Shown: positions 1 through 64,000 of the stretch, piece by piece
Position numbering within the stretch: the first letter of the stretch is position 1
Layout: every line of letters begins with the position of its first letter
DNA from: Candidatus Hydrogenedentota bacterium
Lineage (GTDB): Bacteria > Hydrogenedentota > Hydrogenedentia > Hydrogenedentales > JAEUWI01
Reading direction: 5' to 3'
Assembly: GCA_019637335.1 (NCBI GenBank)
Contig: JAHBVV010000023.1
Location: forward strand, 1 to 64,000
DNA length: 64,000 bases
Translations under genes and position numbers: made by a program
The notes under the pieces: model-generated
Seen by the model: the letters and a program-made list of their open reading frames with translations, nothing else
Database searches by the model: none
Told to the model about the DNA's origin: nothing

Positions 1-110
1 GTCTTCGTGCCCTTCGTGGTGAACATTTCTTTGGTTGCGGCCCAAGGCTGCCCTGCGCTCTTTGTGGCTCCCGATCCAATCCCCCCGCGCATCGACCCCG
101 CATCCCGACT
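1..110. repeat. Intergenic 'boilerplate' repeat, family C copy
   Basis: This stretch holds phrases such as CTTCGTGCCCTTCGTGGTGA and GGTTGCGGCCCAAGGCTGCC. Near-identical text recurs at about 4940-5045, 31920-32215, 33840-34070, 60805-60940 and 61290-61640. It is non-coding in every copy and always lies between genes. Function is unknown. Confidence 0.75.
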
Positions 111-180
111 CGGCTCAAATCAAAGCCGCCAGGATCCTGCGGAACCCTGGCGGCTTGTTATTATTCGGACAGGCCGTTGA

Positions 181-705
181 TCAGGAAGTGAGCCAGCGGA
201 AGTTGCCCGGTTTCTTCGGCACGACCGGCGTGGGCGTCTGATCCTTAACCTGGCGGCGCTTCCTTTCCTTAAGGGCGTTCGCCTTGTAGAAAAGCGCCGG
301 CTCAATAATCGGTTCGTGAAGGCCTTCCGTTTCCAGTTCGCCATAGCTCACCCGCCCCCGGTACGTCCGGTTGGAGAGGATGATCGCGATGGCCTGGCGG
401 GACCATTTGTTGCCCTTGCGGGTAAAAATGTTCTTCGAATGCAGGTAGTTGACCACCTTGCCCGTGCTGCGGGTTACCAGGTACTCCCGGAAAATCATGC
501 GGACCACTTCGGCTTCCCGATCATCCACGACAAGGGGCTTCTCACCTTCGGCCCCGCGCCGGTAGCCATAAGGCGCCGGCCCGGTTCCGTAGCGGCCCTG
601 CTGCACGGAAGTGAGCTGGCCGCGCTTGACCTTGGCCCCGTGCGTCAGGCGACCCGCGGGATCGCCATGATCGACTTCTACTTCAGGTATAGTTTCCGTA
701 CTCAT
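181..705 (-). CDS. Recombinase-domain protein without the resolvase catalytic domain
   Basis: The 174-residue protein matches the middle 'Recombinase' domain of large serine recombinases: GTGPAPYGYRR near residues 41-51, then REAEVVRMIFREYL, a TGKVVNYL helix and the SRQAIAIILSNRTYRGRV segment typical of the DNA-binding part. The N-terminal resolvase domain with the catalytic serine is absent, and so are the zinc ribbon and coiled coil. The start looks genuine: AGGAGGT lies about 10 bases before ATG, and no resolvase-like frame continues upstream. It therefore cannot cut DNA by itself. It may bind DNA as a regulator or be a stabilised remnant of an integrase. Domain identity is fairly sure; function is inferred. 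Confidence 0.75.
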   Translation of the reverse strand: MSTETIPEVEVDHGDPAGRLTHGAKVKRGQLTSVQQGRYGTGPAPYGYRRGAEGEKPLVVDDREAEVVRMIFREYLVTRSTGKVVNYLHSKNIFTRKGNKWSRQAIAIILSNRTYRGRVSYGELETEGLHEPIIEPALFYKANALKERKRRQVKDQTPTPVVPKKPGNFRWLTS

Positions 706-1365
706 ATGATTCGCACCTCCACATGAGTTTGTTTTCTCTTGCGCCGCCGGTGAAGCATCGCTGAATCACAGTTGATAAGTCCATGATGATACTTCAGCAA
801 CGCTTGGCGATGACATTCATCAACGATCACAAGCCGCCATATACGTCCCGGCATTACCGCAGGCTTAACACCGTCCCAAGCCGTATATAGTAAGTGTACA
901 CAAATTCAACAGGCATGTCAAGAAATTAGTGTTAAATTTTTGGCGGAACGCTCCCCATAAAACTGCATAAGATTCCTTGTAGCAGTGGCTTGGAGCGGAT
1001 TTTCCGCTGGTGTACATTTTCGTCAGGCCCTGCCAGAGTGTCAAGTTCCCGGCCAGCAAAGGTCTTGTCCGGAGCCGTTATCAGCAGGGCCCGCGGCGGC
1101 TTGGGCGGTAGCTGCGCTGCCTTTTCTGGATAACGTAAAAAGAACGCCGGTAGTTGACAGGGGATAAACCGGGCGACCCGCACGGACAACTCGCGCGCAA
1201 TGCGGTTGTAGTTTGTGGGGGCGTCCGGTATTATAATCCCACCGCGCAGGGCAATCGAGCCCGAACAGGGTCGCGAAACCCAGGCGGAACCGGTGCGCCA
1301 TCGCGCACCGGGACGGCAGGTGTATCTTGCGGAAGTGCTGTCCTCGTCATAAAGTGGAGCCGTGT
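706..1365. other. 660-bp intergenic region, divergent promoters expected
   Basis: It separates the minus-strand recombinase-domain gene from the plus-strand lipoprotein gene. No convincing coding frame is seen in it. A TATAAT at 1232-1237 could be a -10 box for the lipoprotein gene, but no good -35 lies at the right distance. The AT-rich part at about 860-965 is the likely control region for the minus-strand gene. No repeat family recognised elsewhere in the window occurs here. Confidence 0.4.
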
Positions 1366-3135
1366 ATGAATTTGCGTAGATCCAGCCTATGTCTGTTGGC
1401 GCTGCTGATTGCGGGGTGCGCGTCCACGCCCGAAGGCGGTTCTGCACCAGCGCCGGAGTCGGCGTCGCGGCAGGCGCGCATTCCCGAAGCGCCCAGGACC
1501 GACCGGCCCGAGCGCAAACCCCAAGGGCCAACCGGCGATCTCGCGGTGCATATCTCCGATGTCTCGGGTCGCGATCTACCTTCCCGGGTGGTGCTTTACC
1601 GCCCGACGACCACCGAGGTCGTCACCCGGTTCGAGGTACCCACGGGACGGGCGACGGTCCAGGCGCCGCTGGGCGCGCACGATGCGTATGTCTATGTGTA
1701 TGACAACCAGGTCCCGATTCTGGCCTCGCTGCACAAAATCGAGGTGGTGGAAGGTTCCGCGGCAAGCATCTCGGCGAACCTGCTTGAGGGGGCAAGCGGC
1801 AAGTTGACGATGCGCGATTTCGACCAGGATCGCGATCTCGCGATAGACCGTGTCGAGCTTGAGGCGGGCAGCAATCCGCTGGACGCGAGCAGCATACCGG
1901 GGCACGATCCCATCATATATGACCAGCGCGTGTTGGGCGGAGCAAATAGCCCGGGCTGGTTCAAGGGCGAATTGCACGCCGTTAGCCAGTATGGCGGCGG
2001 CAAGGAGACCGTGGCGCAACTGGTGCAGCGCGCGGAGCAGGCGGGCTTGGATTTTCTGGCAATCACCGACTTGAACACAATGGAGGCGAGCCGCGATCCC
2101 GGCTTCACATCGGATCGGGTCGTGCTGATACCGGCGCTGGCCTGGGGATCCAGGGATCAGGGCGTCGCGCTGATCTACGGGCCGGGAACAATGCCCGGCG
2201 AGCCCGAAGGCGAGGAGATGGCCCAGGCCGAGTGCATCCGCGTGCAGAGCCAGGGGGGGGTGTTTGTCGTGGGGCACCCCTGCTTCACGGACGCCCCCTG
2301 GAAGTGGCGCATACAATATGTGAATGCGGTGCAGGTCTGGAACGGCCCATGGCGCGCGCAGCAACCGCTTCGCCTGACGTCGCTTCCCGAAACGCTCAAG
2401 CGGCGGGCGAACGGCAATCTGGTGTATTCGATTGCGGCGGCCGCCGCCGTGGCGGATAAGACGGCGCAACTTGCGGCGAATGCGGGCCAGAAGGATCGCA
2501 AGGTGTCGGCAAACGATCAGGCGGCGTTGTTCTGGGACTACGAGCTGGTGCGCGGCCAGGTGTGCAGCGTGGTCGGCGGCGGCATGGTCGACCGGCCCTC
2601 GGTTCCCATGGGCCAGCCGACAACGTGGGTCTACGCGGCGAATAAATCGCTGCCGGCGATCATGGAGGGGCTCCGGCTGGGCCGGACCTTCGTAGGGAAT
2701 CGCCCGGATGGCGTTCAGTTGAACTTCCGGGCCGATGTCTTGAATGACGGTTCCGTAGACGTCAGCATGGGGGGCGCGATCCCGCTGGGCGTGGACGTCG
2801 GATTCTATATTCTCGTGACCGGGGCGATGGGCGCGAAAGTGGAGATGCTGCGAAACGGGCACGCCATTATGAGCGAAATCATCCGGGAAAACGTTTACAG
2901 CAGAAACTTCCTGCAGACAACCGATTTCCGCGCGGTGTACCGGCTGCGCGTCATCCGCCAGCCCGACAATCCGGACGCGGGGTTCGGACCGGTGGAGGTG
3001 CTCGCGATGTCCAGCCCGATCTACGCGGACGATATCGGCACGGACCTGCTGCGGACGGGCCCCGTCGACCCGAGCAAAACGTGGGTCCGGATAGAGTCCA
3101 AGTACACGGAAGAGGACCGCCGCATCCCCTACTGA
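1366..3135 (+). CDS. Lipoprotein with a degenerate PHP/CehA-McbA-like domain
   Basis: A 589-residue lipoprotein. The start at ATG 1366 places a lipobox (LIAGC, Cys18) directly after a hydrophobic segment and has GGAG seven bases upstream. An EF-hand-like stretch (DFDQDRDLAIDRVELEAG) is followed by a PHP-type fold. The usual GDLHxHT is GELHAVS (201-207), so the second histidine is lost. The usual TDH is TDL (ITDLN, 233-237). A later histidine survives (GHPC, His304). Known active CehA/McbA proteins need these metal ligands, so this copy is probably catalytically weak or dead, perhaps a binding protein. It converges on the epimerase gene and overlaps it by 7 bp at the 3' end. The intact PHP protein at 26799-28814 is a useful contrast. 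Confidence 0.75.
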   Translation: MNLRRSSLCLLALLIAGCASTPEGGSAPAPESASRQARIPEAPRTDRPERKPQGPTGDLAVHISDVSGRDLPSRVVLYRPTTTEVVTRFEVPTGRATVQAPLGAHDAYVYVYDNQVPILASLHKIEVVEGSAASISANLLEGASGKLTMRDFDQDRDLAIDRVELEAGSNPLDASSIPGHDPIIYDQRVLGGANSPGWFKGELHAVSQYGGGKETVAQLVQRAEQAGLDFLAITDLNTMEASRDPGFTSDRVVLIPALAWGSRDQGVALIYGPGTMPGEPEGEEMAQAECIRVQSQGGVFVVGHPCFTDAPWKWRIQYVNAVQVWNGPWRAQQPLRLTSLPETLKRRANGNLVYSIAAAAAVADKTAQLAANAGQKDRKVSANDQAALFWDYELVRGQVCSVVGGGMVDRPSVPMGQPTTWVYAANKSLPAIMEGLRLGRTFVGNRPDGVQLNFRADVLNDGSVDVSMGGAIPLGVDVGFYILVTGAMGAKVEMLRNGHAIMSEIIRENVYSRNFLQTTDFRAVYRLRVIRQPDNPDAGFGPVEVLAMSSPIYADDIGTDLLRTGPVDPSKTWVRIESKYTEEDRRIPY

Positions 3136-4115
3136 GGCGTGGCTGCGGGGCCTGTCCGGGCCATGCGGGCGCGCAAATCGGCGATGACGGCGTCAAGGAT
3201 GTCGTCGAGCCCCGTCGTGGGCGCGTATCCAATGGCGGCCTGAATGCGTTTCAGGCAGGGGGCGCGGTGACGCATGTCCTCGTAGCCCGGGCCGAAGGCT
3301 TCTTCATACGGCACGTATCGAATCTGGGAGCGGCTGCCGGTTCGTTCGATGATTTGTCGGGCCAGGTCCGCGATCGCTATCGGATTGTCGCTGCCAATAT
3401 TGAAGACTTCACCACTGGCGCCCGGGGCCGCCATGAGTTTGATCAGGGCGGGCACAACATCGCCCACGTAGGTGAAGCAGCGGGTCTGCCTGCCGTCTCC
3501 GAACACCGTGAGCGGCTCGCCGTGCAGGGCCTGCGAAACGAGCCGGGGGATGACCATGCCGTAGCGGCCGGTCTGGCGTGGCCCGACCGTGTTAAACAGC
3601 CGGGCAACCACGACCGGCTGGCGTTTTTCCCGCCAGTAGGCAAAGGCCAGGAACTCGTCGATGGCCTTCGAGGCGGCGTAACACCAACGGTGCCGGTGGG
3701 TGGGGCCAATGATCCGATCGTCGTCTTCTTCGAACCGCGCTTTCGTGCCTTTGCCATACACTTCGCTGGTGGACGTGATCAGCAGCTTGCGCCGGTACCG
3801 GCATACCTCCTCCAGCACCACTTCGGTGCCCCGGATGTTGTTGACGATGGTCTGGATCGGCTGCTCCACCACGAGGTTAACCCCCACCGTGGCGGCAAGG
3901 TGGTAGACAACGTCGACTTCGCGCACCAGATCGCGCACGATCTCCTGGTTCAGGGTGGAATCGATTACCGTCGTAATGTCCGGGAGATGTTCGATGTTCT
4001 CGAAGCGGCCCGTGCTCAGGTCATCCAGCACGAAGACCTCGTTTCCGCCTTCAATCAGCGTTTCGCAGAGGTGCGAACCGATGAAGCCGGCCCCTCCCGT
4101 GACTAATGCGCGCAT
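3129..4115 (-). CDS. NAD-dependent epimerase/dehydratase (extended SDR)
   Basis: A 328-residue member of the extended short-chain dehydrogenase family acting on sugar nucleotides. The Rossmann motif GGAGFIGSHL sits at residues 7-16, the TSTSEVYG active-site strand at 114-121 and the catalytic pair Tyr146-xxx-Lys150 (YAASK) follows. The RYGMVIPRLV and RCFTYVGDVV segments match UDP-glucose 4-epimerase or UDP-xylose synthase type enzymes. NADH-dependent epimerisation or decarboxylation of UDP-sugars for surface polysaccharide is likely; the exact substrate cannot be read. No glycosyltransferase cluster is next to it. Length is normal and key residues are intact. Confidence 0.9.
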   Translation of the reverse strand: MRALVTGGAGFIGSHLCETLIEGGNEVFVLDDLSTGRFENIEHLPDITTVIDSTLNQEIVRDLVREVDVVYHLAATVGVNLVVEQPIQTIVNNIRGTEVVLEEVCRYRRKLLITSTSEVYGKGTKARFEEDDDRIIGPTHRHRWCYAASKAIDEFLAFAYWREKRQPVVVARLFNTVGPRQTGRYGMVIPRLVSQALHGEPLTVFGDGRQTRCFTYVGDVVPALIKLMAAPGASGEVFNIGSDNPIAIADLARQIIERTGSRSQIRYVPYEEAFGPGYEDMRHRAPCLKRIQAAIGYAPTTGLDDILDAVIADLRARMARTGPAATPQ

Positions 4116-4316
4116 TCCAGACCCTCCAAGTGACGCCCGATATCGGGCCGCAGTATACGGTTCGTCCAGTGGCCGTTCAAGAGACAGGATGCCTGCTTCG
4201 GGCGCCGAATAGGCGGATCGACGCCGTCTTGATGGCCGGATCGCCCGCTTTTATGCATTTTCACACAATGCCGGCGTCACGCATTGTCTTACTTTTGTAC
4301 ACTAAAACCATTTCTA

Positions 4317-4345
4317 TTGACAGATTTGGTGAGCGGGTATATCCT
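4317..4345 (+). promoter_or_regulatory. Sigma-70-type promoter of the cold-shock gene
   Basis: TTGACA (4317-4322) is separated by 17 bases from TATCCT (4340-4345). The -35 box is perfect. A transcript from here would have a leader of about 95-100 bases before the cold-shock start, a length that fits cold-shock mRNAs whose leader folds with temperature. Confidence 0.6.
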
Positions 4346-4448
4346 TTAACAAGCGGATTGGGTATGTAGTGTACAGGGCAGCGCTTCTTGGGAAGTACTG
4401 CGGCGGAACCTACAAGGATTAACAGGAAGGGAGGAGGTCGTGTCAGAC

Positions 4449-4676
4449 ATGGGTACCTCTGCACTGAATTCCGGCAAGGTGAAATGGTTCAGCGATTCGA
4501 AAGGGTACGGCTTCATCGCGCGCGAACAGGCGAGTGATGTGTTCGTTCACCATACGGCGATTGAGATGGACGGTTTCCGGACCTTGCGGCAGGGTGAGGA
4601 CGTTCTTTACGAACTCAAGGAGGGCAGTAAGGGGCCACAGGCGGTTGTGGTAAAGAAGGCCGGTAGCAAGGATTAA
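4449..4676 (+). CDS. Cold-shock protein, CspA family
   Basis: A small OB-fold RNA chaperone of 75 residues. Both nucleic-acid-binding motifs are present: RNP1 as KGYGFI and RNP2 as VFVHH, with the KVKWF opening strand. It binds single-stranded RNA and melts structure, typically under cold or growth transition. GGAAGGGAGGAGG lies upstream. The ATG at 4449 has an 11-base spacing, whereas the in-frame GTG at 4440 would leave only 2 bases, so ATG is chosen. It is monocistronic, between its own promoter and a strong terminator. Confidence 0.93.
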   Translation: MGTSALNSGKVKWFSDSKGYGFIAREQASDVFVHHTAIEMDGFRTLRQGEDVLYELKEGSKGPQAVVVKKAGSKD

Positions 4677-4704
4677 CCACCGCGTATCGGGCAAACACGC
4701 GCGA

Positions 4705-4743
4705 CGCCGGCGCCTGGAACTGCTCCAGGCGCCGGCGCTTCTT
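4705..4743 (+). terminator. Intrinsic terminator after the cold-shock gene
   Basis: A perfect 14-bp stem (4705-4718 pairs with 4724-4737) closes a 5-base loop and is followed by CTTCTT. It lies 28 bases after the stop codon. The trailing T-run is interrupted, but the stem is very stable. Confidence 0.8.
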
Positions 4744-5064
4744 CAGTGCGCGGTTCGCGTGTGCGCGAAAGACATGGACCGCGAATGGACACGTGAAAGC
4801 GGGGCGGGTTCTCTACTGCCTCGCGTGCGCATGAGCCCGCGGGGCCGGTGTGATCGCTATCCTTCGACGGGTTTCGCGCCCGCGGACCTCACAGTGTTCG
4901 TCCGGCCCGTTGACGCCATAATCGCAACTTCGGAACACCTCCTTCATTCGTGTCCATTTGCGTTAATTCGCGGTTCAAAAAAATCGGTTGCGGCCTGTGG
5001 CTGCGCTGCGTTCCCTGTGCTCCTGGTGGCTCCCAATCCAATCCCCCGCGCGCCGCTCACCCGC
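4744..5064. repeat. Intergenic region with a family C repeat
   Basis: No credible gene. From about 4940 to 5045 it carries the repeat text seen at the window start (CATTCGTGTCCATTTGCG, GTGGCTCCCAATCCAATCCC). The part before this shows nothing recognisable. Confidence 0.6.
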
Positions 5065-5130
5065 CCCTCAATGAAAATCCCGGCTCTTCGTCTCCTCCCT
5101 CGTCAGCCGCGTCTCGGGCGCCCAATATTC
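5065..5130 (-). pseudogene. Copy of the dnaE2 3' end (displaced remnant)
   Basis: Aligned base by base, 5065-5130 matches 6424-6489 at 57 of 66 positions. On the minus strand it reads ETRLTREETKSRDFH followed by a stop; the real DnaE2 ends ETRLTTEETRSRDFH and a stop. The DUF1016 gene lies exactly between the two copies. It is either the original end of dnaE2, displaced by an insertion that supplied a new end, or the remnant of a second dnaE2. See the findings. Confidence 0.75.
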
Positions 5131-5156
5131 ACCCGTACCTGGCAGGGGCCCCCATC

Positions 5157-6236
5157 TCACTCGCGATCATCTTGCGCTCGGTTTTCGATGCGCGCGCGCG
5201 ACCGCCGTATGGCATCGTGGAAGCGCGCGGCCAGCACCTCGCGCGGCGGGAGGGCGGTGAGGTATTCCGCGACGTGGATGCCGGATTGGCCAAGTTCCAG
5301 CAGCTCGATTTGCTCCTCTTTCTTCCCCGCGCAGAGAATGATGCCGAGGGGCGCCTGCTCGCCGGGTTCCTGTTCGTGATTCGCGAGCCAGCGGAGATAG
5401 AGCTCCATTTGCCCTTTGTGTTCCGGCCGGAACGCGCTCAACTTGAGATCGAGCGCCACAATCCGGTGGAGTTTTCGGTGGTAAAAGAGCAAATCGAGGT
5501 AGAAGTCGTCGTTGTCGATCTGGATGCGCTTCTGGCGCGCCACAAACGCGAAACCGGCGCCCATTTCCAGAAGAAAATGCTCCATCTCCCGGAGGATCGC
5601 GTCTTCGATGTCCTTCTCGAAGTAGCGGTCATTCAATCCAAGGAAATCGAGGATGTAGGGGTCCTTGAAGACCAGAGCCGGACTCATCCGGTCGCCATCG
5701 CGCAATTGCGCCAATTCGTGTTCAATGACCTCTTCCGGCTTCTTCGACAGGGCGGTGCGTTCGTACAACATCGAGTCGATCTTCTTCTGGAGCGTACGCG
5801 TGCTCCATTTTTCGATGCGGCACATTTCGGCGTAAAAATCGCGTTTGAGCGGGTCGTCGATATAGATAATCCGTAGAAAGTGCGTCCAACTCAATTGTCT
5901 CATCAGTGATGAGACAATTGCCTCGTCGGGAAATGACTCATAGAATCGCATCATGTGACGAAGACTCTTCGCACTGAATCCCTTGCCAAATTCCGATTCA
6001 AATTGTCTCCCCAGTGCGGAGACAATTTGCGCCCCGTACTTCGCCCGCTCCCGACCAAGAATTTCTTCGCCTATTCGCTTTCCGATCCGCCAGTGAAGCA
6101 TAGTCAGCGCCGCATTAACCGCCACGGACACGGTAGTCCGTGTTTCCTCCACCAGACGGCGAATGTCCCCTACGAGTTCCACGGACGCCACATCGTTCTG
6201 CGCCTGCAATTTCCGCTGCTTTGCCTTTCCGCCCAT
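5157..6236 (-). CDS. YhcG-type PDDEXK nuclease (DUF1016)
   Basis: A 359-residue protein of the DUF1016/YhcG family. The N-terminal half has the helical DUF1016_N signature (LHWRIGKRIGEEIL, FSAKSLRHMMRFYESFP, LSWTHFLRI). The C-terminal half has the PDDEXK nuclease core: FYLDLLFYHRKLHRIVALDLK, with the acidic residue and the DLK lysine, and later GQMELYLRWL. The family is common near restriction systems and mobile DNA; its substrate is not established. The start at 6236 has GGAGG six bases upstream, better than the in-frame ATG at 6284. The gene stands alone and is bracketed by two copies of the dnaE2 3' end, suggesting arrival by insertion. Confidence 0.9.
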   Translation of the reverse strand: MGGKAKQRKLQAQNDVASVELVGDIRRLVEETRTTVSVAVNAALTMLHWRIGKRIGEEILGRERAKYGAQIVSALGRQFESEFGKGFSAKSLRHMMRFYESFPDEAIVSSLMRQLSWTHFLRIIYIDDPLKRDFYAEMCRIEKWSTRTLQKKIDSMLYERTALSKKPEEVIEHELAQLRDGDRMSPALVFKDPYILDFLGLNDRYFEKDIEDAILREMEHFLLEMGAGFAFVARQKRIQIDNDDFYLDLLFYHRKLHRIVALDLKLSAFRPEHKGQMELYLRWLANHEQEPGEQAPLGIILCAGKKEEQIELLELGQSGIHVAEYLTALPPREVLAARFHDAIRRSRARIENRAQDDRE

Positions 6237-6426
6237 CAGAAGCCTCCCAAGGTTAGTGATACCGCATACTGAAAATATTATCACTTATTTGAGATTCTTG
6301 CAAGGATAATATCAACCCGAAATATCAACCGGGAGTGCGCCGGAAAGCGGGCATAGATCGGTTTTCTTTTGTGGCTTTCGGTTCCTGATTCGATTTCCGT
6401 GGTCTTACCAGATTCAACGCCTGCCC

Positions 6427-9400
6427 TCAATGAAAATCCCGACTCCTCGTCTCCTCCGTCGTCAGCCGCGTCTCCGGAACCCAGAGTTCCTCCGCCACAA
6501 GATGCGTGACGCCGGACTGCACCTGCAATTTCCCCGTGACCCCGATAAACGGCTGCGTTTTCACCAGCGTCCGGTGCTTCTGGTACACCGTCTCCCACAC
6601 CACCAGGTTCACCAGGCCCGTTTCGTCCTCCAGCGTCATAAACACCACCCCGTTGGCCGTCCCGGGACGTTGCCGGCAGATGACCAGCCCCGCATAGCGC
6701 GTGCGGGACCCATTTTTCATCCCCGCCACCGTGGCGGCGTCCGGGAGCCCCGCCGCCGCGAGCGCGTCGCGGTAGGGGGCGATGGGATGCCCGTGCGTGC
6801 TGTGGCTGGTATAGGCGTAATCCCAGTGAATCGCCTCCGCCAGGCTGAGCGTATTGAGCGCCGCGTCCGGCTCCGGCGTCTGCACCCGGAGCTGCGCGTG
6901 CAGCTCGCGGTCGAGCCCCAGGGCCCGCCACAGCGCGCTCCGGCGATCATCCGCAAACGCCGCCAGCGCCCCGGCCTCCGCAAGCCGCGTCAGCGCCCCA
7001 TGCGGCAGCCGCGCCCGCAACGCAAAATCCTCCAGCGACGCAAAAGCCCCCGTCTCCCGCGCGGCGATGATCCGGCGCGCCTCGGCCTCCTGCAAGCCCT
7101 TCACAAAGCGCAAACCCATTCGCGTTTCAAGAGTAGGATAGGCGTCCCGCCTGTCCAGGACAGCCGGGACGGCTATCCTACTTTCTTCCAACGTACACTC
7201 CCAGTCGCTATACCGCACATCGATCGGCCGCACCGCCACCCCGTGCCGCTTCGCATCCTCCACCAGCGTCGCCGGGCTGTAAAAACCCATGGGCTGCGCG
7301 TTGAGCAGCGCCGCCAGAAACGCCGCCGGGTAATGTTGTTTGAGCCACGCCGTGGCGTACGCTATCAGCGCGAAGCTGGCCGCGTGGCTTTCCGGAAAGC
7401 CATACTCCCCGAAGCCCTGAATCTGCTCGAACACCCGCTCCGCAAATTCCCGCGCGATCCCCTTCTTCATCATCCGAGAAATCAGGCGGTCCCGGTGCCG
7501 CAGAATACGCCCGCTCTTGCGCCACGCGGCCATGTCCCGCCGGAGTTGGTCGGCCTCGCCCGGCGTGTAGTCCGCGGCCACCATCGCCAGTTGCATCACC
7601 TGCTCCTGAAACAAGGGAATCCCGAGCGTCTTCTTCAGCACCGGCTCCAGACACGGGTGCGGATAGGTCACCGCCTCTTCTCCGTTCCGCCGCCGCAAAT
7701 ACGGATGCACCATGCCCCCCGTGATCGGCCCGGGCCGCACGATGCTCACCTCGATCACCAGGTCGTAATAATTCCGAGGGCGCAGGCGCGGCAGCATGGC
7801 CATCTGCGCGCGGCTCTCGATCTGAAACACCCCCACCGTGTCCCCCCGCTGGATCTGCGCAAAGGTCGCCGCATCGTCCGGCGGGATCGTCGCAAGCGTC
7901 CAGCGCGCGCCTTCGTGCTGCTCGATCAAATCGAAGGCCTTGTGCACCACATTCAGCGCGCCCAGCCCCAGCAGGTCCACCTTGAACAGTCCCAGATCCT
8001 CGATGTCCTCCTTGTCCCACTGGATCACCGTGCGATCCGCCATGGCCCCGTTTTCAATCGGCACGAGCGTATCCACCGGCTCGTGCCCCAGCAGAAAACC
8101 GCCGGGATGGATGGAAAGATGCCGCGGCACGTCCTCGATCTCCCGCACCAGCCGCAGCAAATGCCGGTGGGCCGGCGCCTCGGGATCGAGCCCCGCCGCC
8201 CGAAGCGTCTCCGCCGATGGAAAATCGTGGTGCGACAGGTGGCGCGCCAGCCGCTCCAGCGCGGTCTCGGCGATACCCAGCGCCTTGCCCACGTCGCGCA
8301 CCGCCGATTTCGCGCGGTAACGGATGAAATTCGCCACCATCGCCGCGTGGCCCCGGCCATAGTGCCTGTAAACGTACTGGATCGCCTCCTCACGCCGGTT
8401 GTGCTCGATGTCCAGGTCAATATCCGGCGGTTCGTTGCGCTCGCGGGACAAAAAACGCTCAAAAAGCAGTCCCATCCGCACGGGATCCACCGATGTGATG
8501 CCCAGGCAATAGCACACCGCCGAATTCGCCGCCGATCCGCGCCCCTGGCAGAGGATATGCTCCCGCCGGCAGAACTGCACGATCTCCCGCATCGTGAGGA
8601 AGTATCCCTCAAACTCCAACTCGCGAATGAGATCCAGTTCCTTGTCCAGTTGCGCGCGGACATCCTCCGGCACGCCCTCCGGATAGCGATCCGCCGCCCC
8701 CGCATACGTCAGATCGCGAAAGTGGCTGGCCGCGTCCGAACCGTCGGGCAGCCGCTCCACCGGATAGCGGTAGCGGATCTCCGCCAGCGAAAACGTGCAG
8801 CGCGCCGCGATCGCCGCCGTGGCCTCCACCGCCTCCGGATCATCCCCGAAAAGCTCCGCGAAGCCGTGGGGGGCACGCAGGTAATGCTGGTCGTTCGGCT
8901 TGATGCGCACACCCGCCGCCCCCAGGCTCACCCCGTGGCGGATGCACGTCAGCACATCCTGCAGGGGCCGCCGCGTCGGCGTGTGGTAGAGCGTCTCCAT
9001 CCCCGCCGCGACCGGCAGCCCCAGCGCGCGCGCCCGCTCCCGAAGGCGGTGCTCCAGCCGCCCCTCGCCCACCTCCCGGTGCCGCGTCAACAGCGCGTAC
9101 AGCCGATCACCAAAGGCCTCCCGGAGCTGCCCCGCCTCGCGCCCCGGCGGCGCCTCCGCCAGCAGACGGCTGCCCGCCCCGCCCCACAGCGCGATGAGCC
9201 CCGCCGACCGCGCGCAAACCTCCTCCCACGAGACCCGGCTCTGCCCCTTCGGACAGCGCAGGCGCCCCGCGGAGATCAGCCGGCACAGGTTCGCATAGCC
9301 CCCGCGATCCATCGCAAGCAGGAGGATATGCGTGCCGTCGTCGATAGAAACCTCCGACCCGGCAATCAGGTGCACGCCCAGCTCCCGCGCGCGCTTGTGC

Positions 9401-9810
9401 GCCCGGGGCAGGCCATACACCCCGTCGCGATCCGTAAGCGCCAGCGACCGGATCCCCAGCCGGTGCGCCTCCTCCACCAGCTCATCCGGATGGCTCGCCC
9501 CCTCCAGAAACGAATACACGCTCTTGCACCACAACGCAGCGTAGACAGTGGACAGTTGACCGTTGACAGTGGACAGTTGAGAAGAGGGCGTTGAAGGCAC
9601 GGCGTCCCTGTTGTCTCTGTTGTCTCTGTTGTCTCTGTTGTCTCTGTTGTCTCTGTTGTCTCTGTTGTCCCTGTTGTCCCTGTAGTCCCTGTAGTCCCTG
9701 TCGTCCCTGTCGTCCCTGTTGTCCCTGTTGTCCCTGTTGTCCCTGTTGTCCCTGTTGTCCCTGTTGTCCCTGCTGTCCCTGCTGTCCTTTTCGTCCCACC
9801 CCCCCATCAT
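6427..9810 (-). CDS. dnaE2: Error-prone DNA polymerase DnaE2 with repeat-encoded segments
   Basis: A C-family polymerase of translesion synthesis, partner of ImuA and ImuB. The 1127 residues hold a PHP domain with a degenerate first metal site ([20 protein letters not shown]), the palm motif PPDIDLD (461-467, catalytic aspartates), the thumb/fingers, and a C-terminal OB fold ([25 protein letters not shown]). The start codon overlaps the imuB stop as ATGA (9807-9810), so translation is coupled. Two oddities: residues about 9-70 are a low-complexity run of N/S/D/Y-R-D triplets made by a 9-bp DNA array, and residues about 876-895 are made by a palindromic repeat inserted in a loop between CTLEE and MGLRFVKGL. 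Both keep the frame. No other start codon lies between the array and the PHP domain. Confidence 0.93.
   Translation of the reverse strand: [1127 protein letters not shown]
7133..7181. repeat. Palindromic element (family F) inside dnaE2
   Basis: Two 24-base arms (7133-7156 and 7158-7181) around a single A pair at 22 of 24 positions. The arm GTAGGATAGCCGTCCC... is the unit repeated about nine times at 21598-22170 and once at 31687. Here it is read in frame and gives the peptide [18 protein letters not shown] in DnaE2. Confidence 0.85.
9603..9789. repeat. 9-bp tandem array A1 (GTCCCTGTT type), in frame in dnaE2
   Basis: About 20 contiguous units of GTCCCTGTT, GTCTCTGTT, GTCCCTGTA and GTCCCTGTC. 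Read on the minus strand they encode (N/Y/D/S)RD triplets at the N terminus of DnaE2. It is followed at 9545-9580 by another repeat, an imperfect duplication of ACAGTGGACAGTTGA. There are no spacers, so this is not a CRISPR. Confidence 0.9.
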
Positions 9811-11291
9811 TGCACTTCCCCCTGCAGATACCAGCGCCGCCGCCGCAAATCGTGATAAATCCAGAACCAGCGGTTGCTCCGCGTCCGCGCATAGTAATAG
9901 GCGCGGCTCACCTCCCCCCGCCACCACCCCCCGTTGATCAGCTGCGGCCCGATCACCTCCTCCACCGGCCCCTCGGACACCCCCGCAATCAACCACCCAT
10001 CCGGCTCGTGCCGATCCCGGGGCGGCAGCGGGATCGCCGGGCGGTAGATCCGCCGGACCAGCGGCGCGGACGCCACCGCCACCGGCTTCGGGCGCGGCAG
10101 ATCCCCCAGCGCCTCCCAGCAATACTGCGCCTCGGGCAAATGACCCGCGCCCAGCCGCGCCGCCACCACCGCGTCGTTCCCCAGCTCCGCGCGGATCGCC
10201 GCAAAAGCCCGCGCCGCCGCCGCCAGGTTGCGCCGGGGCGCCTCCTGAAATAGATCCGTCTGCCGCTGCGATATTGGCTGCCCCTCGGCCCGCGCCTCCA
10301 GCTCCACCACGCCCGACGGAAAACTCCGCTGCTCCAGGTGAAGCCGCGCCAGGCGCAGGATCTGGTTCGCATCGCGCGTGGGCGCCGCCGGAATAAGCTC
10401 CCCCGACGCCTCGCCCCCGTTGTCCAGCACGAACCGCCAGTGCAGCGCCCGCAGGTTTTCATGCCGCCCCTCCAGCTCCGAAAGCAGCCCCCGCAGGAGT
10501 TCCGCCAGGCGCGCCACCAGCCGCCCGCAATCCGTCTCCGGGTAATCCAGCAGCACCGCCGCCGTCACGGCCTCGCGGACCGGCAGCGGCTGCAAGGGAC
10601 GCCAGCCGCTCCCCTTCGCCAGCCGGTAGATCGCCTCCGCCTCCGCTCCGAAGCGCTTGCGCAGCCCCCGCGCCGGCAACGAAAGAAACTGGCCCACCGT
10701 CTCGATGCCCAGCTTGTACAGCGTGTCCTGCACCCCCGCTTCCAGCCGCAGATGGCTCACCGGCACGCCATCCGCACACGCCTGTTCCTCGGCGGGCGTC
10801 GTAAAAACAATATTTTCCCTCCGCGACCGCGCCGCCACATAGCTCCCGAAACGGCTGAAACCCACCGCCACAACCGCCTGAAAACCCGCTCCCCGAAAAT
10901 CCTCCCGCACCGCCTCCGCCCACCGCCCCAGCGACGGATACACGATCCCCATCCCCGACACGTCCGCCCAGAACACCCCGGGCTCCTCCGGCGACGGCTC
11001 CACCCGCGGGCTGAAATCCCACAGCCGTTGCGTGAGCTCCGCCGAGGCCGCCCCCACCAGCGCATCCGCCACTTCGCCCCCGCGCAATTCCGGCGCCAGC
11101 GCCAGCCCCGCCGCATAGCGCATGCCCGGAAAAATGCGGAACCCCCGCGCCGCCGTGTTCGTCCACTGGATCACGCCGTTCGGCTTGTCCCGGTCCACCA
11201 CAACCACCGGCCGCCCGCGCCAATCCGGATGCGCGCGCACCAGCAGCTGCAACGGCAGCGCCGGGCAATTAACACAGGCCATCCGGTCCAT
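9807..11291 (-). CDS. imuB: ImuB, inactive Y-family polymerase of the mutasome
   Basis: A 494-residue member of the ImuB/DNA polymerase Y family. The opening MACVNCPALPLQLLVRAHPDW is typical, followed by VVVVDRDKPNGVIQWTNTAARGFRIFPGMRYAAGLAL, the helix-hairpin-helix-like LGIETVGQFLSLPARGLRKRFG, and a C-terminal region with the WFWIYHDLRRRRWYLQG ending. In known cassettes ImuB links DnaE2 to the sliding clamp and lacks polymerase activity. ATG 11291 is chosen because GAGGA lies eight bases upstream. It overlaps imuA by 23 bp and dnaE2 by 4 bp, so the three genes form one operon. Confidence 0.92.
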   Translation of the reverse strand: MDRMACVNCPALPLQLLVRAHPDWRGRPVVVVDRDKPNGVIQWTNTAARGFRIFPGMRYAAGLALAPELRGGEVADALVGAASAELTQRLWDFSPRVEPSPEEPGVFWADVSGMGIVYPSLGRWAEAVREDFRGAGFQAVVAVGFSRFGSYVAARSRRENIVFTTPAEEQACADGVPVSHLRLEAGVQDTLYKLGIETVGQFLSLPARGLRKRFGAEAEAIYRLAKGSGWRPLQPLPVREAVTAAVLLDYPETDCGRLVARLAELLRGLLSELEGRHENLRALHWRFVLDNGGEASGELIPAAPTRDANQILRLARLHLEQRSFPSGVVELEARAEGQPISQRQTDLFQEAPRRNLAAAARAFAAIRAELGNDAVVAARLGAGHLPEAQYCWEALGDLPRPKPVAVASAPLVRRIYRPAIPLPPRDRHEPDGWLIAGVSEGPVEEVIGPQLINGGWWRGEVSRAYYYARTRSNRWFWIYHDLRRRRWYLQGEVQ

Positions 11292-11910
11292 GGCGCAATT
11301 CCTCATAGGTCCAGCCCGGAGCCCGGCGCTTGTCCTTCAACGCCCGCAACTCGCAGGAAAAACAATCGTGCCCCGCACGCCGCTTACCCGTCGCGCAGCG
11401 CAGCGACACCAGCGATCCGCGGGAAGAACGCTCCCCCGGCGAACGCAGCGTCACCAGCGCCGTATGGTATTGCACCGCCAGCCCCGCCAGCCGCGTCTGC
11501 ACCCCGAGCGGCAACGCCTGCGCATCGCCATCGAACACCACCAGCGCAAAACTCCCCGAGCGCAGCAAGGTATCCGCCACGCGCGCCGCCCGGGCCGCGT
11601 CCGGCGCGCGCACCACCGGCAACGCCGCCAGATCCACCCCCGACGCAGCAAAGTCCGGCGGGAAAAAAATCCGCCCCGGCCCCGCTATCCACGCGGCCAG
11701 CCCCTGCTGCGCCTGCGCCTCCCGGATCAGCCCCGCTGCCAGGCTCAGGGCCGCCGTCCCCGATCCCGGCCCAAACTCCAGCGCCACAAAACGCCCCAAC
11801 GCCGCGGCAAGCGACCAGGCCTCCGGCGGCGCGTCGTGGATACGGCGATCCAACAGGGTGCTGGCGGTGGTGATATCGGCGATAGCGGACGGGGCGCTGG
11901 CGGCGGACAT
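11269..11910 (-). CDS. imuA: ImuA-like RecA-fold protein
   Basis: A 213-residue first gene of the imuA-imuB-dnaE2 operon. The RecA-like core is visible: LEFGPGSGTAALSLAAGLIREAQ in place of a Walker A loop, without the usual lysine; AAWIAGPGRIFFPPDFAASGVDL; FALVVFDGD as a Walker B-like strand; and a cysteine-containing tail (DCFSCELRALK). ImuA of other bacteria is needed for damage-induced mutagenesis and contacts ImuB and RecA. ATG 11910 has GGAG seven bases upstream; the open frame further upstream is only translated repeat array. Assignment rests on fold and position together. Confidence 0.85.
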   Translation of the reverse strand: MSAASAPSAIADITTASTLLDRRIHDAPPEAWSLAAALGRFVALEFGPGSGTAALSLAAGLIREAQAQQGLAAWIAGPGRIFFPPDFAASGVDLAALPVVRAPDAARAARVADTLLRSGSFALVVFDGDAQALPLGVQTRLAGLAVQYHTALVTLRSPGERSSRGSLVSLRCATGKRRAGHDCFSCELRALKDKRRAPGWTYEELRHGPDGLC

Positions 11911-11959
11911 GGCGCGGCTCCTTTCCGGGGGCGAAAATTGGGGGTTGACTTCTTCTCTT

Positions 11960-11988
11960 ATTTTACTGAAAATAAATTCAGTTGTAAA
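11960..11988 (-). promoter_or_regulatory. imuA promoter with an embedded LexA-like dyad
   Basis: On the minus strand TTTACA (11988-11983) and TAAAAT (11965-11960) are 17 bases apart. The spacer holds a perfect dyad, ACTGAA-N6-TTCAGT (11965-11982). A repressor bound there would block RNA polymerase, as LexA does at SOS genes. It lies about 50 bases upstream of the imuA start. Confidence 0.6.
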
Positions 11989-12004
11989 GAGAAAGAGCAA
12001 AAAG

Positions 12005-12216
12005 GTCCCTGCCCTGCTGTCCCTGCTGTCCCTGCTGTCCCTGCCGTCTCTGCCGTCTCTGCCGTCTCTGCCGTCCCTGCCGTCTCTGCCGTCTCTGCCG
12101 TCTCTGCCGTCTCTGCCGTCTCTGCCGTCTCTGCCGTCCCTGCTGTCCCTGCTGTCCCTGCTGTCCCTGCTGTCCCTGCTGTCCCTGCTGTCCCTGCTGT
12201 CCCTGCCGTCCCTGCC
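12005..12216. repeat. 9-bp tandem array A2 (GTCCCTGCT / GTCTCTGCC)
   Basis: About 23 contiguous 9-bp units fill the gap between the imuA promoter and the stop codon of the next minus-strand gene (12221). Blocks of GTCCCTGCT flank a block of GTCTCTGCC units, which suggests expansion by slippage or unequal exchange. No spacers. Confidence 0.9.
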
Positions 12217-12220
12217 CCCG

Positions 12221-12928
12221 CTACGCCGTCTCCCGCAGCCGCGCCTCCCGCTCAAACGACAGCACCCCGAGCCCGTTCCACCACATCGCCAGGTCCCCGT
12301 TATACCGCGACGGAAGCTCGTAGAGCAGTTTCATGCGCCCCTCCAGCTCTTTCGCCGCGCGCAGGGTCGCGACCCGCGCATACGACCCCGAATCCGGCGC
12401 AAAACGCCAGTCATCCACCAGAATCAGGGCCTGGTCGGCCAGAAACGGCTCCACCAGCCGGATCGCGTCGTACTGGTCGACATAATCGTGCCCCCCGTCA
12501 TAGAAATAAAGCCCCACGGGCGCCTTCAGTAGGCTGTGGTCAAAAACCCGGCGAAAATCCGCGTTGCAGAAGTTGACCTGCTCCCGCAAGCCATAACGCT
12601 CGAGATTCCCCTGCAACACTTCGAAACTGTTCCCGTCAAACTCCGAAAAATTGTCCGCCGCATAGACCGCGCGCCGGGGATTGCCCAGCATCGCGGAAAT
12701 CAGGCTCTTCCCCATGTACGTGCCCACCTCCAGGTAGGCTTCATTCTCGGGCAGCAGCGAATAGGCCAGGTGGAGCAGCCGCTGCTTCTTCACCGAAAGC
12801 ATCCCCGGCACATCCGGGCAGGAGTCCCGCGCCCGATGCCGCTCCCGATCCTCCAGGCCAGGCTCCGGCCGGTTGCGGCCCGACCCGAACGCGCTCCAGA
12901 ATTCCCGGCGAAACCGCGCGATGTCCAT
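12221..12928 (-). CDS. Class I SAM-dependent methyltransferase (Methyltransf_24 type)
   Basis: A 235-residue protein. The SAM-binding motif I is YLEVGTYMGKSLISAML, followed by the acidic end of strand 2 (AVYAADNF), a strand-4 motif (GLYFYDGGHDY) with the DGxH signature of Methyltransf_24, and ALILVDDW. Relatives in this family methylate sugars or small molecules in surface polysaccharide or natural-product clusters; the substrate here is unknown. ATG 12928 is preceded by GGAGG at ten bases. The stop codon abuts repeat array A2. Next to it on the other side is a divergently read lipoprotein gene. Confidence 0.82.
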   Translation of the reverse strand: MDIARFRREFWSAFGSGRNRPEPGLEDRERHRARDSCPDVPGMLSVKKQRLLHLAYSLLPENEAYLEVGTYMGKSLISAMLGNPRRAVYAADNFSEFDGNSFEVLQGNLERYGLREQVNFCNADFRRVFDHSLLKAPVGLYFYDGGHDYVDQYDAIRLVEPFLADQALILVDDWRFAPDSGSYARVATLRAAKELEGRMKLLYELPSRYNGDLAMWWNGLGVLSFEREARLRETA

Positions 12929-13120
12929 GCCCGCCAATCCTCCGTCCGGGCGCGCCACGCGCCCTGGAGAAGAGTATCGGCAACCCCCGCGCGCGCCTTT
13001 ACACCCCAGCGCGCTTGATCAGGCCCATCCCGCCGGGCATACTGGCGGTTCCCGGCAGTCTGAAGCGGCGCTACAGCCGCGAACCGCATTGCCCATAAGC
13101 CAGAAAAGGAACACCACGCC

Positions 13121-14983
13121 ATGGCGCGCTTTACGATGCACAAACCCCTCCACGCCCTGCTTTACGCCACCGCCCTGCTCGCCGGACTGGCCCTGCTGGG
13201 CAGCGGCTGCGGCGGCAAGGAAGTGGAAACGCCGCCGGAAGAGGCCGCCGCCCCGCCGCTCGCGCCCGTAACCGCGGTGGAAGAGCCGGCCATCCCCAAC
13301 ACCGCGCCCCCCTCCGTGCCCATGGGCGATATCGTCCCGGTCACGCTGTCCGTGCTGCAATACATGCCCGAAAAAGCCCAGGTCGCCCTCGCACTCCCGC
13401 CCGCGCCGGGCCTCCTGAGCGATCTCGAAGCGCTCGCGCGCGTCGGCGAGCCCGAAGCCGTCGTGCGCGAAAGCCAGGCCGAGCTCTTCCGAAATCTTGG
13501 CGCGGATCTCGGCATCGAAGCCGGCAGCTTCGAAGAATTGGCCGCCGCCCTGGCCGCGGACCCCAACGCGCCCATCGGGGTATTCTTCGATTTCGAGCCC
13601 ATGGTCAAATCCGCCGCGGATGCTCAAACCGCCGCGCGGGCCTCCGGCGCCGCTCCCTTGGATACGCTGGGGGACGCGGGAAGTCCGGCATGGCTCCTCG
13701 TATACGGCGCGACCGATCCCGCGGCGGCGATTGAAGCCCTGGAACGCATCGCGGACCGACACGAAAAACTGCGCGGCATACCGGCCGCCTCCGAAGAAGC
13801 CGCCGGCGTCCGGATGCTCGCCCGCGGAGACTTCGCCTACTTCGCCGCCGGACGGCGCATCCTCGCCGGCAACCTGGACTTGCTGCGCGGCGCCGCGGAA
13901 CGGGTCGCGACGCCGGCCACCCTGCGCTACGGCACCGTGGAATGCCCCGCCGCGGCGGCGGACGAAGTCGCCATGCTCGTCTACGGCGGGCGATTCCTCC
14001 CGCTCATGCGCGACGTCATGCCCGTCTTCGCTGGCGACAAACTGGAAATGGCGATCGCCGCCGCGCAACTCGAAAAATATGAGAAGACCTTCGGCCCCGA
14101 AGACAACGACCCCATCGTGGTCACCGCCCATATGGCCGGCGACCGGCTGGAATTCCTCGTCCGCGCCGACACCGCAACCCACCCCGGCATGCTCGAAACG
14201 GCCGGCCCCGCCGCGCCCCTCCGCCTCGCGCGCCTCCTCCCCGAGAATACCGAGGCCTTCATGAGCATCCGCACCAACGACCAGTTCAAGGCCCAGATGA
14301 CCGAAGCCATGCTCCCCCAGGGCGGCCAGGCGGCGGACCCCGACGCCATCATGCAGCTTTCAATGGCCTCCCAGATCCTCTCGCAAATCGGCGACGAGAT
14401 CACCCTCGGCATCGCCCCGGGAATCGCCGGCATGCCCGAAATCCACCTCCTGCTCGGGCTCGCCCAGCCGCAGGTGACCCAGGGCATCCTGCAGGTCATC
14501 CTGCAGCCCGCCCCCGCCGGCGAGGTCGCCGGCACGGCCATCAGCCGGGTCGACACCCCCCTCGGCCTTCCAGTGTTTCTCAGCTACCTCTCCGACTTCG
14601 CCATCGCAAGCACCTCGGAAACCGGCATTCGCGGAGCCATCGAGCGCCACCAGGCGGGCCAGGTCTCCAGCTTATTCGCCGCCATGGATCCCCCCTTCGA
14701 CATCGACGCGCCGCGCTACCAGGCCGCCGTCATCAACACCGCGATCGCTCAGAATATCGCCGGCGCCGCCGCCATGTTCTCGCCCGACGCCCCGGCTCTG
14801 CCCGAATACGCCCCCTTCCTGACCGCGTTTCGACAGATCCGCGCCAGCCAGGATCTGGACGGTTCCTGGCTCACCGGACGCCTCACAGTGTACCTCGGAG
14901 ATCTCGCCGCCGCCGCCGCACTGCGCGAACAGCTTGCCGAGTCGGGGGGGCCAATCCCCGCCGCCAGCAGCGAGAACCCCTGA
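13121..14983 (+). CDS. Large secreted lipoprotein, DUF3352-like, function unknown
   Basis: A 620-residue protein with a hydrophobic signal segment ending in LLGSGC (Cys30), so it is predicted to be lipid-anchored. A low-complexity proline/alanine linker (about 35-65) is followed by an all alpha/beta region with repeated patterns: VQYMPEKAQVALALP near the start and LLPENTEAFMSIRTN near residue 370, each followed by a helix and an antiparallel sheet. This two-copy pattern resembles DUF3352-type proteins. No catalytic motif is seen. It is transcribed alone, divergent from the methyltransferase. Confidence 0.65.
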   Translation: MARFTMHKPLHALLYATALLAGLALLGSGCGGKEVETPPEEAAAPPLAPVTAVEEPAIPNTAPPSVPMGDIVPVTLSVLQYMPEKAQVALALPPAPGLLSDLEALARVGEPEAVVRESQAELFRNLGADLGIEAGSFEELAAALAADPNAPIGVFFDFEPMVKSAADAQTAARASGAAPLDTLGDAGSPAWLLVYGATDPAAAIEALERIADRHEKLRGIPAASEEAAGVRMLARGDFAYFAAGRRILAGNLDLLRGAAERVATPATLRYGTVECPAAAADEVAMLVYGGRFLPLMRDVMPVFAGDKLEMAIAAAQLEKYEKTFGPEDNDPIVVTAHMAGDRLEFLVRADTATHPGMLETAGPAAPLRLARLLPENTEAFMSIRTNDQFKAQMTEAMLPQGGQAADPDAIMQLSMASQILSQIGDEITLGIAPGIAGMPEIHLLLGLAQPQVTQGILQVILQPAPAGEVAGTAISRVDTPLGLPVFLSYLSDFAIASTSETGIRGAIERHQAGQVSSLFAAMDPPFDIDAPRYQAAVINTAIAQNIAGAAAMFSPDAPALPEYAPFLTAFRQIRASQDLDGSWLTGRLTVYLGDLAAAAALREQLAESGGPIPAASSENP

Positions 14984-15109
14984 AGCGCCGCTCCGCCGGT
15001 TTGGGTCTCGCGGCGGGCGTATGCTACGCTTTCACGGCGGGGAGACGCCGGTCAGCGCCGGAGAGAACGCGTGGCGGCCGCCGCCGAAACACGATCGGTT
15101 ACGGTTCAA

Positions 15110-15118
15110 TGTTATAAT
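15110..15118 (+). promoter_or_regulatory. Extended -10 promoter of the rsbW-like gene
   Basis: TGTTATAAT is a perfect TGn-TATAAT extended -10 element, 39 bases before the GTG start. No good -35 is present, which is normal for extended -10 promoters. Confidence 0.5.
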
Positions 15119-15156
15119 TCAGGCATGCAACGCGTGTTTTCATGCCGGAGGCCGTT

Positions 15157-15561
15157 GTGAGCAGGCCCTTTTTCGAAGAAGAGTTTCCGAGCACCTTCGA
15201 CGCCATGACGCGGACCCTCGATAACGCCGTGGGCGCGCTGCGCGAAGGCGATTGGATCCAGGATACGCACGTCCCCTGTATCCGCCTCTGTCTCGAAGAA
15301 GCCCTGGTAAACGCCGTGCGGCACGGCAATAAGAGTGACGCCAGCCGGCGCGTGCACCTCGCGATGTCCGCCCGTGGCGATCAGTGCGTCATTCAGGTAT
15401 GTGACGAAGGCGGCGGCTTCTGTGTGGATCAGGTGGCGCTTCCGGAAAGCGACCAGCTGGGCGGGCGGGGGATTTGTCTTATTCGCCATTACATGGACAA
15501 CGTGCGTTTTGACACCGCGGCGCACTGTCTCGAGATGTCGTTCCGGCGCAAGGCCTGTTAG
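15157..15561 (+). CDS. RsbW/SpoIIAB-like ATP-binding anti-sigma kinase
   Basis: A 134-residue GHKL-fold protein (HATPase_c_2). The N box EEALVNAVRHGN (47-58) binds Mg-ATP, and DEGGGF and GRGICLI form the lid boxes. Such proteins bind a sigma factor or another partner and phosphorylate a STAS-domain antagonist. GGAGG lies five bases before GTG 15157, so this start is preferred over the ATG at 15142, which precedes the ribosome site. The next gene, 121 bases on, encodes a STAS protein, the natural partner. No sigma factor or PP2C phosphatase is near, so the target must lie elsewhere. Confidence 0.85.
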   Translation: MSRPFFEEEFPSTFDAMTRTLDNAVGALREGDWIQDTHVPCIRLCLEEALVNAVRHGNKSDASRRVHLAMSARGDQCVIQVCDEGGGFCVDQVALPESDQLGGRGICLIRHYMDNVRFDTAAHCLEMSFRRKAC

Positions 15562-15682
15562 CCGCGCCGCGTCGCACAGGGTAGCAGAAAAACGCCGATG
15601 GCGCAGGGTCATCCCCGCGGGGATTTGGAAGTGCGGGACTAAGCAGGCGGGCGTAACGCGCCGGCCGCGAGGAGAAACGGAT

Positions 15683-16099
15683 ATGAGTGGAGAAGCCAGG
15701 GAACAAATCGTCGAGTTTTCGGATCAGGGCCGCGTAAACGTCGGCACCGTCCGGACCTCAAGCGTGCTCAGCACCATCAACGTCGTGGAATTCGGGAACG
15801 AAGTCATCGCCTACATCGAAGCCCGCCCGGGCATCAACCTGCTCCTGAATTTCGAGAACGTCGATTACCTCTCCAGCGCGGTCCTCACGGAACTCCTGCG
15901 CATCAACAAGGCGATTGAAGCCGCGAAGGGCCAGCTCCGGCTCTGCGGCGTCTCGAAGGTCATCATGGAAGTCTTCCAGATCACCAACCTCGACAAAATG
16001 TTCACCATCTACCACGACGACCTCTCCGGAGGGCTCCGCCGCTTCGAACGCGCGCTCGATGTCGCCGCGGAAGAGGCCGCCTGGAACGACCCCCTCTAA
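15683..16099 (+). CDS. STAS-domain anti-sigma factor antagonist
   Basis: A 138-residue SpoIIAA/RsbV-like protein. The core motif LLLNFENVDYLSSAVLTELL carries the conserved phosphorylatable serine in the D-x-LSSA context; LRLCGVSKVIMEVFQITNLDKMFTIY is the usual C-terminal strand and helix. It should be phosphorylated by the kinase encoded just upstream and, when unphosphorylated, release that kinase's partner. GGAG lies eight bases before the ATG. Together they form a minimal partner-switching module. Confidence 0.88.
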   Translation: MSGEAREQIVEFSDQGRVNVGTVRTSSVLSTINVVEFGNEVIAYIEARPGINLLLNFENVDYLSSAVLTELLRINKAIEAAKGQLRLCGVSKVIMEVFQITNLDKMFTIYHDDLSGGLRRFERALDVAAEEAAWNDPL

Positions 16100-16122
16100 T
16101 TCGCCGGGATTACGGCGTATCC

Positions 16123-16152
16123 TTGACCAATTTCACGCGCGCTTGCTACCAT
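16123..16152 (+). promoter_or_regulatory. Promoter of the UDP-glucose-dehydrogenase-like gene
   Basis: TTGACC (16123-16128), an 18-base spacer and TACCAT (16147-16152), about 90 bases before the start codon. It suggests that the gene is transcribed separately from the STAS pair. Confidence 0.45.
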
Positions 16153-16242
16153 CCCGCCCGTTAAGGGGCGGCGGACGGCGGCTTCCCTTCGTTTCGAGTG
16201 CCCCGCAATGGAGCCGCCCGAAGGCATGGACGGAGTTTACGA

Positions 16243-17541
16243 ATGAAGATCGCTATTGTGGGCACGGGCTACCAGGGCCTCGTCGCCGGCACCTGCCTCG
16301 CCGAAGCCGGTCACCAGGTCACCTGCGTGGAGGAGGACGCCGCGCGCGTCGCCGCCTTGCAGGCGGGAGACATCCCCTTCCACGAGCCCGGCCTCGATGA
16401 ATTGCTCAACCGCAACCTCGAGGAAGAGCGGCTCGTCTTCTCGACCGACCTCGTCGCCGCCGTGCGGGACTGCCTCAGCATCCTCTTCTGCGTCAATCCC
16501 CCCGTCGACGAATCCGGCGCCGTGGACACAAGCGGCCTCCTGGCCCTCGCCGCCGCCGTCGCGAAGTCCATGCCCGGCTACCGACTCTTCATCAACAAGG
16601 GCGCCTGCCCCCCGGGCACCGCGCGCGCCCTGGAAGCCACCTTCGCCGAAAACACCACACAGCCCTTCGACGTCATCGTCAACCCCGATTTCCTCAAGGC
16701 CGGCAAGGCCATCGACGACTTCATGCAGCCCGACCGCGTCATCGTCGGATGCGAGGATGTCCGCGTGCAGGAACTGATCCGCGAGATCTACAGCCCCTTC
16801 CTCCGCACCGGACGCCCCATCCTCTTCATGAGCCAGACCAGCGCCGAAATGACCAAGTACGCCACGAACGTCATGCTCGCGTCGCGCATCTCCATGATGA
16901 ACCAGCTCGCCGACATTTGCGGGGTCGTCGGGGCCGACATCGCCCAGGTCCGCGAGGGCCTCGCGAGCGACAGCCGAATCGGGAGCACCTTCCTCTTTCC
17001 CGGCCTCGGCTTTGCCGGCGTACACCTGCCCGGCGACGTGGACGCCTGCATACGCTTCGCCGAGGCCCACGGCGTCAATCCCGACCTCATCCGCGCCGTC
17101 AAGGCCGTGAATCTCCGCCGCCAGGACGATTTCGAAAATCAGATCCTCGGTCACTACGGCGAAAAGATCGGCGAAAAGACCATTGCGCTCTGGGGGGCCA
17201 CCTTCAAGCCCCGCACCGACGATATCCGGGGATCGATCGCCGTCCGCATCATCGACACCCTCCTCGATCGCGGCGCAATCGTGCGCGTGCACGACCCCGT
17301 GGCCACCGCCGCGCTGGAAGCCCGCTACAAAGGCCGGATCGCCGTCGTCGCCAAGCCCTACGACGCCCTCGAAGGCGCCCACGGCCTTGTCGTAGCCACC
17401 GAGTGGAACAACTACCGCCGCCCCCTCTTCGCACGCATGGCCGAGCTCATGGCGGAACGGGTCATCTTCGACGGGCGAAATCTATACACGCCCCGGGACG
17501 CGGAAGCCGAGGGCTTCACCTACTACGGCGTGGGCCGGTAG
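16243..17541 (+). CDS. UDP-glucose/GDP-mannose dehydrogenase-like, catalytic Cys replaced by His
   Basis: A 432-residue protein with the full three-domain layout of nucleotide-sugar dehydrogenases: N-terminal Rossmann motif (VGTGYQGLVAGTCLAEAG), central helix with the conserved lysine and asparagine (TKYATN, Lys205), and C-terminal UDP-binding domain (LWGATFKPRTDDIRGS). The active-site loop is altered. The family has GFGGxCxxKD; here it reads GFAGVHLPGD, with His261 where the nucleophilic cysteine belongs and Gly264 for the lysine. KGACPPGT (119-126) replaces KSTVPPGT, and NPDFLKAG replaces NPEFLREG. Four-electron oxidation to the uronate needs that cysteine in known enzymes, so this protein may stop at the aldehyde, act on another substrate, or be regulatory. 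GGAG lies upstream of ATG 16243. Confidence 0.82.
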   Translation: MKIAIVGTGYQGLVAGTCLAEAGHQVTCVEEDAARVAALQAGDIPFHEPGLDELLNRNLEEERLVFSTDLVAAVRDCLSILFCVNPPVDESGAVDTSGLLALAAAVAKSMPGYRLFINKGACPPGTARALEATFAENTTQPFDVIVNPDFLKAGKAIDDFMQPDRVIVGCEDVRVQELIREIYSPFLRTGRPILFMSQTSAEMTKYATNVMLASRISMMNQLADICGVVGADIAQVREGLASDSRIGSTFLFPGLGFAGVHLPGDVDACIRFAEAHGVNPDLIRAVKAVNLRRQDDFENQILGHYGEKIGEKTIALWGATFKPRTDDIRGSIAVRIIDTLLDRGAIVRVHDPVATAALEARYKGRIAVVAKPYDALEGAHGLVVATEWNNYRRPLFARMAELMAERVIFDGRNLYTPRDAEAEGFTYYGVGR

Positions 17542-17560
17542 CCCCGGGAGGGCGCGGCGC

Positions 17561-19102
17561 ATGCGCGATCAGGAAGAGGCGAACGGGCCGTTTCGCGTGT
17601 TCATGCTCATCGCCGCCCCCGCCGCGGCCGCCGCGCTCGTGGCCTTCGGCGATCTGTCCCCCGGCCATCCCGAGGTAACGCGCACTGCCGCCGTCGCCCT
17701 CTGGATGGCGCTCTGGTGGCTCAGTACCGCCGTACCCCTCGCCGCCACCGCCATGCTACCCGTCGTCCTCTTCCCCGCGCTCGGCGTCATGTCCGGAAAA
17801 GACGTCCCCGGCTACTACTTCAACGACATCATCTTCCTCTTCCTCGGCGGCTTCCTGGTCGCCCTCGCCATGCAGCGCTGGGACCTTCACCGCCGCATCG
17901 CGCTCCGCATCCTGCTTTTCTTCGGCGGGCGCCCGTCGCGCGTGCTGCTCGGGTTCATGGCGCCCACCTTCTTCCTCTCCATGTGGATCTCCAACACCGC
18001 CACCACCATGATGATGGCCCCCATCGCGATCTCGCTCATCGTGCGCCTGGAGGAAAGCGGGCCGGAGCGCGCTGTGCGGCGCTTCTCCACCGCCCTCCTC
18101 CTCGGCATCGCCTACAGCGCCAGCGTCGGCGGAACCGCCACCCTCATCGGCACACCGCCCAATCTCTCCATGGTCGTCATCACCGAGCGGATCTTCCCCG
18201 GCGCGCCCCCGATGGCCTTCGCCCCCTGGTTCGCCTTTGCCCTACCCGGAGCCCTCCTCATGCTCGCCGCGCTATGGGCCGTCCTCCGAAGCATGTACCT
18301 GCGCGATTCCGCCAGCCTCCGGGTCGATATGGCCGTCATCCGCGAGCAATACCGCGCCCTGGGGCCCGTCACCTTCGAGCAACGCGCCGTGTTCGCCGTC
18401 TTCGCCGCCATGGCCCTCCTCTGGCTCACCCGCGAAGGCATCCAGACCGAGTCCCTCGCCATCCCGGGCTGGTCCGCCCTCTTTCCCGAGCCGTCCTACC
18501 TCCGCGACGGCACGGTGGCCACCGCCCTGGCGCTCATCCTCTTCGTGCTCCCCGCGCCCTCGCGGCCCGGCGCCCGCATCATGGACTGGCAGACCGCCCG
18601 CGCCCTGCCCTGGGATATCGTGCTCCTCTTCGGCGGCGGCTTCGCCCTGGCCGCCGGCTTCTCAACCTCCGGGCTCGCCGCCTGGGCCGGCGAACAGATG
18701 ACCGGCCTCGCCGGTTTCCCGCCGGTCGCCCTCGTCTTCTTCCTCTGCCTCGCCGTCTCCTTCCTCACGGAGCTCACGTCCAACGCCGCCACCACCGAAA
18801 TGCTCCTGCCCGTGATCGCGGCCCTCGCCGTCGCCATTCAGGTCCACCCCTTCCTCCTCATCATCCCCGTCACGCTGGCCTGCTCCTTCGCCTTCATGCT
18901 CCCCGTCGCCACGCCGCCCAACGCCCTCATATTCGGCACGAACCGCGTCAAAATGCTCGACATGGCGCGCACCGGCTTTGTCTTCAACCTGCTCGCCGTC
19001 GCCCTGGTCACCATCGGCATCTTTACGCTCGGAAGCACGATTTTCGCCATCGACCTCGACGCCATGCCCGCGTGGGCCACCCTGAGCCCGGCGGCGGAAT
19101 AA
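17561..19102 (+). CDS. DASS/SLC13-family sodium:anion symporter
   Basis: A 513-residue inner-membrane carrier with about a dozen hydrophobic segments. Both inverted-repeat signature motifs of the divalent anion:Na+ symporters are present: WISNTATTMMM near residue 145 and LTSNAATTEMLLPV near residue 408, each part of the sodium and carboxylate sites. The SVGGTATLIGTPPNL stretch is typical too. It imports dicarboxylates, citrate or sulfate with sodium; which one cannot be decided here. It starts 20 bases after the preceding gene, and the next gene follows 10 bases after its stop, so these genes are probably co-transcribed. Confidence 0.9.
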   Translation: MRDQEEANGPFRVFMLIAAPAAAAALVAFGDLSPGHPEVTRTAAVALWMALWWLSTAVPLAATAMLPVVLFPALGVMSGKDVPGYYFNDIIFLFLGGFLVALAMQRWDLHRRIALRILLFFGGRPSRVLLGFMAPTFFLSMWISNTATTMMMAPIAISLIVRLEESGPERAVRRFSTALLLGIAYSASVGGTATLIGTPPNLSMVVITERIFPGAPPMAFAPWFAFALPGALLMLAALWAVLRSMYLRDSASLRVDMAVIREQYRALGPVTFEQRAVFAVFAAMALLWLTREGIQTESLAIPGWSALFPEPSYLRDGTVATALALILFVLPAPSRPGARIMDWQTARALPWDIVLLFGGGFALAAGFSTSGLAAWAGEQMTGLAGFPPVALVFFLCLAVSFLTELTSNAATTEMLLPVIAALAVAIQVHPFLLIIPVTLACSFAFMLPVATPPNALIFGTNRVKMLDMARTGFVFNLLAVALVTIGIFTLGSTIFAIDLDAMPAWATLSPAAE

Positions 19103-19111
19103 GGACGTCCC

Positions 19112-19990
19112 ATGCAAATCCCATCACGATTCACCGGGGCCCGGAGCAAACCGTACACGGTGGCGCTCTCCCCCCGGCAAACCATGAACTACGCCGCCGG
19201 GCTCAACGACGCCAACCCCGCCTACTTCGACGACGAACGCCCCGGCGGCATCCTCGCCCCGCCCATGCTCGCCGTCGCGCTCACCTGGCCGCTCTCCGCC
19301 GATTTCGAAACCTGGTGGGGCGAGACCGGCTTCCCCCCGGAGGCCCGCGCCATGCAGGTACACTACAATGAATCCATCGTGTGGAACCGCGCGCTGCGCC
19401 CCGACGATTGCCTTACCATCCAGGGCGAGATCGCGGGCATGCGGCCCCACCCCGCCGGCACGCTGCTCGCCGTGCGCTATGACGCGGCGGACCGCACCGG
19501 CGCCCCCGTGTTCACCGAACACATCACCGGCCTCCTGCGCGGCGTGGCCCTGGAAGACGGCGGCAGCGGTCACGCACCGCCCCTCGAAACCCGCCCGGAC
19601 TCGCTCGAACCCGGCTGGGAAACGGCCCTCCCCATTGACCCGCTCGCCGCGCATATCTACGACGCCTGCGCGGATATTGTCTTCCCCATCCACACCTCCG
19701 TGGCCTTCGCCCGGCAAGTCGGCCTCCCCGGCCCCATCTACCAGGGCACGGCCACCCTCGGCCTCGCCGCCCGCGAAATACTGAATCGCGAAGCGGGAGG
19801 AAACCCCGCCGCCCTCGCCGAAATACACGCCGGATTCCGCGGCATGGTCTTCCCCGGAACCGAAATTACCCTCCGCGTTCACGGCGCCCAACTTGAAAAC
19901 GCGGGCAAGACCATTTACTTTGACGTGGAAACCCCCGACGGCGCACAGGCCATCCGCGACGCCCGCGCGGTGCTCCGCGAACCCGGCTGA
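19112..19990 (+). CDS. MaoC-like double hot-dog protein
   Basis: A 292-residue protein with two hot-dog-type halves. The second half has the hydratase pattern DIVFPIHTSVAFARQVGLPGPIYQGTATLGLAARE, in which the Asp and His match the R-specific enoyl-CoA hydratase dyad. The first half (MNYAAGLNDANPAYFDDERPGGILAPPML) is a degenerate copy. It probably hydrates or dehydrates an acyl-CoA thioester. It lies directly before an acyl-CoA ligase (26 bases apart), which supports a shared fatty or aromatic acid pathway. Start ATG 19112 follows closely after the transporter gene. Confidence 0.8.
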   Translation: MQIPSRFTGARSKPYTVALSPRQTMNYAAGLNDANPAYFDDERPGGILAPPMLAVALTWPLSADFETWWGETGFPPEARAMQVHYNESIVWNRALRPDDCLTIQGEIAGMRPHPAGTLLAVRYDAADRTGAPVFTEHITGLLRGVALEDGGSGHAPPLETRPDSLEPGWETALPIDPLAAHIYDACADIVFPIHTSVAFARQVGLPGPIYQGTATLGLAAREILNREAGGNPAALAEIHAGFRGMVFPGTEITLRVHGAQLENAGKTIYFDVETPDGAQAIRDARAVLREPG

Positions 19991-20016
19991 ACCGACTCCC
20001 TGGAAAGAAGGATTTT

Positions 20017-21597
20017 ATGCAGGAACACGAATGCACGCTGCTCTGGCACTACGTCTCTTATTGGGCCGAACGAAACGGCGGCGACGAGGCGCTGGTGTTT
20101 GAAGACCAGCGCCTCTCCTGGGCCGAGTTCGACGCGGAGGTGGAGAAGGCCGCGCGGGCTTTTCTGGCGGCGGGCGTGCAGCGGGGCGACCGCATCGCAA
20201 TGGTCTCCATGGCCCGGCCGGAGTTCATCATCTCCTTCATGGCCGCCTCCCGCATCGGCGCCACCTGGGTCGGGCTTTCCCCCAAGTTCACGCTGGACGA
20301 GCTCCGCTACATCGTGGGCCATTGCCAGCCGTCCCTGCTGATCACGCTCCACGAGTACATGGGCATTGACCTGGTCGAGGCCGGCCTCACCTTCGTCGAG
20401 GAGTACCCGTCCATCCGGAAGATCCTCGTCATCGGAACGCCACACCCGGCGTTCGACGCCTACCGCGCGTACCTCGATACGCCGCGCCCCGAACTCGACG
20501 ACGCCTTCGCCGCGCGCCAGGCCGAGATCCAGGACTCCGACGAAGTCCTCCTCATGTACACCTCCGGCTCCACCGGCAAGCCCAAGGGCGTCCTGCAGAC
20601 GCACCGCGCCATCATCGAAAACATCCGCGCGGAACTCGGCTACTTCGGCATCGGCGAGAACGGACGTCTCCTCATCCACTTCCCCATCAACCACGTCGCC
20701 GCGGACGTCGAACTCGGCTTCGGCGGCGTCATGGGCGGCAGCGCCCTCGTCTTCATGGACCGCTTCGACCCGCAGGCCTCCCTGGAAGTCATTGAGCGCG
20801 AGCGGGTCACCCTCGTCGGCCAGGTCCCCGCCATGTTCCTCCTCCAGTTCCAGGCCCCGAAATTCAAAGATATGGACTGGAGCCACGTCCAGGCCTTCGT
20901 CTGGGGCGGCGCGGGCGTCCCCCAGCTCGTCCTCGACGTGCTCAAGCGCATCACCGCGACCAATGGCGCGCGCCTCCTTACCGGCTATGGCTCCACCGAG
21001 CTCTGCGGCTTCGTCACCTACACCACCGGCGACGAGGACAACGACCGCATGGCCCGCTCCGTCGGCCGCATCGTCCCGCCCTTCGAGATTAAGGTCGTTG
21101 ACGAAAACCGCCGGGAAGTCGCCCCCGGCGAAGTCGGCGAACTCGCCGTGCGCGGGCCGAGCGTCATGAAAGGCTACCTCAACAACCCCAAGACCACCCG
21201 CGAAGTCCTCGACAGCGACGGCTGGTACTACACCAGCGACCTCGGCCGCATCGCCGAAGACGGCTACATCTACCTCGCCGGACGCAGCAGCGAAATGTAC
21301 AAGACCGGCGGCGAAAACGTCTTCCCGCGCGAAGTCGAAGAAGTCATCGAAATGCACCCCGCCGTGCTCTTCGCCGCCGTGCTCGGCGTGAAGGACGACC
21401 TCTACGACGAAGTCGGCCACAGCTTCGTTATGCTCAAGCCCGGCCAGCAGGCCGGCGAAGAGGAACTCCGCGCCCACTGCAAAGAACACCTCGCCAACTT
21501 CAAGGTCCCCAAACGCTTCACCATCCAGGACTCCCTCCCCCTCCTCCCCAACGGCAAGGTAAACAAAGTAGCCCTCCGCCAATTGATCACCGAATAA
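20017..21597 (+). CDS. AMP-forming acyl-CoA synthetase (ANL superfamily)
   Basis: A 526-residue adenylate-forming ligase that activates a carboxylic acid with ATP and joins it to CoA. The P-loop-like motif LLMYTSGSTGKPKGV is near residue 185, the A5-type motif TGYGSTELCGF near 324, GWYYTSDLG near 405 and the A10 motif PNGKVNK near the end with its catalytic lysine. The pattern matches medium-chain or long-chain fatty acyl or benzoate-type ligases; substrate not determined. GAAGG precedes ATG. It is the last gene of the run that starts with the DASS carrier, so import, activation and hydration of an organic acid may be linked. Confidence 0.92.
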   Translation: MQEHECTLLWHYVSYWAERNGGDEALVFEDQRLSWAEFDAEVEKAARAFLAAGVQRGDRIAMVSMARPEFIISFMAASRIGATWVGLSPKFTLDELRYIVGHCQPSLLITLHEYMGIDLVEAGLTFVEEYPSIRKILVIGTPHPAFDAYRAYLDTPRPELDDAFAARQAEIQDSDEVLLMYTSGSTGKPKGVLQTHRAIIENIRAELGYFGIGENGRLLIHFPINHVAADVELGFGGVMGGSALVFMDRFDPQASLEVIERERVTLVGQVPAMFLLQFQAPKFKDMDWSHVQAFVWGGAGVPQLVLDVLKRITATNGARLLTGYGSTELCGFVTYTTGDEDNDRMARSVGRIVPPFEIKVVDENRREVAPGEVGELAVRGPSVMKGYLNNPKTTREVLDSDGWYYTSDLGRIAEDGYIYLAGRSSEMYKTGGENVFPREVEEVIEMHPAVLFAAVLGVKDDLYDEVGHSFVMLKPGQQAGEEELRAHCKEHLANFKVPKRFTIQDSLPLLPNGKVNKVALRQLITE

Positions 21598-22262
21598 CGC
21601 AGGATGGCCGTCCCGCCGGTCCAATGTGGGATGGCCGTCACGGCGGTCCAATGTAGGATAGCCGTCCCGGCTGTCCAACGCGCCAACGGCGCAACAGGGA
21701 CGCAGACATTCGTGTCCGCGAACATCGTAGGATAGCCATCACGCCGGTCCAAAGAGCCAACGGCGCAACAGGGACGCAGACATTCCTGTCTGCGAATAAC
21801 GTAGGATAGCCGTCCCGCCGGTCCAACGCGCCAACGGCGCAACAGGGACGCAGACATTCTTGTCTGCGAATAACGTAGGATAGCCGTCCCGGCTGTCCAA
21901 CGCGCCAACGGCGCAAGTCATACCAGCCTGGGCCAACGGCCCAGGATCACCACACCTCAACCGCAACAGGGCTGAAAGCCCGTATCATACCCCCCATCGC
22001 TCATCCCCCCGCCCCCATTCCTGTCTGCAAATAACGTGGGATAGCAGTCCGAGCTGTCCAATGTAGGATAACCGTCCCGGCGGTCAAACGCGCCAACGGC
22101 GCAACAGGGACGCAGACATTCCTGTCTGCGAATAACGTAGGATAGCCGTCCCGCCGGTCCAACGCGCCAACGGCGCAAGTCATACCAGCCTGGGCCAACG
22201 GCCCAGGATCACCCCACCTCAACCGCAACAGGGCTGAAAGCCCGTATCATACCCCCCTTCGC
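21598..22262. repeat. Composite repeat block: family F units and hairpin repeats
   Basis: About nine copies of a GGATAGCCGTCCC... unit alternate with CGCAGACATTCCTGTCTGCG hairpins and GCCAACGGCGC. Two copies of a longer block follow (CATACCAGCCTGGGCCAACG, then AACAGGGCTGAAAGCCCG). The segment ending near 22018 duplicates the one ending near 22278, so the last bases of the neighbouring minus-strand gene are copied too. The block has no gene. Confidence 0.88.
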
Positions 22263-24674
22263 TCATCCCCCCGCCCCCACATCGCCCGCGTTCTCCACCC
22301 GAACCTCGATCACTACCTCCCCCGAATACCCGCTCAGGTCAATCGTGCCGCTATCCGCCTCAAACGCAACCGTTTCCCCGCCGGCCGTCACCGCTGCCAT
22401 CCGGTACGGCGCCGGCAACCGCAACCGCAGCCGAATCACCGAAGCCGCATCGCGATCCGGCAGCGTCACCCGCGCCTCCACGCGCCCCTCCGCCAGACGC
22501 GACACAATCCGATAACTCACCGCCCCAAAACACGTGGGCGCCCCGTCCACGGCGATCACCTTGCCGTCCTCCAGCCATTCCCGCGGCGTGGCGTGCGCCA
22601 GAAACAGCCCCTCCGGCGCGCCCGTGTCGCTGTTGAAGGACTCGCGCACCAGCATCAGCCGAAGGTTCAGCAGAAACGCCGTGTTGTTCGCGCTCGAGGG
22701 CGTCCCGTAGCACGATCGGTACGCCACGCCAGGACGCGCGCCAATCGTCGATCCCTCCCCGGCCACAAAGGTGTTCCGCGTCATCCCGTGCGCCAGCTTC
22801 CCGTAGAAACTCAGCACCTGCCGGTCCGCATCGTCCTGCGCCGCAAGCACACGAAGGTAACTTGGCAGATACACGTTGTCGTCGCCCGTGGTGTAGTAGC
22901 CGGGCAACCCATCGGCCCGATACGCCCCAATCGGCGTCGGATAATAGTTGAAGCGCAGCAACCCCAGAAAAAGCCCGCCGTAACCGTGCATATAGTCCAG
23001 GATCCGCCCGATCTCCGGACCATCCAGGGGCCAGTAGCCCGACGCAAACGCATACGGCATCACCAGGTTCCAGTAGCTCCCGGTCTTGGTCTCCGTGATA
23101 AACGGATAGGCCGCTTCCTCCAGGTACAGCGCGCGGGGCACGAAGAGCGACCCATCCTCCAGCGGCTGAACCGCGCCGCGCATCCCGTCGTCAATCGCGG
23201 CCTTCAGCCGGTCCGCAACCGGACGCCACGTCTCGTAAAGATCTTCGCGCCCGATGGCCCGCCACACCTCCGCCATGTCGCGCATCCCCTGCCAGCCGAG
23301 CGTCTGGTGAAAGATGAAGTACGCCACCTCGGGTATATCGCCGCACTGCCGCTGCTTCATCAGCAGGCCGTGCGGATCCGCCTCCATCTGCGCGCGAAAG
23401 GCCTCGCATATCGCCACATACGCCTCCGTGTGCGCGTGGATAAAGTCGGCGTCCCGCGTCAGATAGTAATAGTGCGCGCCGTGCGTAAGCTTCTCGCCGC
23501 GCTCCCAGTTGATGTAGTAGTCCTGGCCCTTGGTCATGTCCAGCAAGGCCGCCAGGCCGTCGCGGTAGGCTTCCGGATGCCCGAATTCGCCCAGCGTCTG
23601 CACGGCGTCGCTGCTCTCCGGCTGGTAGAAGCTCCCGTGGTACACCACCGCTCCCAGCGAGTAGCGCCACCGCATGATGAGGTTCTGAATCAGCAGGTTC
23701 CGCTGCGCGTCCATCACGATCGCCTCGGGCGCGTCGAAGCGGAGCACGGGCGCGAGCCGCCCGTCCCAGTACAATTTCATGGCATCGCGGGCCCGCGCGT
23801 AATCCGCTTTCGAAAGCGCTGTCTCGCGCGAAACCGGCCCCTCCGGCGACCACACCGCATACAGCGTGTGCTCTCCCGGCCCCATCCGCCACGTCAGGGA
23901 GTCCGCATCCTCCTCCGCGGGCGCCACGCCGGGCGAAACAACATAGCGGAAGCGTTCCATGGCGTCATCGCCGAACCGCGCGCGCAGCACCGCGCCATTT
24001 TCGCCGTCCCCCACCTCCACGCGCAGCCGGATCCACGCAAGAAGTCCGCCGCCGCCGGGCGCCCGGCCCGCAAAGCTCTCCTGCGCGTAGCGGTTCCCCG
24101 CCTGGTCGGTGTAGGCCGTCTGAAGCACCGGCAGCCACCCTTCCGCGAGAGCGGGACCCTCCAGCCGCGCCAAATCGCTGCCAAAGGCCTCGCCGTCCGG
24201 CCCCACATGCCACGCCAGGTAGTCCTCGCTCTGGTAGACATTCGCCGCGATCCGGCTGCCGTCCGCCAGCGGAATGACATACGGCGGATCGCCCCCGTCC
24301 TCCCCCCAGAGCAGGTTGTGAACACCCCGTTCCGTATACGCGTGGCCCGTCGAGTAAAACAGAGGCCGCAGCAAATCCTTTATCCCGTCATACGTCGCCC
24401 CGCCCCCCGCAATCAGCGCCTCGCCCCACACATCCCGCCCCTCGCGCAACGCCGCATCGAGCCGCGCCGCGTAGGGCCCGGGCTCTGCCACCACGATCGT
24501 CCCGGTAGCGCGCTGCTCTTCGCTTTCCAGGCGCTCGGGTTCGGGATCGGCGGATTCCTGCCCATGCACGAATGACGACGCAAGGATCAGGCTCACGCTC
24601 ACAGCAGCGATTGCGCGCATTCGAACGAAAAGCAAGCCGGCACGCCTATTCCGCGCTGTACATCGAAGTCTCAT
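22263..24674 (-). CDS. Secreted six-hairpin glycosidase-like protein
   Basis: An 803-residue exported protein. A signal peptide (MRAIAAVSVSLILASSFVHG, preceded by a short basic stretch) is followed by a beta-sandwich-like N domain, a long helical barrel region rich in Trp/Tyr (VYHGSFYQPESSDAVQTLGEFGHPEAYRDGL, YYINWERGEKLTHGAHYYYLT) and a C-terminal beta domain. This layout is that of (alpha/alpha)6 glycoside hydrolases. No family signature is certain, so the substrate is left open. The ATG at 24674 has only a weak ribosome site; 24620 is an alternative that begins exactly at the signal peptide. The last codons lie inside a duplicated repeat block. Confidence 0.7.
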   Translation of the reverse strand: MRLRCTARNRRAGLLFVRMRAIAAVSVSLILASSFVHGQESADPEPERLESEEQRATGTIVVAEPGPYAARLDAALREGRDVWGEALIAGGGATYDGIKDLLRPLFYSTGHAYTERGVHNLLWGEDGGDPPYVIPLADGSRIAANVYQSEDYLAWHVGPDGEAFGSDLARLEGPALAEGWLPVLQTAYTDQAGNRYAQESFAGRAPGGGGLLAWIRLRVEVGDGENGAVLRARFGDDAMERFRYVVSPGVAPAEEDADSLTWRMGPGEHTLYAVWSPEGPVSRETALSKADYARARDAMKLYWDGRLAPVLRFDAPEAIVMDAQRNLLIQNLIMRWRYSLGAVVYHGSFYQPESSDAVQTLGEFGHPEAYRDGLAALLDMTKGQDYYINWERGEKLTHGAHYYYLTRDADFIHAHTEAYVAICEAFRAQMEADPHGLLMKQRQCGDIPEVAYFIFHQTLGWQGMRDMAEVWRAIGREDLYETWRPVADRLKAAIDDGMRGAVQPLEDGSLFVPRALYLEEAAYPFITETKTGSYWNLVMPYAFASGYWPLDGPEIGRILDYMHGYGGLFLGLLRFNYYPTPIGAYRADGLPGYYTTGDDNVYLPSYLRVLAAQDDADRQVLSFYGKLAHGMTRNTFVAGEGSTIGARPGVAYRSCYGTPSSANNTAFLLNLRLMLVRESFNSDTGAPEGLFLAHATPREWLEDGKVIAVDGAPTCFGAVSYRIVSRLAEGRVEARVTLPDRDAASVIRLRLRLPAPYRMAAVTAGGETVAFEADSGTIDLSGYSGEVVIEVRVENAGDVGAGG

Positions 24675-25361
24675 AAGAATCCCTTTCGCCAGGGTAGAAG
24701 AATAACATGCGGCGAGTGCGTCTTTAATTAACTGGGCGAACGCCTCACTACCGCCCGCACGGAAATCCCAAGGCGAGCCACGGGCGCCACCCCCAAGCGC
24801 CGTGGCGCCGCCGCGAAGCCTGCTGAAAAACACGGCTCGACAATCGTTCAAAGCCCTCTCGCACCCCCCAAGACCCCATGGGGGTGCCACCCTCAAGCGG
24901 GCCGCTTCAAGCGGCTATCAGCTTGTGGGTGAGGAGATCCGTCAACCGGTTTCGCTACGTCTTCGTTTTCGAACCTCCGCCCAAGGCGGTTACGAATTGA
25001 AGGTGCGAAACGTCAACTGACCGACAGACAGCCAGGAGCAGCACGTCATCCTTCACGGAAGCCGCACCGCCCCATCATCGCCTGATCCGAAAATGCACAC
25101 CTTGACACCCCCAGATCTGCCTCATGCAAACCAAGCTACAGCACGTGTAAAAACGGAAGCGTCAGAGGCTGGGAGCGCAGGTCGAAGACGCGCCGTGGAG
25201 GGCGTCCCCGCCTGCCAGGCGGCGAAGCCGCCGTCCATCGTCAGCCCTGGCGGATAGCGCATCACCTCATCATCGCCTGCCCTCCAGGGAGACTCCCTTT
25301 GCGCCGTCGCGTAACCCAAAAAACCGCCGCGCCACGCTCAACCAGGACCACCAGGATCCCG
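24675..25361. repeat. Repeat-rich intergenic region, family D copy
   Basis: It holds hairpin-forming GC text (GGCGCCACCCCCAAGCGCC) and at about 25110-25300 a family D copy: AGGCTGGGAGCGCAGG, then GGCGTCCCCGCCTGCCAGGC and GGCGAAGCCGCCGTCC. No credible gene. Confidence 0.7.
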
Positions 25362-26726
25362 CTATCTGCGTACTCGCTCCGTCGACCACGTCTCAGTCTG
25401 CAGCTTCTCCTTCTTCACGCCCTTGTCGCCGTTGAACCGATGTGAAGCCCGATAGAAACGAACTTCACCGGTAAGGGTATCTCCAGCTACATGCGCTTTG
25501 CCTATAAGCCATCCAGGGTTCCCTGTTAGTTTCGTGTCCCTACCCCAATCGCTATATAAATACGTGAAATAGAAACCGCCGCCAAAATCATAGAAGTCCT
25601 GAATCTCAACGCGCTGGTCACCGTCCGACAGGTTGGCTCTTGTCCCCCCATCACCATGCTCGACAGTCAATTCGAGCGACCGTTGATCGTCCGGATGAAC
25701 GAAACTCCAGGTGCCCTCAAGATCCGTTGCCTCCCGAGTCAATGACCGCTCCTCCTCCCAGCGATACGCGCTGTCCGTGTAGCGGTCCTCCTCCACCTTG
25801 ACCCGCCCCTCCATCGTATTGCCGCGGGCGCGCCCCTCAAAGTCGACGAGAAACTTTCCGTACTGTCCGGATTGGGTCTGGCACTGCCACCGCACGCGGT
25901 CTCCCCAGATATCTAACTCGACCCGGCCCGTTTGCGGTGCCTGGCCCAGTACCTCAAAGTTGCCGGTCACATCCGATAGGCGTTGCGTAAGGTACAGGCG
26001 CAATTCGTGGCGGCCGGCAGACGTCTGGATCTCCGTGACCCACACGCCCGCGACCGGCGCGGGCATGACCCATAAGAAGGTCTTGCTGCGCATGTTCATG
26101 CCCCAGGCATTCTCCGAATAGCTCGGAACGTCGGTAATCCCGGGAAACTGAGGGGCCATCGTGCCCCACATCCCGACGCGGGTCTGAAAGGTCGTCAGTT
26201 CCTTGTTCGGTTTCCATTCCCCCATGCCGGCCTGGCTGGAAACAATCCGCGTTCCGGGCGGGAGCAATTGGAACAGGCGCGCGCGCAGCGACACATTGGG
26301 GCCGTGCCCAATGAACAAGGTCACCACGGTTGCGTCGCTGAAATCGCTTGTGAACAAATCCTCTTCACGGACGGTGGCGCGGTCGGATACGTGCGAATGT
26401 TCCGCATTTTCTCGGCTCTGTTTGATCAGGGCCGGATCCAGCTCCACGCCCACCGCGCGCTTCGCCCCAAAATCCCGGACGGCCGCGATGACAATGCGCC
26501 CATCCCCGGATCCGAGGTCGTAGACAACATCCTCCGGGCCCGCATCGGCCAGCCAGAGCATTTCCCGAACAATTTCGGGCGGCGTAGGCAGAAAATAGAT
26601 TGGGCCGCCAACGAAGTGGACCGACCTGCGAACAGGCTCAGAAGTTTCCGCCGGTTTCTCCTCTTCCGCCGTCACCCATCGGCAAACAATTACACAGAAA
26701 ACCGTAACCCCTGCCAGCAACCGCAT
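25362..26726 (-). CDS. Exported class I methyltransferase with a C-terminal beta domain
   Basis: A 454-residue protein with an apparent signal peptide (MRLLAGVTVFCVIVCRWVTA) directly before a methyltransferase core. Motif I is VVYDLGSGDGRIVIAAV, motif II VGVELDPALI, and the motif IV region ATVVTLFIGHGPNVSLRARLFQLLPPG resembles DOT1-like and related enzymes. Residues from about 215 on form a beta-rich domain of unknown role (WRQ-type calycin-like pattern). SAM is cytoplasmic, so an exported methyltransferase is puzzling: the N terminus may be an uncleaved membrane anchor instead. ATG 26726 has GGAGG eight bases upstream. Confidence 0.75.
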   Translation of the reverse strand: MRLLAGVTVFCVIVCRWVTAEEEKPAETSEPVRRSVHFVGGPIYFLPTPPEIVREMLWLADAGPEDVVYDLGSGDGRIVIAAVRDFGAKRAVGVELDPALIKQSRENAEHSHVSDRATVREEDLFTSDFSDATVVTLFIGHGPNVSLRARLFQLLPPGTRIVSSQAGMGEWKPNKELTTFQTRVGMWGTMAPQFPGITDVPSYSENAWGMNMRSKTFLWVMPAPVAGVWVTEIQTSAGRHELRLYLTQRLSDVTGNFEVLGQAPQTGRVELDIWGDRVRWQCQTQSGQYGKFLVDFEGRARGNTMEGRVKVEEDRYTDSAYRWEEERSLTREATDLEGTWSFVHPDDQRSLELTVEHGDGGTRANLSDGDQRVEIQDFYDFGGGFYFTYLYSDWGRDTKLTGNPGWLIGKAHVAGDTLTGEVRFYRASHRFNGDKGVKKEKLQTETWSTERVRR

Positions 26727-26798
26727 AGCCTGCCCTCCAGGTAAACACCCGTTGCGCCTTCGCGCCTTTGCGTGACCCAAAACCCAAAACCCGCACGA

Positions 26799-28814
26799 TC
26801 AATCCGCCAGCCGCGCGACCCGACCGTTCCCATCGCCCCCGGCGCCGATCCACACCGCCGAGGACCACGCCTGCGCGACGCGCTTGTACACCAGTTTTTG
26901 CTGGCGGAGCCGCGCGTAGTAGATCGCGCCCACCTTAGCATCCGGGTCTTCCCAGTTCGCCTCGAAATCCAGCGTCTTCGGCTCCCACCGCTGCACCACC
27001 GAAAACTTCTCCTCGCCGGGCAGCAGCCGCAGCACCTCCACCCATTCGATCACGTCCGTGCCATGCGCGCGCACCTGCACCCGGGCGGCGTCGCTCGGCG
27101 GCGCGGTCTGGCCCATCGGCGTCCCGTTCACGTCGAAATACAGGATGATCTTCGCGCCCGTCGTGGCGTAGGTATGCTTGTCATACAGCGCCTGAAAGAT
27201 GTCGTTGCGCGTCAGGGCCGTGGCGCGCAGGGCCGCCAGGCCATACATCGCGTTCCCCGGTTGTGCCCGGTGATCGTCGGACGCCCCGATCGTGGAAAGC
27301 TTGAGCCCGAGACGCCACACATCCTGCAGGTTCACCGCGCCCTCCGCGCTGCTGGAGTCGCTGGTAAAGTCGCTCTGTTCGAAGGCCAGCGGGTGGCTCG
27401 GGTCGTACACCTCGCTCAGCCCGTGCCCGGAGTACATCTCGAAGTTCCGGCGGAGCTCGTCGTTCACCAGATCAAACTCCACCCCCTTCGGGAATTTCCC
27501 CGTGTGGTGCGGGATCGTCAGCGCGTTGCCCGCCTCCAGCGCGTCCCACAGCGCCGGCAAAGTCGAAGTCTGCGGGTTGATCAGCGCCCCCGGCCCGCCG
27601 CGGAAGTACACGTTGTGGTGGCCGTAGGGCGGCCCGAAGCTGCATTCGTAGGCGTGCAGGGTCACAAACGATCCCGGCGCGTAGTAGGCCTCCGTAAGCG
27701 AAACGTACTCCGGCCAGTAGAACGTGTTCAGGCCCCGGTTCCAGCCCGGATCCGGCTCCTGCGAATGATCCGTCATCGCGTAGAAGTCCAGGCTCGTCGT
27801 GTAGCGCGCGTAGTTGAACGCGTCGCGCCCCACCCCGTCCCAGCTGTAGCTCGTGTGCGAATGCAGGTCCCCCCAGTACAGCTGCCGCTCCGGCAGCGAA
27901 ACCAGCACCTCCGTCGGGTTGCCCAGCAGTTCGCGGCCCTCCTCCTCCCAGACCCCCGCAATCCGAACGACGCCCTGGCGCTCCGGCGTCACCTCGAACT
28001 CGGCCCACGCGTGATCGCGGTAGATGCTCACCGATTCCGGACCCGTCATCCCCTCGGGATAGCGCAGCTTGAAGGTCGCCGGACCCATCGCGGGATTAAA
28101 CTCCTTGTCCAGCATGGCCACGCGGCACGTGATCGGCGCGCCCGCGGCCGCCGTCGATGGCTGGTGGATCTGCGCGTAGACCGCCTGGCCGGATCGCGTC
28201 TCGATGTACGGCGTCCGGCTCACGTTTTCGAAATGGCTGTCCCCGTCGTGATCCAGCGCCACCAGCACCGGCATCGGCAACACCGAAACCGCCCCCGCCT
28301 GGTAGCCCTTACTCCCGCCCGACGTATCGCCATACACCACCCGGATCGTGTCGCCCTCCGCAAGCGCGCCCGCGGTCACCAGCACGCGCACCACAAAGAC
28401 ATAACGCTCGCTGCGCCCGTCGAGGCTCTTTTTCGCATGCTTGATCAATTCGTTGTCCCGCTCGTCCTCCACGATACAGCGAACCGTCGCCCCTTCGTTC
28501 GAAACGCTCGCGGTAACATAGTTGTCCGCCTTCGGGTCCTTCGTCTGAAGGCGCAACGCCGAGTTCCGCGGGCCCGCGTGCCATTCGTCCGGTAATTGCA
28601 CCCGGATCCCGCCGCCCGCCGCGATGCCGCCCGCGCCAACGGTGTACGTGATCGTCCAGGTCCCGTATTCCCCCGCAATTCCCTGTTCCGGCGCCGCCGT
28701 GGCCGCCCCCAGATCCACCCACGCCTCGGGAACCATCACCGGCTCGGGAACCTCCTGGGCGGCGGCGAACAGGCTGAGGCACATCAATGCAACGAACAGG
28801 GTGGCGGATCGCAT
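26799..28814 (-). CDS. Secreted PHP-domain phosphoesterase, DUF3604 family
   Basis: A 671-residue protein with a signal peptide (MRSATLFVALMCLSLFAAA). An N-terminal beta-sandwich region (about 25-300) leads to the DUF3604/PHP hydrolase part: YWGDLHSHT with His318 and His320, the MTDHS motif with His350, ITIPHHTGK, and STIGASDDHRAQPG. All the usual metal ligands are present, so it is expected to be an active metal-dependent phosphoesterase outside the cytoplasm; the substrate is unknown. ATG 28814 is chosen over 28829 because AAAGGA lies six bases before it. It is 72 bases upstream of the exported methyltransferase gene and probably co-transcribed with it. Confidence 0.88.
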   Translation of the reverse strand: MRSATLFVALMCLSLFAAAQEVPEPVMVPEAWVDLGAATAAPEQGIAGEYGTWTITYTVGAGGIAAGGGIRVQLPDEWHAGPRNSALRLQTKDPKADNYVTASVSNEGATVRCIVEDERDNELIKHAKKSLDGRSERYVFVVRVLVTAGALAEGDTIRVVYGDTSGGSKGYQAGAVSVLPMPVLVALDHDGDSHFENVSRTPYIETRSGQAVYAQIHQPSTAAAGAPITCRVAMLDKEFNPAMGPATFKLRYPEGMTGPESVSIYRDHAWAEFEVTPERQGVVRIAGVWEEEGRELLGNPTEVLVSLPERQLYWGDLHSHTSYSWDGVGRDAFNYARYTTSLDFYAMTDHSQEPDPGWNRGLNTFYWPEYVSLTEAYYAPGSFVTLHAYECSFGPPYGHHNVYFRGGPGALINPQTSTLPALWDALEAGNALTIPHHTGKFPKGVEFDLVNDELRRNFEMYSGHGLSEVYDPSHPLAFEQSDFTSDSSSAEGAVNLQDVWRLGLKLSTIGASDDHRAQPGNAMYGLAALRATALTRNDIFQALYDKHTYATTGAKIILYFDVNGTPMGQTAPPSDAARVQVRAHGTDVIEWVEVLRLLPGEEKFSVVQRWEPKTLDFEANWEDPDAKVGAIYYARLRQQKLVYKRVAQAWSSAVWIGAGGDGNGRVARLAD

Positions 28815-28879
28815 GGGTCTTCCTTTCATGTAAATCGGCTCAAGCGCTCCACTAAACCCTACATGCGCGCGCGACCCAA

Positions 28880-28908
28880 TTCAAACCCGCCAAAAACTGT
28901 GCTAAACT
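28880..28908 (+). promoter_or_regulatory. Candidate promoter for the gene at 28952
   Basis: TTCAAA (28880-28885), 17 bases, TAAACT (28903-28908), lying 43 bases before the start codon. Both hexamers match consensus at four of six positions. Confidence 0.4.
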
Positions 28909-28951
28909 CGCTGAAATTGGACCACCAGCGAAGAGGAGCCAGGCACGCCCG

Positions 28952-29809
28952 ATGCAGCCCGACACCCCGAAAAAAGCCACCGGATTTCCCGCGCGATTGC
29001 ACGTCCTCATCGCGCGCAATGCCCCCGTGGGCCTGGTGATTCGGCGCGGGCCCGCGGAGCGCGTGGCGACCTTTTCCTGGAACCGCCGGACGGATACCAT
29101 CGTGCTCGGGCAGTGGATGAAAGGCTATATTCACGAGCGCCGCGCCGATCTCTCCCCCGATGGCAAGCACTGGATCTACTTCGCGGTGAACGGACGCTGG
29201 TCGGACGAAGCCCAGGGCGCCTGGACCGCCGTCGCGCGCGCGCCCTGGCTGAAGGCCGAAACACTCCTCGCCAAGGGCGACTGCTGGCAGGGCGGCGGAC
29301 TCTTTCTCGACAACCGGAGCTTCTGGGTGGATGGCGGCGATTGCCATGAACCGCTCCAATTGTCTCGGGACGTAAAGCGAAAGCCATTCTATGAGCCCTC
29401 GACCCGCTATGGATGGGAAAGCCTGACCGTCTACTACGACCGCCTGCAACGCGATGGATGGACACTGGTATCGCTGGATTCCGAGCGCGCCTCCGACCGC
29501 ATCACCCTCTTCGAGCGGCGACTTCCGCACGGCTGGACCCTCCAGAAGCTTTGCCACGCGAACGCGAGCAACAAGCGCCCCCAGGGAACCGGCGTCTACT
29601 GGGACGAACACGCCTTGATCAACGAAACCGGCGATACGCTCACCTTTCCCAAATGGCGCTGGGCGGACTGGGTCGACGACCGCCTCGTGTATGCGGAAGC
29701 CGGCGCCCTCTACCGCCGCGCCATCCGAAACGCGAAGGAACTCGCCCCGCCGCGCTTGATCCACGACTTCAATGCGTATACCTTCGAAGAGCGGCTCGCC
29801 CAATATTGA
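28952..29809 (+). CDS. Conserved hypothetical protein, beta-rich
   Basis: A 285-residue cytoplasmic protein with no signal peptide and no motif that I can tie to an enzyme. It has many Trp and Tyr residues and repeating beta segments such as ADLSPDGKHWIYFAVNGRW and GGLFLDNRSFWVDGG, with a late FPKWRWADWVDDRLVYAEAGALYR. The spacing of these blocks suggests a small beta-propeller. GAGGAG lies 12 bases before ATG 28952. The following phosphoesterase gene starts 48 bases after the stop, so the two may share a transcript. Confidence 0.7.
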   Translation: MQPDTPKKATGFPARLHVLIARNAPVGLVIRRGPAERVATFSWNRRTDTIVLGQWMKGYIHERRADLSPDGKHWIYFAVNGRWSDEAQGAWTAVARAPWLKAETLLAKGDCWQGGGLFLDNRSFWVDGGDCHEPLQLSRDVKRKPFYEPSTRYGWESLTVYYDRLQRDGWTLVSLDSERASDRITLFERRLPHGWTLQKLCHANASNKRPQGTGVYWDEHALINETGDTLTFPKWRWADWVDDRLVYAEAGALYRRAIRNAKELAPPRLIHDFNAYTFEERLAQY

Positions 29810-29856
29810 CGCGCCCGCCCCGTTAACCACGGCCACCAACCCAAGGACCCGCCCCC

Positions 29857-30903
29857 ATGCTCCATCACCGCATACCGCTCCTCCTCGCCCTCGCCTTGGC
29901 GCTCGCCCCGCTGCTCGCCGCCGCCGCGCTCGACCCCGCGCCGGAGGGCTCCTTCAGCATTGTCGTCCTCCCGGATACCCAGGGCTACCGCGGCGCAAAT
30001 ACCAAGGCCACCCCGGACAGCGCCGACCCGGTCACCAACCCCGTCTTTGAGGCCCATACCCGCTGGATCGCGGACAACATCGACACCCAGCGCATCGCCT
30101 TCGTGACCCACGTGGGCGACATCGTCGACAAGAACGTCGAAGCCCAGTGGGAGGTCGCGCGCGCGCACATGGACCATCTCCACGGCCGCGTCCCCTACGG
30201 CATCGTCGTCGGCAACCACGATATGACCGCCGCCGGCGATTCCTCGCTCTTCCAGCGCTACTTCCCCGCGTCGCGCTTTGCCGGTTTCGCGTGGTACGGC
30301 GGCGCTTTCGAGGGCGACCCCGACCGCCCCGGCCACTCGGGAAACAACGCCAACAGCTACCAGCTTTTCTCCGCCGCCGGCCTCGATTTCATCATCCTCC
30401 ACCTCGAATGCAACGCGCCGGACAACGTCGTCGCCTGGGCGGACGATCTCCTCCGGCAACATCCAAGCCGCGTCGCCCTCGTCAGCACCCATATGGACCT
30501 CGGCCCCCGCGAAAAACCGGCAGACAACCAGGGCTACATCGACGACCCCAAGGGCCGCATGCGCTGGTCCAAATGCCACGGCGAGCGCGGAAACACCCCC
30601 AAACAGCTCTGGGACAAGCTCTACCGCAAGCACCCCAACCTCCTCCTGATCTTCTCCGGCGACCAGAGCCGCACCACCGCCATGTACCTCCCCAAAAACG
30701 GCGACGCCGGCAACACCGTCCACGCCCTCCTCAGCGACTACACCTCCAGCGGCCCCCTCCGCATCTACCGCTTCCACCCGGCGCAAGGAGAAATCCAGGT
30801 GATCACCTGGGACACCACCCGCAACGCCCTCGTCGAAGAAACCCCGCGCGTCCCCGGCAGGGAAAACCACCAATTCACCATCCAGCACAACTTCCAGCAA
30901 TAA
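29857..30903 (+). CDS. Secreted calcineurin-like metallophosphoesterase
   Basis: A 348-residue exported enzyme. A hydrophobic signal peptide (LLLALALALAPLLAAAA) is followed by the metallophosphoesterase motifs: FSIVVLPDTQGYR (a variant of the DxH start), THVGDIVDKN (GDxxD), VVGNHD (GNHD), and LVSTHMD with a late histidine. It hydrolyses phosphate mono- or diesters in the periplasm or outside, with a two-metal centre; substrate unknown. The first motif has DTQ where many members have DxH, as in the family subset with that variation. Repeat array A3 follows the stop codon. Confidence 0.88.
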   Translation: MLHHRIPLLLALALALAPLLAAAALDPAPEGSFSIVVLPDTQGYRGANTKATPDSADPVTNPVFEAHTRWIADNIDTQRIAFVTHVGDIVDKNVEAQWEVARAHMDHLHGRVPYGIVVGNHDMTAAGDSSLFQRYFPASRFAGFAWYGGAFEGDPDRPGHSGNNANSYQLFSAAGLDFIILHLECNAPDNVVAWADDLLRQHPSRVALVSTHMDLGPREKPADNQGYIDDPKGRMRWSKCHGERGNTPKQLWDKLYRKHPNLLLIFSGDQSRTTAMYLPKNGDAGNTVHALLSDYTSSGPLRIYRFHPAQGEIQVITWDTTRNALVEETPRVPGRENHQFTIQHNFQQ

Positions 30904-30970
30904 CAACCCCACCACGCTCCCCGAGCCCGCCAAAAGGCCGCCCCACCGGTCCCTGAGCCCGCCGAAGGGC

Positions 30971-31188
30971 CGTCCCTGTAGTCCCTGTAGTCCCTGTAGT
31001 CCCTGTACTCCCTGTAGTCCCTACCGTCCGCCGTCCCTGCCGTCCCTACCGTCCCTACCGTCCCTACCGTCCCTGCCGTCCCTGCCGTCCCTGCCGTCCC
31101 TGTAGTCCCTGTAGTCCCTACCGTCCGCCGTCCCTGCCGTCCCTGCCGTCCCTGTAGTCCCTGCCGTCCCTGTAGTCCCTGCAATCCA
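30971..31188. repeat. 9-bp tandem array A3 (GTCCCTGTA / GTCCCTACC)
   Basis: About 24 units, in blocks of GTCCCTGTA, GTCCCTACC and GTCCCTGCC with two GTCCGCC interruptions. It lies downstream of the phosphoesterase gene and runs up to the leader of the HPF-like gene. Confidence 0.9.
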
Positions 31189-31291
31189 CCCGCCTCTTAC
31201 CGCACACACGTTTCCCCGCACCCGCCCGGTGATATACAATCAATCCAGGCACGAATCGCCACCGCCCCAAGACCCAGGAAGGACCCAAGCC

Positions 31292-31606
31292 ATGCAGATT
31301 CAAGTAAACACCGACAACCACATCGCCGGCCACGAAGGCCTGGCCGCGCGCATCGCCGAGACCGTCGAAGACACGCTCGCCCACAACCGCGATCGAATCA
31401 CACGCGTCGAAGTCCACGTCAGCGACGAAAACGCGCGCAAGCCCGGAACCGACGACAAGCGGTGCGTCATCGAAGCCCGCCTCGAAGGCCACAAGCCCCT
31501 CGCCGCCAGCCACAACGCCGGCACGATTGACGCCGCCGTCAACGGCGCCGCCGAAAAACTCGCCCGCCAGATCTCAAGCACCCTCGGCAAACAACGCGAC
31601 AAGTAA
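31292..31606 (+). CDS. HPF/RaiA-family ribosome-associated protein
   Basis: A 104-residue protein with the S30EA/HPF fold: an opening beta strand (MQIQVNTDNHI), a helix (AARIAETVEDTLAHNRDRI), the strand RVEVHVSDEN, a second strand pair CVIEARLEGHKPLAASHNAG and the helix TIDAAVNGAAEKLARQI. Such proteins bind the 30S decoding centre and silence ribosomes in slow growth. It lacks the C-terminal dimerisation domain of long HPF. GGAAGGA precedes ATG 31292; the frame open further upstream has no ribosome site. Confidence 0.83.
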   Translation: MQIQVNTDNHIAGHEGLAARIAETVEDTLAHNRDRITRVEVHVSDENARKPGTDDKRCVIEARLEGHKPLAASHNAGTIDAAVNGAAEKLARQISSTLGKQRDK

Positions 31607-32230
31607 CACCCCAACACGCCAACCAAATCACCTCGCGAAACCCCGCTCACGCAACGGAGGATCCCTGGCAGTCGTGTCCACGGCAAAGTAGGATAGCCGT
31701 CCCGGCTGTCCACCGCGCCGAAAGGCGCAAAGGATCGCGGACATTCCTGTCCGCGGCAACGTGAGCCCAAACCACCACGCCCCCCCGGCGCCCTCTCTCA
31801 CAACCCCGAATCTCGCCAACCTCAAGTCGCCAGACACCCCCCAACATGGCGAGGCGTTGCAGCGTGCGATACGCTGCGTCGGACATGACACGCAACTCCC
31901 TGCATACCCGGACGACCGAAATAATTCTCTATCCGTGTCATCCGTGAAATCCGTGGGCAAAAAATCCTGATCGCCGCCCGCGCCTACTCCCAATGCAGTC
32001 GTGTGCATTGGTCCTCATTCGTGGATAAAAAAATGCCCCCGCTCAACCACCCACACCATCCTCGCACCAGAAATCACCCTATGCGCTCTCTGCGTTCTCT
32101 GCGGTTAAAACTTCGTCTCTCTTTCCCTTCGTGGTCTTCGTGTCCTTCGTGGTGATCAATTCCCCGGTTGCGGCCAATGGCTGCCCTGTGCGCTTTGTCG
32201 CTCCCAATCCGGTCCCGCAAGCCCCAAACC
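31607..32230. repeat. Intergenic region with family F and family C repeats
   Basis: 31687-31765 holds one composite family F unit (GTAGGATAGCCGTCCC, then GCGGACATTCCTGTCCGCGG, a hairpin). 31920-32215 carries family C text (CCGTGTCATCCGTGAAATCC; CTCTGCGTTCTCTGCGGTT; CTTCGTGTCCTTCGTGGTGA). No gene. Confidence 0.75.
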
Positions 32231-33580
32231 TCACCCGCCCCCGCTTCCCCCCGCCGCCCCAATGCAATAAAGAAACCGGTTCCCCTTCAAAAGAATCGTG
32301 TCCCCCACGATCACCGGCGACGCGTCAAACCCATCCTCCAGCGAATTCACCGCCAGCAATTCAAACGCGTCCCCATGCGCCACAACCGCCGTCTTCCCGC
32401 TCCGGTCCGGCACGTAGATCCGGCCCGCCGCCCCCGCGGGCGACGCATACGTCTGCCGCAGCCCCTCCAGACGCTGCCCCGTGTAGATCAACCGCCCCGT
32501 ATGCGCGTCCACGCACGAAAGGTACGGCTTGATGTCCTCCACCAGGTACAGCCGGTCGCCATAGAGCAGCGGGGTCGGCACGTACGGCGTCGCCTCGTCG
32601 AGACGCCACGCCACCGCCGGCGAATCCGTCAGATCGCCCGAATGCCCCAGCGCGATTGCGCGCATCGCCGATCCGAAGAACCCGCTCGCGCAATAGACCC
32701 GGCCATGCCCCACCACCGGGGTTGGAATCACATTCTGCGTCATCCCGCCGCACGCCCAGACCAATTCCCCCGTCACCGCGTCGTACGCGCGGATCCGGTT
32801 GCCCGCGTTCGTCACCACCTGCCACGCGCCATCCACCTCCACCCCCACCGGCGTCGACCACGACGTGGTCTCGTCGCGGTCCCGCTCCCAGCGGAGTTCG
32901 CCCGTGCGCTTGTCGTACGCCCGTATCTTTGAAGGACCCTCGTGATCCTGCACCGCCACGATGCAATCCCCCACCAGCGCCACCGAGCTGCCCTCTCCGA
33001 AGTTTGATTTCATCGTCATCGGGTCCTGCGGCTGCCCCCAGACCACGTTCCCCGTCCTATCCAACCCGTACACCCCGCGCGACCCAAAGCCGGCCCACAC
33101 CATCTCCCCATCCGTCACCGCCGAATACGCCGCGAAGCTCCCCGCGCGGTGGTGGCCCTCGTGCGGCGTCGCCGTCGCCACCGTCCGCGTCCAGACCGTC
33201 GCCCCCGTCGCGCGATCGATACACACCACGTTGAAGTTAAACGCGGCCTCCGGCTTCTCCAGCGTCAGCCGACGCCCCTGGCCCCGGGGCTGATCGGAAG
33301 CGTCCGGGCGCACCGTCGGTTGCGCCGACTCCTCCGCCGACGCCGCCTCCAGAAGGTAAATGCGATCCCCCCACACCACCGGCGTCGACTGGCCGGTACC
33401 CGCAAGCGGAACCTTCCACAGGATATTCTCCGATTCGCTCCACGTCACCGGCGGATTCCCCGGCGCCACCCCGGTTCCGTCCGGCCCCCGCCACGAAGGC
33501 CAGTGCGGCTCCGCCGGGGCCATACCCGCTATCGCAAGCACCGCAAGCCATGCCGCTGAAAACAATCGGGACCAATCCAT
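32231..33580 (-). CDS. Secreted PQQ-like beta-propeller protein, copy 1
   Basis: A 449-residue exported protein with an N-terminal hydrophobic signal segment (LFSAAWLAVLAIAGMAPA) and then WPSWRGPDGTG, the signature opening of planctomycete-type PQQ-like propellers. Repeated blades carry the pattern G-x-x-x-AYDxxTGELxW (IRAYDKRTGELRWERDRD, IRAYDAVTGELVWACGG, LSCVDAHTGRLIYTG). It lacks obvious PQQ/heme ligands, so a binding or scaffold role is more likely than dehydrogenase activity. It is a diverged paralogue of the gene at 34121-35464, in the same orientation, with repeat DNA between. Confidence 0.85.
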   Translation of the reverse strand: MDWSRLFSAAWLAVLAIAGMAPAEPHWPSWRGPDGTGVAPGNPPVTWSESENILWKVPLAGTGQSTPVVWGDRIYLLEAASAEESAQPTVRPDASDQPRGQGRRLTLEKPEAAFNFNVVCIDRATGATVWTRTVATATPHEGHHRAGSFAAYSAVTDGEMVWAGFGSRGVYGLDRTGNVVWGQPQDPMTMKSNFGEGSSVALVGDCIVAVQDHEGPSKIRAYDKRTGELRWERDRDETTSWSTPVGVEVDGAWQVVTNAGNRIRAYDAVTGELVWACGGMTQNVIPTPVVGHGRVYCASGFFGSAMRAIALGHSGDLTDSPAVAWRLDEATPYVPTPLLYGDRLYLVEDIKPYLSCVDAHTGRLIYTGQRLEGLRQTYASPAGAAGRIYVPDRSGKTAVVAHGDAFELLAVNSLEDGFDASPVIVGDTILLKGNRFLYCIGAAGGSGGG

Positions 33581-34120
33581 CTCATGCTCCTCGTGACGCT
33601 AGCAGCGCCTTCCGAATTCGTATCACTTTAGCCGTCTGAAGTTGAGTAGCAGTCTAACCACGAATGGACACGATTTCACACGAATATGAAATCGAGATTC
33701 AGTTCATGAAGCCGGCCTATACCCAGGCCCGCATCCAGGAAGCGAGAAATCTGATTGGCCGCGGAGAACATAGATCAACCCTTTCGTCCCAACGAAGGAG
33801 TCTTCTCAAGGTTGCGCGCGGATCCGCACAGTTAATTCATCCCAATGCATTCGTGTGCATTGGAGTTCATTCGTGGTTAAAAATGCGCTCTCGATCATCC
33901 ACCGAATCCATCTGCGTACAGGAAATCACCCTATGCGCTCTCTGCGTTCTCTGCGGTTAAAACCCTTCTCCGTTTCTCTTCGTGGCCTTCGCGCCCTTCG
34001 TGGTGATCATTTCTTTGGTTGCGGCCCAAGGCTGCCCCGTGTTCATTCGTGGTTCAAAATCTTCCTTGCTTCAGACGGCTGAATTTTTACCCGAATTCAA
34101 TCCGCGCCGGGAATGCGCCC
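33581..34120. repeat. Family C repeats between two propeller genes
   Basis: Text such as CCCAATGCATTCGTGTGCAT, CTCTCTGCGTTCTCTGCGGT and CCTTCGCGCCCTTCGTGGTG repeats what is seen at 61320-61540. A short open frame at 33664-33960 is only translated repeat and is not called. Confidence 0.75.
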
Positions 34121-35464
34121 TTATTCCGATGCGATGCAATACAGGTAGTTGTGACCCTTCAGCAACAGGCTGTCCCCCGCAACCACCGGGGACGCGTCGA
34201 AACCGTCGTCCAGCCGATTGACCGCGAGGATTTCAAAGTGGTCCGCCTGGGCGACCACCGCCGTGGCGCCGCCGCGATCCACAATATAAATTCGTCCGCC
34301 GGCCGCCACAGGCGACGCGAAGATCTGACGCAACCCGCGCAGCCGCTGCCGGGTGTAAAGCAACGCCCCGGTCCGCGCATCGGCGCACGACAGCAACGGT
34401 TTGATATCCTCGACAAAATACAGCCGATCATCGGCAAGCACCGGCGTGGCGATATACGAAGTCGCCTCCTCCAGTGTCCAGAGCACCCCCGGCGGCCCAT
34501 CCAGCAGCCCCGCATGACCCAGCGCAATCGCCTTCATCGAAAACTGCTTGAAATTGCTCGAACAGTACACCACGCCATCGCCGGGTACCGGAGACGGGAT
34601 CGTGTTGTTCGTCAGCCCGTCAGTTTCCCACACGATCTCGCCCGTCACCGCGTCATACGACCGAATACGGTTCGTCGCCGCCGTCACCACCTGCCACCGG
34701 CCCCCAACCTCCACCGCCACCGGCGTCGACCAGGAAGACCCCTCGTCCCGCTCCCGCCGCCAGCGCACTTCCCCCGTGTCCTTGTCAAACGCGTGAATCC
34801 GCGATGGGCCCTCGTGATCCTGCACCACCGCAACCACCGGACCCGCAAGCACCGGCGAACTCCCCTCGCCAAAATCGAACTTCACCCGCATGGGGTCCAG
34901 CGGCTGCCCCCACTGCGGGTTCCCTTCCACATCGATACAATACAAGCCCCGCGAACCGATACCCGCCCAGACGTATTCCCCATCCGTCACCGCCGAATGC
35001 GGCGCATAACTGCCCGCCGGATGGTGCAGCGCGTGCGGAATGGCCGACGCCGCCGTCCGGATCCACACCACCCCGCCCGTCGCCCGATCCAGACACACCA
35101 CCTGAAAATCCAGCGCCACCTCGGGCAACGCGCGCGGCGGCGGGTCAATTCCCCGGGGCTGCTCCGTCGCGTCCGGACGCCCCGTCGCATACGCCCCCTC
35201 ATCCGTCGACGCCACCGCCAGAAAAAATATCCGATCCCCCCAAACCACCGGCGTCGACTGCCCCGACCCCGAAAGCCGCGCCTTCCACTTCACATTCTCC
35301 GATTCGCTCCACGTCACCGGCGGATTCCCCAAACCCGACCCCGTACCCATCGGCCCCCGCCACGACGGCCACACCGCCTCCGCATGCGCCACGGACGAAC
35401 AGGCGAAGAGCGACATAAGAGCGCCTATCCACGGCACACGCGTATCCGAAAACACCCATCGCAT
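34121..35464 (-). CDS. Secreted PQQ-like beta-propeller protein, copy 2
   Basis: A 447-residue paralogue of copy 1: the same WPSWRGP opening, AVQDHEGPS-type blade (VVAVVQDHEGPSRIHAFDKD) and ending (DGFDASPVVAGDSLLLKGHN). The signal peptide here is long (MRWVFSDTRVPWIGALMSLFACSSVAHA). ATG 35464 is chosen because GGGAG precedes it by seven bases. The two proteins are similar along the full length but clearly diverged, so the duplication is old. Role as for copy 1. Confidence 0.85.
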   Translation of the reverse strand: MRWVFSDTRVPWIGALMSLFACSSVAHAEAVWPSWRGPMGTGSGLGNPPVTWSESENVKWKARLSGSGQSTPVVWGDRIFFLAVASTDEGAYATGRPDATEQPRGIDPPPRALPEVALDFQVVCLDRATGGVVWIRTAASAIPHALHHPAGSYAPHSAVTDGEYVWAGIGSRGLYCIDVEGNPQWGQPLDPMRVKFDFGEGSSPVLAGPVVAVVQDHEGPSRIHAFDKDTGEVRWRRERDEGSSWSTPVAVEVGGRWQVVTAATNRIRSYDAVTGEIVWETDGLTNNTIPSPVPGDGVVYCSSNFKQFSMKAIALGHAGLLDGPPGVLWTLEEATSYIATPVLADDRLYFVEDIKPLLSCADARTGALLYTRQRLRGLRQIFASPVAAGGRIYIVDRGGATAVVAQADHFEILAVNRLDDGFDASPVVAGDSLLLKGHNYLYCIASE

Positions 35465-36187
35465 CGGCAAACTCCCGGCGGGCACAGCGCCCGCAGAACC
35501 ATTCTGCACCATCCCCTTGCCGCCGCGCGAAAGTTGTATCAGTCACCGATATCCAAACGCGGTGGCGGAGACATTTCTTTTCGGTAACATTTTAACCGCC
35601 TGAAGCAGGGAACAGTGCCTCAACAATTCGGGAGGTGGCTCGGCGGTAGGATCGCGGGCATTCCCTGCGGCAATGCCCGCTTCGGTCTTCACCGGGCATG
35701 GCTGGTATGGAATAGAATCCCGGCGTCCCAAGAACCCGATTGCAATAGGGACCGGCAAAATCGCCAATCACCGTCCACAAAAGCCCCGCCAATTCCAAAT
35801 ACGACGACGGACAAAAACTTGCGGTATGATGCACCGCGGGGACCCGACCATCGATGCCCGAAACGGCAGCGAACGCGAGCAAGGCTGGGAGCGCAGGCGT
35901 CCCCGCCTGCCCCCATGCACCAAAGGTGCATGGATAGTTGGCGATATCGCAAACAACTTCAAAGCGTAGCATCCCCCTCGGAGGCGGCCCATACAGGAGC
36001 ACGCGACACCCGCGCAATGCGGGCCGAAGATACCCCGAGTGGATGCGAAACCTCCCACACACCAGACCCATCGGCCAGAACACCCCCGAATAAGCCGATC
36101 ACGCGAATCGCAACCTCAAATTAACAACGCGGCCCACTTGATTTTTCGGAGGTCTTGAATGTGGTAGGATAGCGCTGAAGACAATCA
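35465..36187. repeat. Intergenic region before the RT operon, partial family D
   Basis: 35883-35933 carries GGCTGGGAGCGCAGGCGTCC and CCGCCTGCC, a part of family D. The rest has no recognisable gene. Base composition drops visibly from about 36120 on, at the edge of the AT-richer island. Confidence 0.55.
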
Positions 36188-36209
36188 ATCACCTCGGCGA
36201 CGAGGTGAT
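36188..36209. promoter_or_regulatory. Perfect 9-bp hairpin with GCGA loop before the RT operon
   Basis: ATCACCTCG (36188-36196) and CGAGGTGAT (36201-36209) are perfect complements around GCGA, a GNRA-type tetraloop. It lies 33 bases before the first start codon. As RNA it would be a stable structured leader or part of a small RNA; as DNA it is a symmetric operator. Confidence 0.55.
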
Positions 36210-36242
36210 GAAAGTGTTTCGACTTGGTCGGTATAGGTCGAC

Positions 36243-37208
36243 TTGGATTGGATACCGTTGAACCAGAAAATATTGAGAAGCTCTGATCTCCCAGGTTGTG
36301 TTTGGGACAGTATTGCTCGGGCACTTCGAATTCCCGATCAATTGTCCAAAGAATACTGCGACATGCTTAAAGAAAATAATCTGTACAGTATGGCATTTGC
36401 CAAGACACCGGGTGACGGTGCGGTAGGAGGGATAAAGGATGAGCATACGAAAGAGCATTTTGCGACCAGATTCCCAACGTCTTCAGCGCGTATTCAAGCA
36501 GTATTGCTTGATCCTTGGAGCGAGCTCGGCGCGGCTTCAGACGTGCTACTCACATCCTTCTCTGGCGGCCGGATTGGATTGCTCGACATTCCGTGTGGCG
36601 CGTGTGCCAGTTCAATAAGTCTACTCGCGACACTCGCTGCCTTACGCGAGTCGGGAGTCGTTCCACGCCAACCGCTCTACGTATGGATTTTGTCCGCTGA
36701 TATATCAGACCTTGCACGAAGCTACGCAAGTATTTTAATGGACAAAGTCCGAGATTCGCTGGAGAAACAGGGGATTCATGTCCACCAGAGATTTGAATCG
36801 TGGGACGTTCAAGATTCTCTGTCAAATACTGCCTTAATTGATGCTTGGATTCGCTGGATAGATGATTGCGACGAGCGATTCGTTCTAGTCACCAATTTCT
36901 CCGATTTTCTCGGCGACGACACTCGCTTCAAAAGGGCAGAAGAACGTCTGGGTGAAGTATTTCGCTGGGCGTCCATGCGGCAGGCCAAGGTACTATGGGT
37001 CGAACCACAAACCACAAAGGCTTCTAGGTTCTTGGATAAGCTGATCTCTTGGTTTCAGAATAAGGTTCCGCGCCTCATTAGGAAAGATATCAGTACCCAT
37101 GCAGACGGGGCGCTACAAACAAAGGTGAACTATATGCACCCCATCACTAAGCTCGGAACTACACGCGTGCGTTCCAGCGTAATTCGATTAGAAGTTGGTG
37201 AAAATTGA
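36243..37208 (+). CDS. Methyltransferase-fold protein, first gene of the RT operon
   Basis: A 321-residue protein that I do not recognise as a named family. The middle has the layout of a class I methyltransferase: LLDIPCGACASS (113-124) as a motif I loop, VWILSADISDLARSYAS with an acidic residue at the end of strand 2 (Asp153), SWDVQD (186-191) and RFVLVTNFSDFL (212-223) as strand 4. The N-terminal 100 residues are helical and the C terminus is basic. The start is a TTG (stop codon 9 bases upstream); TTG 36258, with GGAT before it, is an alternative. Its stop overlaps the TTG start of the reverse transcriptase by 4 bp, so the two are translated together. Codon use and G+C differ from the flanks. 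Function is unknown; a defence role with the RT is inferred. Confidence 0.78.
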   Translation: MDWIPLNQKILRSSDLPGCVWDSIARALRIPDQLSKEYCDMLKENNLYSMAFAKTPGDGAVGGIKDEHTKEHFATRFPTSSARIQAVLLDPWSELGAASDVLLTSFSGGRIGLLDIPCGACASSISLLATLAALRESGVVPRQPLYVWILSADISDLARSYASILMDKVRDSLEKQGIHVHQRFESWDVQDSLSNTALIDAWIRWIDDCDERFVLVTNFSDFLGDDTRFKRAEERLGEVFRWASMRQAKVLWVEPQTTKASRFLDKLISWFQNKVPRLIRKDISTHADGALQTKVNYMHPITKLGTTRVRSSVIRLEVGEN

Positions 37209-38932
37209 AAGGCGCTCCAGAGACACTCGCCGCGCGCGCCGTAAATCAATATCGCAGACGGGATATTATTGGGTTCCTCGGGGCTCGAATTTATCTTGAT
37301 CCGTGCTGCTCTCGCCGTGACATTTGGGCCACTGATGTCGCATCCACGCTTTCCGGACGAGAGTCGAAAGCCAATTACCACACGTCATATCACTTCAAAG
37401 AACACGACGAAGAAAGCCGCGGATTTCGTTATCGGGTACTCCATATACCTAGCCCCAATGAGATTCTTGCGGAGACAGCACTCCTATGGACATGTGCGGA
37501 GGCCGAAGGTGCATTCGGGAATTCCCCGTCAGTATACAGCTACCAACTCGCCCGAGGAAACGATCGGCGGGGCATTTTCGTTCCCTACTTTGAGGGATTT
37601 CGTCAGCGACATGCGGAAATTGCCCGCATGGCACGTTCCCTCAAGAATGGCATTGTCGTATATACCGATATAAGAAAGTTTTACCCGTCTATTCCTGCCG
37701 AAACCGCGAGACAGGCATGGCATGATACAGCGAAGTCGTGTCAGCTCCCGGGCCTAGCTGAGCGTCTTGGTCAGCGATTGCTCGACAACCATAGCGCTGT
37801 AGAGGACTCGAACGCACATGGTATCTTAACCGGGCCGATGTTTTCTCATGTTGTAGGAAATCTCGTCCTAAGAAACATCGATTCTGAAATGCGCCAGATA
37901 CTGCCGGACGGATACTTTCGGTATGTAGATGATTTCGCATTGGTTGGAAAACGTCGAGCAGTGATCGATGCGGAAAAGCGCTTAGCTGATCTGCTCGATG
38001 ATATCGGATTGAGCGTAAACAGAGACAAGAGGCTTGAGGTATCCACCCGTGATTGGCTGGTCGGTGCGGATGACTTTATGAATGAGCATCATCCAGTTTC
38101 CTGGATGACCTTTGTCGGAGGAATGAAGCAACTACTGATTACTAAACCGGCATTGGCGAAAACCCTGAAAGACAATCTCGAAGTCAACGGTTTTCGCATT
38201 TCTCCGTTGAACTATTCAGACGCGGTTCGAGAGAGAAGATTTATTCGACGGTTTTATGAGCTTCATCTGAAGCGCTGGTACCAGTCTATTCTGCGCAACC
38301 TGAATCCTCACGACCTTATAGTAGAAGCCATTGAACTCAGATCGCGTTATGAAGGCGATTTTGAGACAGCGATTAATGGATCCGATACCTTAGAGGGCTT
38401 TGAGCGAAAACGCCGGATCCACCGCCTACGCCGCCTATGCAGTCGACTCATCTACTTGGCGTCGCCGAAGAAGCTCAGACACATTGCGACATCACTCGCG
38501 GCGCTGCCTGAAATGGCACTCTACTCCGCCGTGTTTGATGCGCTTGACAGAAGGGACATTAGCAACTTGCTTCCATATGGAGCCAATGCGGCTCACTCGG
38601 TCGCCCAGGCATTGTTATCGTCGCGTCCGCCGTTGAAGTGTACGTTGGACGACTGGACGGATGCCTCTCGCCAAGCGCGGGCCGTTTTCGTCGCACACGG
38701 TTTTTCGATTGATGGAAGTTCACCTGTCGACGCCAGTGAAATGGAGCAATTCTGCGCATGGAAAGGACATTCAATAACGGGACCCGGACCGTCGTCTACT
38801 TACTTTGGTGAACTGATTACCCTTCATGGTTTCGGAGAGTGCCGAAGGCATGACGAGCTTCTTGCGCACGCCTATGACATCGACGATGAGGTCGTCCTCG
38901 ATATGGGGACATTGCTTGAACAGTCTTACTGA
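37205..38932 (+). CDS. Reverse transcriptase with long C-terminal helical region (defence-type)
   Basis: A 575-residue RNA-directed DNA polymerase. The palm motifs are clear: motif A YTDIRKFYPSI (153-163, Asp155), motif B-like HGILTGPMFSHVVGNL (205-220), motif C YVDD (240-243, both aspartates) and motif D GLSVNRDKR (268-276). There is no maturase, HNH endonuclease or retron VTG motif, and the serine after GPMF is followed by His, not the Gln of diversity-generating RTs. About 260 residues after the palm are helical with no known domain, a layout seen in UG/Abi (DRT) anti-phage RTs. TTG start inside the previous gene's stop (TTGA). A bidirectional terminator and tRNA-Leu follow. Subfamily not assigned. 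Confidence 0.88.
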   Translation: MKGAPETLAARAVNQYRRRDIIGFLGARIYLDPCCSRRDIWATDVASTLSGRESKANYHTSYHFKEHDEESRGFRYRVLHIPSPNEILAETALLWTCAEAEGAFGNSPSVYSYQLARGNDRRGIFVPYFEGFRQRHAEIARMARSLKNGIVVYTDIRKFYPSIPAETARQAWHDTAKSCQLPGLAERLGQRLLDNHSAVEDSNAHGILTGPMFSHVVGNLVLRNIDSEMRQILPDGYFRYVDDFALVGKRRAVIDAEKRLADLLDDIGLSVNRDKRLEVSTRDWLVGADDFMNEHHPVSWMTFVGGMKQLLITKPALAKTLKDNLEVNGFRISPLNYSDAVRERRFIRRFYELHLKRWYQSILRNLNPHDLIVEAIELRSRYEGDFETAINGSDTLEGFERKRRIHRLRRLCSRLIYLASPKKLRHIATSLAALPEMALYSAVFDALDRRDISNLLPYGANAAHSVAQALLSSRPPLKCTLDDWTDASRQARAVFVAHGFSIDGSSPVDASEMEQFCAWKGHSITGPGPSSTYFGELITLHGFGECRRHDELLAHAYDIDDEVVLDMGTLLEQSY

Positions 38933-39128
38933 ACCGACATTTGGAAAGCGAATGATTTCTGTTTTCGACCATTCGACTACGACCTTCGAAAGCCTGGCGC
39001 GACTGACCGGTGAGAACAAGTGTATTTTGAGAGCGAAGTTTTTCAAAAGCAAGCGTTTAGCCGCATGCCAGGCCGCCCGATCGACGCCATTTGTCCTTAA
39101 TTTGCTATTACGCCTTCCCGCCAACGCA
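38933..39128. other. AT-rich tail of the RT island
   Basis: Between the RT stop and the terminator. A frame that begins near 38952 and runs on through the tRNA gene is not credible as a protein. A non-coding RNA partner of the RT would be expected here or before 36243, but no conserved structure can be proven by eye. Confidence 0.4.
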
Positions 39129-39167
39129 AAAGGCGATCCCCGCAAATTCGAGGATCGCCTTTATTTT
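39129..39167. terminator. Bidirectional intrinsic terminator
   Basis: AAAGGCGATCC (39129-39139) pairs with GGATCGCCTTT (39152-39162), an 11-bp stem with a 12-base loop, with T-rich sequence on the right (TTTATTTT) and A-rich on the left. It serves the RT operon on the plus strand and tRNA-Leu on the minus strand. Confidence 0.85.
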
Positions 39168-39170
39168 CAA

Positions 39171-39257
39171 TGGTGGGCGAGGCGGGAATCGAACCCGCAC
39201 GCGCTTGCGCGCAACGGATTTTAAGTCCGTCGTGTCTGCCGATTTCACCACTCGCCC
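39171..39257 (-). tRNA. tRNA-Leu(UAA)
   Basis: Read on the minus strand: acceptor GGGCGAG...CTCGCCC-A-CCA with encoded CCA, the D arm with TGGTGAAATCGGCA, anticodon loop CTTAAAA (anticodon TAA), a long variable arm (GCGCGCAAGCGCG) and T arm GGGTTCGATTCCC. 87 bases including CCA. It borders the AT-richer RT island with its 3' end towards the island. Confidence 0.96.
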
Positions 39258-39565
39258 GGGATGAACCCCGCAGACGCCGGTAAAATCCTTCGATTTCCCA
39301 GCGTCGAGGGGGTTGCGCGCGGACTATAGCGCAGGCCCCGCCACCGGCGCAACTGCGGGGCGCCTGCGTTGATTCCGGGGCCGGGGCCTCCGCCGCAAGA
39401 CCCGCCGCCACCATTCGGCGCCAACGCCTCCCGGCCCCGCAATTTACGGCTTTTCCTTCAATTCCGGCAAATCGACGCCCGGTACGCCGTTCGATTTCCG
39501 GACAGCGCCCGCGCCAGCCCGAATTGTTACTTTTTTGCTAGGCATTCCGGAACTTCTGTGGCAGA
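39258..39565. other. GC-rich intergenic region
   Basis: No gene or repeat family recognised. It should contain the minus-strand promoter of tRNA-Leu and the plus-strand promoter of the next gene; no clear boxes are seen. Confidence 0.35.
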
Positions 39566-39985
39566 ATGGGGATGTACTTGATAGCGGGACTGCGGGACGG
39601 GCGCCTGGTTAGAGGGCCTTTGTGTATGCATGAGAAGTTTCGAGAATCCTGGAAAGCCGCCTCCTATGTCGGAGCCGGACTTATGGGGGACTTCCCCGGG
39701 CGCGAGATGGAAATCTCCTACCAATACCGCGACCACGTCGAACAGACCGTGTGCCACGTCAAGGACGCGGGGCGCGTTATTGAGCAGTATTGCAAAAAAT
39801 TCCCCCTCGCCACGGTCTACTACCATGGATCGGAGGGGTACGAGTTCCTCGCGCAGGTCCGCTGCCACTGCGGCCACGAGAAATCCCGCGGCTGCTGCCG
39901 CGACGGCAACCACCACCGCGCGAAGATTCTCGTGAGCCTCGTTCCGGTGGCGCAGGATGCCGGGGCGCAGGCGCTGGACGGCTGA
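39566..39985 (+). CDS. Small conserved hypothetical protein with a Cys/His cluster
   Basis: A 139-residue protein. No signal peptide. Near residues 100-120 a likely metal-binding cluster is seen (VRCHCGHEKSRGCCRDGNHH: four Cys and three His). The first half (MYLIAGLRDGRLVRGPLCMHEKFRESWKAA) gives no family match that I recognise. Start ATG 39566 or 39572, both with weak ribosome sites. It precedes msrB by 132 bases. Confidence 0.55.
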   Translation: MGMYLIAGLRDGRLVRGPLCMHEKFRESWKAASYVGAGLMGDFPGREMEISYQYRDHVEQTVCHVKDAGRVIEQYCKKFPLATVYYHGSEGYEFLAQVRCHCGHEKSRGCCRDGNHHRAKILVSLVPVAQDAGAQALDG

Positions 39986-40117
39986 TCGTCCCATCCGGGT
40001 GCGGTTGCATTGCCGGCGGCGGGGCGTTAAGCTCATCCCCATCGCGCGGGATGGGCCGGCGGGCGTTCGTCGGGCCGGACCCCGGCGCAGGGCAGGCGCA
40101 CAGGAAAACCGATCCCG

Positions 40118-40516
40118 ATGACCGAAAAAATCGTTAAGAGCGATACCGAGTGGCAGTCCCAATTGACCCCGGAGCAGTACCGCGTCACCCGCCTCAAGGG
40201 CACCGAACGCGCCTTTACCGGGGCCTACTGCGACGAGAAGAGCGCGGGGGTGTACCAGTGCGCCTGCTGCGGGCAGCCCCTGTTTCACTCGGACCACAAG
40301 TTTGACTCCGGCACCGGCTGGCCCAGCTACTACCAGCCCGTTTCCGAGCAGGCCGTCGAGCGCGAGGAAGACACCAGCTTCGGCATGCGCCGCACCGAGG
40401 TCCATTGCAGCCGCTGCGACGGACACCTGGGCCATGTCTTCCCCGATGGCCCGGCTCCGACCGGCCTGCGCTACTGCATCAATTCGGCCTCGCTGGTGCT
40501 CGATCCCGAGTCCTGA
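40118..40516 (+). CDS. msrB: Peptide-methionine (R)-S-oxide reductase
   Basis: A 132-residue MsrB. It reduces methionine-R-sulfoxide in proteins with thioredoxin. All hallmarks are present: two zinc-binding CxxC motifs (CACC and CSRC), the active-site segment [19 protein letters not shown] and the catalytic cysteine in RYCINSASL. The resolving cysteine arrangement is the common type. It is cytoplasmic, single-domain, and not fused to MsrA. Length is normal for the family. Confidence 0.95.
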
Positions 40517-40597
40517 TCCCGGCGCTTGCGTTCCCCGCCGCCATCCCCTATGATGCCCGCACCGGGCCCCAGCCCCCCTCTACCAGGAGATCCGCAC

Positions 40598-42004
40598 GTG
40601 AGTGAAATAAGCTTCCTCGATGGTGTCAACCGGTATTACGGCCTGGCCGAAAAGACCCTCGACCTCCCCCCGGGGCTCGGCGAGAAAATAAAACTCTGCA
40701 CCTCCGTCTTCATGGTCCGCTTCCCCATCGGCTTCCGCGACGGCTACCGCGTCTTCACCGGCTGGCGTGTCGTCCACAGCGAGCACTACCTACCCGTCAA
40801 GGGCGGCATTCGCTACGCCCCCCAGGTGGACCAGGAGGAGGTCGAAGCCCTCGCCGCGCTGATGTCCTATAAATGCGCTATTGTGGATGTTCCTTTTGGC
40901 GGCGCCAAGGGCGCGCTGCGCATCAACCCCAAAGAATTCGACGCCAGCGCGATTGAGCGCATTACGCGCCGCTTCGCCCGGGAACTCGCGAAAAAGGGAT
41001 ACATCAGCCCCAGCCTCAACGTGCCCGCGCCGGACATCGGCACCGGCGAGCGCGAGATGGCCTGGATGGCCGACGAATACCGGCGCATGGACCCGACCGA
41101 CATCAACGCGATAGCCTGCGTCACGGGAAAGCCCGTGAGCCAGGGCGGCATCGCCGGCCGAAGCGAAGCCACCGGCCGCGGCGTCCAGCTCGGCCTTCGC
41201 GAGTTTTTCCGCCATCCGGAAGACGTCAAGGAAGCCGGCCTCGAAGGGGGCCTCTCCGGAAAACGCATCATTATCCAGGGCCTCGGAAAGGTAGGCTACC
41301 CCGCCGCCAAACTCCTCCAGGAGGAGGACGACGCCCGCATCGTCGCCATACTTGAGCACAATAGCGCCCTCGTCAACCCCCAGGGCATCCACGTGGAAGC
41401 CGCCCACCGCTGGCTCCGCGAACACGGCTCCTTCGATGGCTTCGACGAGGGAACCGCGATGCCCGCCAATCCCGCCCTGCTCGAAGAGGAGTGCGACATC
41501 CTGATCCCCGCCGCCATGGAGGGACAGATCACCGCGGAAAACGCCGGGCGCATCAAGGCCCCCCTGATCGCGGAGGCCGCCAATGGCCCCATTACCTACC
41601 GCGCCCACGAAATCCTCCAGAAACACGGCAAGACCATCATCCCCGACATCTACCTGAACGCGGGCGGCGTCGTCGTCTCCTACTTCGAATGGATCAAGAA
41701 CCTTTCCCACATCCGGCTCGGCCGTCTGGGCCGCCGAGCCGATGAGGCCCGCGGCGGGCACGTCGTCGCCGCGCTCGAGGAATTGACCGGCAAGGAAGTA
41801 CCGGCCTACCTCGCCCGCCGCATCCGACACGGGGCCGACGAGCTCGATCTCGTGCGCTCCGGCCTCGACGACACCATGCGCGACGCCTACCAGCAAATTC
41901 GCGAGGTCTATCGCGTCCACGACGACATCCCCGATCTCCGAACCGCCGCCTATCGCCTCGCCATCGAGCGCATCGCCCGGGCGAACATGGAGATGGGCGT
42001 GTAA
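40598..42004 (+). CDS. Glu/Leu/Phe/Val dehydrogenase (glutamate-dehydrogenase type)
   Basis: A 468-residue NAD(P)-dependent amino-acid dehydrogenase. Substrate-site motifs KGGIRYAPQV, CAIVDVPFGGAKG (with the catalytic lysine in GGAKG) and VPAPDIGTGEREMAWM are intact, followed by the NAD fold (IIIQGLGKVGYPAAKLL) and the PAAMEGQIT-N region. It most resembles glutamate dehydrogenase in length and in the SVFMVRFPIGFRDGYRVF opening. GTG 40598 has AGGAG eight bases upstream, which is better than the ATG at 40526 inside an unsupported extension. Catalyses reversible oxidative deamination of glutamate, linking ammonia and carbon. Confidence 0.9.
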   Translation: MSEISFLDGVNRYYGLAEKTLDLPPGLGEKIKLCTSVFMVRFPIGFRDGYRVFTGWRVVHSEHYLPVKGGIRYAPQVDQEEVEALAALMSYKCAIVDVPFGGAKGALRINPKEFDASAIERITRRFARELAKKGYISPSLNVPAPDIGTGEREMAWMADEYRRMDPTDINAIACVTGKPVSQGGIAGRSEATGRGVQLGLREFFRHPEDVKEAGLEGGLSGKRIIIQGLGKVGYPAAKLLQEEDDARIVAILEHNSALVNPQGIHVEAAHRWLREHGSFDGFDEGTAMPANPALLEEECDILIPAAMEGQITAENAGRIKAPLIAEAANGPITYRAHEILQKHGKTIIPDIYLNAGGVVVSYFEWIKNLSHIRLGRLGRRADEARGGHVVAALEELTGKEVPAYLARRIRHGADELDLVRSGLDDTMRDAYQQIREVYRVHDDIPDLRTAAYRLAIERIARANMEMGV

Positions 42005-42124
42005 CCCCACCGGTGTTTCGCGACCGGCCTGCCCCCTGGGCTACAATGCACCGGCGCGCGCTACGCCGCGCGCACCCCTTTCCCCCATATCGGCGCGATA
42101 TCCCCGCGCCCGAAAGACCCGCGA

Positions 42125-43285
42125 ATGAAAACCGAATTGCTCATGATCGGCACCGAACTCCTGCTCGGCCAGATACAAGACACCAACAGCACCTGGATCT
42201 CCCAGGTCCTCGCCGAACACGGCATCGACTGTTTCCAGAAAACCACCGTCGGCGACAACCGCGCGCGAATTCTCGGCGCGCTGGACGCCGGCCTCACCCG
42301 CAGCGATGTCATCCTCTGCAGCGGCGGCCTCGGCCCAACCGAAGACGACATCACCCGCGAGTCCATCGCCGCGCTGCTCGACCGCCCGCTCGTCTTCCGC
42401 CCGGAATTGTACGGCGCCATCCTCGAACGCTTCGCTGTCCTCCAGCGCGCCCCCACCGAGAACAACAAAAAGCAGGCGGCCCTCCCCGAAGGCGCCATCC
42501 CCATCGAAAACCCCCACGGCACCGCCCCGGGACTCATCGTGGAAGATCCGCGCGGCATCATCATCTGCATGCCCGGCGTCCCCCACGAACTCAAGCCCAT
42601 GCTCGTCGAGCGCGTGCTCCCCTGGCTCAAGAAACGCTTCGGCATCGGAGGCGTGCTCTACTCGCGTGTACTCAAGGTCTGTGGCGTCGGCGAATCCCGC
42701 ATCGACGCGGAAATCGGCGACCTCATGAACGCCCATTCCAACCCCACCATCGGCCTCCTCGCGTCGCCGGAGTTCGTGCGCATCCGCCTCACCGCAAAGG
42801 CCCCCACCGAGAACGAGGCCCGCGCCCTCATCGAGCCCGTCGCGCGCGCCGTGTACGATCGCCTGCCCGGACAGATCATGGGCGAGGGCGACGACACCCT
42901 CGAGGAAAAAACCGCCGGCCTGCTGCGCGATCGCGGCCACACCATTTCTGTTATAGAAACCTTCACTGGAGGTATGATAGCGCAGCGTTTGCTCCTCGCC
43001 GATCCTGCCCGCGTCACCGAGGGCGTCATCCTCGGACCCGGATCACGCGAGTACAATACCGAAAATTTCGTTGACCTCGGCCGCAATCATATGCTACGAT
43101 CCGGGGCTATAGCTGCGTTGGTGTGCACGTACAGCGCGGTCGATGCGACCGCCCGGGTGTTCTTCATTACCCCCGGGGAGCACACTACTTGGGACCTGCC
43201 TGTGGCGGGTAGCGGTATACGCGCCCAGGTCCGACTCACAGTGAGCATACTGGAGCAATTACGACGGCATCTTATTTTGCAGTAA
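42125..43285 (+). CDS. CinA-like protein with a shortened, altered C-terminal domain
   Basis: A 386-residue protein. The N-terminal MoCF-like domain is canonical (IGTELLLGQIQDTNSTWIS, SGGLGPTEDDITRE, NPHGTAPG, MPGVPHELKPM). It is the ADP-ribose/NAD-breakdown hydrolase half in characterised CinA proteins. The C-terminal nicotinamide-mononucleotide deamidase half is short and degenerate: ETFTGG stands where most PncC domains have ESCTGG, and about 40 residues fewer are present. NMN deamidase activity is therefore doubtful. Codon composition of the 3' third is a little less GC-rich than the rest. Confidence 0.85.
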   Translation: MKTELLMIGTELLLGQIQDTNSTWISQVLAEHGIDCFQKTTVGDNRARILGALDAGLTRSDVILCSGGLGPTEDDITRESIAALLDRPLVFRPELYGAILERFAVLQRAPTENNKKQAALPEGAIPIENPHGTAPGLIVEDPRGIIICMPGVPHELKPMLVERVLPWLKKRFGIGGVLYSRVLKVCGVGESRIDAEIGDLMNAHSNPTIGLLASPEFVRIRLTAKAPTENEARALIEPVARAVYDRLPGQIMGEGDDTLEEKTAGLLRDRGHTISVIETFTGGMIAQRLLLADPARVTEGVILGPGSREYNTENFVDLGRNHMLRSGAIAALVCTYSAVDATARVFFITPGEHTTWDLPVAGSGIRAQVRLTVSILEQLRRHLILQ

Positions 43286-43476
43286 CCTGGCCGTTCCCAT
43301 GGGGTGAACCTTAATCACCGCGCGATAGCCCCCTTCCCTCCGGGCATCGCATCGCCCCGCACTTTTCTTACTTCGCACTATTGCAAACAATGATTGCGTA
43401 GCGAATTTGAGCGGATTCGAAACAATCCTTCGATCCGACACAAGACAAACCGTTTCAAAACGGAGCAAAGCAACAC

Positions 43477-43842
43477 ATGTTTGAGTTAATTGCGCTGATG
43501 ATTCTGTCGCAGCAACCCGTTCAGCCGCAAGCCGTTGGCGTCGCCTCCTACTACACCGTCGCAAGCAGCAGCGGAATCACCGCCTCCGGCGAACCCATGC
43601 GGGATGACCTCCTCACCTGCGCCCTGCCCGATGGCGAATTTGGCGACTTCTACCTCTTCGTGGCCGAAAACGGAAATTCCGTCGTCTGCCGCCTGAACGA
43701 CCGCGGCCCCTTCGTCAAAGACCGCGTCGCCGACCTCTCCCTCGCCGCTATGCGCTCACTGGACGCCCAGGCCGGCCTGGTCAGCGTCGCCATCTACCAT
43801 CTCGGCCCCAATCCGCCGCCGAATCTGCCTGGCCTGCGCTAA
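43477..43842 (+). CDS. Short RlpA-like double-psi beta-barrel protein
   Basis: A 121-residue protein beginning with a weak hydrophobic segment (LIALMILSQQ). The DPBB core is visible: VGVASYYTV, TASGEPM (close to TANGExF), VVCRLNDRGPFVKDRVADLSLAAM (the VRINDRGPF...DLS signature). RlpA proteins cleave or bind denuded glycan strands of peptidoglycan. This is much shorter than typical RlpA, has no SPOR domain and no lipobox, so it may be a minimal periplasmic wall factor. Confidence 0.75.
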   Translation: MFELIALMILSQQPVQPQAVGVASYYTVASSSGITASGEPMRDDLLTCALPDGEFGDFYLFVAENGNSVVCRLNDRGPFVKDRVADLSLAAMRSLDAQAGLVSVAIYHLGPNPPPNLPGLR

Positions 43843-43854
43843 TCCGCACTATTC

Positions 43855-44040
43855 TCAGCCTGCTCTGAAATTACACGTCGCAGCATCACCACAACCGCCT
43901 CACACAAACCAGAACACAGAATCTCTGGAAAGGAATTGGCAAAGGCTGGGAGCGCAGGCGTCCCCGCCTGCCAGGCGGCGAAGCCGCCGTCCATTTTCAT
44001 CCTTAATGGGTGACGCAACGCGCCATAAACGGCTGTACCC
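43855..44040. repeat. Family D composite repeat
   Basis: The segment CATCACCACAACCGCCTCAC, then GGCTGGGAGCGCAGGCGTCC, the CCGCCTGCCAGGCGGCGAAG hairpin, and TTAATGGGTGACGCAACGCG. The same order of pieces is seen at 51995-52245 and, diverged, at 25110-25300. Non-coding. Confidence 0.75.
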
Positions 44041-44048
44041 GCCCCGCG

Positions 44049-44120
44049 TTGTATACCCACTCGATTTTCGCTACACTGGCGCTTCGTTAAATCCGAACGC
44101 TGAACCCAACGAAAATCGAG
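44049..44120 (+). promoter_or_regulatory. Candidate promoter with 11-bp inverted repeat
   Basis: TTGTAT (44049-44054) and TACACT (44072-44077) are 17 bases apart. CTCGATTTTCG (44060-44070, in the spacer) and CGAAAATCGAG (44110-44120, next to the ribosome site) are perfect 11-bp complements 39 bases apart. This could be a pair of operator half-sites. Confidence 0.4.
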
Positions 44121-44133
44121 AAAGGGTCTTGCC

Positions 44134-44820
44134 ATGCCCGCGCGCCGTGTCGCCACCTTCGCCCTCCTGATCGCTTCCCTCTTCCCCGCCGTCGCAACCG
44201 GCGAAAAGGACGGGGACGCAGGCATGCCCGTCGTCTTTGAAGCCGATTTCTCCGGCGACCTCGCCGCCTGGACCATGACCGACCCCGAAGCCTGGACCAT
44301 TATCCAGGAAGAGGGCGACGGAAGACTCGCCCTCGTCGCGCAGAGCAAATACGAGCCCCCCGTGCGCTCCCCGCTCAACATCGCCCGCATCGCCGATCTC
44401 GAGGTCACGGATTTCGTCCTCGACGTCGAAGCGAAACAGACCGGCCGCGAATACGGCCACCGCGATCTCTGCTTCTTCTTCGGCTACCAGGGCCCCGCCC
44501 ACTTCTACTACGTGCACCTCGCTAGCGTCGCCGACGATCACGCCAACTCCATCTTCCTGGTCAACGGCGAACCCCGCGTGAGCATCGCCCAGAAACGCAC
44601 CACCGGCACCGACTGGGCCGACGGCTATCACCGCATCCGCATCGCGCGCGACACAAAGGCCGGCACGATCAAGGTCTACTTCAACAACATGGACGAGCCC
44701 GTCATGGAAACCGTGGACACCACCTTTCTCCACGGCGGCATTGGTCTCGGCTCCTTCGACGACACGGGCCACTTCGACAACGTGGAAATTCGTGGGACGC
44801 TACACACGCCCGCGGAATAG
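44134..44820 (+). CDS. Secreted concanavalin-like (LamG/DUF1080-type) protein
   Basis: A 228-residue exported protein with a signal peptide (VATFALLIASLFPAVATG) and one jelly-roll domain. The pattern VVFEADFSGDLAAWTMTDPEAWTI near the start, DLCFFFGYQGPAHFYYVHLA in the middle and IGLGSFDDTGHFDNVEIRG at the end is that of carbohydrate-binding/3-keto-disaccharide hydrolase-type proteins. No catalytic residues can be named; sugar binding is likely. Single gene. Confidence 0.8.
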   Translation: MPARRVATFALLIASLFPAVATGEKDGDAGMPVVFEADFSGDLAAWTMTDPEAWTIIQEEGDGRLALVAQSKYEPPVRSPLNIARIADLEVTDFVLDVEAKQTGREYGHRDLCFFFGYQGPAHFYYVHLASVADDHANSIFLVNGEPRVSIAQKRTTGTDWADGYHRIRIARDTKAGTIKVYFNNMDEPVMETVDTTFLHGGIGLGSFDDTGHFDNVEIRGTLHTPAE

Positions 44821-45191
44821 CGGACGCGTCCACCGCGGCGGAGTCGTTTGCATACTATTGGCGTGAAGCGCTGACCGATGATTCGTTTGGCCGATCGATG
44901 GTGCGGGCTTTCAGCCCTTCACAAGTTTGGTCCCTCGATTCATGGGGCAACGCCCCATGCTGGTATAGATCGGACCTTCGGCCCTGAAAAAAAACAGGAC
45001 CATCTTTGGCGCCAAAGGCGCCACCCATACCAGCCTGGGCCAAAGGCCCAGGTAAATGGCGAAAAGATTTGGCCAGGGCTGAAAGCCCGTACCATAAAAT
45101 TTGGAGCGGGTTACAAGGCGCTAATTGGAATCGGCAACTGCACGTGCTCGCCAATCGGTAATATCAGAACTGCACCCATTCTATCCGCCCG
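44821..45191. repeat. Hairpin repeats (CCTGGGCCAAAGGCCCAGG type)
   Basis: Several self-complementary phrases: GGGCAACGCCCCATGC, TTGGCGCCAAAGGCGCCA, CTGGGCCAAAGGCCCAGG and AGGGCTGAAAGCCCGTACC. Similar text is in the 21598-22262 block. It fills the gap between two convergent genes and may act as a terminator pair. Confidence 0.7.
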
Positions 45192-46091
45192 CTACACGGC
45201 GCCGTAAAGCGCTCGCATCTCTGTGTCGTGCACCTGGTTCAGCCCGTGCGCATTGGCGGCGCGCCGCCGCGTGGCCTCTTCGTTCTCCAGAACGTACGCC
45301 ACCACCTCGTTCGGCTCCGCGAGCCACACATCGTCTCCGCCGAGTTCCTGTACCGCCGCGAACCGCGCGCGCAACTCCTCCGTTGTGCAGTCCTTCGCGG
45401 GGTGTATCGGCGTTCCCGGCATCGGCGAATGGCAGTAGTCCACCACCCAGCCATGGAGCGCGCGGGCCTGCTGCAGGCGCTTCCACGGATCGAACACGGA
45501 ATAAAAAGGCCCGGGATAGGCCGTGTGCAGCGGGCAGCGACCCAACCAAAGTAGATCGGTGTCAAACGTATTCACCCAGTCGTAGATGGTGAATATCGCG
45601 TGATAGCCCGCCCCCGGCGCCGCCGCAATGGAGGGCGGGTGCCCGTGGTTGCTCCCGGGCACCGTGAAAATCGGTATCTCAACGCCCAGCGCATCCGCCA
45701 GCACCTTCCGCGCCTCCGCCACCTCCACCGCCGCGTTCTCCGCCGTCACACCCACGTGCGTCATCGAATGGCACGACGCCCCCCAGCCCTCCGCAATCAA
45801 ATCCCGCATCTGCCCCGGGCTCAGGATCATCATCCCGTCGTAGCTGCTCCCCGGAACGTCCCGCTTCACCCCAAGCTGCGACGAAACCAGCGCCACGTGT
45901 CCCGGTATGCCAAATTCCCGATGGATGGAAACCGTATAGCGCAGCAGATCCTCGCACCCCTCGTCATAGGTGATCGAATACACCCACTTCTTGCCCCCCT
46001 TCCACGGGCCCGCGGCCTCGCCCGCGGCGCTTCCGGCCACGGCAACCCCGGCGGCCGCGCCGCCAATCGAGAGAAACGTCCGTCTGTCCAT
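45192..46091 (-). CDS. Tat-exported polysaccharide deacetylase-like protein
   Basis: A 299-residue protein starting MDRRTFLSIGGAAAGVAVAGSAAG, a twin-arginine signal peptide. The NodB-like fold shows YSITYDEGCEDLL (a TxDD-type start with one acidic residue changed), the metal-binding SCHSMTHVGV (HSxTH) and VPGSNHGHPPS. It probably removes acetyl groups from a polysaccharide outside the cytoplasm. GGAGG lies seven bases before ATG 46091; the frame open further upstream is array A4. It is 151 bases downstream of the large fusion gene and on the same strand. Confidence 0.83.
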   Translation of the reverse strand: MDRRTFLSIGGAAAGVAVAGSAAGEAAGPWKGGKKWVYSITYDEGCEDLLRYTVSIHREFGIPGHVALVSSQLGVKRDVPGSSYDGMMILSPGQMRDLIAEGWGASCHSMTHVGVTAENAAVEVAEARKVLADALGVEIPIFTVPGSNHGHPPSIAAAPGAGYHAIFTIYDWVNTFDTDLLWLGRCPLHTAYPGPFYSVFDPWKRLQQARALHGWVVDYCHSPMPGTPIHPAKDCTTEELRARFAAVQELGGDDVWLAEPNEVVAYVLENEEATRRRAANAHGLNQVHDTEMRALYGAV

Positions 46092-46153
46092 ACGATAGTC
46101 CTCCTGGCGCAACACGCGCGACCCAGGCCCAGTGGATTTCCCGGCCCGCGCCT

Positions 46154-46243
46154 GTAGTCCCTGTAGTCCCTGTAGTCCCTGTAGTCCCTGTAGTCCCTGT
46201 AGTCCCTGTAGTCCCTGTAGTCCCTGCAGTCCCTGTAGTCCCT
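46154..46243. repeat. 9-bp tandem array A4 (GTAGTCCCT)
   Basis: Ten contiguous units, one with GCAGTCCCT. It ends exactly at the stop codon of the large fusion gene (46243), so it is part of the 3' untranslated region between two minus-strand genes. Confidence 0.92.
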
Positions 46244-49200
46244 TATTCCGCCTCGCCGTCCGCACCCCTGATCCACGAAACCTGCGTTATCAGCTGGTTC
46301 AAGCTCGCAAACGAAATCGCCGCGTTCGTCGCATACGCCGGCGAACTGTTCGCAGGAAACGTCGCCAGCGTCGCATCGCCCACGAGGAACACATTGAAGT
46401 CCTTCGAAAAGTTGTCGTAGCCGCAGGTCGTGCTCTTGTAGCACATATCCGTGGCGTAGCCCGTAAGCAGAATATGGCGGATCCCGTGTTCCTTTAGAAA
46501 GTCCCGGATCGCCGGATAGCCGTCGGCGTCGTAGTGCACCACATCGTTCGGATCCACCTCGATCGTGTCCACCACCGGCACCGGAAGCTCCCAGAAGCCC
46601 GGGCCGTTGTAGTGATCGCCGGAATCCAGGCCGGGAAACTGCTTGAAGTAGTCGACCACCGGCAGGTCGTCCCCGAGCATCAGCGTCTCGGGCAGGTCCC
46701 CCGCGTTGTAGTCAAACCCATTCAATATCGCCGCAAGTTCCTTCTTTCCCTCCGCGCGCTCCTCGGGCGTGGGACTCTTCCGGATCGTCCGGTAGATCTT
46801 CGCCAGCACCGGCTTTTCGTCCGCCCGCTGGCTGTACACCACCATCCCCACCTTCTCCCGCCATTGCTTCAGGAAAGGATTCAGCACGTCCCGGATGTGC
46901 AAGTGCGAGATGTGGTTCTTCGTCGGCGTGCAGAAATCCGCCACGCCCGCCGGCTCCGGCGTGCGCCAGCCCTGGTCGTCGTCGATCGCCCACGGGTGCA
47001 CCACCACAATCGCCGTCTCCTTCGCGCGCAGGTGGTTGGGCATTTCGATGATCCCGCGCGCGTTGTAGGAAAAGCGCCACGCGCGCACGTGCAGGTCCGC
47101 GCCCGCGTCCTTCACCAGCGCCGGCGCCGCGTAGCGCGTCTCCTCGATCACCGGTTGCACATACTGCGGGAAATCCGCCAGGATCGGCGGCGGATCCCCC
47201 AGCTTTGTCAGGGTATTGTGATAAACCGGCGCCGCACCCCGGATCGTGTCTTCATTCTGGAGTTCCGAACGTCCCGAGGTGGGCCCACCCGCGTGCGCCG
47301 ACGGTTCCGGCGCCTGCAAGTACGCAAACAAATCCCGCACCTCGTCCGGGCTGAGCGCGCCGAGTATCCCCTCGGGCATTAGCGAAATCCCCGCCTCGCG
47401 GATCTCTTCCACATCGCCCATCGGGATCGTCGTCGTCGCGCCATTGGCGTTCAACAGGGTCACGCTGCCCGGACTGCGCTCCGATACAATACCGTTGTAG
47501 AACCCGCCATCCGACGTTTCCACCAGGAACTGCACGTACTCCTTCCGCACCACCATGTTCGGATTCACGATGCTTCCCAGCATGTACTCCGTGTCCATCC
47601 GGTTGCTCTGCGTCAGGTCCGGACCCACCGTGAAACCCTGACCGAAGAACGCGTGGCACTGCGCGCAGTTCGCCGCATACACCGCCGCGCCCCTCACCGG
47701 GTCGCCCGGTTTCGCGCGCAGGTCGTTGTTCAGCCGGCGCATTTCCGCCAGCAGAAACTCCGGCGTGCCGCCGCTGACGCTGCCCCAGTGTTTCCGCACC
47801 AGCGCGTCCAGCGCCGCGTCCCCGTGCTGCGCCACCCGGCGCAACTCCGAAACGGGCACGTCCTCCGCCCGGACCGACCCGCGCTCCACCAGCGCCAGAA
47901 AGCTCCCCGTCCACGCCGCGCGGCTCAGAAGCGCCTGGCGCGCCGGCCCCTGCAACCCCGCCGGCAACGCCGGATACGCCTCGGCTAGCGCCGCGCCCAC
48001 CTCCGGCTCGTTCACGCGGCGAAGCGCGTCCAGCGCCGCGCCCCGAAGCGCCAGCGAGCCGTCCGCCACCGTAATGGCGAGCAGTTCCTCGGCCATCGCG
48101 TCCCCCGCCGCGCGCGAAACCGTGTCCAGCAGCGTGCGCCGAGTTTCCTCCGACGCCGCCGGATTGCGCACCGCCGCGAGCGCGGCCTCGAGCGCGGGCG
48201 CATGCCCCAGCTGCGCCGCAATCGCCAGCCGGCCCGCGTCGTCCGGCGCGTTCTCCCACAGGGCGATTAAATACCCCTCAAGCGCCGGCGAAAGCGCCGC
48301 GGCCTGCCGCCGCGCGGGCGTGTCCTCCACCGCGGCCTCGGAAAACTGATCGTAAAGCGCCCCGCGCATGTCGCTCGCCGCGCGGCCCTCCCGGTCCGCC
48401 AGGCCCGGCGGAATCGCCGCGAGCAGGGTCTCCAGCCGGCCGCTTGGCTCGCTTTCGCGGAGCAGCCGCGCGCAGACATCGTCCCACGCGGGCGCACCCT
48501 CCGCCACCAACCGACGCACCAGACGGGGCAGCACAAACGTATCCGCGAGCGGACCGCGCGCCGCAAGCAGGGCATCAAGGTGTTCGCCCGCCTGCGCGGC
48601 GTGCTTCTCCAGCCCCCACCAGACCAGCAGCGGAACAAACAGGTCGTCGGTATCCGATGCCCCCGCCAGCAGGCCGGACACCGTCGCAAGCCCCGACCCC
48701 GGCGCCAGGCGCTGCGCCGTCGCGGCAAGCTGCGCCTGCACGCGCACGTCCGATTCCCGCGCCGCGAGCGCCGATACCGCGGCCGACGCTTCAGCCGACG
48801 GCGCCCCGTGATCCGCCAGCAGACGCGCACCCCAAAGCCGGAACGCATAATCATCGTCGTCGAGAAGATTCACCAGGTGGCGTTCTTCGAGCTGCCCGCT
48901 CGCGTAAAGCGCCCAGAGGCTCTCCAGGGCCCGCTCGCGATCGCCCCGCTCGTCGGCCTGCCGCGCCAGAGCGGGCGCAATGTCATCCGTGTTGCGCGTG
49001 GCGAGCAACACGCGCGCGCGCCGGGCAAACCACGCATTCTCGTGGCCCAGCAGTTCCGCCAGCGCCGCGTTGTCATACTCGCGCAGATCAAACGCCGGAC
49101 TCACGGGATGGTTCTCCGGCGCGATCCGGTAGATGCGCCCGTTCGACTTGTCCCACGAGGCGTCCGGATCCGGATGCGCCATCCGCGCGTCGTGCCAGTC

Positions 49201-50340
49201 ACACACGTACAGCGCGCCGTCCGGGCCCGTCGTCAGATCGCTCGGCGCAAACCAGGTGTCGTTGCTGTCCAGCACCGTGCCGCCATGTATCGACTCAAAC
49301 GTGGCCCCGTGCGGGGTCACCGTGTGCCAGTACACCGTGTGCGACAGCAGATTGGCCGCCACGTAGCTCCCGGCATACGGCGCGCCGAGCGCCCCGCCCC
49401 GGTAGATGTGACCGCCCACCGCCACGTGGCCGCCGGTGGCGTCGTGGTGGGTTACGTGATCGAAGTAGCCATACGTAAACGGATTGTGCAGGTCGCCGTG
49501 CTTCCCGAAGCTCTTCCAGTAATAGCCCCCCTGGATCCCGTGGATCATGATATACGGCCCGAAATTCGTGCTCGCCAGGAGTTGCCCGTCCGCGTCGAAG
49601 TCCAGCCCCCACATGTTTCCGCCGCCCTCGCAAAACAGTTCGAACGCCTTTGTCCGCGGGTGGTAACGCCACACGCCCTGCTGGAACTCGATCCCCCGGA
49701 TATTCGCCGTCACCGTGCTCCCCTGGTTCCCATACAGCCAGCCGTCCGGCCCCCAGGTCAGCGAATTCGCCACCGAATGCGCGTCCTCCATCCCGAATCC
49801 AGTCAGACAAACCTCCGGATCGCTGTCGGGCACATCGTCACGATCACGATCCGGATAGAACAGCAGATAGGGAGCCTGGAGTATAAAGACGCCGTCATAG
49901 CCGAACGCCAGCCCCGACGCCAGGTTCAGCCCGCTCACAAAATCCTTCTCGGATTCCGCAACGCCATCCCCGTCCGCGTCAATCAGAATCGTCACGCGGT
50001 CCGCCCCCTTCGGCCCGTGCGGCGGCGCTTCCGGAACGCGATCGTACGTCGTCCGGGAGTAGCGGTCCACCGAAACCCGCTCCAGCCCCTCCGGATTCGG
50101 GTATTGCAGGTACTGGACCACCCAGAGCCGGCCCCGGTCGTCAAATTCTATCGCCACCGGCTGCCGCACCATCGGCTCCGCCGCGTACAGCGAAACCGAA
50201 AGCCCGTCCGGCACGGACATCTTCGACGCCGCCTCCCCGGGCGCGTACCCCTGCGCCGCCGACCGCGCCGAAAACACCAATCCAATCAACAGCGCCACAA
50301 GCGCGGCGAACGAGGACAATCCACGGCACACTGCAAACAT
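46243..50340 (-). CDS. Propeller dehydrogenase / HEAT / cytochrome c / isochorismatase fusion
   Basis: A 1365-residue exported protein. Order: signal peptide ([22 protein letters not shown]); PVC-type membrane-bound dehydrogenase propeller (about 30-430: [40 protein letters not shown]-like blades, [20 protein letters not shown]); a long HEAT-like helical region (about 430-850); a c-type cytochrome (CAQCH, 892-896, heme ligand His896) with the VKKE...GG segment that follows in this family; and a C-terminal isochorismatase-like cysteine hydrolase (about 1080-1350) with Cys1300 in [11 protein letters not shown]. The usual family aspartate and lysine are not where expected, so the hydrolase activity is uncertain. 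ATG 50340 has GGAGG five bases upstream. It couples sugar or alcohol oxidation to electron transfer and amide hydrolysis, by inference. Confidence 0.85.
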
Positions 50341-50870
50341 AAGACCCTCCTGCGGGTGCGACGCCTGTCGGCGCGCCCGGAAAACCCCACCGCTGCGACA
50401 GGGCCACTCCACGCGCCGGTAGCCAGTGTACCCCCGCAAGACCGCAAGAAATCAAGCCGCAAATCCCACCCATCCCCATCCCCATCCCCATCCCCATCCC
50501 CATCCCCATCTCCATCCCCATCCCCATCTCCATCCCCATCCACCCTTCCCCCTTCCCCCTTCCCCCTTTCCGCCTGCGGCGGACGTGCCGCACCTTCACC
50601 CTTCACCCTTCACCCTTCACCCTTCACCCTTCACCCTTCACCCTTCACCCTTCACCCCCCCGGACTTGCGGCGCATACCGGAAATCGGTACTATGCGGGA
50701 ATATCGCGAGCCAGGCACACCCCGCGGCGCCGCCGGCATTCCCGGCGCTGAAGGCAGTAGACGTGACCGGGAGCGGCGCGGTTCGCGGCATGGCTCCATG
50801 CAGCGCATCATTTTCTACTCCCCAGCAAACCCCGGGCGCTCGCGCCTCGTTCCTCCTGGAAAGGATCGCA
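50341..50870. repeat. Intergenic region with two microsatellite-like arrays
   Basis: 50468-50542 is a (CCCCAT)n array with C/T variants; 50593-50656 is a (TTCACCC)n array of about nine units. The rest has no gene. The plus-strand gene that follows starts at 50871. Confidence 0.9.
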
Positions 50871-51776
50871 ATGAAGATCGGTGTCCTGTCGACCAGCCCC
50901 CGCATATACTCCACCGCCCGCCTCGTGCAGGCCGGTAGGCAGGCCGGTCACGAGATGCGCGTAATCAACCACAAGCGCTGCTACATGAGCATCGCCTCAA
51001 CCAATCAATCCGTCCACTATAAGGGGGAATCGATCGACGACCTCGACGCCGTGATCCCCCGGATCGGAGCCTCCGTCACCTTCTACGGCACCGCCGTGCT
51101 CCGCCAATTCGAAATGATGGGCGTATACCCCCTCAACGAAAGCGTCGCCATTACCCGCTCCCGCGACAAACTCCGCTCCATGCAGCTGCTCGCCCGAAAG
51201 GGCATCGGCCTGCCCGTAACCGGATTCGCCCGCGAACCCGACGATATCTCCGACCTCATCGAGATGGTCGGCGGAGCCCCCCTCGTCGTCAAGCTCCTCC
51301 AGGGCACCCAGGGCATGGGCGTCGTCCTCACCGAGACCAAAAAGGCCGCCGAAAGCGTCATCCAGGCCTTCTACGGCCTCGAAGCCAATATCCTCGTCCA
51401 GGAATTCATCAAGGAAGCCGACGGGGCCGATATCCGCTGCTTCATCGTAGGCGACAAGGTCGTCGGGGCCATGAAACGCCAGGCCGCGGCGGGAGAATTC
51501 CGCTCCAACCTCCACCGCGGCGGCACCGCCTCCCTCGCAAAGATCACCCCGCAGGAACGCGCCGTCGCCCGCCAGGCCGCCAAAGTCATGGGGCTAAACG
51601 TCGCCGGCGTCGACATCCTCCGCTCGAACCACGGCCCCGTCGTGATGGAGGTAAACTCCTCCCCCGGGCTCGAAGGCATCGAAACCGCCACCGGCAAGGA
51701 CATCGCCAGCGCGATCATCAAGTTCATCGAAGAGAACGCGCGCCCCGGAAAAACCGGCACCAAGGGGCGCGGATAA
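50871..51776 (+). CDS. rimK: RimK-type ATP-grasp ligase
   Basis: A 301-residue ATP-grasp enzyme. The N-terminal domain ([22 protein letters not shown]), the [19 protein letters not shown] segment and the ATP-grasp motifs ([58 protein letters not shown] with metal ligands) match RimK, which adds glutamate to the C terminus of ribosomal protein S6. Related ligases make other peptide-like tails, so S6 as substrate is probable, not proven. GGAAAGGA precedes ATG 50871. Confidence 0.92.
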
Positions 51777-52290
51777 GCCTAAGGCGGAAACGGCGGCGCG
51801 CAACCGGGTAACGCGCAGCGCCCCACAAAAAGAAGCACCGTTCTGATACGCGGCGAAAGCGGGGAGCACGGCGGGGTTACTGCCACGAAAACTTCATAGG
51901 GCGCCACGGGCGCCACGTTCAAGCTCCGCGGCTCCGCCGCGAAGGCTTGAGCGTGCGAGACTCCAGTAAAGCGCCAACAGTCAGGAGTCAGGGGCAGTTT
52001 TTCATTCTTAACGGGTGACGCAATGCGTCATGAAAGCCTGCTCTGAAAAAAAGCCTCGGCATCACCACAACTGCCTCATACAAACCAGACTACGACATCT
52101 CCCCCAAGGAAGCGTCAAAGGCTGGGAGCGCAGGTCGAAGACGCGCCGTGGTGGGCGTCCCCGCCTGCCAGGCGGCGGAGCCGCCGTCAATCTTAATCCT
52201 TAACGGGTGACGCAATGCGTCATGAAAGGCTGTACCGCAACGCGCATAAACGCGAGGCCAGGAAGGCGCTTCGGAGAGAGGGAGAAAAGA
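51777..52290. repeat. Family D composite repeats upstream of tRNA-Cys
   Basis: It holds a hairpin block (GGCGCCACGGGCGCCACG, then GCTCCGCGGCTCCGCCGCG) and two runs of the family D text TTAACGGGTGACGCAATGCG around the GGCTGGGAGCGCAGG and CGCCTGCCAGGCGGCGGAGC pieces. No credible gene. Confidence 0.75.
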
Positions 52291-52364
52291 TGGAGGCGGC
52301 ACCCGGATTCGAACCGGGGGTAAGGGCTTTGCAGGCCCCTGCCTTACCACTTGGCCATGCCGCC
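52291..52364 (-). tRNA. tRNA-Cys(GCA)
   Basis: Minus strand: acceptor GGCGGCA...TGCCGCC-T-CCA with encoded CCA and U73 as expected for cysteine tRNA. D arm GGCCAAGTGGTAAGGC, anticodon loop CTGCAAA (anticodon GCA), T arm CCGGTTCGAATCCGG. 74 bases. Confidence 0.96.
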
Positions 52365-52510
52365 TCGGGGATGGGAAGTATAGTCCAGCGCCGTCCGGCA
52401 AGTCAAACCCAATCGCAAATCGGCCTGAACTACCCTTCAGGAGGTCAGGCATCCTTGCCTGGCCCGTCGCCACAACCGCTTCCCGCCACCGCCCCCCGAT
52501 CCTCCCCAAT

Positions 52511-52553
52511 AAAAGCGCGCCCGGCGCCCTCCGAAGAGGATGCCGGACGCGCC
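52511..52553 (-). terminator. Terminator of the pseudopilin gene, UUCG loop
   Basis: Read on the minus strand, GCGCGTCCGGC pairs with GCCGGGCGCGC (one G-U pair), and inside it CCTC-TTCG-GAGG forms a UUCG tetraloop. A TTTTATT tract follows. It lies 31 bases after the pseudopilin stop. Confidence 0.85.
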
Positions 52554-52583
52554 GTACCGAACCTTTCTCTTACAGCCAACCGA

Positions 52584-53618
52584 TTACATGCGGCCGAAGA
52601 TCCCGTGTACCTTGCTGGTCGGGAACTTGTTCTGCGGGTACTTCATGAACTCGACGTGGCCGTCCATGAACATGATGTTATTACCGCCCGGCAGGTGGTT
52701 GAACCGCTCGCGGTAACGCTGAGTCGTATTGCTGATAACGAAACGGTCCCACATTACCGGCACTTCGCTCTGCGCTTTCGCGCTGCTGCCGGGGTTGTTG
52801 ATATCCGTGATCAGAAAGCGCTCCACGCCCTCGCGCAACCGCATGAACGTCGTGCCGCCGGCCGTGCCAGACACCACCGGGCTCGTGGCGCCCACGTTGG
52901 CCGCCGCAACCGCATTGTCTACCGTGGTCTGTAGCGTCGCCTGCGGGATCACGCTGAAAGGGTTGTAATCGCTGTTCAGCGCGTTGTCCATCGTATCGAG
53001 ATACTGCTGAAAACTCGGATCCGACGGTGTCACATTCCCGCCGCCGATCGGAAGGCGCGTCTGCGAATACGTGTCCATGGAAACCATGAACGCGGCCCAC
53101 GCGCCGTCCGTGTCAAGCAGATAGCCGTAGTAGTAATAGCTGTGCTGCTCGGCGTTACCGACCTTCGCCACGTCAAGTTTACCATAGTTCGGATCCGTCA
53201 CGCAGTCATTCTGGCAATAGGCGCCGCCCGGGCATACCAGGGAAGCTGCCTCATCCGCGGCGTTCACCGAAGAGGGGCAGATGATGAGATTCAGATCCGT
53301 CACGTATTCCGGATAAACCGACGGCATCCACACGCCGCCGCGAACGCGGCCGGGACGCCATTCGCACGCCGCATTGCGCGCATACGCCTGGTTGAGCAGA
53401 CGCGGAAAGCGTTCGCCCTGGCTCTCGTTCGCGTACATCTTGAACACGAGCGACCACTGCTTCAGGTTGTTCTGGCAGCTCGCCCGCCGCGCCGCCTCGC
53501 GCGCGCGCGCCAGAGCCGGCAGCAGGATCGCCGCAAGAATGCCGATAATTGCGATCACCACGAGGAGTTCAATAAGCGTGAACCCGCCGCGGCGCGCCTT
53601 CTGTGTCTGAGATTTCAT
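52584..53618 (-). CDS. Pseudopilin of the DUF1559 / H-x9-DG type
   Basis: A 344-residue exported protein. The class III prepilin motif [35 protein letters not shown] begins at residue 12, with processing after the second glycine, and the typical C-terminal motif [17 protein letters not shown] (H-x9-DG). This family is amplified in planctomycetes and relatives and forms pilus-like assemblies or type II secretion fibres. AAGGA lies 11 bases before the ATG. A clear terminator follows. The presence of this gene is one clue to the lineage. Confidence 0.93.
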
Positions 53619-54189
53619 GATGTGAGAATTCCTTTTTGATGTGAAATGTACTTGTGTTCAGGGTACTGTGTATAATGTACTGTCGCAGGCGATTCGGACG
53701 TCTTCAACACGTGGACATTACCGCCGGATCGAGGCCGGCCTGGCGCGGCCCACTGGCTGCGGGCTGCCTTCATTGGGCTGATACGTGTTAGATCAATCGA
53801 TACGGTTTCCTCCTGACTCTTCGACTCAACTGGCGTGCCGCCCGACGACCCCGGGATACCGACAACCCGAATATCCCGAATTCCCAACAGCACATTTGTT
53901 AGCATAGTGTAAGCGACGCAATTCACCAATGGCCGGAATTGACAATCTTGTCTGCGATTGACTATTCTCGTTCTTCATAGTTTGCACAGTTTATCCGCGC
54001 CGCCTCGGCCCGCTTGGCGGTTCACAATACCCCGCAAGCGCCGAGCCTGCCGCTGCCGAGGCGGAGTATACGCGCACTTCGTTTGGGTATGATGTGCGTT
54101 TGGTCACTGGAGGGTTTTATTGATTCCAATGCGCGTAGTTGGTAGCGTAGAGTCTCAGGCAGGCAGTCGAAACGTGGAGCAAGGCCCCC
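53619..54189. other. Divergent intergenic region, pseudopilin / AraC regulator
   Basis: It holds the pseudopilin leader and the promoter of the AraC gene. No family of repeats known elsewhere in the window is seen. The stretch 53690-53930 carries a run of GC-rich text without a credible frame. Confidence 0.5.
53939..53968 (+). promoter_or_regulatory. Promoter of the AraC-type regulator
   Basis: TTGACA (53939-53944), 18 bases, TATTCT (53963-53968). The -35 is perfect. The leader would be about 215 bases. Confidence 0.5.
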
Positions 54190-54975
54190 TTGTCCAACCA
54201 TGACACGATAGGCGTCTCGCGCACCCGATTCATCTCGATCCGGCGCTGGCAGGCCGGTCCAGAGTGGCGGCCGCGAGCGCACAAGCATGATTTCCACGAG
54301 ATTGTTGTGGTGCTGCGGGGCGCCGATCACGCCGTCGTCGAGGGCACGCCCTATGATTGCAGCCCCGGCAACGTGCTGCTCTATCCGCCCGCCTGCCTTC
54401 ACGAGGAGCGCCAGGCCGGGCCGGATCCGCTGGAGTTTCTCTGCGTCAATTTCGAGTGGGATGACTCCCCGCTGCAGCTGCCCATCCTCCTCCATGACCG
54501 CCAGGGGAGGCTCCAGGAACTCGCGCGATGGCTCTACACCGAAGACCGCGCCCGATACGGCCAGCGGGGCGAATTCCAGAACGCCGGCGTCGCATTGCTG
54601 GCGGCGGAACTCCACCGGCTCGCCACCAGCCCGCCCGATGATGTCCTCGCGCCGCTCTACGAATACGTCCAGGAGAATCTCGCCGAACCCATAACCCTAG
54701 ACGGCCTCGCCGAATGCTGCGGGCTCAACAAGTTCCACCTCAGCCGAATGTTCCGCGCGCGCACCGGCTGCACCCCGATGGACTACGTGCGCCAGGCCCG
54801 GCTCGACTACGCGCACCGCCTCGTCATGGAGACCACGCTGCCGCTGCGGGAAATCGCCCCGCGCGCGGGCTTCGCCAACGAATACCACCTTTCCCGGCTC
54901 CTGAAAGCGCGGTACGGGCGCGGCGCCCGTGAAATACGGCAATCGCGCATGGTCGAGTCCGACCCCGCGTCGTAG
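54190..54975 (+). CDS. AraC-family transcriptional regulator
   Basis: A 261-residue regulator with an N-terminal cupin sensor (RPRAHKHDFHEIVVVLRGADHAVVEGTPYDCSPGNVLLYPPACLHEE, two beta-strand ligands) and a C-terminal AraC DNA-binding domain of two helix-turn-helix units (LDGLAECCGLNKFHLSRMFRARTGCTPMDYV and LREIAPRAGFANEYHLSRLLKARYG). The cupin part probably senses a sugar or phenolic compound. TTG 54190 is the first start of the frame and has GGAG ten bases upstream. It converges on the sulfotransferase gene, 8 bases apart. Target genes are not evident. Confidence 0.9.
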   Translation: MSNHDTIGVSRTRFISIRRWQAGPEWRPRAHKHDFHEIVVVLRGADHAVVEGTPYDCSPGNVLLYPPACLHEERQAGPDPLEFLCVNFEWDDSPLQLPILLHDRQGRLQELARWLYTEDRARYGQRGEFQNAGVALLAAELHRLATSPPDDVLAPLYEYVQENLAEPITLDGLAECCGLNKFHLSRMFRARTGCTPMDYVRQARLDYAHRLVMETTLPLREIAPRAGFANEYHLSRLLKARYGRGAREIRQSRMVESDPAS

Positions 54976-54982
54976 CCGCCAT

Positions 54983-55597
54983 TCATAGAGCCACCTCCCG
55001 CTGGCGATACAACGCCGGGCGCACCGCCGCGGCCATCGCGGCCGTATCAAGCGGGCGCTCCAGAAACCCGGCCACGCGACAAGAAAACCCGAGGGGATCC
55101 CGCACCGCGTCGCCATACCCCGCCCGATGGAAGCGGATATGCGCCTGCGCCGCGAGCCATGCCTTCAAATGCCGCAGGTGCGCTTCAAACAGCGCTATCT
55201 CGTCCCCGTGCTCCGCGGGGGCCGCCCCCTGCCCGGCCCGGAACCGCCGCTGCGAGGCCAGAACCTCCCCGAGATTCCGCTCCATAAGCACAATGTCGTA
55301 TTCGAAATCAGGCGGCAGATCGAAAAGATGTAATGAGATGACCTTCACGGCCCGGCCGCGCGCCGTTTCCAACCACGACGCCTCCCGCGCGATCGCGCGC
55401 GCCGGCGCATACTCAAAATAACCGCCCGGGTTGTTAATGTCCGGCGGGCGAGATTCATCCATAAGCAGCGGCATGCCGCCGGCCCCCAGCATGGCCATCA
55501 TCATGGAGGTGCCGGATCGGGGCAATCCCGATACAACGGTGATCCGCTCCCCGCCACGAAGTTCGCGGTACGGCGGCGTGCTGGATGGGGGCTGCAT
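54983..55597 (-). CDS. Sulfotransferase-like P-loop protein
   Basis: A 204-residue protein with the 5'-PSB loop VVSGLPRSGTSMMMAML (21-37) that binds PAPS in bacterial sulfotransferases, and a downstream YDIVLMERNLGEVLASQRRF that matches the 3'-phosphate loop with its R-x(8-10)-S pattern. A catalytic histidine is not identifiable. It may sulfate a polysaccharide or a lipid. ATG 55597 is chosen because the frame before it has no motif support; the ribosome site GGGAG is 12 bases off, rather far. Confidence 0.75.
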   Translation of the reverse strand: MQPPSSTPPYRELRGGERITVVSGLPRSGTSMMMAMLGAGGMPLLMDESRPPDINNPGGYFEYAPARAIAREASWLETARGRAVKVISLHLFDLPPDFEYDIVLMERNLGEVLASQRRFRAGQGAAPAEHGDEIALFEAHLRHLKAWLAAQAHIRFHRAGYGDAVRDPLGFSCRVAGFLERPLDTAAMAAAVRPALYRQREVAL

Positions 55598-55877
55598 TCC
55601 GAAGTCGAACTCCCGGGACGAAGGCTTACGATCATGCTCCCGCGATCCTAACCGAACGCGCACGGCCGGGGGAAATGGCGATCCCACGCCGCGATTCGTT
55701 ATCATGCCCGAAACGGCCCGGAATACCCCGGCGCGCGGGAACAATCGGCCCAGGCGCCTGAAGAACAATCTCCCTGGAGTTGGATTGGGATTCCGGGCAA
55801 CCGCAGGGAACCCAACTCGACAAATCCGGCGCCGCGGGGCAAGGTGCGGCCGCCTGCATGGACCTGAAAGAGATCGC
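55598..55877. other. Divergent intergenic region, sulfotransferase / GH13
   Basis: No gene or repeat family is recognised. The promoters of both genes must lie here; no clear boxes are seen. Confidence 0.35.
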
Positions 55878-58800
55878 ATGGAAGAAGAATTGGTTTCAGC
55901 GGAGATAAACACCTATTTCGGACTCGGCTTCCCGGTTAACGCCGAGGCGCGGCAACGCTTCTCCATTGCGCCCGGCCAGGTTCCCATCCTCGAAACCCCC
56001 GAAACCGCCATACGCGCCTTGCGGGAACTGGCCGACCGCCTGAACGCGGCCCGGGATTTCTCGATTCCCGGTGTGACCCCCGCCCGTCCGGGCGAACTCG
56101 CCGCCATGGGGCTGGTGCTGTCCGTCTTGCGCTATCTGGTCTATCGATACAGCGCCGAGGTCAGCCCCGGTGCCCTGCAAGACGCCCACGAGTGGGCCCG
56201 CGTCGAACACGGACCCGACACCGCCGAAATCCCGTTCAACCGCTTCCTCCACCTCTTCCCCGCCGAGCCCGTGTGCGCGGGCCAGCTTCGCCCCGAGGAC
56301 TTCGTCGCCGGTGACTCCCGGCTGTGGTCCAACCGCGACGCCACCCGCTGCGAATTGCTCTTGCTCTATCTCGCCACCGCGAACCACGCTATGGCCCCCT
56401 ACCGGCTCCTCTTTGACGACTCCCGGCTCAAACGGGAATCGGAATATGTCACCCTCGTGAGCGCAATGCAGGGCTACCTGCGGAGGCAGCCCCCATTCCC
56501 GGGCACGCGCCAGGATCTCATTACCATGCTATATGCGCCGATCCTGGCCGCGCCGGATTCCCTCGAAGGACAGCTACGCTTCATTCGCGACCACTGGACC
56601 GCCATACTCCCCGCGTCCTTTCGCGGCAAGCTCGCCTTCGCCTCCGGCGTGCTCCGGGAGGAACAGCGCATGCGCGGCCTGGGCCCGGGACCCGTCTCCG
56701 TCCTCGAATTCGGGCGCGGCGACGCCCTCGCCGCCGGCTACGAGGAGCCGGAAGCCTATTCCGTCGATAAAGACTGGATGCCCAACGTCGTGCTCCTGGC
56801 CAAGACCGTCTATGTCTGGCTCGACCAGCTTTCCCGGCGCTACGGCCGCCCCATTACCCGCCTCGACCAAATCCCCGACGAGGAACTCGACCGCCTCGCG
56901 TCCTGGGGCTTCACCGGCCTTTGGCTCATCGGCATCTGGGAGCGCTCCGAGGCCTCGCGCACCATTAAGCAAAAGATGGGTAATCCCGAGGCCGCCGCGT
57001 CCGCCTATTCCCTCTACGACTACATCATCGCCTGGGATCTCGGCGGAGACGACGCCTACAGAAACCTCTCCGAACGCGCCTGGAAACGCGGTATCCGGCT
57101 CGCCAGCGACATGGTCCCCAACCATGTCGGCATCTATTCCAAGTGGGTCGTCGAGCACCCGGACTGGTTTATCCAGTCCCCGCACCCCCCCTTTCCCGGC
57201 TACACCTTCCAGGGCGATAACCTCTCGTCCGACGGGCGCGTGGGAATCTATATCGAAGACGGATACTGGGACCACCGCGACGCCGCCGTCGTCTTCAAAC
57301 GCGTCGATCACTGGTCCGGTGAAACGCGCTACATCTACCACGGCAACGACGGCACCAGCATGCCCTGGAACGACACCGCGCAGTTGAACTATCTCATTCC
57401 CGAAGTGCGCGAGGCCGTCATCCAGACCATCCTCCATGTCGCGCGGCATTTCCCCATCATTCGATTCGACGCCGCCATGACCCTCGCCAAGAAACACTTC
57501 CAGCGCCTGTGGTTCCCCATGCCCGACGACGCCGGAGCCATCCCCTCGCGCGCGGAGCACAGCATGAGCCGCGCCGAATTCGACGCCGTCTTCCCCCTCG
57601 AATTCTGGCGCGAAGTCGTAGACCGCGTCGCCGCCGAAGCCCCGGACACCCTCCTCCTCGCCGAAGCTTTCTGGCTCATGGAGGGCTACTTCGTCCGGAC
57701 ACTCGGCATGCACCGCGTCTACAACAGCGCCTTCATGAACATGCTCAAGATGGAGGATAACCAGAAATACCGCCAGACCATCAAAAACGTCCTCGAATTC
57801 AGCCCCGAAATCCTCCAGCGCTTCGTCAACTTCATGAACAACCCCGACGAGGACACCGCACAGGCGCAATTCGGCAAGGACGACAAGTACTTCGGCGTCG
57901 CCGCCATGCTCGTAACCATGCCCGGCCTCCCCATGATCGGCCACGGCCAGGTGGAAGGCTACGCCGAGAAATACGGGATGGAGTACCGGCGCGCCTATTA
58001 CGACGAGCAGCCCAACGAAGGCCTCATCCAGCGCCACGAACGCGAGATATTCCCGCTCATGCGCCAGCGCCACCTCTTCAGCGGCGCGGAACACTTCGCC
58101 TTCTATGATTTCGTCACCTCCGACGGCTGGGTGGACGAAAACGTCTTCGCCTACAGCAACCGCCGCGGCGCCGATTGCGCGGTCATCGTCTACCAGAACG
58201 CCTTCCGCGAAACCCAGGGCCGAATCCACCACGCCGTCCCCCGAAACAAGGGCGCCGCGGACGACGTGCAGCTCCAGTCGCTTACCCTGGCCACCGCCCT
58301 GAACCTCCACACGGACGACAACTGCTACTACATCTACCGGGACGCCCGAACCGGACTCGAATACCTCGAACACGCGCAACGCCTGCGCGACGAGGGCCTG
58401 TATATCGCCCTGGGAGCCTACCACTACGCCGCGCTCATCAACTGGCGCCCGGTCTTCGATGTCGACCTCACCTGGGGGCGCCTCCACGAGAGCCTCGCCG
58501 GGCGCGGCGTGCCTTCGATAGACGAAGCCTACCAGGAATTGCACCTGGCCCCCATTCTGGAGCCCTTCGGACGTCTACTGACCCCCGAGCTGCTGCTCGA
58601 ACTGCACGAACACCGCGGCGACCTGCGCCAGGTGCGACACCTCGACACGCGGCTCGATCCGTTCCTGGACGCCGTCGGGGAACGCCTGGGCATCACCATC
58701 GATCCAAAGCCGCTCACCGAAGCCATGCGCCGCGATCTCACCGCCATCTATGACCTCCCCCGGAAGCTCCGCGCCGCCACCACCTATCCCGACGTGCGCG

Positions 58801-59384
58801 ACGGACTCCTGGCGCTCTTCCCCGACAAACCGGGCAAGGCCCTCGCGGGTTACCGCGTGCCCCTCGTCTGGGCACTGCTGCGCCATCTCGGAGCCGTGCT
58901 CCGGCAAGACCCGAAACACCCCGAAATGGACGCCGAAGCCGTCTCCATCACTAGCGGCGCCTGGATCCGCGAGTGGTTCCTGCGCAAGCCGATCGCCAAT
59001 GCGCTCGCCGGCCTCGGAGCCGATGGGCACACCGCCGCGCTCGAAGCGAGCCTCGTCCGCATCTGCATCGCCCATGCGCACCACCTCCGCCGCCTCGAAA
59101 CCGAAGTGTGGGGGCCCGTGCTCGACGCCATCTTCGCCGATCCCGACGTCCTCTTCTTCCTCCGCGTAAACACCTGGCAGGGCCGCCGCTGGCTGAACCG
59201 GGAACGCCTCGAAGAAATGGCCGGCGCCCTGCAGCTGGTCCTTGCAACCGTCCTGCTCGAAGATTCCGGCGACGCCAACGCCTGGGACACGATCGCAATC
59301 GCACGGGAAATCGCCGACACCCTGCTGGAAGCCGCCGAGGGCACAAACTACGATCTGGACTGGATGCTTTCGAGCATCAAGTAA
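55878..59384 (+). CDS. Giant alpha-amylase-family (GH13) protein
   Basis: A 1168-residue protein, about twice the length of a standard GH13 enzyme. The N-terminal 370 residues are helical with no match that I know. The (beta/alpha)8 domain follows: region I SDMVPNHVG, region II IIRFDAAMT (nucleophile Asp), region III LLLAEAFW (acid/base Glu), and FMNNPDEDTAQ at the place of region IV, where Pro replaces the usual His (NHD). The PGLPMIGHGQ segment is near. A C-terminal helical part (about 880-1168) has no known domain. No signal peptide, so it acts in the cytoplasm, perhaps on glycogen or trehalose-like glucans. Confidence 0.82.
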   Translation: MEEELVSAEINTYFGLGFPVNAEARQRFSIAPGQVPILETPETAIRALRELADRLNAARDFSIPGVTPARPGELAAMGLVLSVLRYLVYRYSAEVSPGALQDAHEWARVEHGPDTAEIPFNRFLHLFPAEPVCAGQLRPEDFVAGDSRLWSNRDATRCELLLLYLATANHAMAPYRLLFDDSRLKRESEYVTLVSAMQGYLRRQPPFPGTRQDLITMLYAPILAAPDSLEGQLRFIRDHWTAILPASFRGKLAFASGVLREEQRMRGLGPGPVSVLEFGRGDALAAGYEEPEAYSVDKDWMPNVVLLAKTVYVWLDQLSRRYGRPITRLDQIPDEELDRLASWGFTGLWLIGIWERSEASRTIKQKMGNPEAAASAYSLYDYIIAWDLGGDDAYRNLSERAWKRGIRLASDMVPNHVGIYSKWVVEHPDWFIQSPHPPFPGYTFQGDNLSSDGRVGIYIEDGYWDHRDAAVVFKRVDHWSGETRYIYHGNDGTSMPWNDTAQLNYLIPEVREAVIQTILHVARHFPIIRFDAAMTLAKKHFQRLWFPMPDDAGAIPSRAEHSMSRAEFDAVFPLEFWREVVDRVAAEAPDTLLLAEAFWLMEGYFVRTLGMHRVYNSAFMNMLKMEDNQKYRQTIKNVLEFSPEILQRFVNFMNNPDEDTAQAQFGKDDKYFGVAAMLVTMPGLPMIGHGQVEGYAEKYGMEYRRAYYDEQPNEGLIQRHEREIFPLMRQRHLFSGAEHFAFYDFVTSDGWVDENVFAYSNRRGADCAVIVYQNAFRETQGRIHHAVPRNKGAADDVQLQSLTLATALNLHTDDNCYYIYRDARTGLEYLEHAQRLRDEGLYIALGAYHYAALINWRPVFDVDLTWGRLHESLAGRGVPSIDEAYQELHLAPILEPFGRLLTPELLLELHEHRGDLRQVRHLDTRLDPFLDAVGERLGITIDPKPLTEAMRRDLTAIYDLPRKLRAATTYPDVRDGLLALFPDKPGKALAGYRVPLVWALLRHLGAVLRQDPKHPEMDAEAVSITSGAWIREWFLRKPIANALAGLGADGHTAALEASLVRICIAHAHHLRRLETEVWGPVLDAIFADPDVLFFLRVNTWQGRRWLNRERLEEMAGALQLVLATVLLEDSGDANAWDTIAIAREIADTLLEAAEGTNYDLDWMLSSIK

Positions 59385-59410
59385 CAGGGCCGCCGGCCCG
59401 GGAGCAACCC

Positions 59411-60358
59411 ATGCGGAACCTCATCACGATACCCGCCCTGCTGCTTGCCGGCGCGGTGGCCCTGCCCGCCGGGGCCGCGGGCAAGCAGGTCATCGCCCAC
59501 CGCGGAGCCAGCGGCTACCTCCCCGAGCACACCCTCGAAGCCTACGCACTCGCCTATGGCCAGGGGGCCGACTTCATCGAGCCCGACCTCGTCCTCTCGA
59601 AGGATGGCCACCTCATCGCCCTGCACGACATCCACCTCGAAAGCACCACCGATGTGGAAGAGCGATTCCCCGGCCGCCAGCGCGCGGACCGCAAATGGTA
59701 CGCCGCCGATTTCTCGCTGGAGGAATTGAAAACCCTCCGCGTGCACGAACGCGTCAAGGGGCGTTTCCCCCACATGAAGTCCAGATTCGAAATCCCCACC
59801 CTCGAAGAAGTCATCGAGCTCGTCCAGGGACTCAACACCACCACCGGCCGCGACGTTGGCCTCTATCCCGAACTCAAACAGCCCACATTCCACCGCAAAG
59901 CAGGCTTCGATATGGAAACGAAAGCCCTCGAAGTCCTCGCCCGCTACGGGTACTCCGGCCCGGACGCCCGCGTCTTCGTGCAATGCTTCGAACCCGACGC
60001 CCTGCGCCGAATCCGCCACGAACTCGGATCAACCCTGCCGCTCATCCAGCTCATCAGCGGCAGTTCCCGCCAGCGCGACCTCCACACCCGCGACGGCCTG
60101 AAAGGCGTTGCGGAGTACGCCAACGGCATCGGACCCGACAAAAAACTCCTCGACGATATACCAGGCTACGCCGGCTGGGCCCGCGAATTCGGGCTCCTCA
60201 TCCACCCCTACACCCTCCGCGCCGACGACCTCCCCAAAGGGACCGCCACCATCGAAGAAGAACTCCGCCACATCTACCTCAACCACGACGCCGACGCCGT
60301 CTTCACCGACCACCCCGACCGCGCGGTCAAGTTCCTCGAATCAGAAAACCTCCGCTGA
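59411..60358 (+). CDS. glpQ: Glycerophosphodiester phosphodiesterase, GlpQ type
   Basis: A 315-residue exported enzyme that splits glycerophosphodiesters into glycerol-3-phosphate and an alcohol. Signal peptide (ITIPALLLAGAVALPAGAA), then IAHRGASGYLPEHTLEAY (catalytic His and Arg, Glu), DFIEPDLVLSKDGHLIALHD (Glu-Asp calcium ligands and second His), and YPELKQPTFH. These match periplasmic GlpQ. GGAG lies six bases before ATG 59411. It is 26 bases after the GH13 gene, so they may be co-transcribed. Confidence 0.94.
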   Translation: MRNLITIPALLLAGAVALPAGAAGKQVIAHRGASGYLPEHTLEAYALAYGQGADFIEPDLVLSKDGHLIALHDIHLESTTDVEERFPGRQRADRKWYAADFSLEELKTLRVHERVKGRFPHMKSRFEIPTLEEVIELVQGLNTTTGRDVGLYPELKQPTFHRKAGFDMETKALEVLARYGYSGPDARVFVQCFEPDALRRIRHELGSTLPLIQLISGSSRQRDLHTRDGLKGVAEYANGIGPDKKLLDDIPGYAGWAREFGLLIHPYTLRADDLPKGTATIEEELRHIYLNHDADAVFTDHPDRAVKFLESENLR

Positions 60359-61643
60359 GCGCCCCCCGACATCCGAACCCCTTCACCCAACCAGAAAACT
60401 CGTGCTCTCTGTGCTCTCTGTGCTCTCTGTGCTCTCTGTGCTCTTTGTGCTCTCTGTGCTCTTTGTGCTCTCTGTGCTCTCTGTGCTCTTTGTGGCTATA
60501 CTCCCAAACAGCCGCCCCCTTATCGCCGCCCCCTCGAAATGACAAGACTTTCCGAAATAATTTCGGCAGAGCCATTGTCCTCCCACACGTTCAACGCCCG
60601 CCAACGTGGCTTAGCCTTCCAGGCTGAGGCAACACAAGAGTCGAGTCCGAAGTGCCCATCAACGCCACAGCACAAGTCATTGATGGAAAATTGTTTGTCG
60701 GCATGATAGCCAGGACGCTGTATTCGGTCTTTACACTCGCGACCACACCAGGCTGCGCTGGTCCTTCGGGCCGAAGATGCCCCATCATGCCAGTTGCCGT
60801 CACTGAATTTCTTTGCGTTCTTTGCGCTCTTTGTGGCTCCAAATCCATCCCCCCGCCCGCCCTAACCGCGCGTCCTCGCCCCGCCCTGGATCGTCTCCTT
60901 TGCGTCTTTGCGCCTTCGCGTGAATATCAATCCTTCCCCAGCTATTTTCCTAGTTGCTCTTCGTACTACTATCCGTCAAATTCTTGTTTTTTCTGCAAGT
61001 TCTTCCAATCAAAATCCATATAACCAACTGTCGGAAAAGAATTTACGAAGCGAAATTTCCAGGGGGAATCTCCGGGCCGTCCCACAAGTTTCGTGGTCGA
61101 AATTCTTTTCTTGCCCACGGATTACACCGATGACACGGATTGCAGCGATACGCTAACCAAACGAGAAGAAGCCGCCCGCCCCCCTTCCACCCCGCTACAA
61201 TACAGATGCTGAACAATCCGAACAGGCCCCCTTGGAAACAACACGCAGCCGCCTGCACACCCCAAAGACCGAATTCATCTTCTATCCGTGTCATCCGTGT
61301 AATCCGTGGTCACAACTCCTGATCGCGGCCGGCCACAGCTCCCGGCGCATTCGTGTGCATTGGTGTCCATTCGTGGTCAAAAACGCCCCCCATTCAACCG
61401 CCTCGGTCCGTCCCCGCACAATAACACCCTATGCGCTCTATGCGTTCTCTGCGGTTAAAGCCCTTCTCTATTTCTCTTCGTGACCTTCGTGCCCTTCGTG
61501 GTGATCATTTCTTTGCTTGCGGCCCAAGTTGGCCTTGCGCTCTTTGTGGCGCCCCCATCCACCCGACGCCACACCAATTGCCGCCCCACTGCACCAGACC
61601 GTTTTCATTCGCGTGAATTCGCGTCCATTCGCGGTTCAACCCC
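60359..61643. repeat. Long repeat-rich gap with array A5 and family C text
   Basis: 60402-60491 is array A5, ten units of GTGCTCTCT/GTGCTCTTT (9 bp). 60805-60940, 61095-61150 and 61270-61640 hold family C phrases (CGTGTCATCCGTGTAATCCG, TCTCTGCGGTTAAAGCCC, CCTTCGTGCCCTTCGTGGTG). No gene is supported; the short frames in it are translated repeat text. Confidence 0.8.
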
Positions 61644-64000
61644 TCAACCATTTCGCAGCAGCGCCAGCAATTCCTCCGCCGAGACCTTCCCCGCCATGTC
61701 CGCGCCTTCCAGCAGGCTGTTCGCCAGGTCCCGCTTGCGGTGGTGCAGCGCCGTAATCTGATCCTCGATCGTGTCCCGCGCCACCAGGCGGTACACCGTC
61801 ACCGGGCGCTGCTGCCCGATCCGGTGCGCTCGGTCCGACGCCTGGTCCTCCACCGCCGGATTCCACCACGGGTCCATGTGGATCACGTAGTCCGCCGCCG
61901 TGAGGTTCAGCCCAAGCCCGCCCGCCTTCAGGCTGATGAGGAACACATCGCCCGCGCCCCCCTGGAAGGCGTCCACCGCCTTCTTACGCGCGGGCGCCGG
62001 GGTGCTCCCATCCAGGTACTGATAACGCACGCCCTTCTTGTCGAGCAAGGCCCGAAGAATGCTCAAATGGTCCACAAACTGGCTGAAAACCAGCGCCTTG
62101 TGCCGGTTCTCCATCAATTCGTCCAGTACCGCTTCAAACACCTCTAGCTTCGCGCTCGGCAGGCCGGCCGCCTCGTCGATAAGCTTCGGATTGCAACACG
62201 CGCGCCGAAGCCGCATGATCTCCGCCAGAATGCGCACATGGTGCTTGCCCGGCGCCGCTTCCACATCCGCGAGCTGTTTCAGCGCGCGCTGCCGGAGCGC
62301 CTCGTAAAACGCGCGCTCCTTATCCCCAAGCTCAACGTGCAGCACGATATCCGTGCGCGCGGGCAATTCGTCCAGCACGTCCTCTTTCCGCCGCCGCAGC
62401 ATAAAGGGCTGGATCAACTGCTTCAACGACCGGCTGCGCTCCCGGTCCTCGTTCTTCTCGATCGGTATCGCATACCGCGCGTTAAATCGCTCCAGCGACC
62501 CGAGAAAACCCGGGTTAATGAAGCGGAACAGGTTCCAGAGCTCTCCCAGGTGGTTCTCGATCGGTGTCCCCGTCGCCGCGATCTTGAACTTCCCATTCAG
62601 CTCCATCGCCGCGCGCGAACGCTTCGTGGCCACGTTCTTGATCGCCTGGGCCTCGTCCAGCACGATGGTCTCCCACTCCCGCTCGCGAAACAGGGCGATC
62701 TCGCTCTGAAGGATCCCGTAGCTCGTTACCAGCAAGTCGAAGGGACCCAGGTTGTCCAGCACCTCGGCCCGGTTAAACTGCCCAATGCGGTGCACGCGAA
62801 GCGACGGCGCGAAACGTATCGCCTCCTCCTCCCAGTTCGCGCAAACCGACGTGGGCGCGATGACCAGCTGCGGGCCGCCCGGCGCGCGCCGCAACATGAG
62901 CGCGAGCGCCTGCACCGTCTTCCCGAGCCCCATGTCATCCGCCAGGCACGCGCCAACGCCCCACTCCGCCAGGCGCGCCAGCCACTTGTAGCCATCCACC
63001 TGGTAATCGCGAAGCGTAGCGCGCAATGTCGAGGGGATCTCCGGCTCCAGATCCCGCGCATCCCGGAGACGCGCCAGCTGCGCCTTCCACTGCTTGTTGC
63101 CGCGCACCGCCCCCGCCTCCGCCACGAGATCCTCCATCAGCGGCGCCGCCAGCGCGTGAAGCCGCAGCGCCCCGTCGCGCTCCTCGCCAATTCCGCGGAG
63201 TTCATCCAGCTTCCGGCGAAACGCCTGCGTGAGCGCCAGGAACTGGCCGTCCGCGATCTGTACAAAGCGCGATCGCGATCCCGCCGTGAGATCGAGCAGA
63301 CGCTGCATGTCGATCACGAGTTCCTCATTCACCCGCACCTCCCCGGAAACCTCAAACCAGTTGTGGCCCCCCTTGATCGTCGCGCGAAACTGGCCCGCGC
63401 CCGCGCTGCCCTGAAGATTCAGCGTCTGCCCCTTCGGCCACTCCAGCCGCACAATCTCCCCGCACGCCTGGGCCTCTTCCAGAAATTCCAGCGCCTCCTC
63501 CGGCGTCTCCAGCCGCCATTCGCTCTCCCCGCTGGGTTCCACAAGCGATGGGCACGCCGCCAGGAACGCCTCCGCCCCCGCGCGCTCCGCCGCAAAATCG
63601 CGCGCCGCCTGCACATGCCGCCCGTCCAGCTCCGCTATCACCACCTCGCCGCCCGCGCCGGGAGGAAACACCGGGCCGCCTTCCAGGAGCGGGCGCACGC
63701 GCAGGTGCACCAGGAGCCCCTCCCCCGCGGGCAACAACTGCGCCACCGGAAACGGGTCCGCCTCCACCCGGGGAATGCTCTCGTCGCCTACCCCGATATC
63801 GGAATGCACGGTGACCACCGAGGAAACGTTGCGAACCGCCTGGAGCACCTGATCCTTCGCCCGGGCCGGCACCCGCAAGCCCTTCCCCAGGGTCTGCGCC
63901 ACGCGCCGGAGCGCCGCCGTGTATTCGTAAACCACAAGCCGCGTGTCCCCCTCGTGAATTACCAGCACATCCCCCACTTGTGGCGCGCCCGGTATCATTT
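61644..64000 (-). CDS. SNF2-family helicase, N terminus beyond the window
   Basis: A partial Snf2/Rad54-like DNA translocase; the 785 residues in view run past the right edge. Motif I (DDMGLGKTVQAL), motif Ia (LVIAPTSVCANWEEEA), the DEAQ box (VLDEAQAIKN), motif III (ATGTPIENHLGELW), motif IV-V (ALVFSQFVDHL, LISLKAGGLGLNL) and motif VI (SDRAHRIGQQRPV) are all intact. The part before the ATPase domain is the SNF2-associated N region seen in bacterial HepA/RapA-like proteins. It uses ATP to move along double-stranded DNA and remodel bound proteins. The ATG at 63998 is not necessarily its start. Confidence 0.93.
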   Translation of the reverse strand, partial: MIPGAPQVGDVLVIHEGDTRLVVYEYTAALRRVAQTLGKGLRVPARAKDQVLQAVRNVSSVVTVHSDIGVGDESIPRVEADPFPVAQLLPAGEGLLVHLRVRPLLEGGPVFPPGAGGEVVIAELDGRHVQAARDFAAERAGAEAFLAACPSLVEPSGESEWRLETPEEALEFLEEAQACGEIVRLEWPKGQTLNLQGSAGAGQFRATIKGGHNWFEVSGEVRVNEELVIDMQRLLDLTAGSRSRFVQIADGQFLALTQAFRRKLDELRGIGEERDGALRLHALAAPLMEDLVAEAGAVRGNKQWKAQLARLRDARDLEPEIPSTLRATLRDYQVDGYKWLARLAEWGVGACLADDMGLGKTVQALALMLRRAPGGPQLVIAPTSVCANWEEEAIRFAPSLRVHRIGQFNRAEVLDNLGPFDLLVTSYGILQSEIALFREREWETIVLDEAQAIKNVATKRSRAAMELNGKFKIAATGTPIENHLGELWNLFRFINPGFLGSLERFNARYAIPIEKNEDRERSRSLKQLIQPFMLRRRKEDVLDELPARTDIVLHVELGDKERAFYEALRQRALKQLADVEAAPGKHHVRILAEIMRLRRACCNPKLIDEAAGLPSAKLEVFEAVLDELMENRHKALVFSQFVDHLSILRALLDKKGVRYQYLDGSTPAPARKKAVDAFQGGAGDVFLISLKAGGLGLNLTAADYVIHMDPWWNPAVEDQASDRAHRIGQQRPVTVYRLVARDTIEDQITALHHRKRDLANSLLEGADMAGKVSAEELLALLRNG

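Follow-up and report, generated by a model that had tools for sequence, protein, structure and literature searches.

A group UG36 reverse transcriptase encoded with an Rsm22/METTL17-related methyltransferase-fold protein: a candidate two-gene antiphage unit in Candidatus Hydrogenedentota

The window (the whole 64,000-nucleotide stretch of Candidatus Hydrogenedentota DNA analysed here) contains a two-gene operon in which a protein with a predicted class I methyltransferase fold is encoded directly upstream of a reverse transcriptase (RT). We are highly confident of the two identities taken together, that is, of an RT of group UG36 and an Rsm22-like partner, and we consider it probable that the pair serves in defence. 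More tentatively, we propose that the operon is a DRT-type antiphage unit, in which the RT would make untemplated DNA and the partner would halt translation.

Operon layout and insertion site

The two open reading frames (ORFs) described in the initial annotation are present and intact; each begins with TTG, and they overlap by 4 bp (Table 1); the exact start of the partner gene is uncertain, with alternative in-frame TTGs 5 and 10 codons further in. The pairing of the two frames is not a matter of chance, because homologues of both are found across phyla in the same order and with the same overlap. The RT motifs A and C that had been read from the sequence are present, and the methyltransferase-like motifs LLDIPCG, ADIS and NFSD of the partner can be aligned over seven homologues.

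The operon lies in a segment of low GC content (∼0.51 over 36-39 kb, down from ∼0.63, with ∼0.61-0.66 on both sides). A genome of the same genus (G035) and the window have in common a PQQ-type gene, the tRNA-Leu and the region that follows, and the spacing from the PQQ-type gene to the tRNA-Leu is ∼3.66 kb in the window compared with ∼0.1-0.3 kb in G035. Because G035 has the same flanks with only this short spacing between them, the operon must have been inserted at a conserved place; within the inserted piece of the window, we saw no integrase gene. The transfer that had been suspected from the AT-richer composition and the tRNA border is borne out by the low GC content, the confirmed tRNA-Leu and the absence of the operon from G035, and we conclude that the operon is spread horizontally.

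Elsewhere, the window carries scattered arrays of related 9-bp tandem repeats (9604-9787, 12012-12216, 30969-31182 and 46151-46243; 10 to 24 copies per array; repeat units GTCCCTGTT, CCCTGCCGT, GCCGTCCCT and CCTGTAGTC) and, at 21601-22279, a 74-bp tandem repeat inside a 262-bp repeat, ∼91-96% alike.

Table 1. Features of the operon and its insertion site in the window, and the further loci with a UG36 pair
Feature	Position	Strand	Basis or remark
Low-GC insertion with operon, integrase-free, approximate limits	36120..39150	.	GC profile; G035 comparison
Partner gene, 321-aa protein with predicted class I methyltransferase fold, Rsm22/METTL17-related	36243..37208	+	ORF, structure, profile-profile comparison
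SAM-loop motif LLDIPCGAC codons, partner residues 113-121	36579..36605	+	P117, C118, G119 invariant, seven homologues
TTGA overlap, partner stop and RT start	37205..37208	+	NTGA at seven of seven readable junctions
Group UG36 reverse transcriptase, 575 aa	37205..38932	+	PADLOC RT_UG36
RT motif A YTDIRKFYPSI	37661..37693	+	D155 invariant, six homologues
RT motif C YVDD	37922..37933	+	YVDD invariant, six homologues
tRNA-Leu (TAA), host gene outside the system, borders insertion	39171..39257	-	93% identical tRNA at the matching G035 place
UG36 pair loci L001, L002, L060			Caldilineaceae
UG36 pair loci L003 and, on a 7.2-Mb contig, L059			Planctomycetota
UG36 pair locus L025			Aliarcobacter faecis plasmid

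Identity of the reverse transcriptase and its partner

The RT matches the PADLOC profile RT_UG36 (PDLC03775) over profile positions 2-555 of 557 (E 3e-161, 536 bits), no other group exceeds 56 bits, and the assignment to UG36 rests on this gap between profile scores. The RTs of loci L001-L003, L025 and L059 also fall in RT_UG36 by the PADLOC profiles. The full-length match agrees with the earlier placement of the protein among UG/Abi (DRT)-type RTs, and profile checks for group II intron and retron RTs left it far below the respective cut-offs, with 29.5 bits for the group II intron RT/maturase model (cut-off 300) and 32.3 bits for the retron St85-type RT model (cut-off 235). The best PADLOC retron model for one UG36 homologue likewise gave 32.1 bits. 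Because D155, D242 and D243 are invariant among six aligned RT homologues, the UG36 RT should be an active polymerase; several tyrosines (Y58, Y113 and Y128) are also invariant in the homologue alignment.

In a Foldseek search with a low-confidence structural model of the RT (pLDDT 65), the top solved structures were DRT6, Abi-P2, UG15/DRT4 and AbiK, at low TM-scores of ∼0.3. Class 1 DRTs are marked by an alpha-helical domain (HEAT-like, alphaRep) at the C-terminus. The C-terminal 270 residues of the UG36 RT are predicted to be helical, and the Foldseek alignments of this same model to class 1 RTs reach into them; a second structural comparison, however, aligned little beyond the polymerase, for which several RT families scored equally. 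As judged from the model, the RT is likely a class 1 DRT.

The partner was modelled (pLDDT 82.5, pTM 0.87) as a Rossmann-like class I methyltransferase fold with the SAM-loop motif. When the model was compared with 1000 chains, those of METTL17, Rsm22 and mt-SAF1 stood apart (Z 16.4-19.4, 255-262 residues aligned over residues 1-318, rmsd 4.3-4.6), the other chains reaching Z ≤13.1 over ∼200 residues; the initial ranking by Foldseek had placed other methyltransferase-fold proteins highest, at low TM-scores. In profile-profile comparisons with hhalign, the partner profile matched an alignment of eight bacterial PF09243 proteins at 97.8% (E 8e-13, 208 columns), compared with 25.8% over 19 columns for another methyltransferase alignment and ≤0.1% for column-shuffled alignments. 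Among single Rsm22 sequences, two of nine matched above 91% over ∼180 columns and seven at 1.9-46%, and eight other methyltransferase-type sequences remained at ≤40%, the better ones over <70 columns. The N-terminal helix (F P.S.A(R/K)), the SAM loop and an EP after strand 5 are common to the partner and Rsm22.

None of the seven partner proteins had a Pfam match above cut-off, PF09243 and the methyltransferase families included; partner protein P0001 had no match in NCBIfam, and a search of the sequences of solved structures with the partner alignment brought up nothing meaningful. A search of 386 genomes with the partner profile yielded the partner itself, one true Rsm22 (E 0.005) and a further match, to an 871-aa ORF (L089), which was set aside as a probable frame artefact of a high-GC region. 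The Fe-S/zinc cysteine motif of Rsm22 (APC..CP..WCHF) is absent from all seven partner proteins, and its OB-fold C-terminal domain is missing, the partner proteins stopping after the methyltransferase domain (for these features of Rsm22, see PMC8171064 and PMC11046306). Because the cysteines and the OB fold are used by Rsm22 on rRNA, ribosome binding may have been lost in the partner. Overall, predicted fold and profile matches indicate that the partner is a relative of Rsm22/METTL17 and not a member of that family by the usual criteria.

A fused counterpart is suggested by the PADLOC profile RT_UG35 (938 positions): because all seven partner proteins match its N-terminal part (positions ∼48-206), UG35 seems to have a domain of this kind joined to its RT. 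As a control, the same N-terminal region matched one of three true Rsm22 proteins and none of four other methyltransferase-type proteins. The RT part of RT_UG35 matches the UG36 RTs at 52-60 bits, compared with 536-558 bits for RT_UG36. A full-length UG35 protein was not found in the 386 genomes, where the best matches were UG35-like RTs that covered the RT part only. The RTs of L039, L040 and L041 are closest to UG35 by their RT part and lack the N-terminal domain; that of L039 has C-terminal HEAT repeats according to Pfam.

Distribution and neighbourhood of the pair

At all seven readable UG36 junctions, which come from the window, Chloroflexota, Planctomycetota and a Campylobacterota plasmid and thus from four phyla, a partner homologue lies directly upstream of the RT with an NTGA overlap, so that the adjacency in unrelated genomes for which the initial annotation had called was found, always in the same order. 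Identity to the window proteins is 22-37% for the RT homologues and 24-41% for the partner homologues. L004 and L060 belong to the same genome, and because a contig end truncates each of them, they may represent the halves of a single locus. Among loci L001-L058, many of which comprise only ∼1.5 kb of flank, the partner profile matched only beside UG36 RTs and never beside other RTs. The pairwise divergences of RT and partner correlate with an r of 0.95 (six pairs), a value that includes the relatedness of the organisms themselves.

The unit is rare and patchy over the phyla: it was found at full length in 1 of 68 genomes of its own phylum, and in the phylum samples in 1 of 400 genomes (phylum of L001) and 2 of 392 (phylum of L003). 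The plasmid search gave one match, in Aliarcobacter faecis; phage records gave no match, and viral contigs gave distant RTs only and no partner homologue. MAGs of Clostridiaceae and Bacteroidales (L005 and L006) contain very long open frames (1246 and 1692 aa) with a distantly UG36-like RT domain.

Two of the loci have known defence genes as neighbours. On the A. faecis plasmid (L025), the pair comes after genes of type I restriction and the Lamassu genes LmuA, which has a Cap4-type nuclease, and LmuB; the start of the partner overlaps with the LmuB end, and downstream there is a site-specific integrase. At L059, the partner shares 4 bp with the end of a type I restriction R subunit, and IetA and IetS follow the RT. 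These island neighbours support, short of proof, a defence role, as the initial annotation had proposed for the pair. Within the scanned flanks, no known defence genes were found near the copies in the window, L001 and L003.

Some genes close to the pair have no match in PADLOC or Pfam. In Caldilineaceae, a 458-aa co-directional gene lies directly upstream of the pair (L060, 1229-2605, minus strand), and the C-terminal end of its product may resemble that of HEPN-type defence proteins; at L002, a 1271-aa co-directional ORF (3145-6960, plus strand) ends ∼100 bp ahead of the pair and is possibly another defence gene. On the L025 plasmid, three such genes occupy 10067-14023 (plus strand) between the pair and the integrase, one of them annotated as VPA1262 family.

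Proposed mechanism, alternatives and relation to known systems

DNA synthesis by Abi and class 1 RTs is protein-primed and untemplated, and AbiA depends on it for defence (PMC11077055, PMC13174585). METTL17/Rsm22 binds rRNA in the head of the small subunit and obstructs the mRNA channel; methylation of rRNA by it is doubtful, at least in yeast (PMC11046306, PMC9892005), and methylation of mitochondrial tRNA in vitro has been reported for yeast Rsm22 (PMC8171064). On the model that we put forward, infection would lead the UG36 RT to make untemplated, protein-primed single-stranded DNA; the RT would bind the partner as an RNA- or ribosome-directed module, of the kind fused in UG35; once the RT is triggered, the partner would engage or methylate small-subunit rRNA or tRNA; and translation would stop in the infected cell, resulting in abortive infection. 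We infer, as did the initial annotation, an effector or modifier role for the partner. The parts of the model are held with different confidence. Untemplated synthesis, which is extrapolated from the closest solved relatives DRT6, Abi-P2, DRT4/UG15 and AbiK, is narrowly favoured, whereas translation as the target of the partner is somewhat less likely than not. Its most specific version, in which the effector would be a repurposed small-subunit assembly factor, released or activated by the DNA synthesis of the RT to bind or methylate decoding-centre rRNA or tRNA and so turn translation off, is speculative and should be regarded as unlikely.

Two other accounts of the partner keep the defence function of the UG36 unit. 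The partner could be an active SAM-dependent enzyme that acts on phage RNA or DNA, on the DNA product of the RT or on the RT itself, as would be suggested by its class I methyltransferase fold and by the PCG of the SAM loop (P117, C118 and G119) and the acidic D153 after strand 2, all invariant in seven homologues; however, the Aliarcobacter protein has Tyr in place of the motif I acid D115, an NPPY-type DNA-methyltransferase motif is absent, and the partner is closer to Rsm22, an RNA-binding family, than to other methyltransferases, and we consider this account rather unlikely. The variation among the seven homologues, D115 to Tyr and also N218 to Ala, would instead suit a non-catalytic subunit, RNA-binding or structural in nature, which would position or restrain the RT or sense on its behalf, with the DNA made by the RT as the active agent. 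Such a role is consistent with the fusion in UG35 and with yeast METTL17/Rsm22, in which the SAM motif is degraded, SAM density was not seen and a binding role has been suggested (PMC11046306), but the strict conservation of the PCG loop and D153 argues against it, and we hold it to be unlikely as well.

It is improbable that the unit is a class 2-like DRT, templated by a conserved ncRNA that is encoded next to its genes and handled by the partner. DRT2, DRT9, DRT10 and DRT3a operate in this way (PMC13174585, PMC12632851), and in the window, as in several relatives, a non-coding stretch of at least 0.24 kb lies after the RT; however, Rfam matched only tRNAs in the window and no ncRNA beside the RT gene, the flanks of the six or seven loci, which are few and divergent, have no common sequence or consistent folding signal, and L025 and L059 have no gap upstream of the pair. 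A mobile or housekeeping RT-methyltransferase module outside defence, such as one acting in RNA modification or stress, would fit the relation to Rsm22 and the window copy without adjacent defence genes but is most improbable in view of the very patchy distribution, the lack of the insertion in the genus neighbour G035 and the defence-island neighbours at two loci.

DRTs form a fast-moving class of immune systems, and how they protect the cell is decided by the partner or the DNA product of the RT. For the proposed UG36 antiphage unit, the constant partner of the Rsm22/METTL17 lineage, which appears also in fused form in UG35, would offer a concrete target in small-subunit rRNA or tRNA; a translation target, if true, would connect reverse transcription with the control of translation during phage defence. 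To call the pair an undescribed RT system, as the initial annotation did, was too strong, the RT group having already been named UG36 and given a PADLOC model. In the literature searched, we found no mention of UG36 as an RT group or of this partner and no functional test of UG36; the defining paper of the group, Mestre et al. 2022, may list the partner. The present analysis added the relation of the partner to Rsm22 and the fused form in UG35, neither of which the initial annotation had noticed; both may be known already.

Among known systems, the class 1 DRT/Abi RTs DRT6, DRT4/UG15, Abi-P2 and AbiK are alike in being the best Foldseek matches of the RT model, into the C-terminal helices. We know of no methyltransferase-fold partner described for any of these four. 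The PADLOC model RT_UG36 spans the RT only, and PADLOC is without a family for the partner. UG35 is a single fused protein, whereas the UG36 unit consists of two genes. Finally, the small-ribosomal-subunit assembly factors Rsm22/METTL17 (PF09243) resemble the partner in their whole-length fold with N-terminal helices; unlike them, the partner lacks the Fe-S/zinc cysteines, the OB-fold domain and a Pfam match and is always encoded adjacent to an RT.
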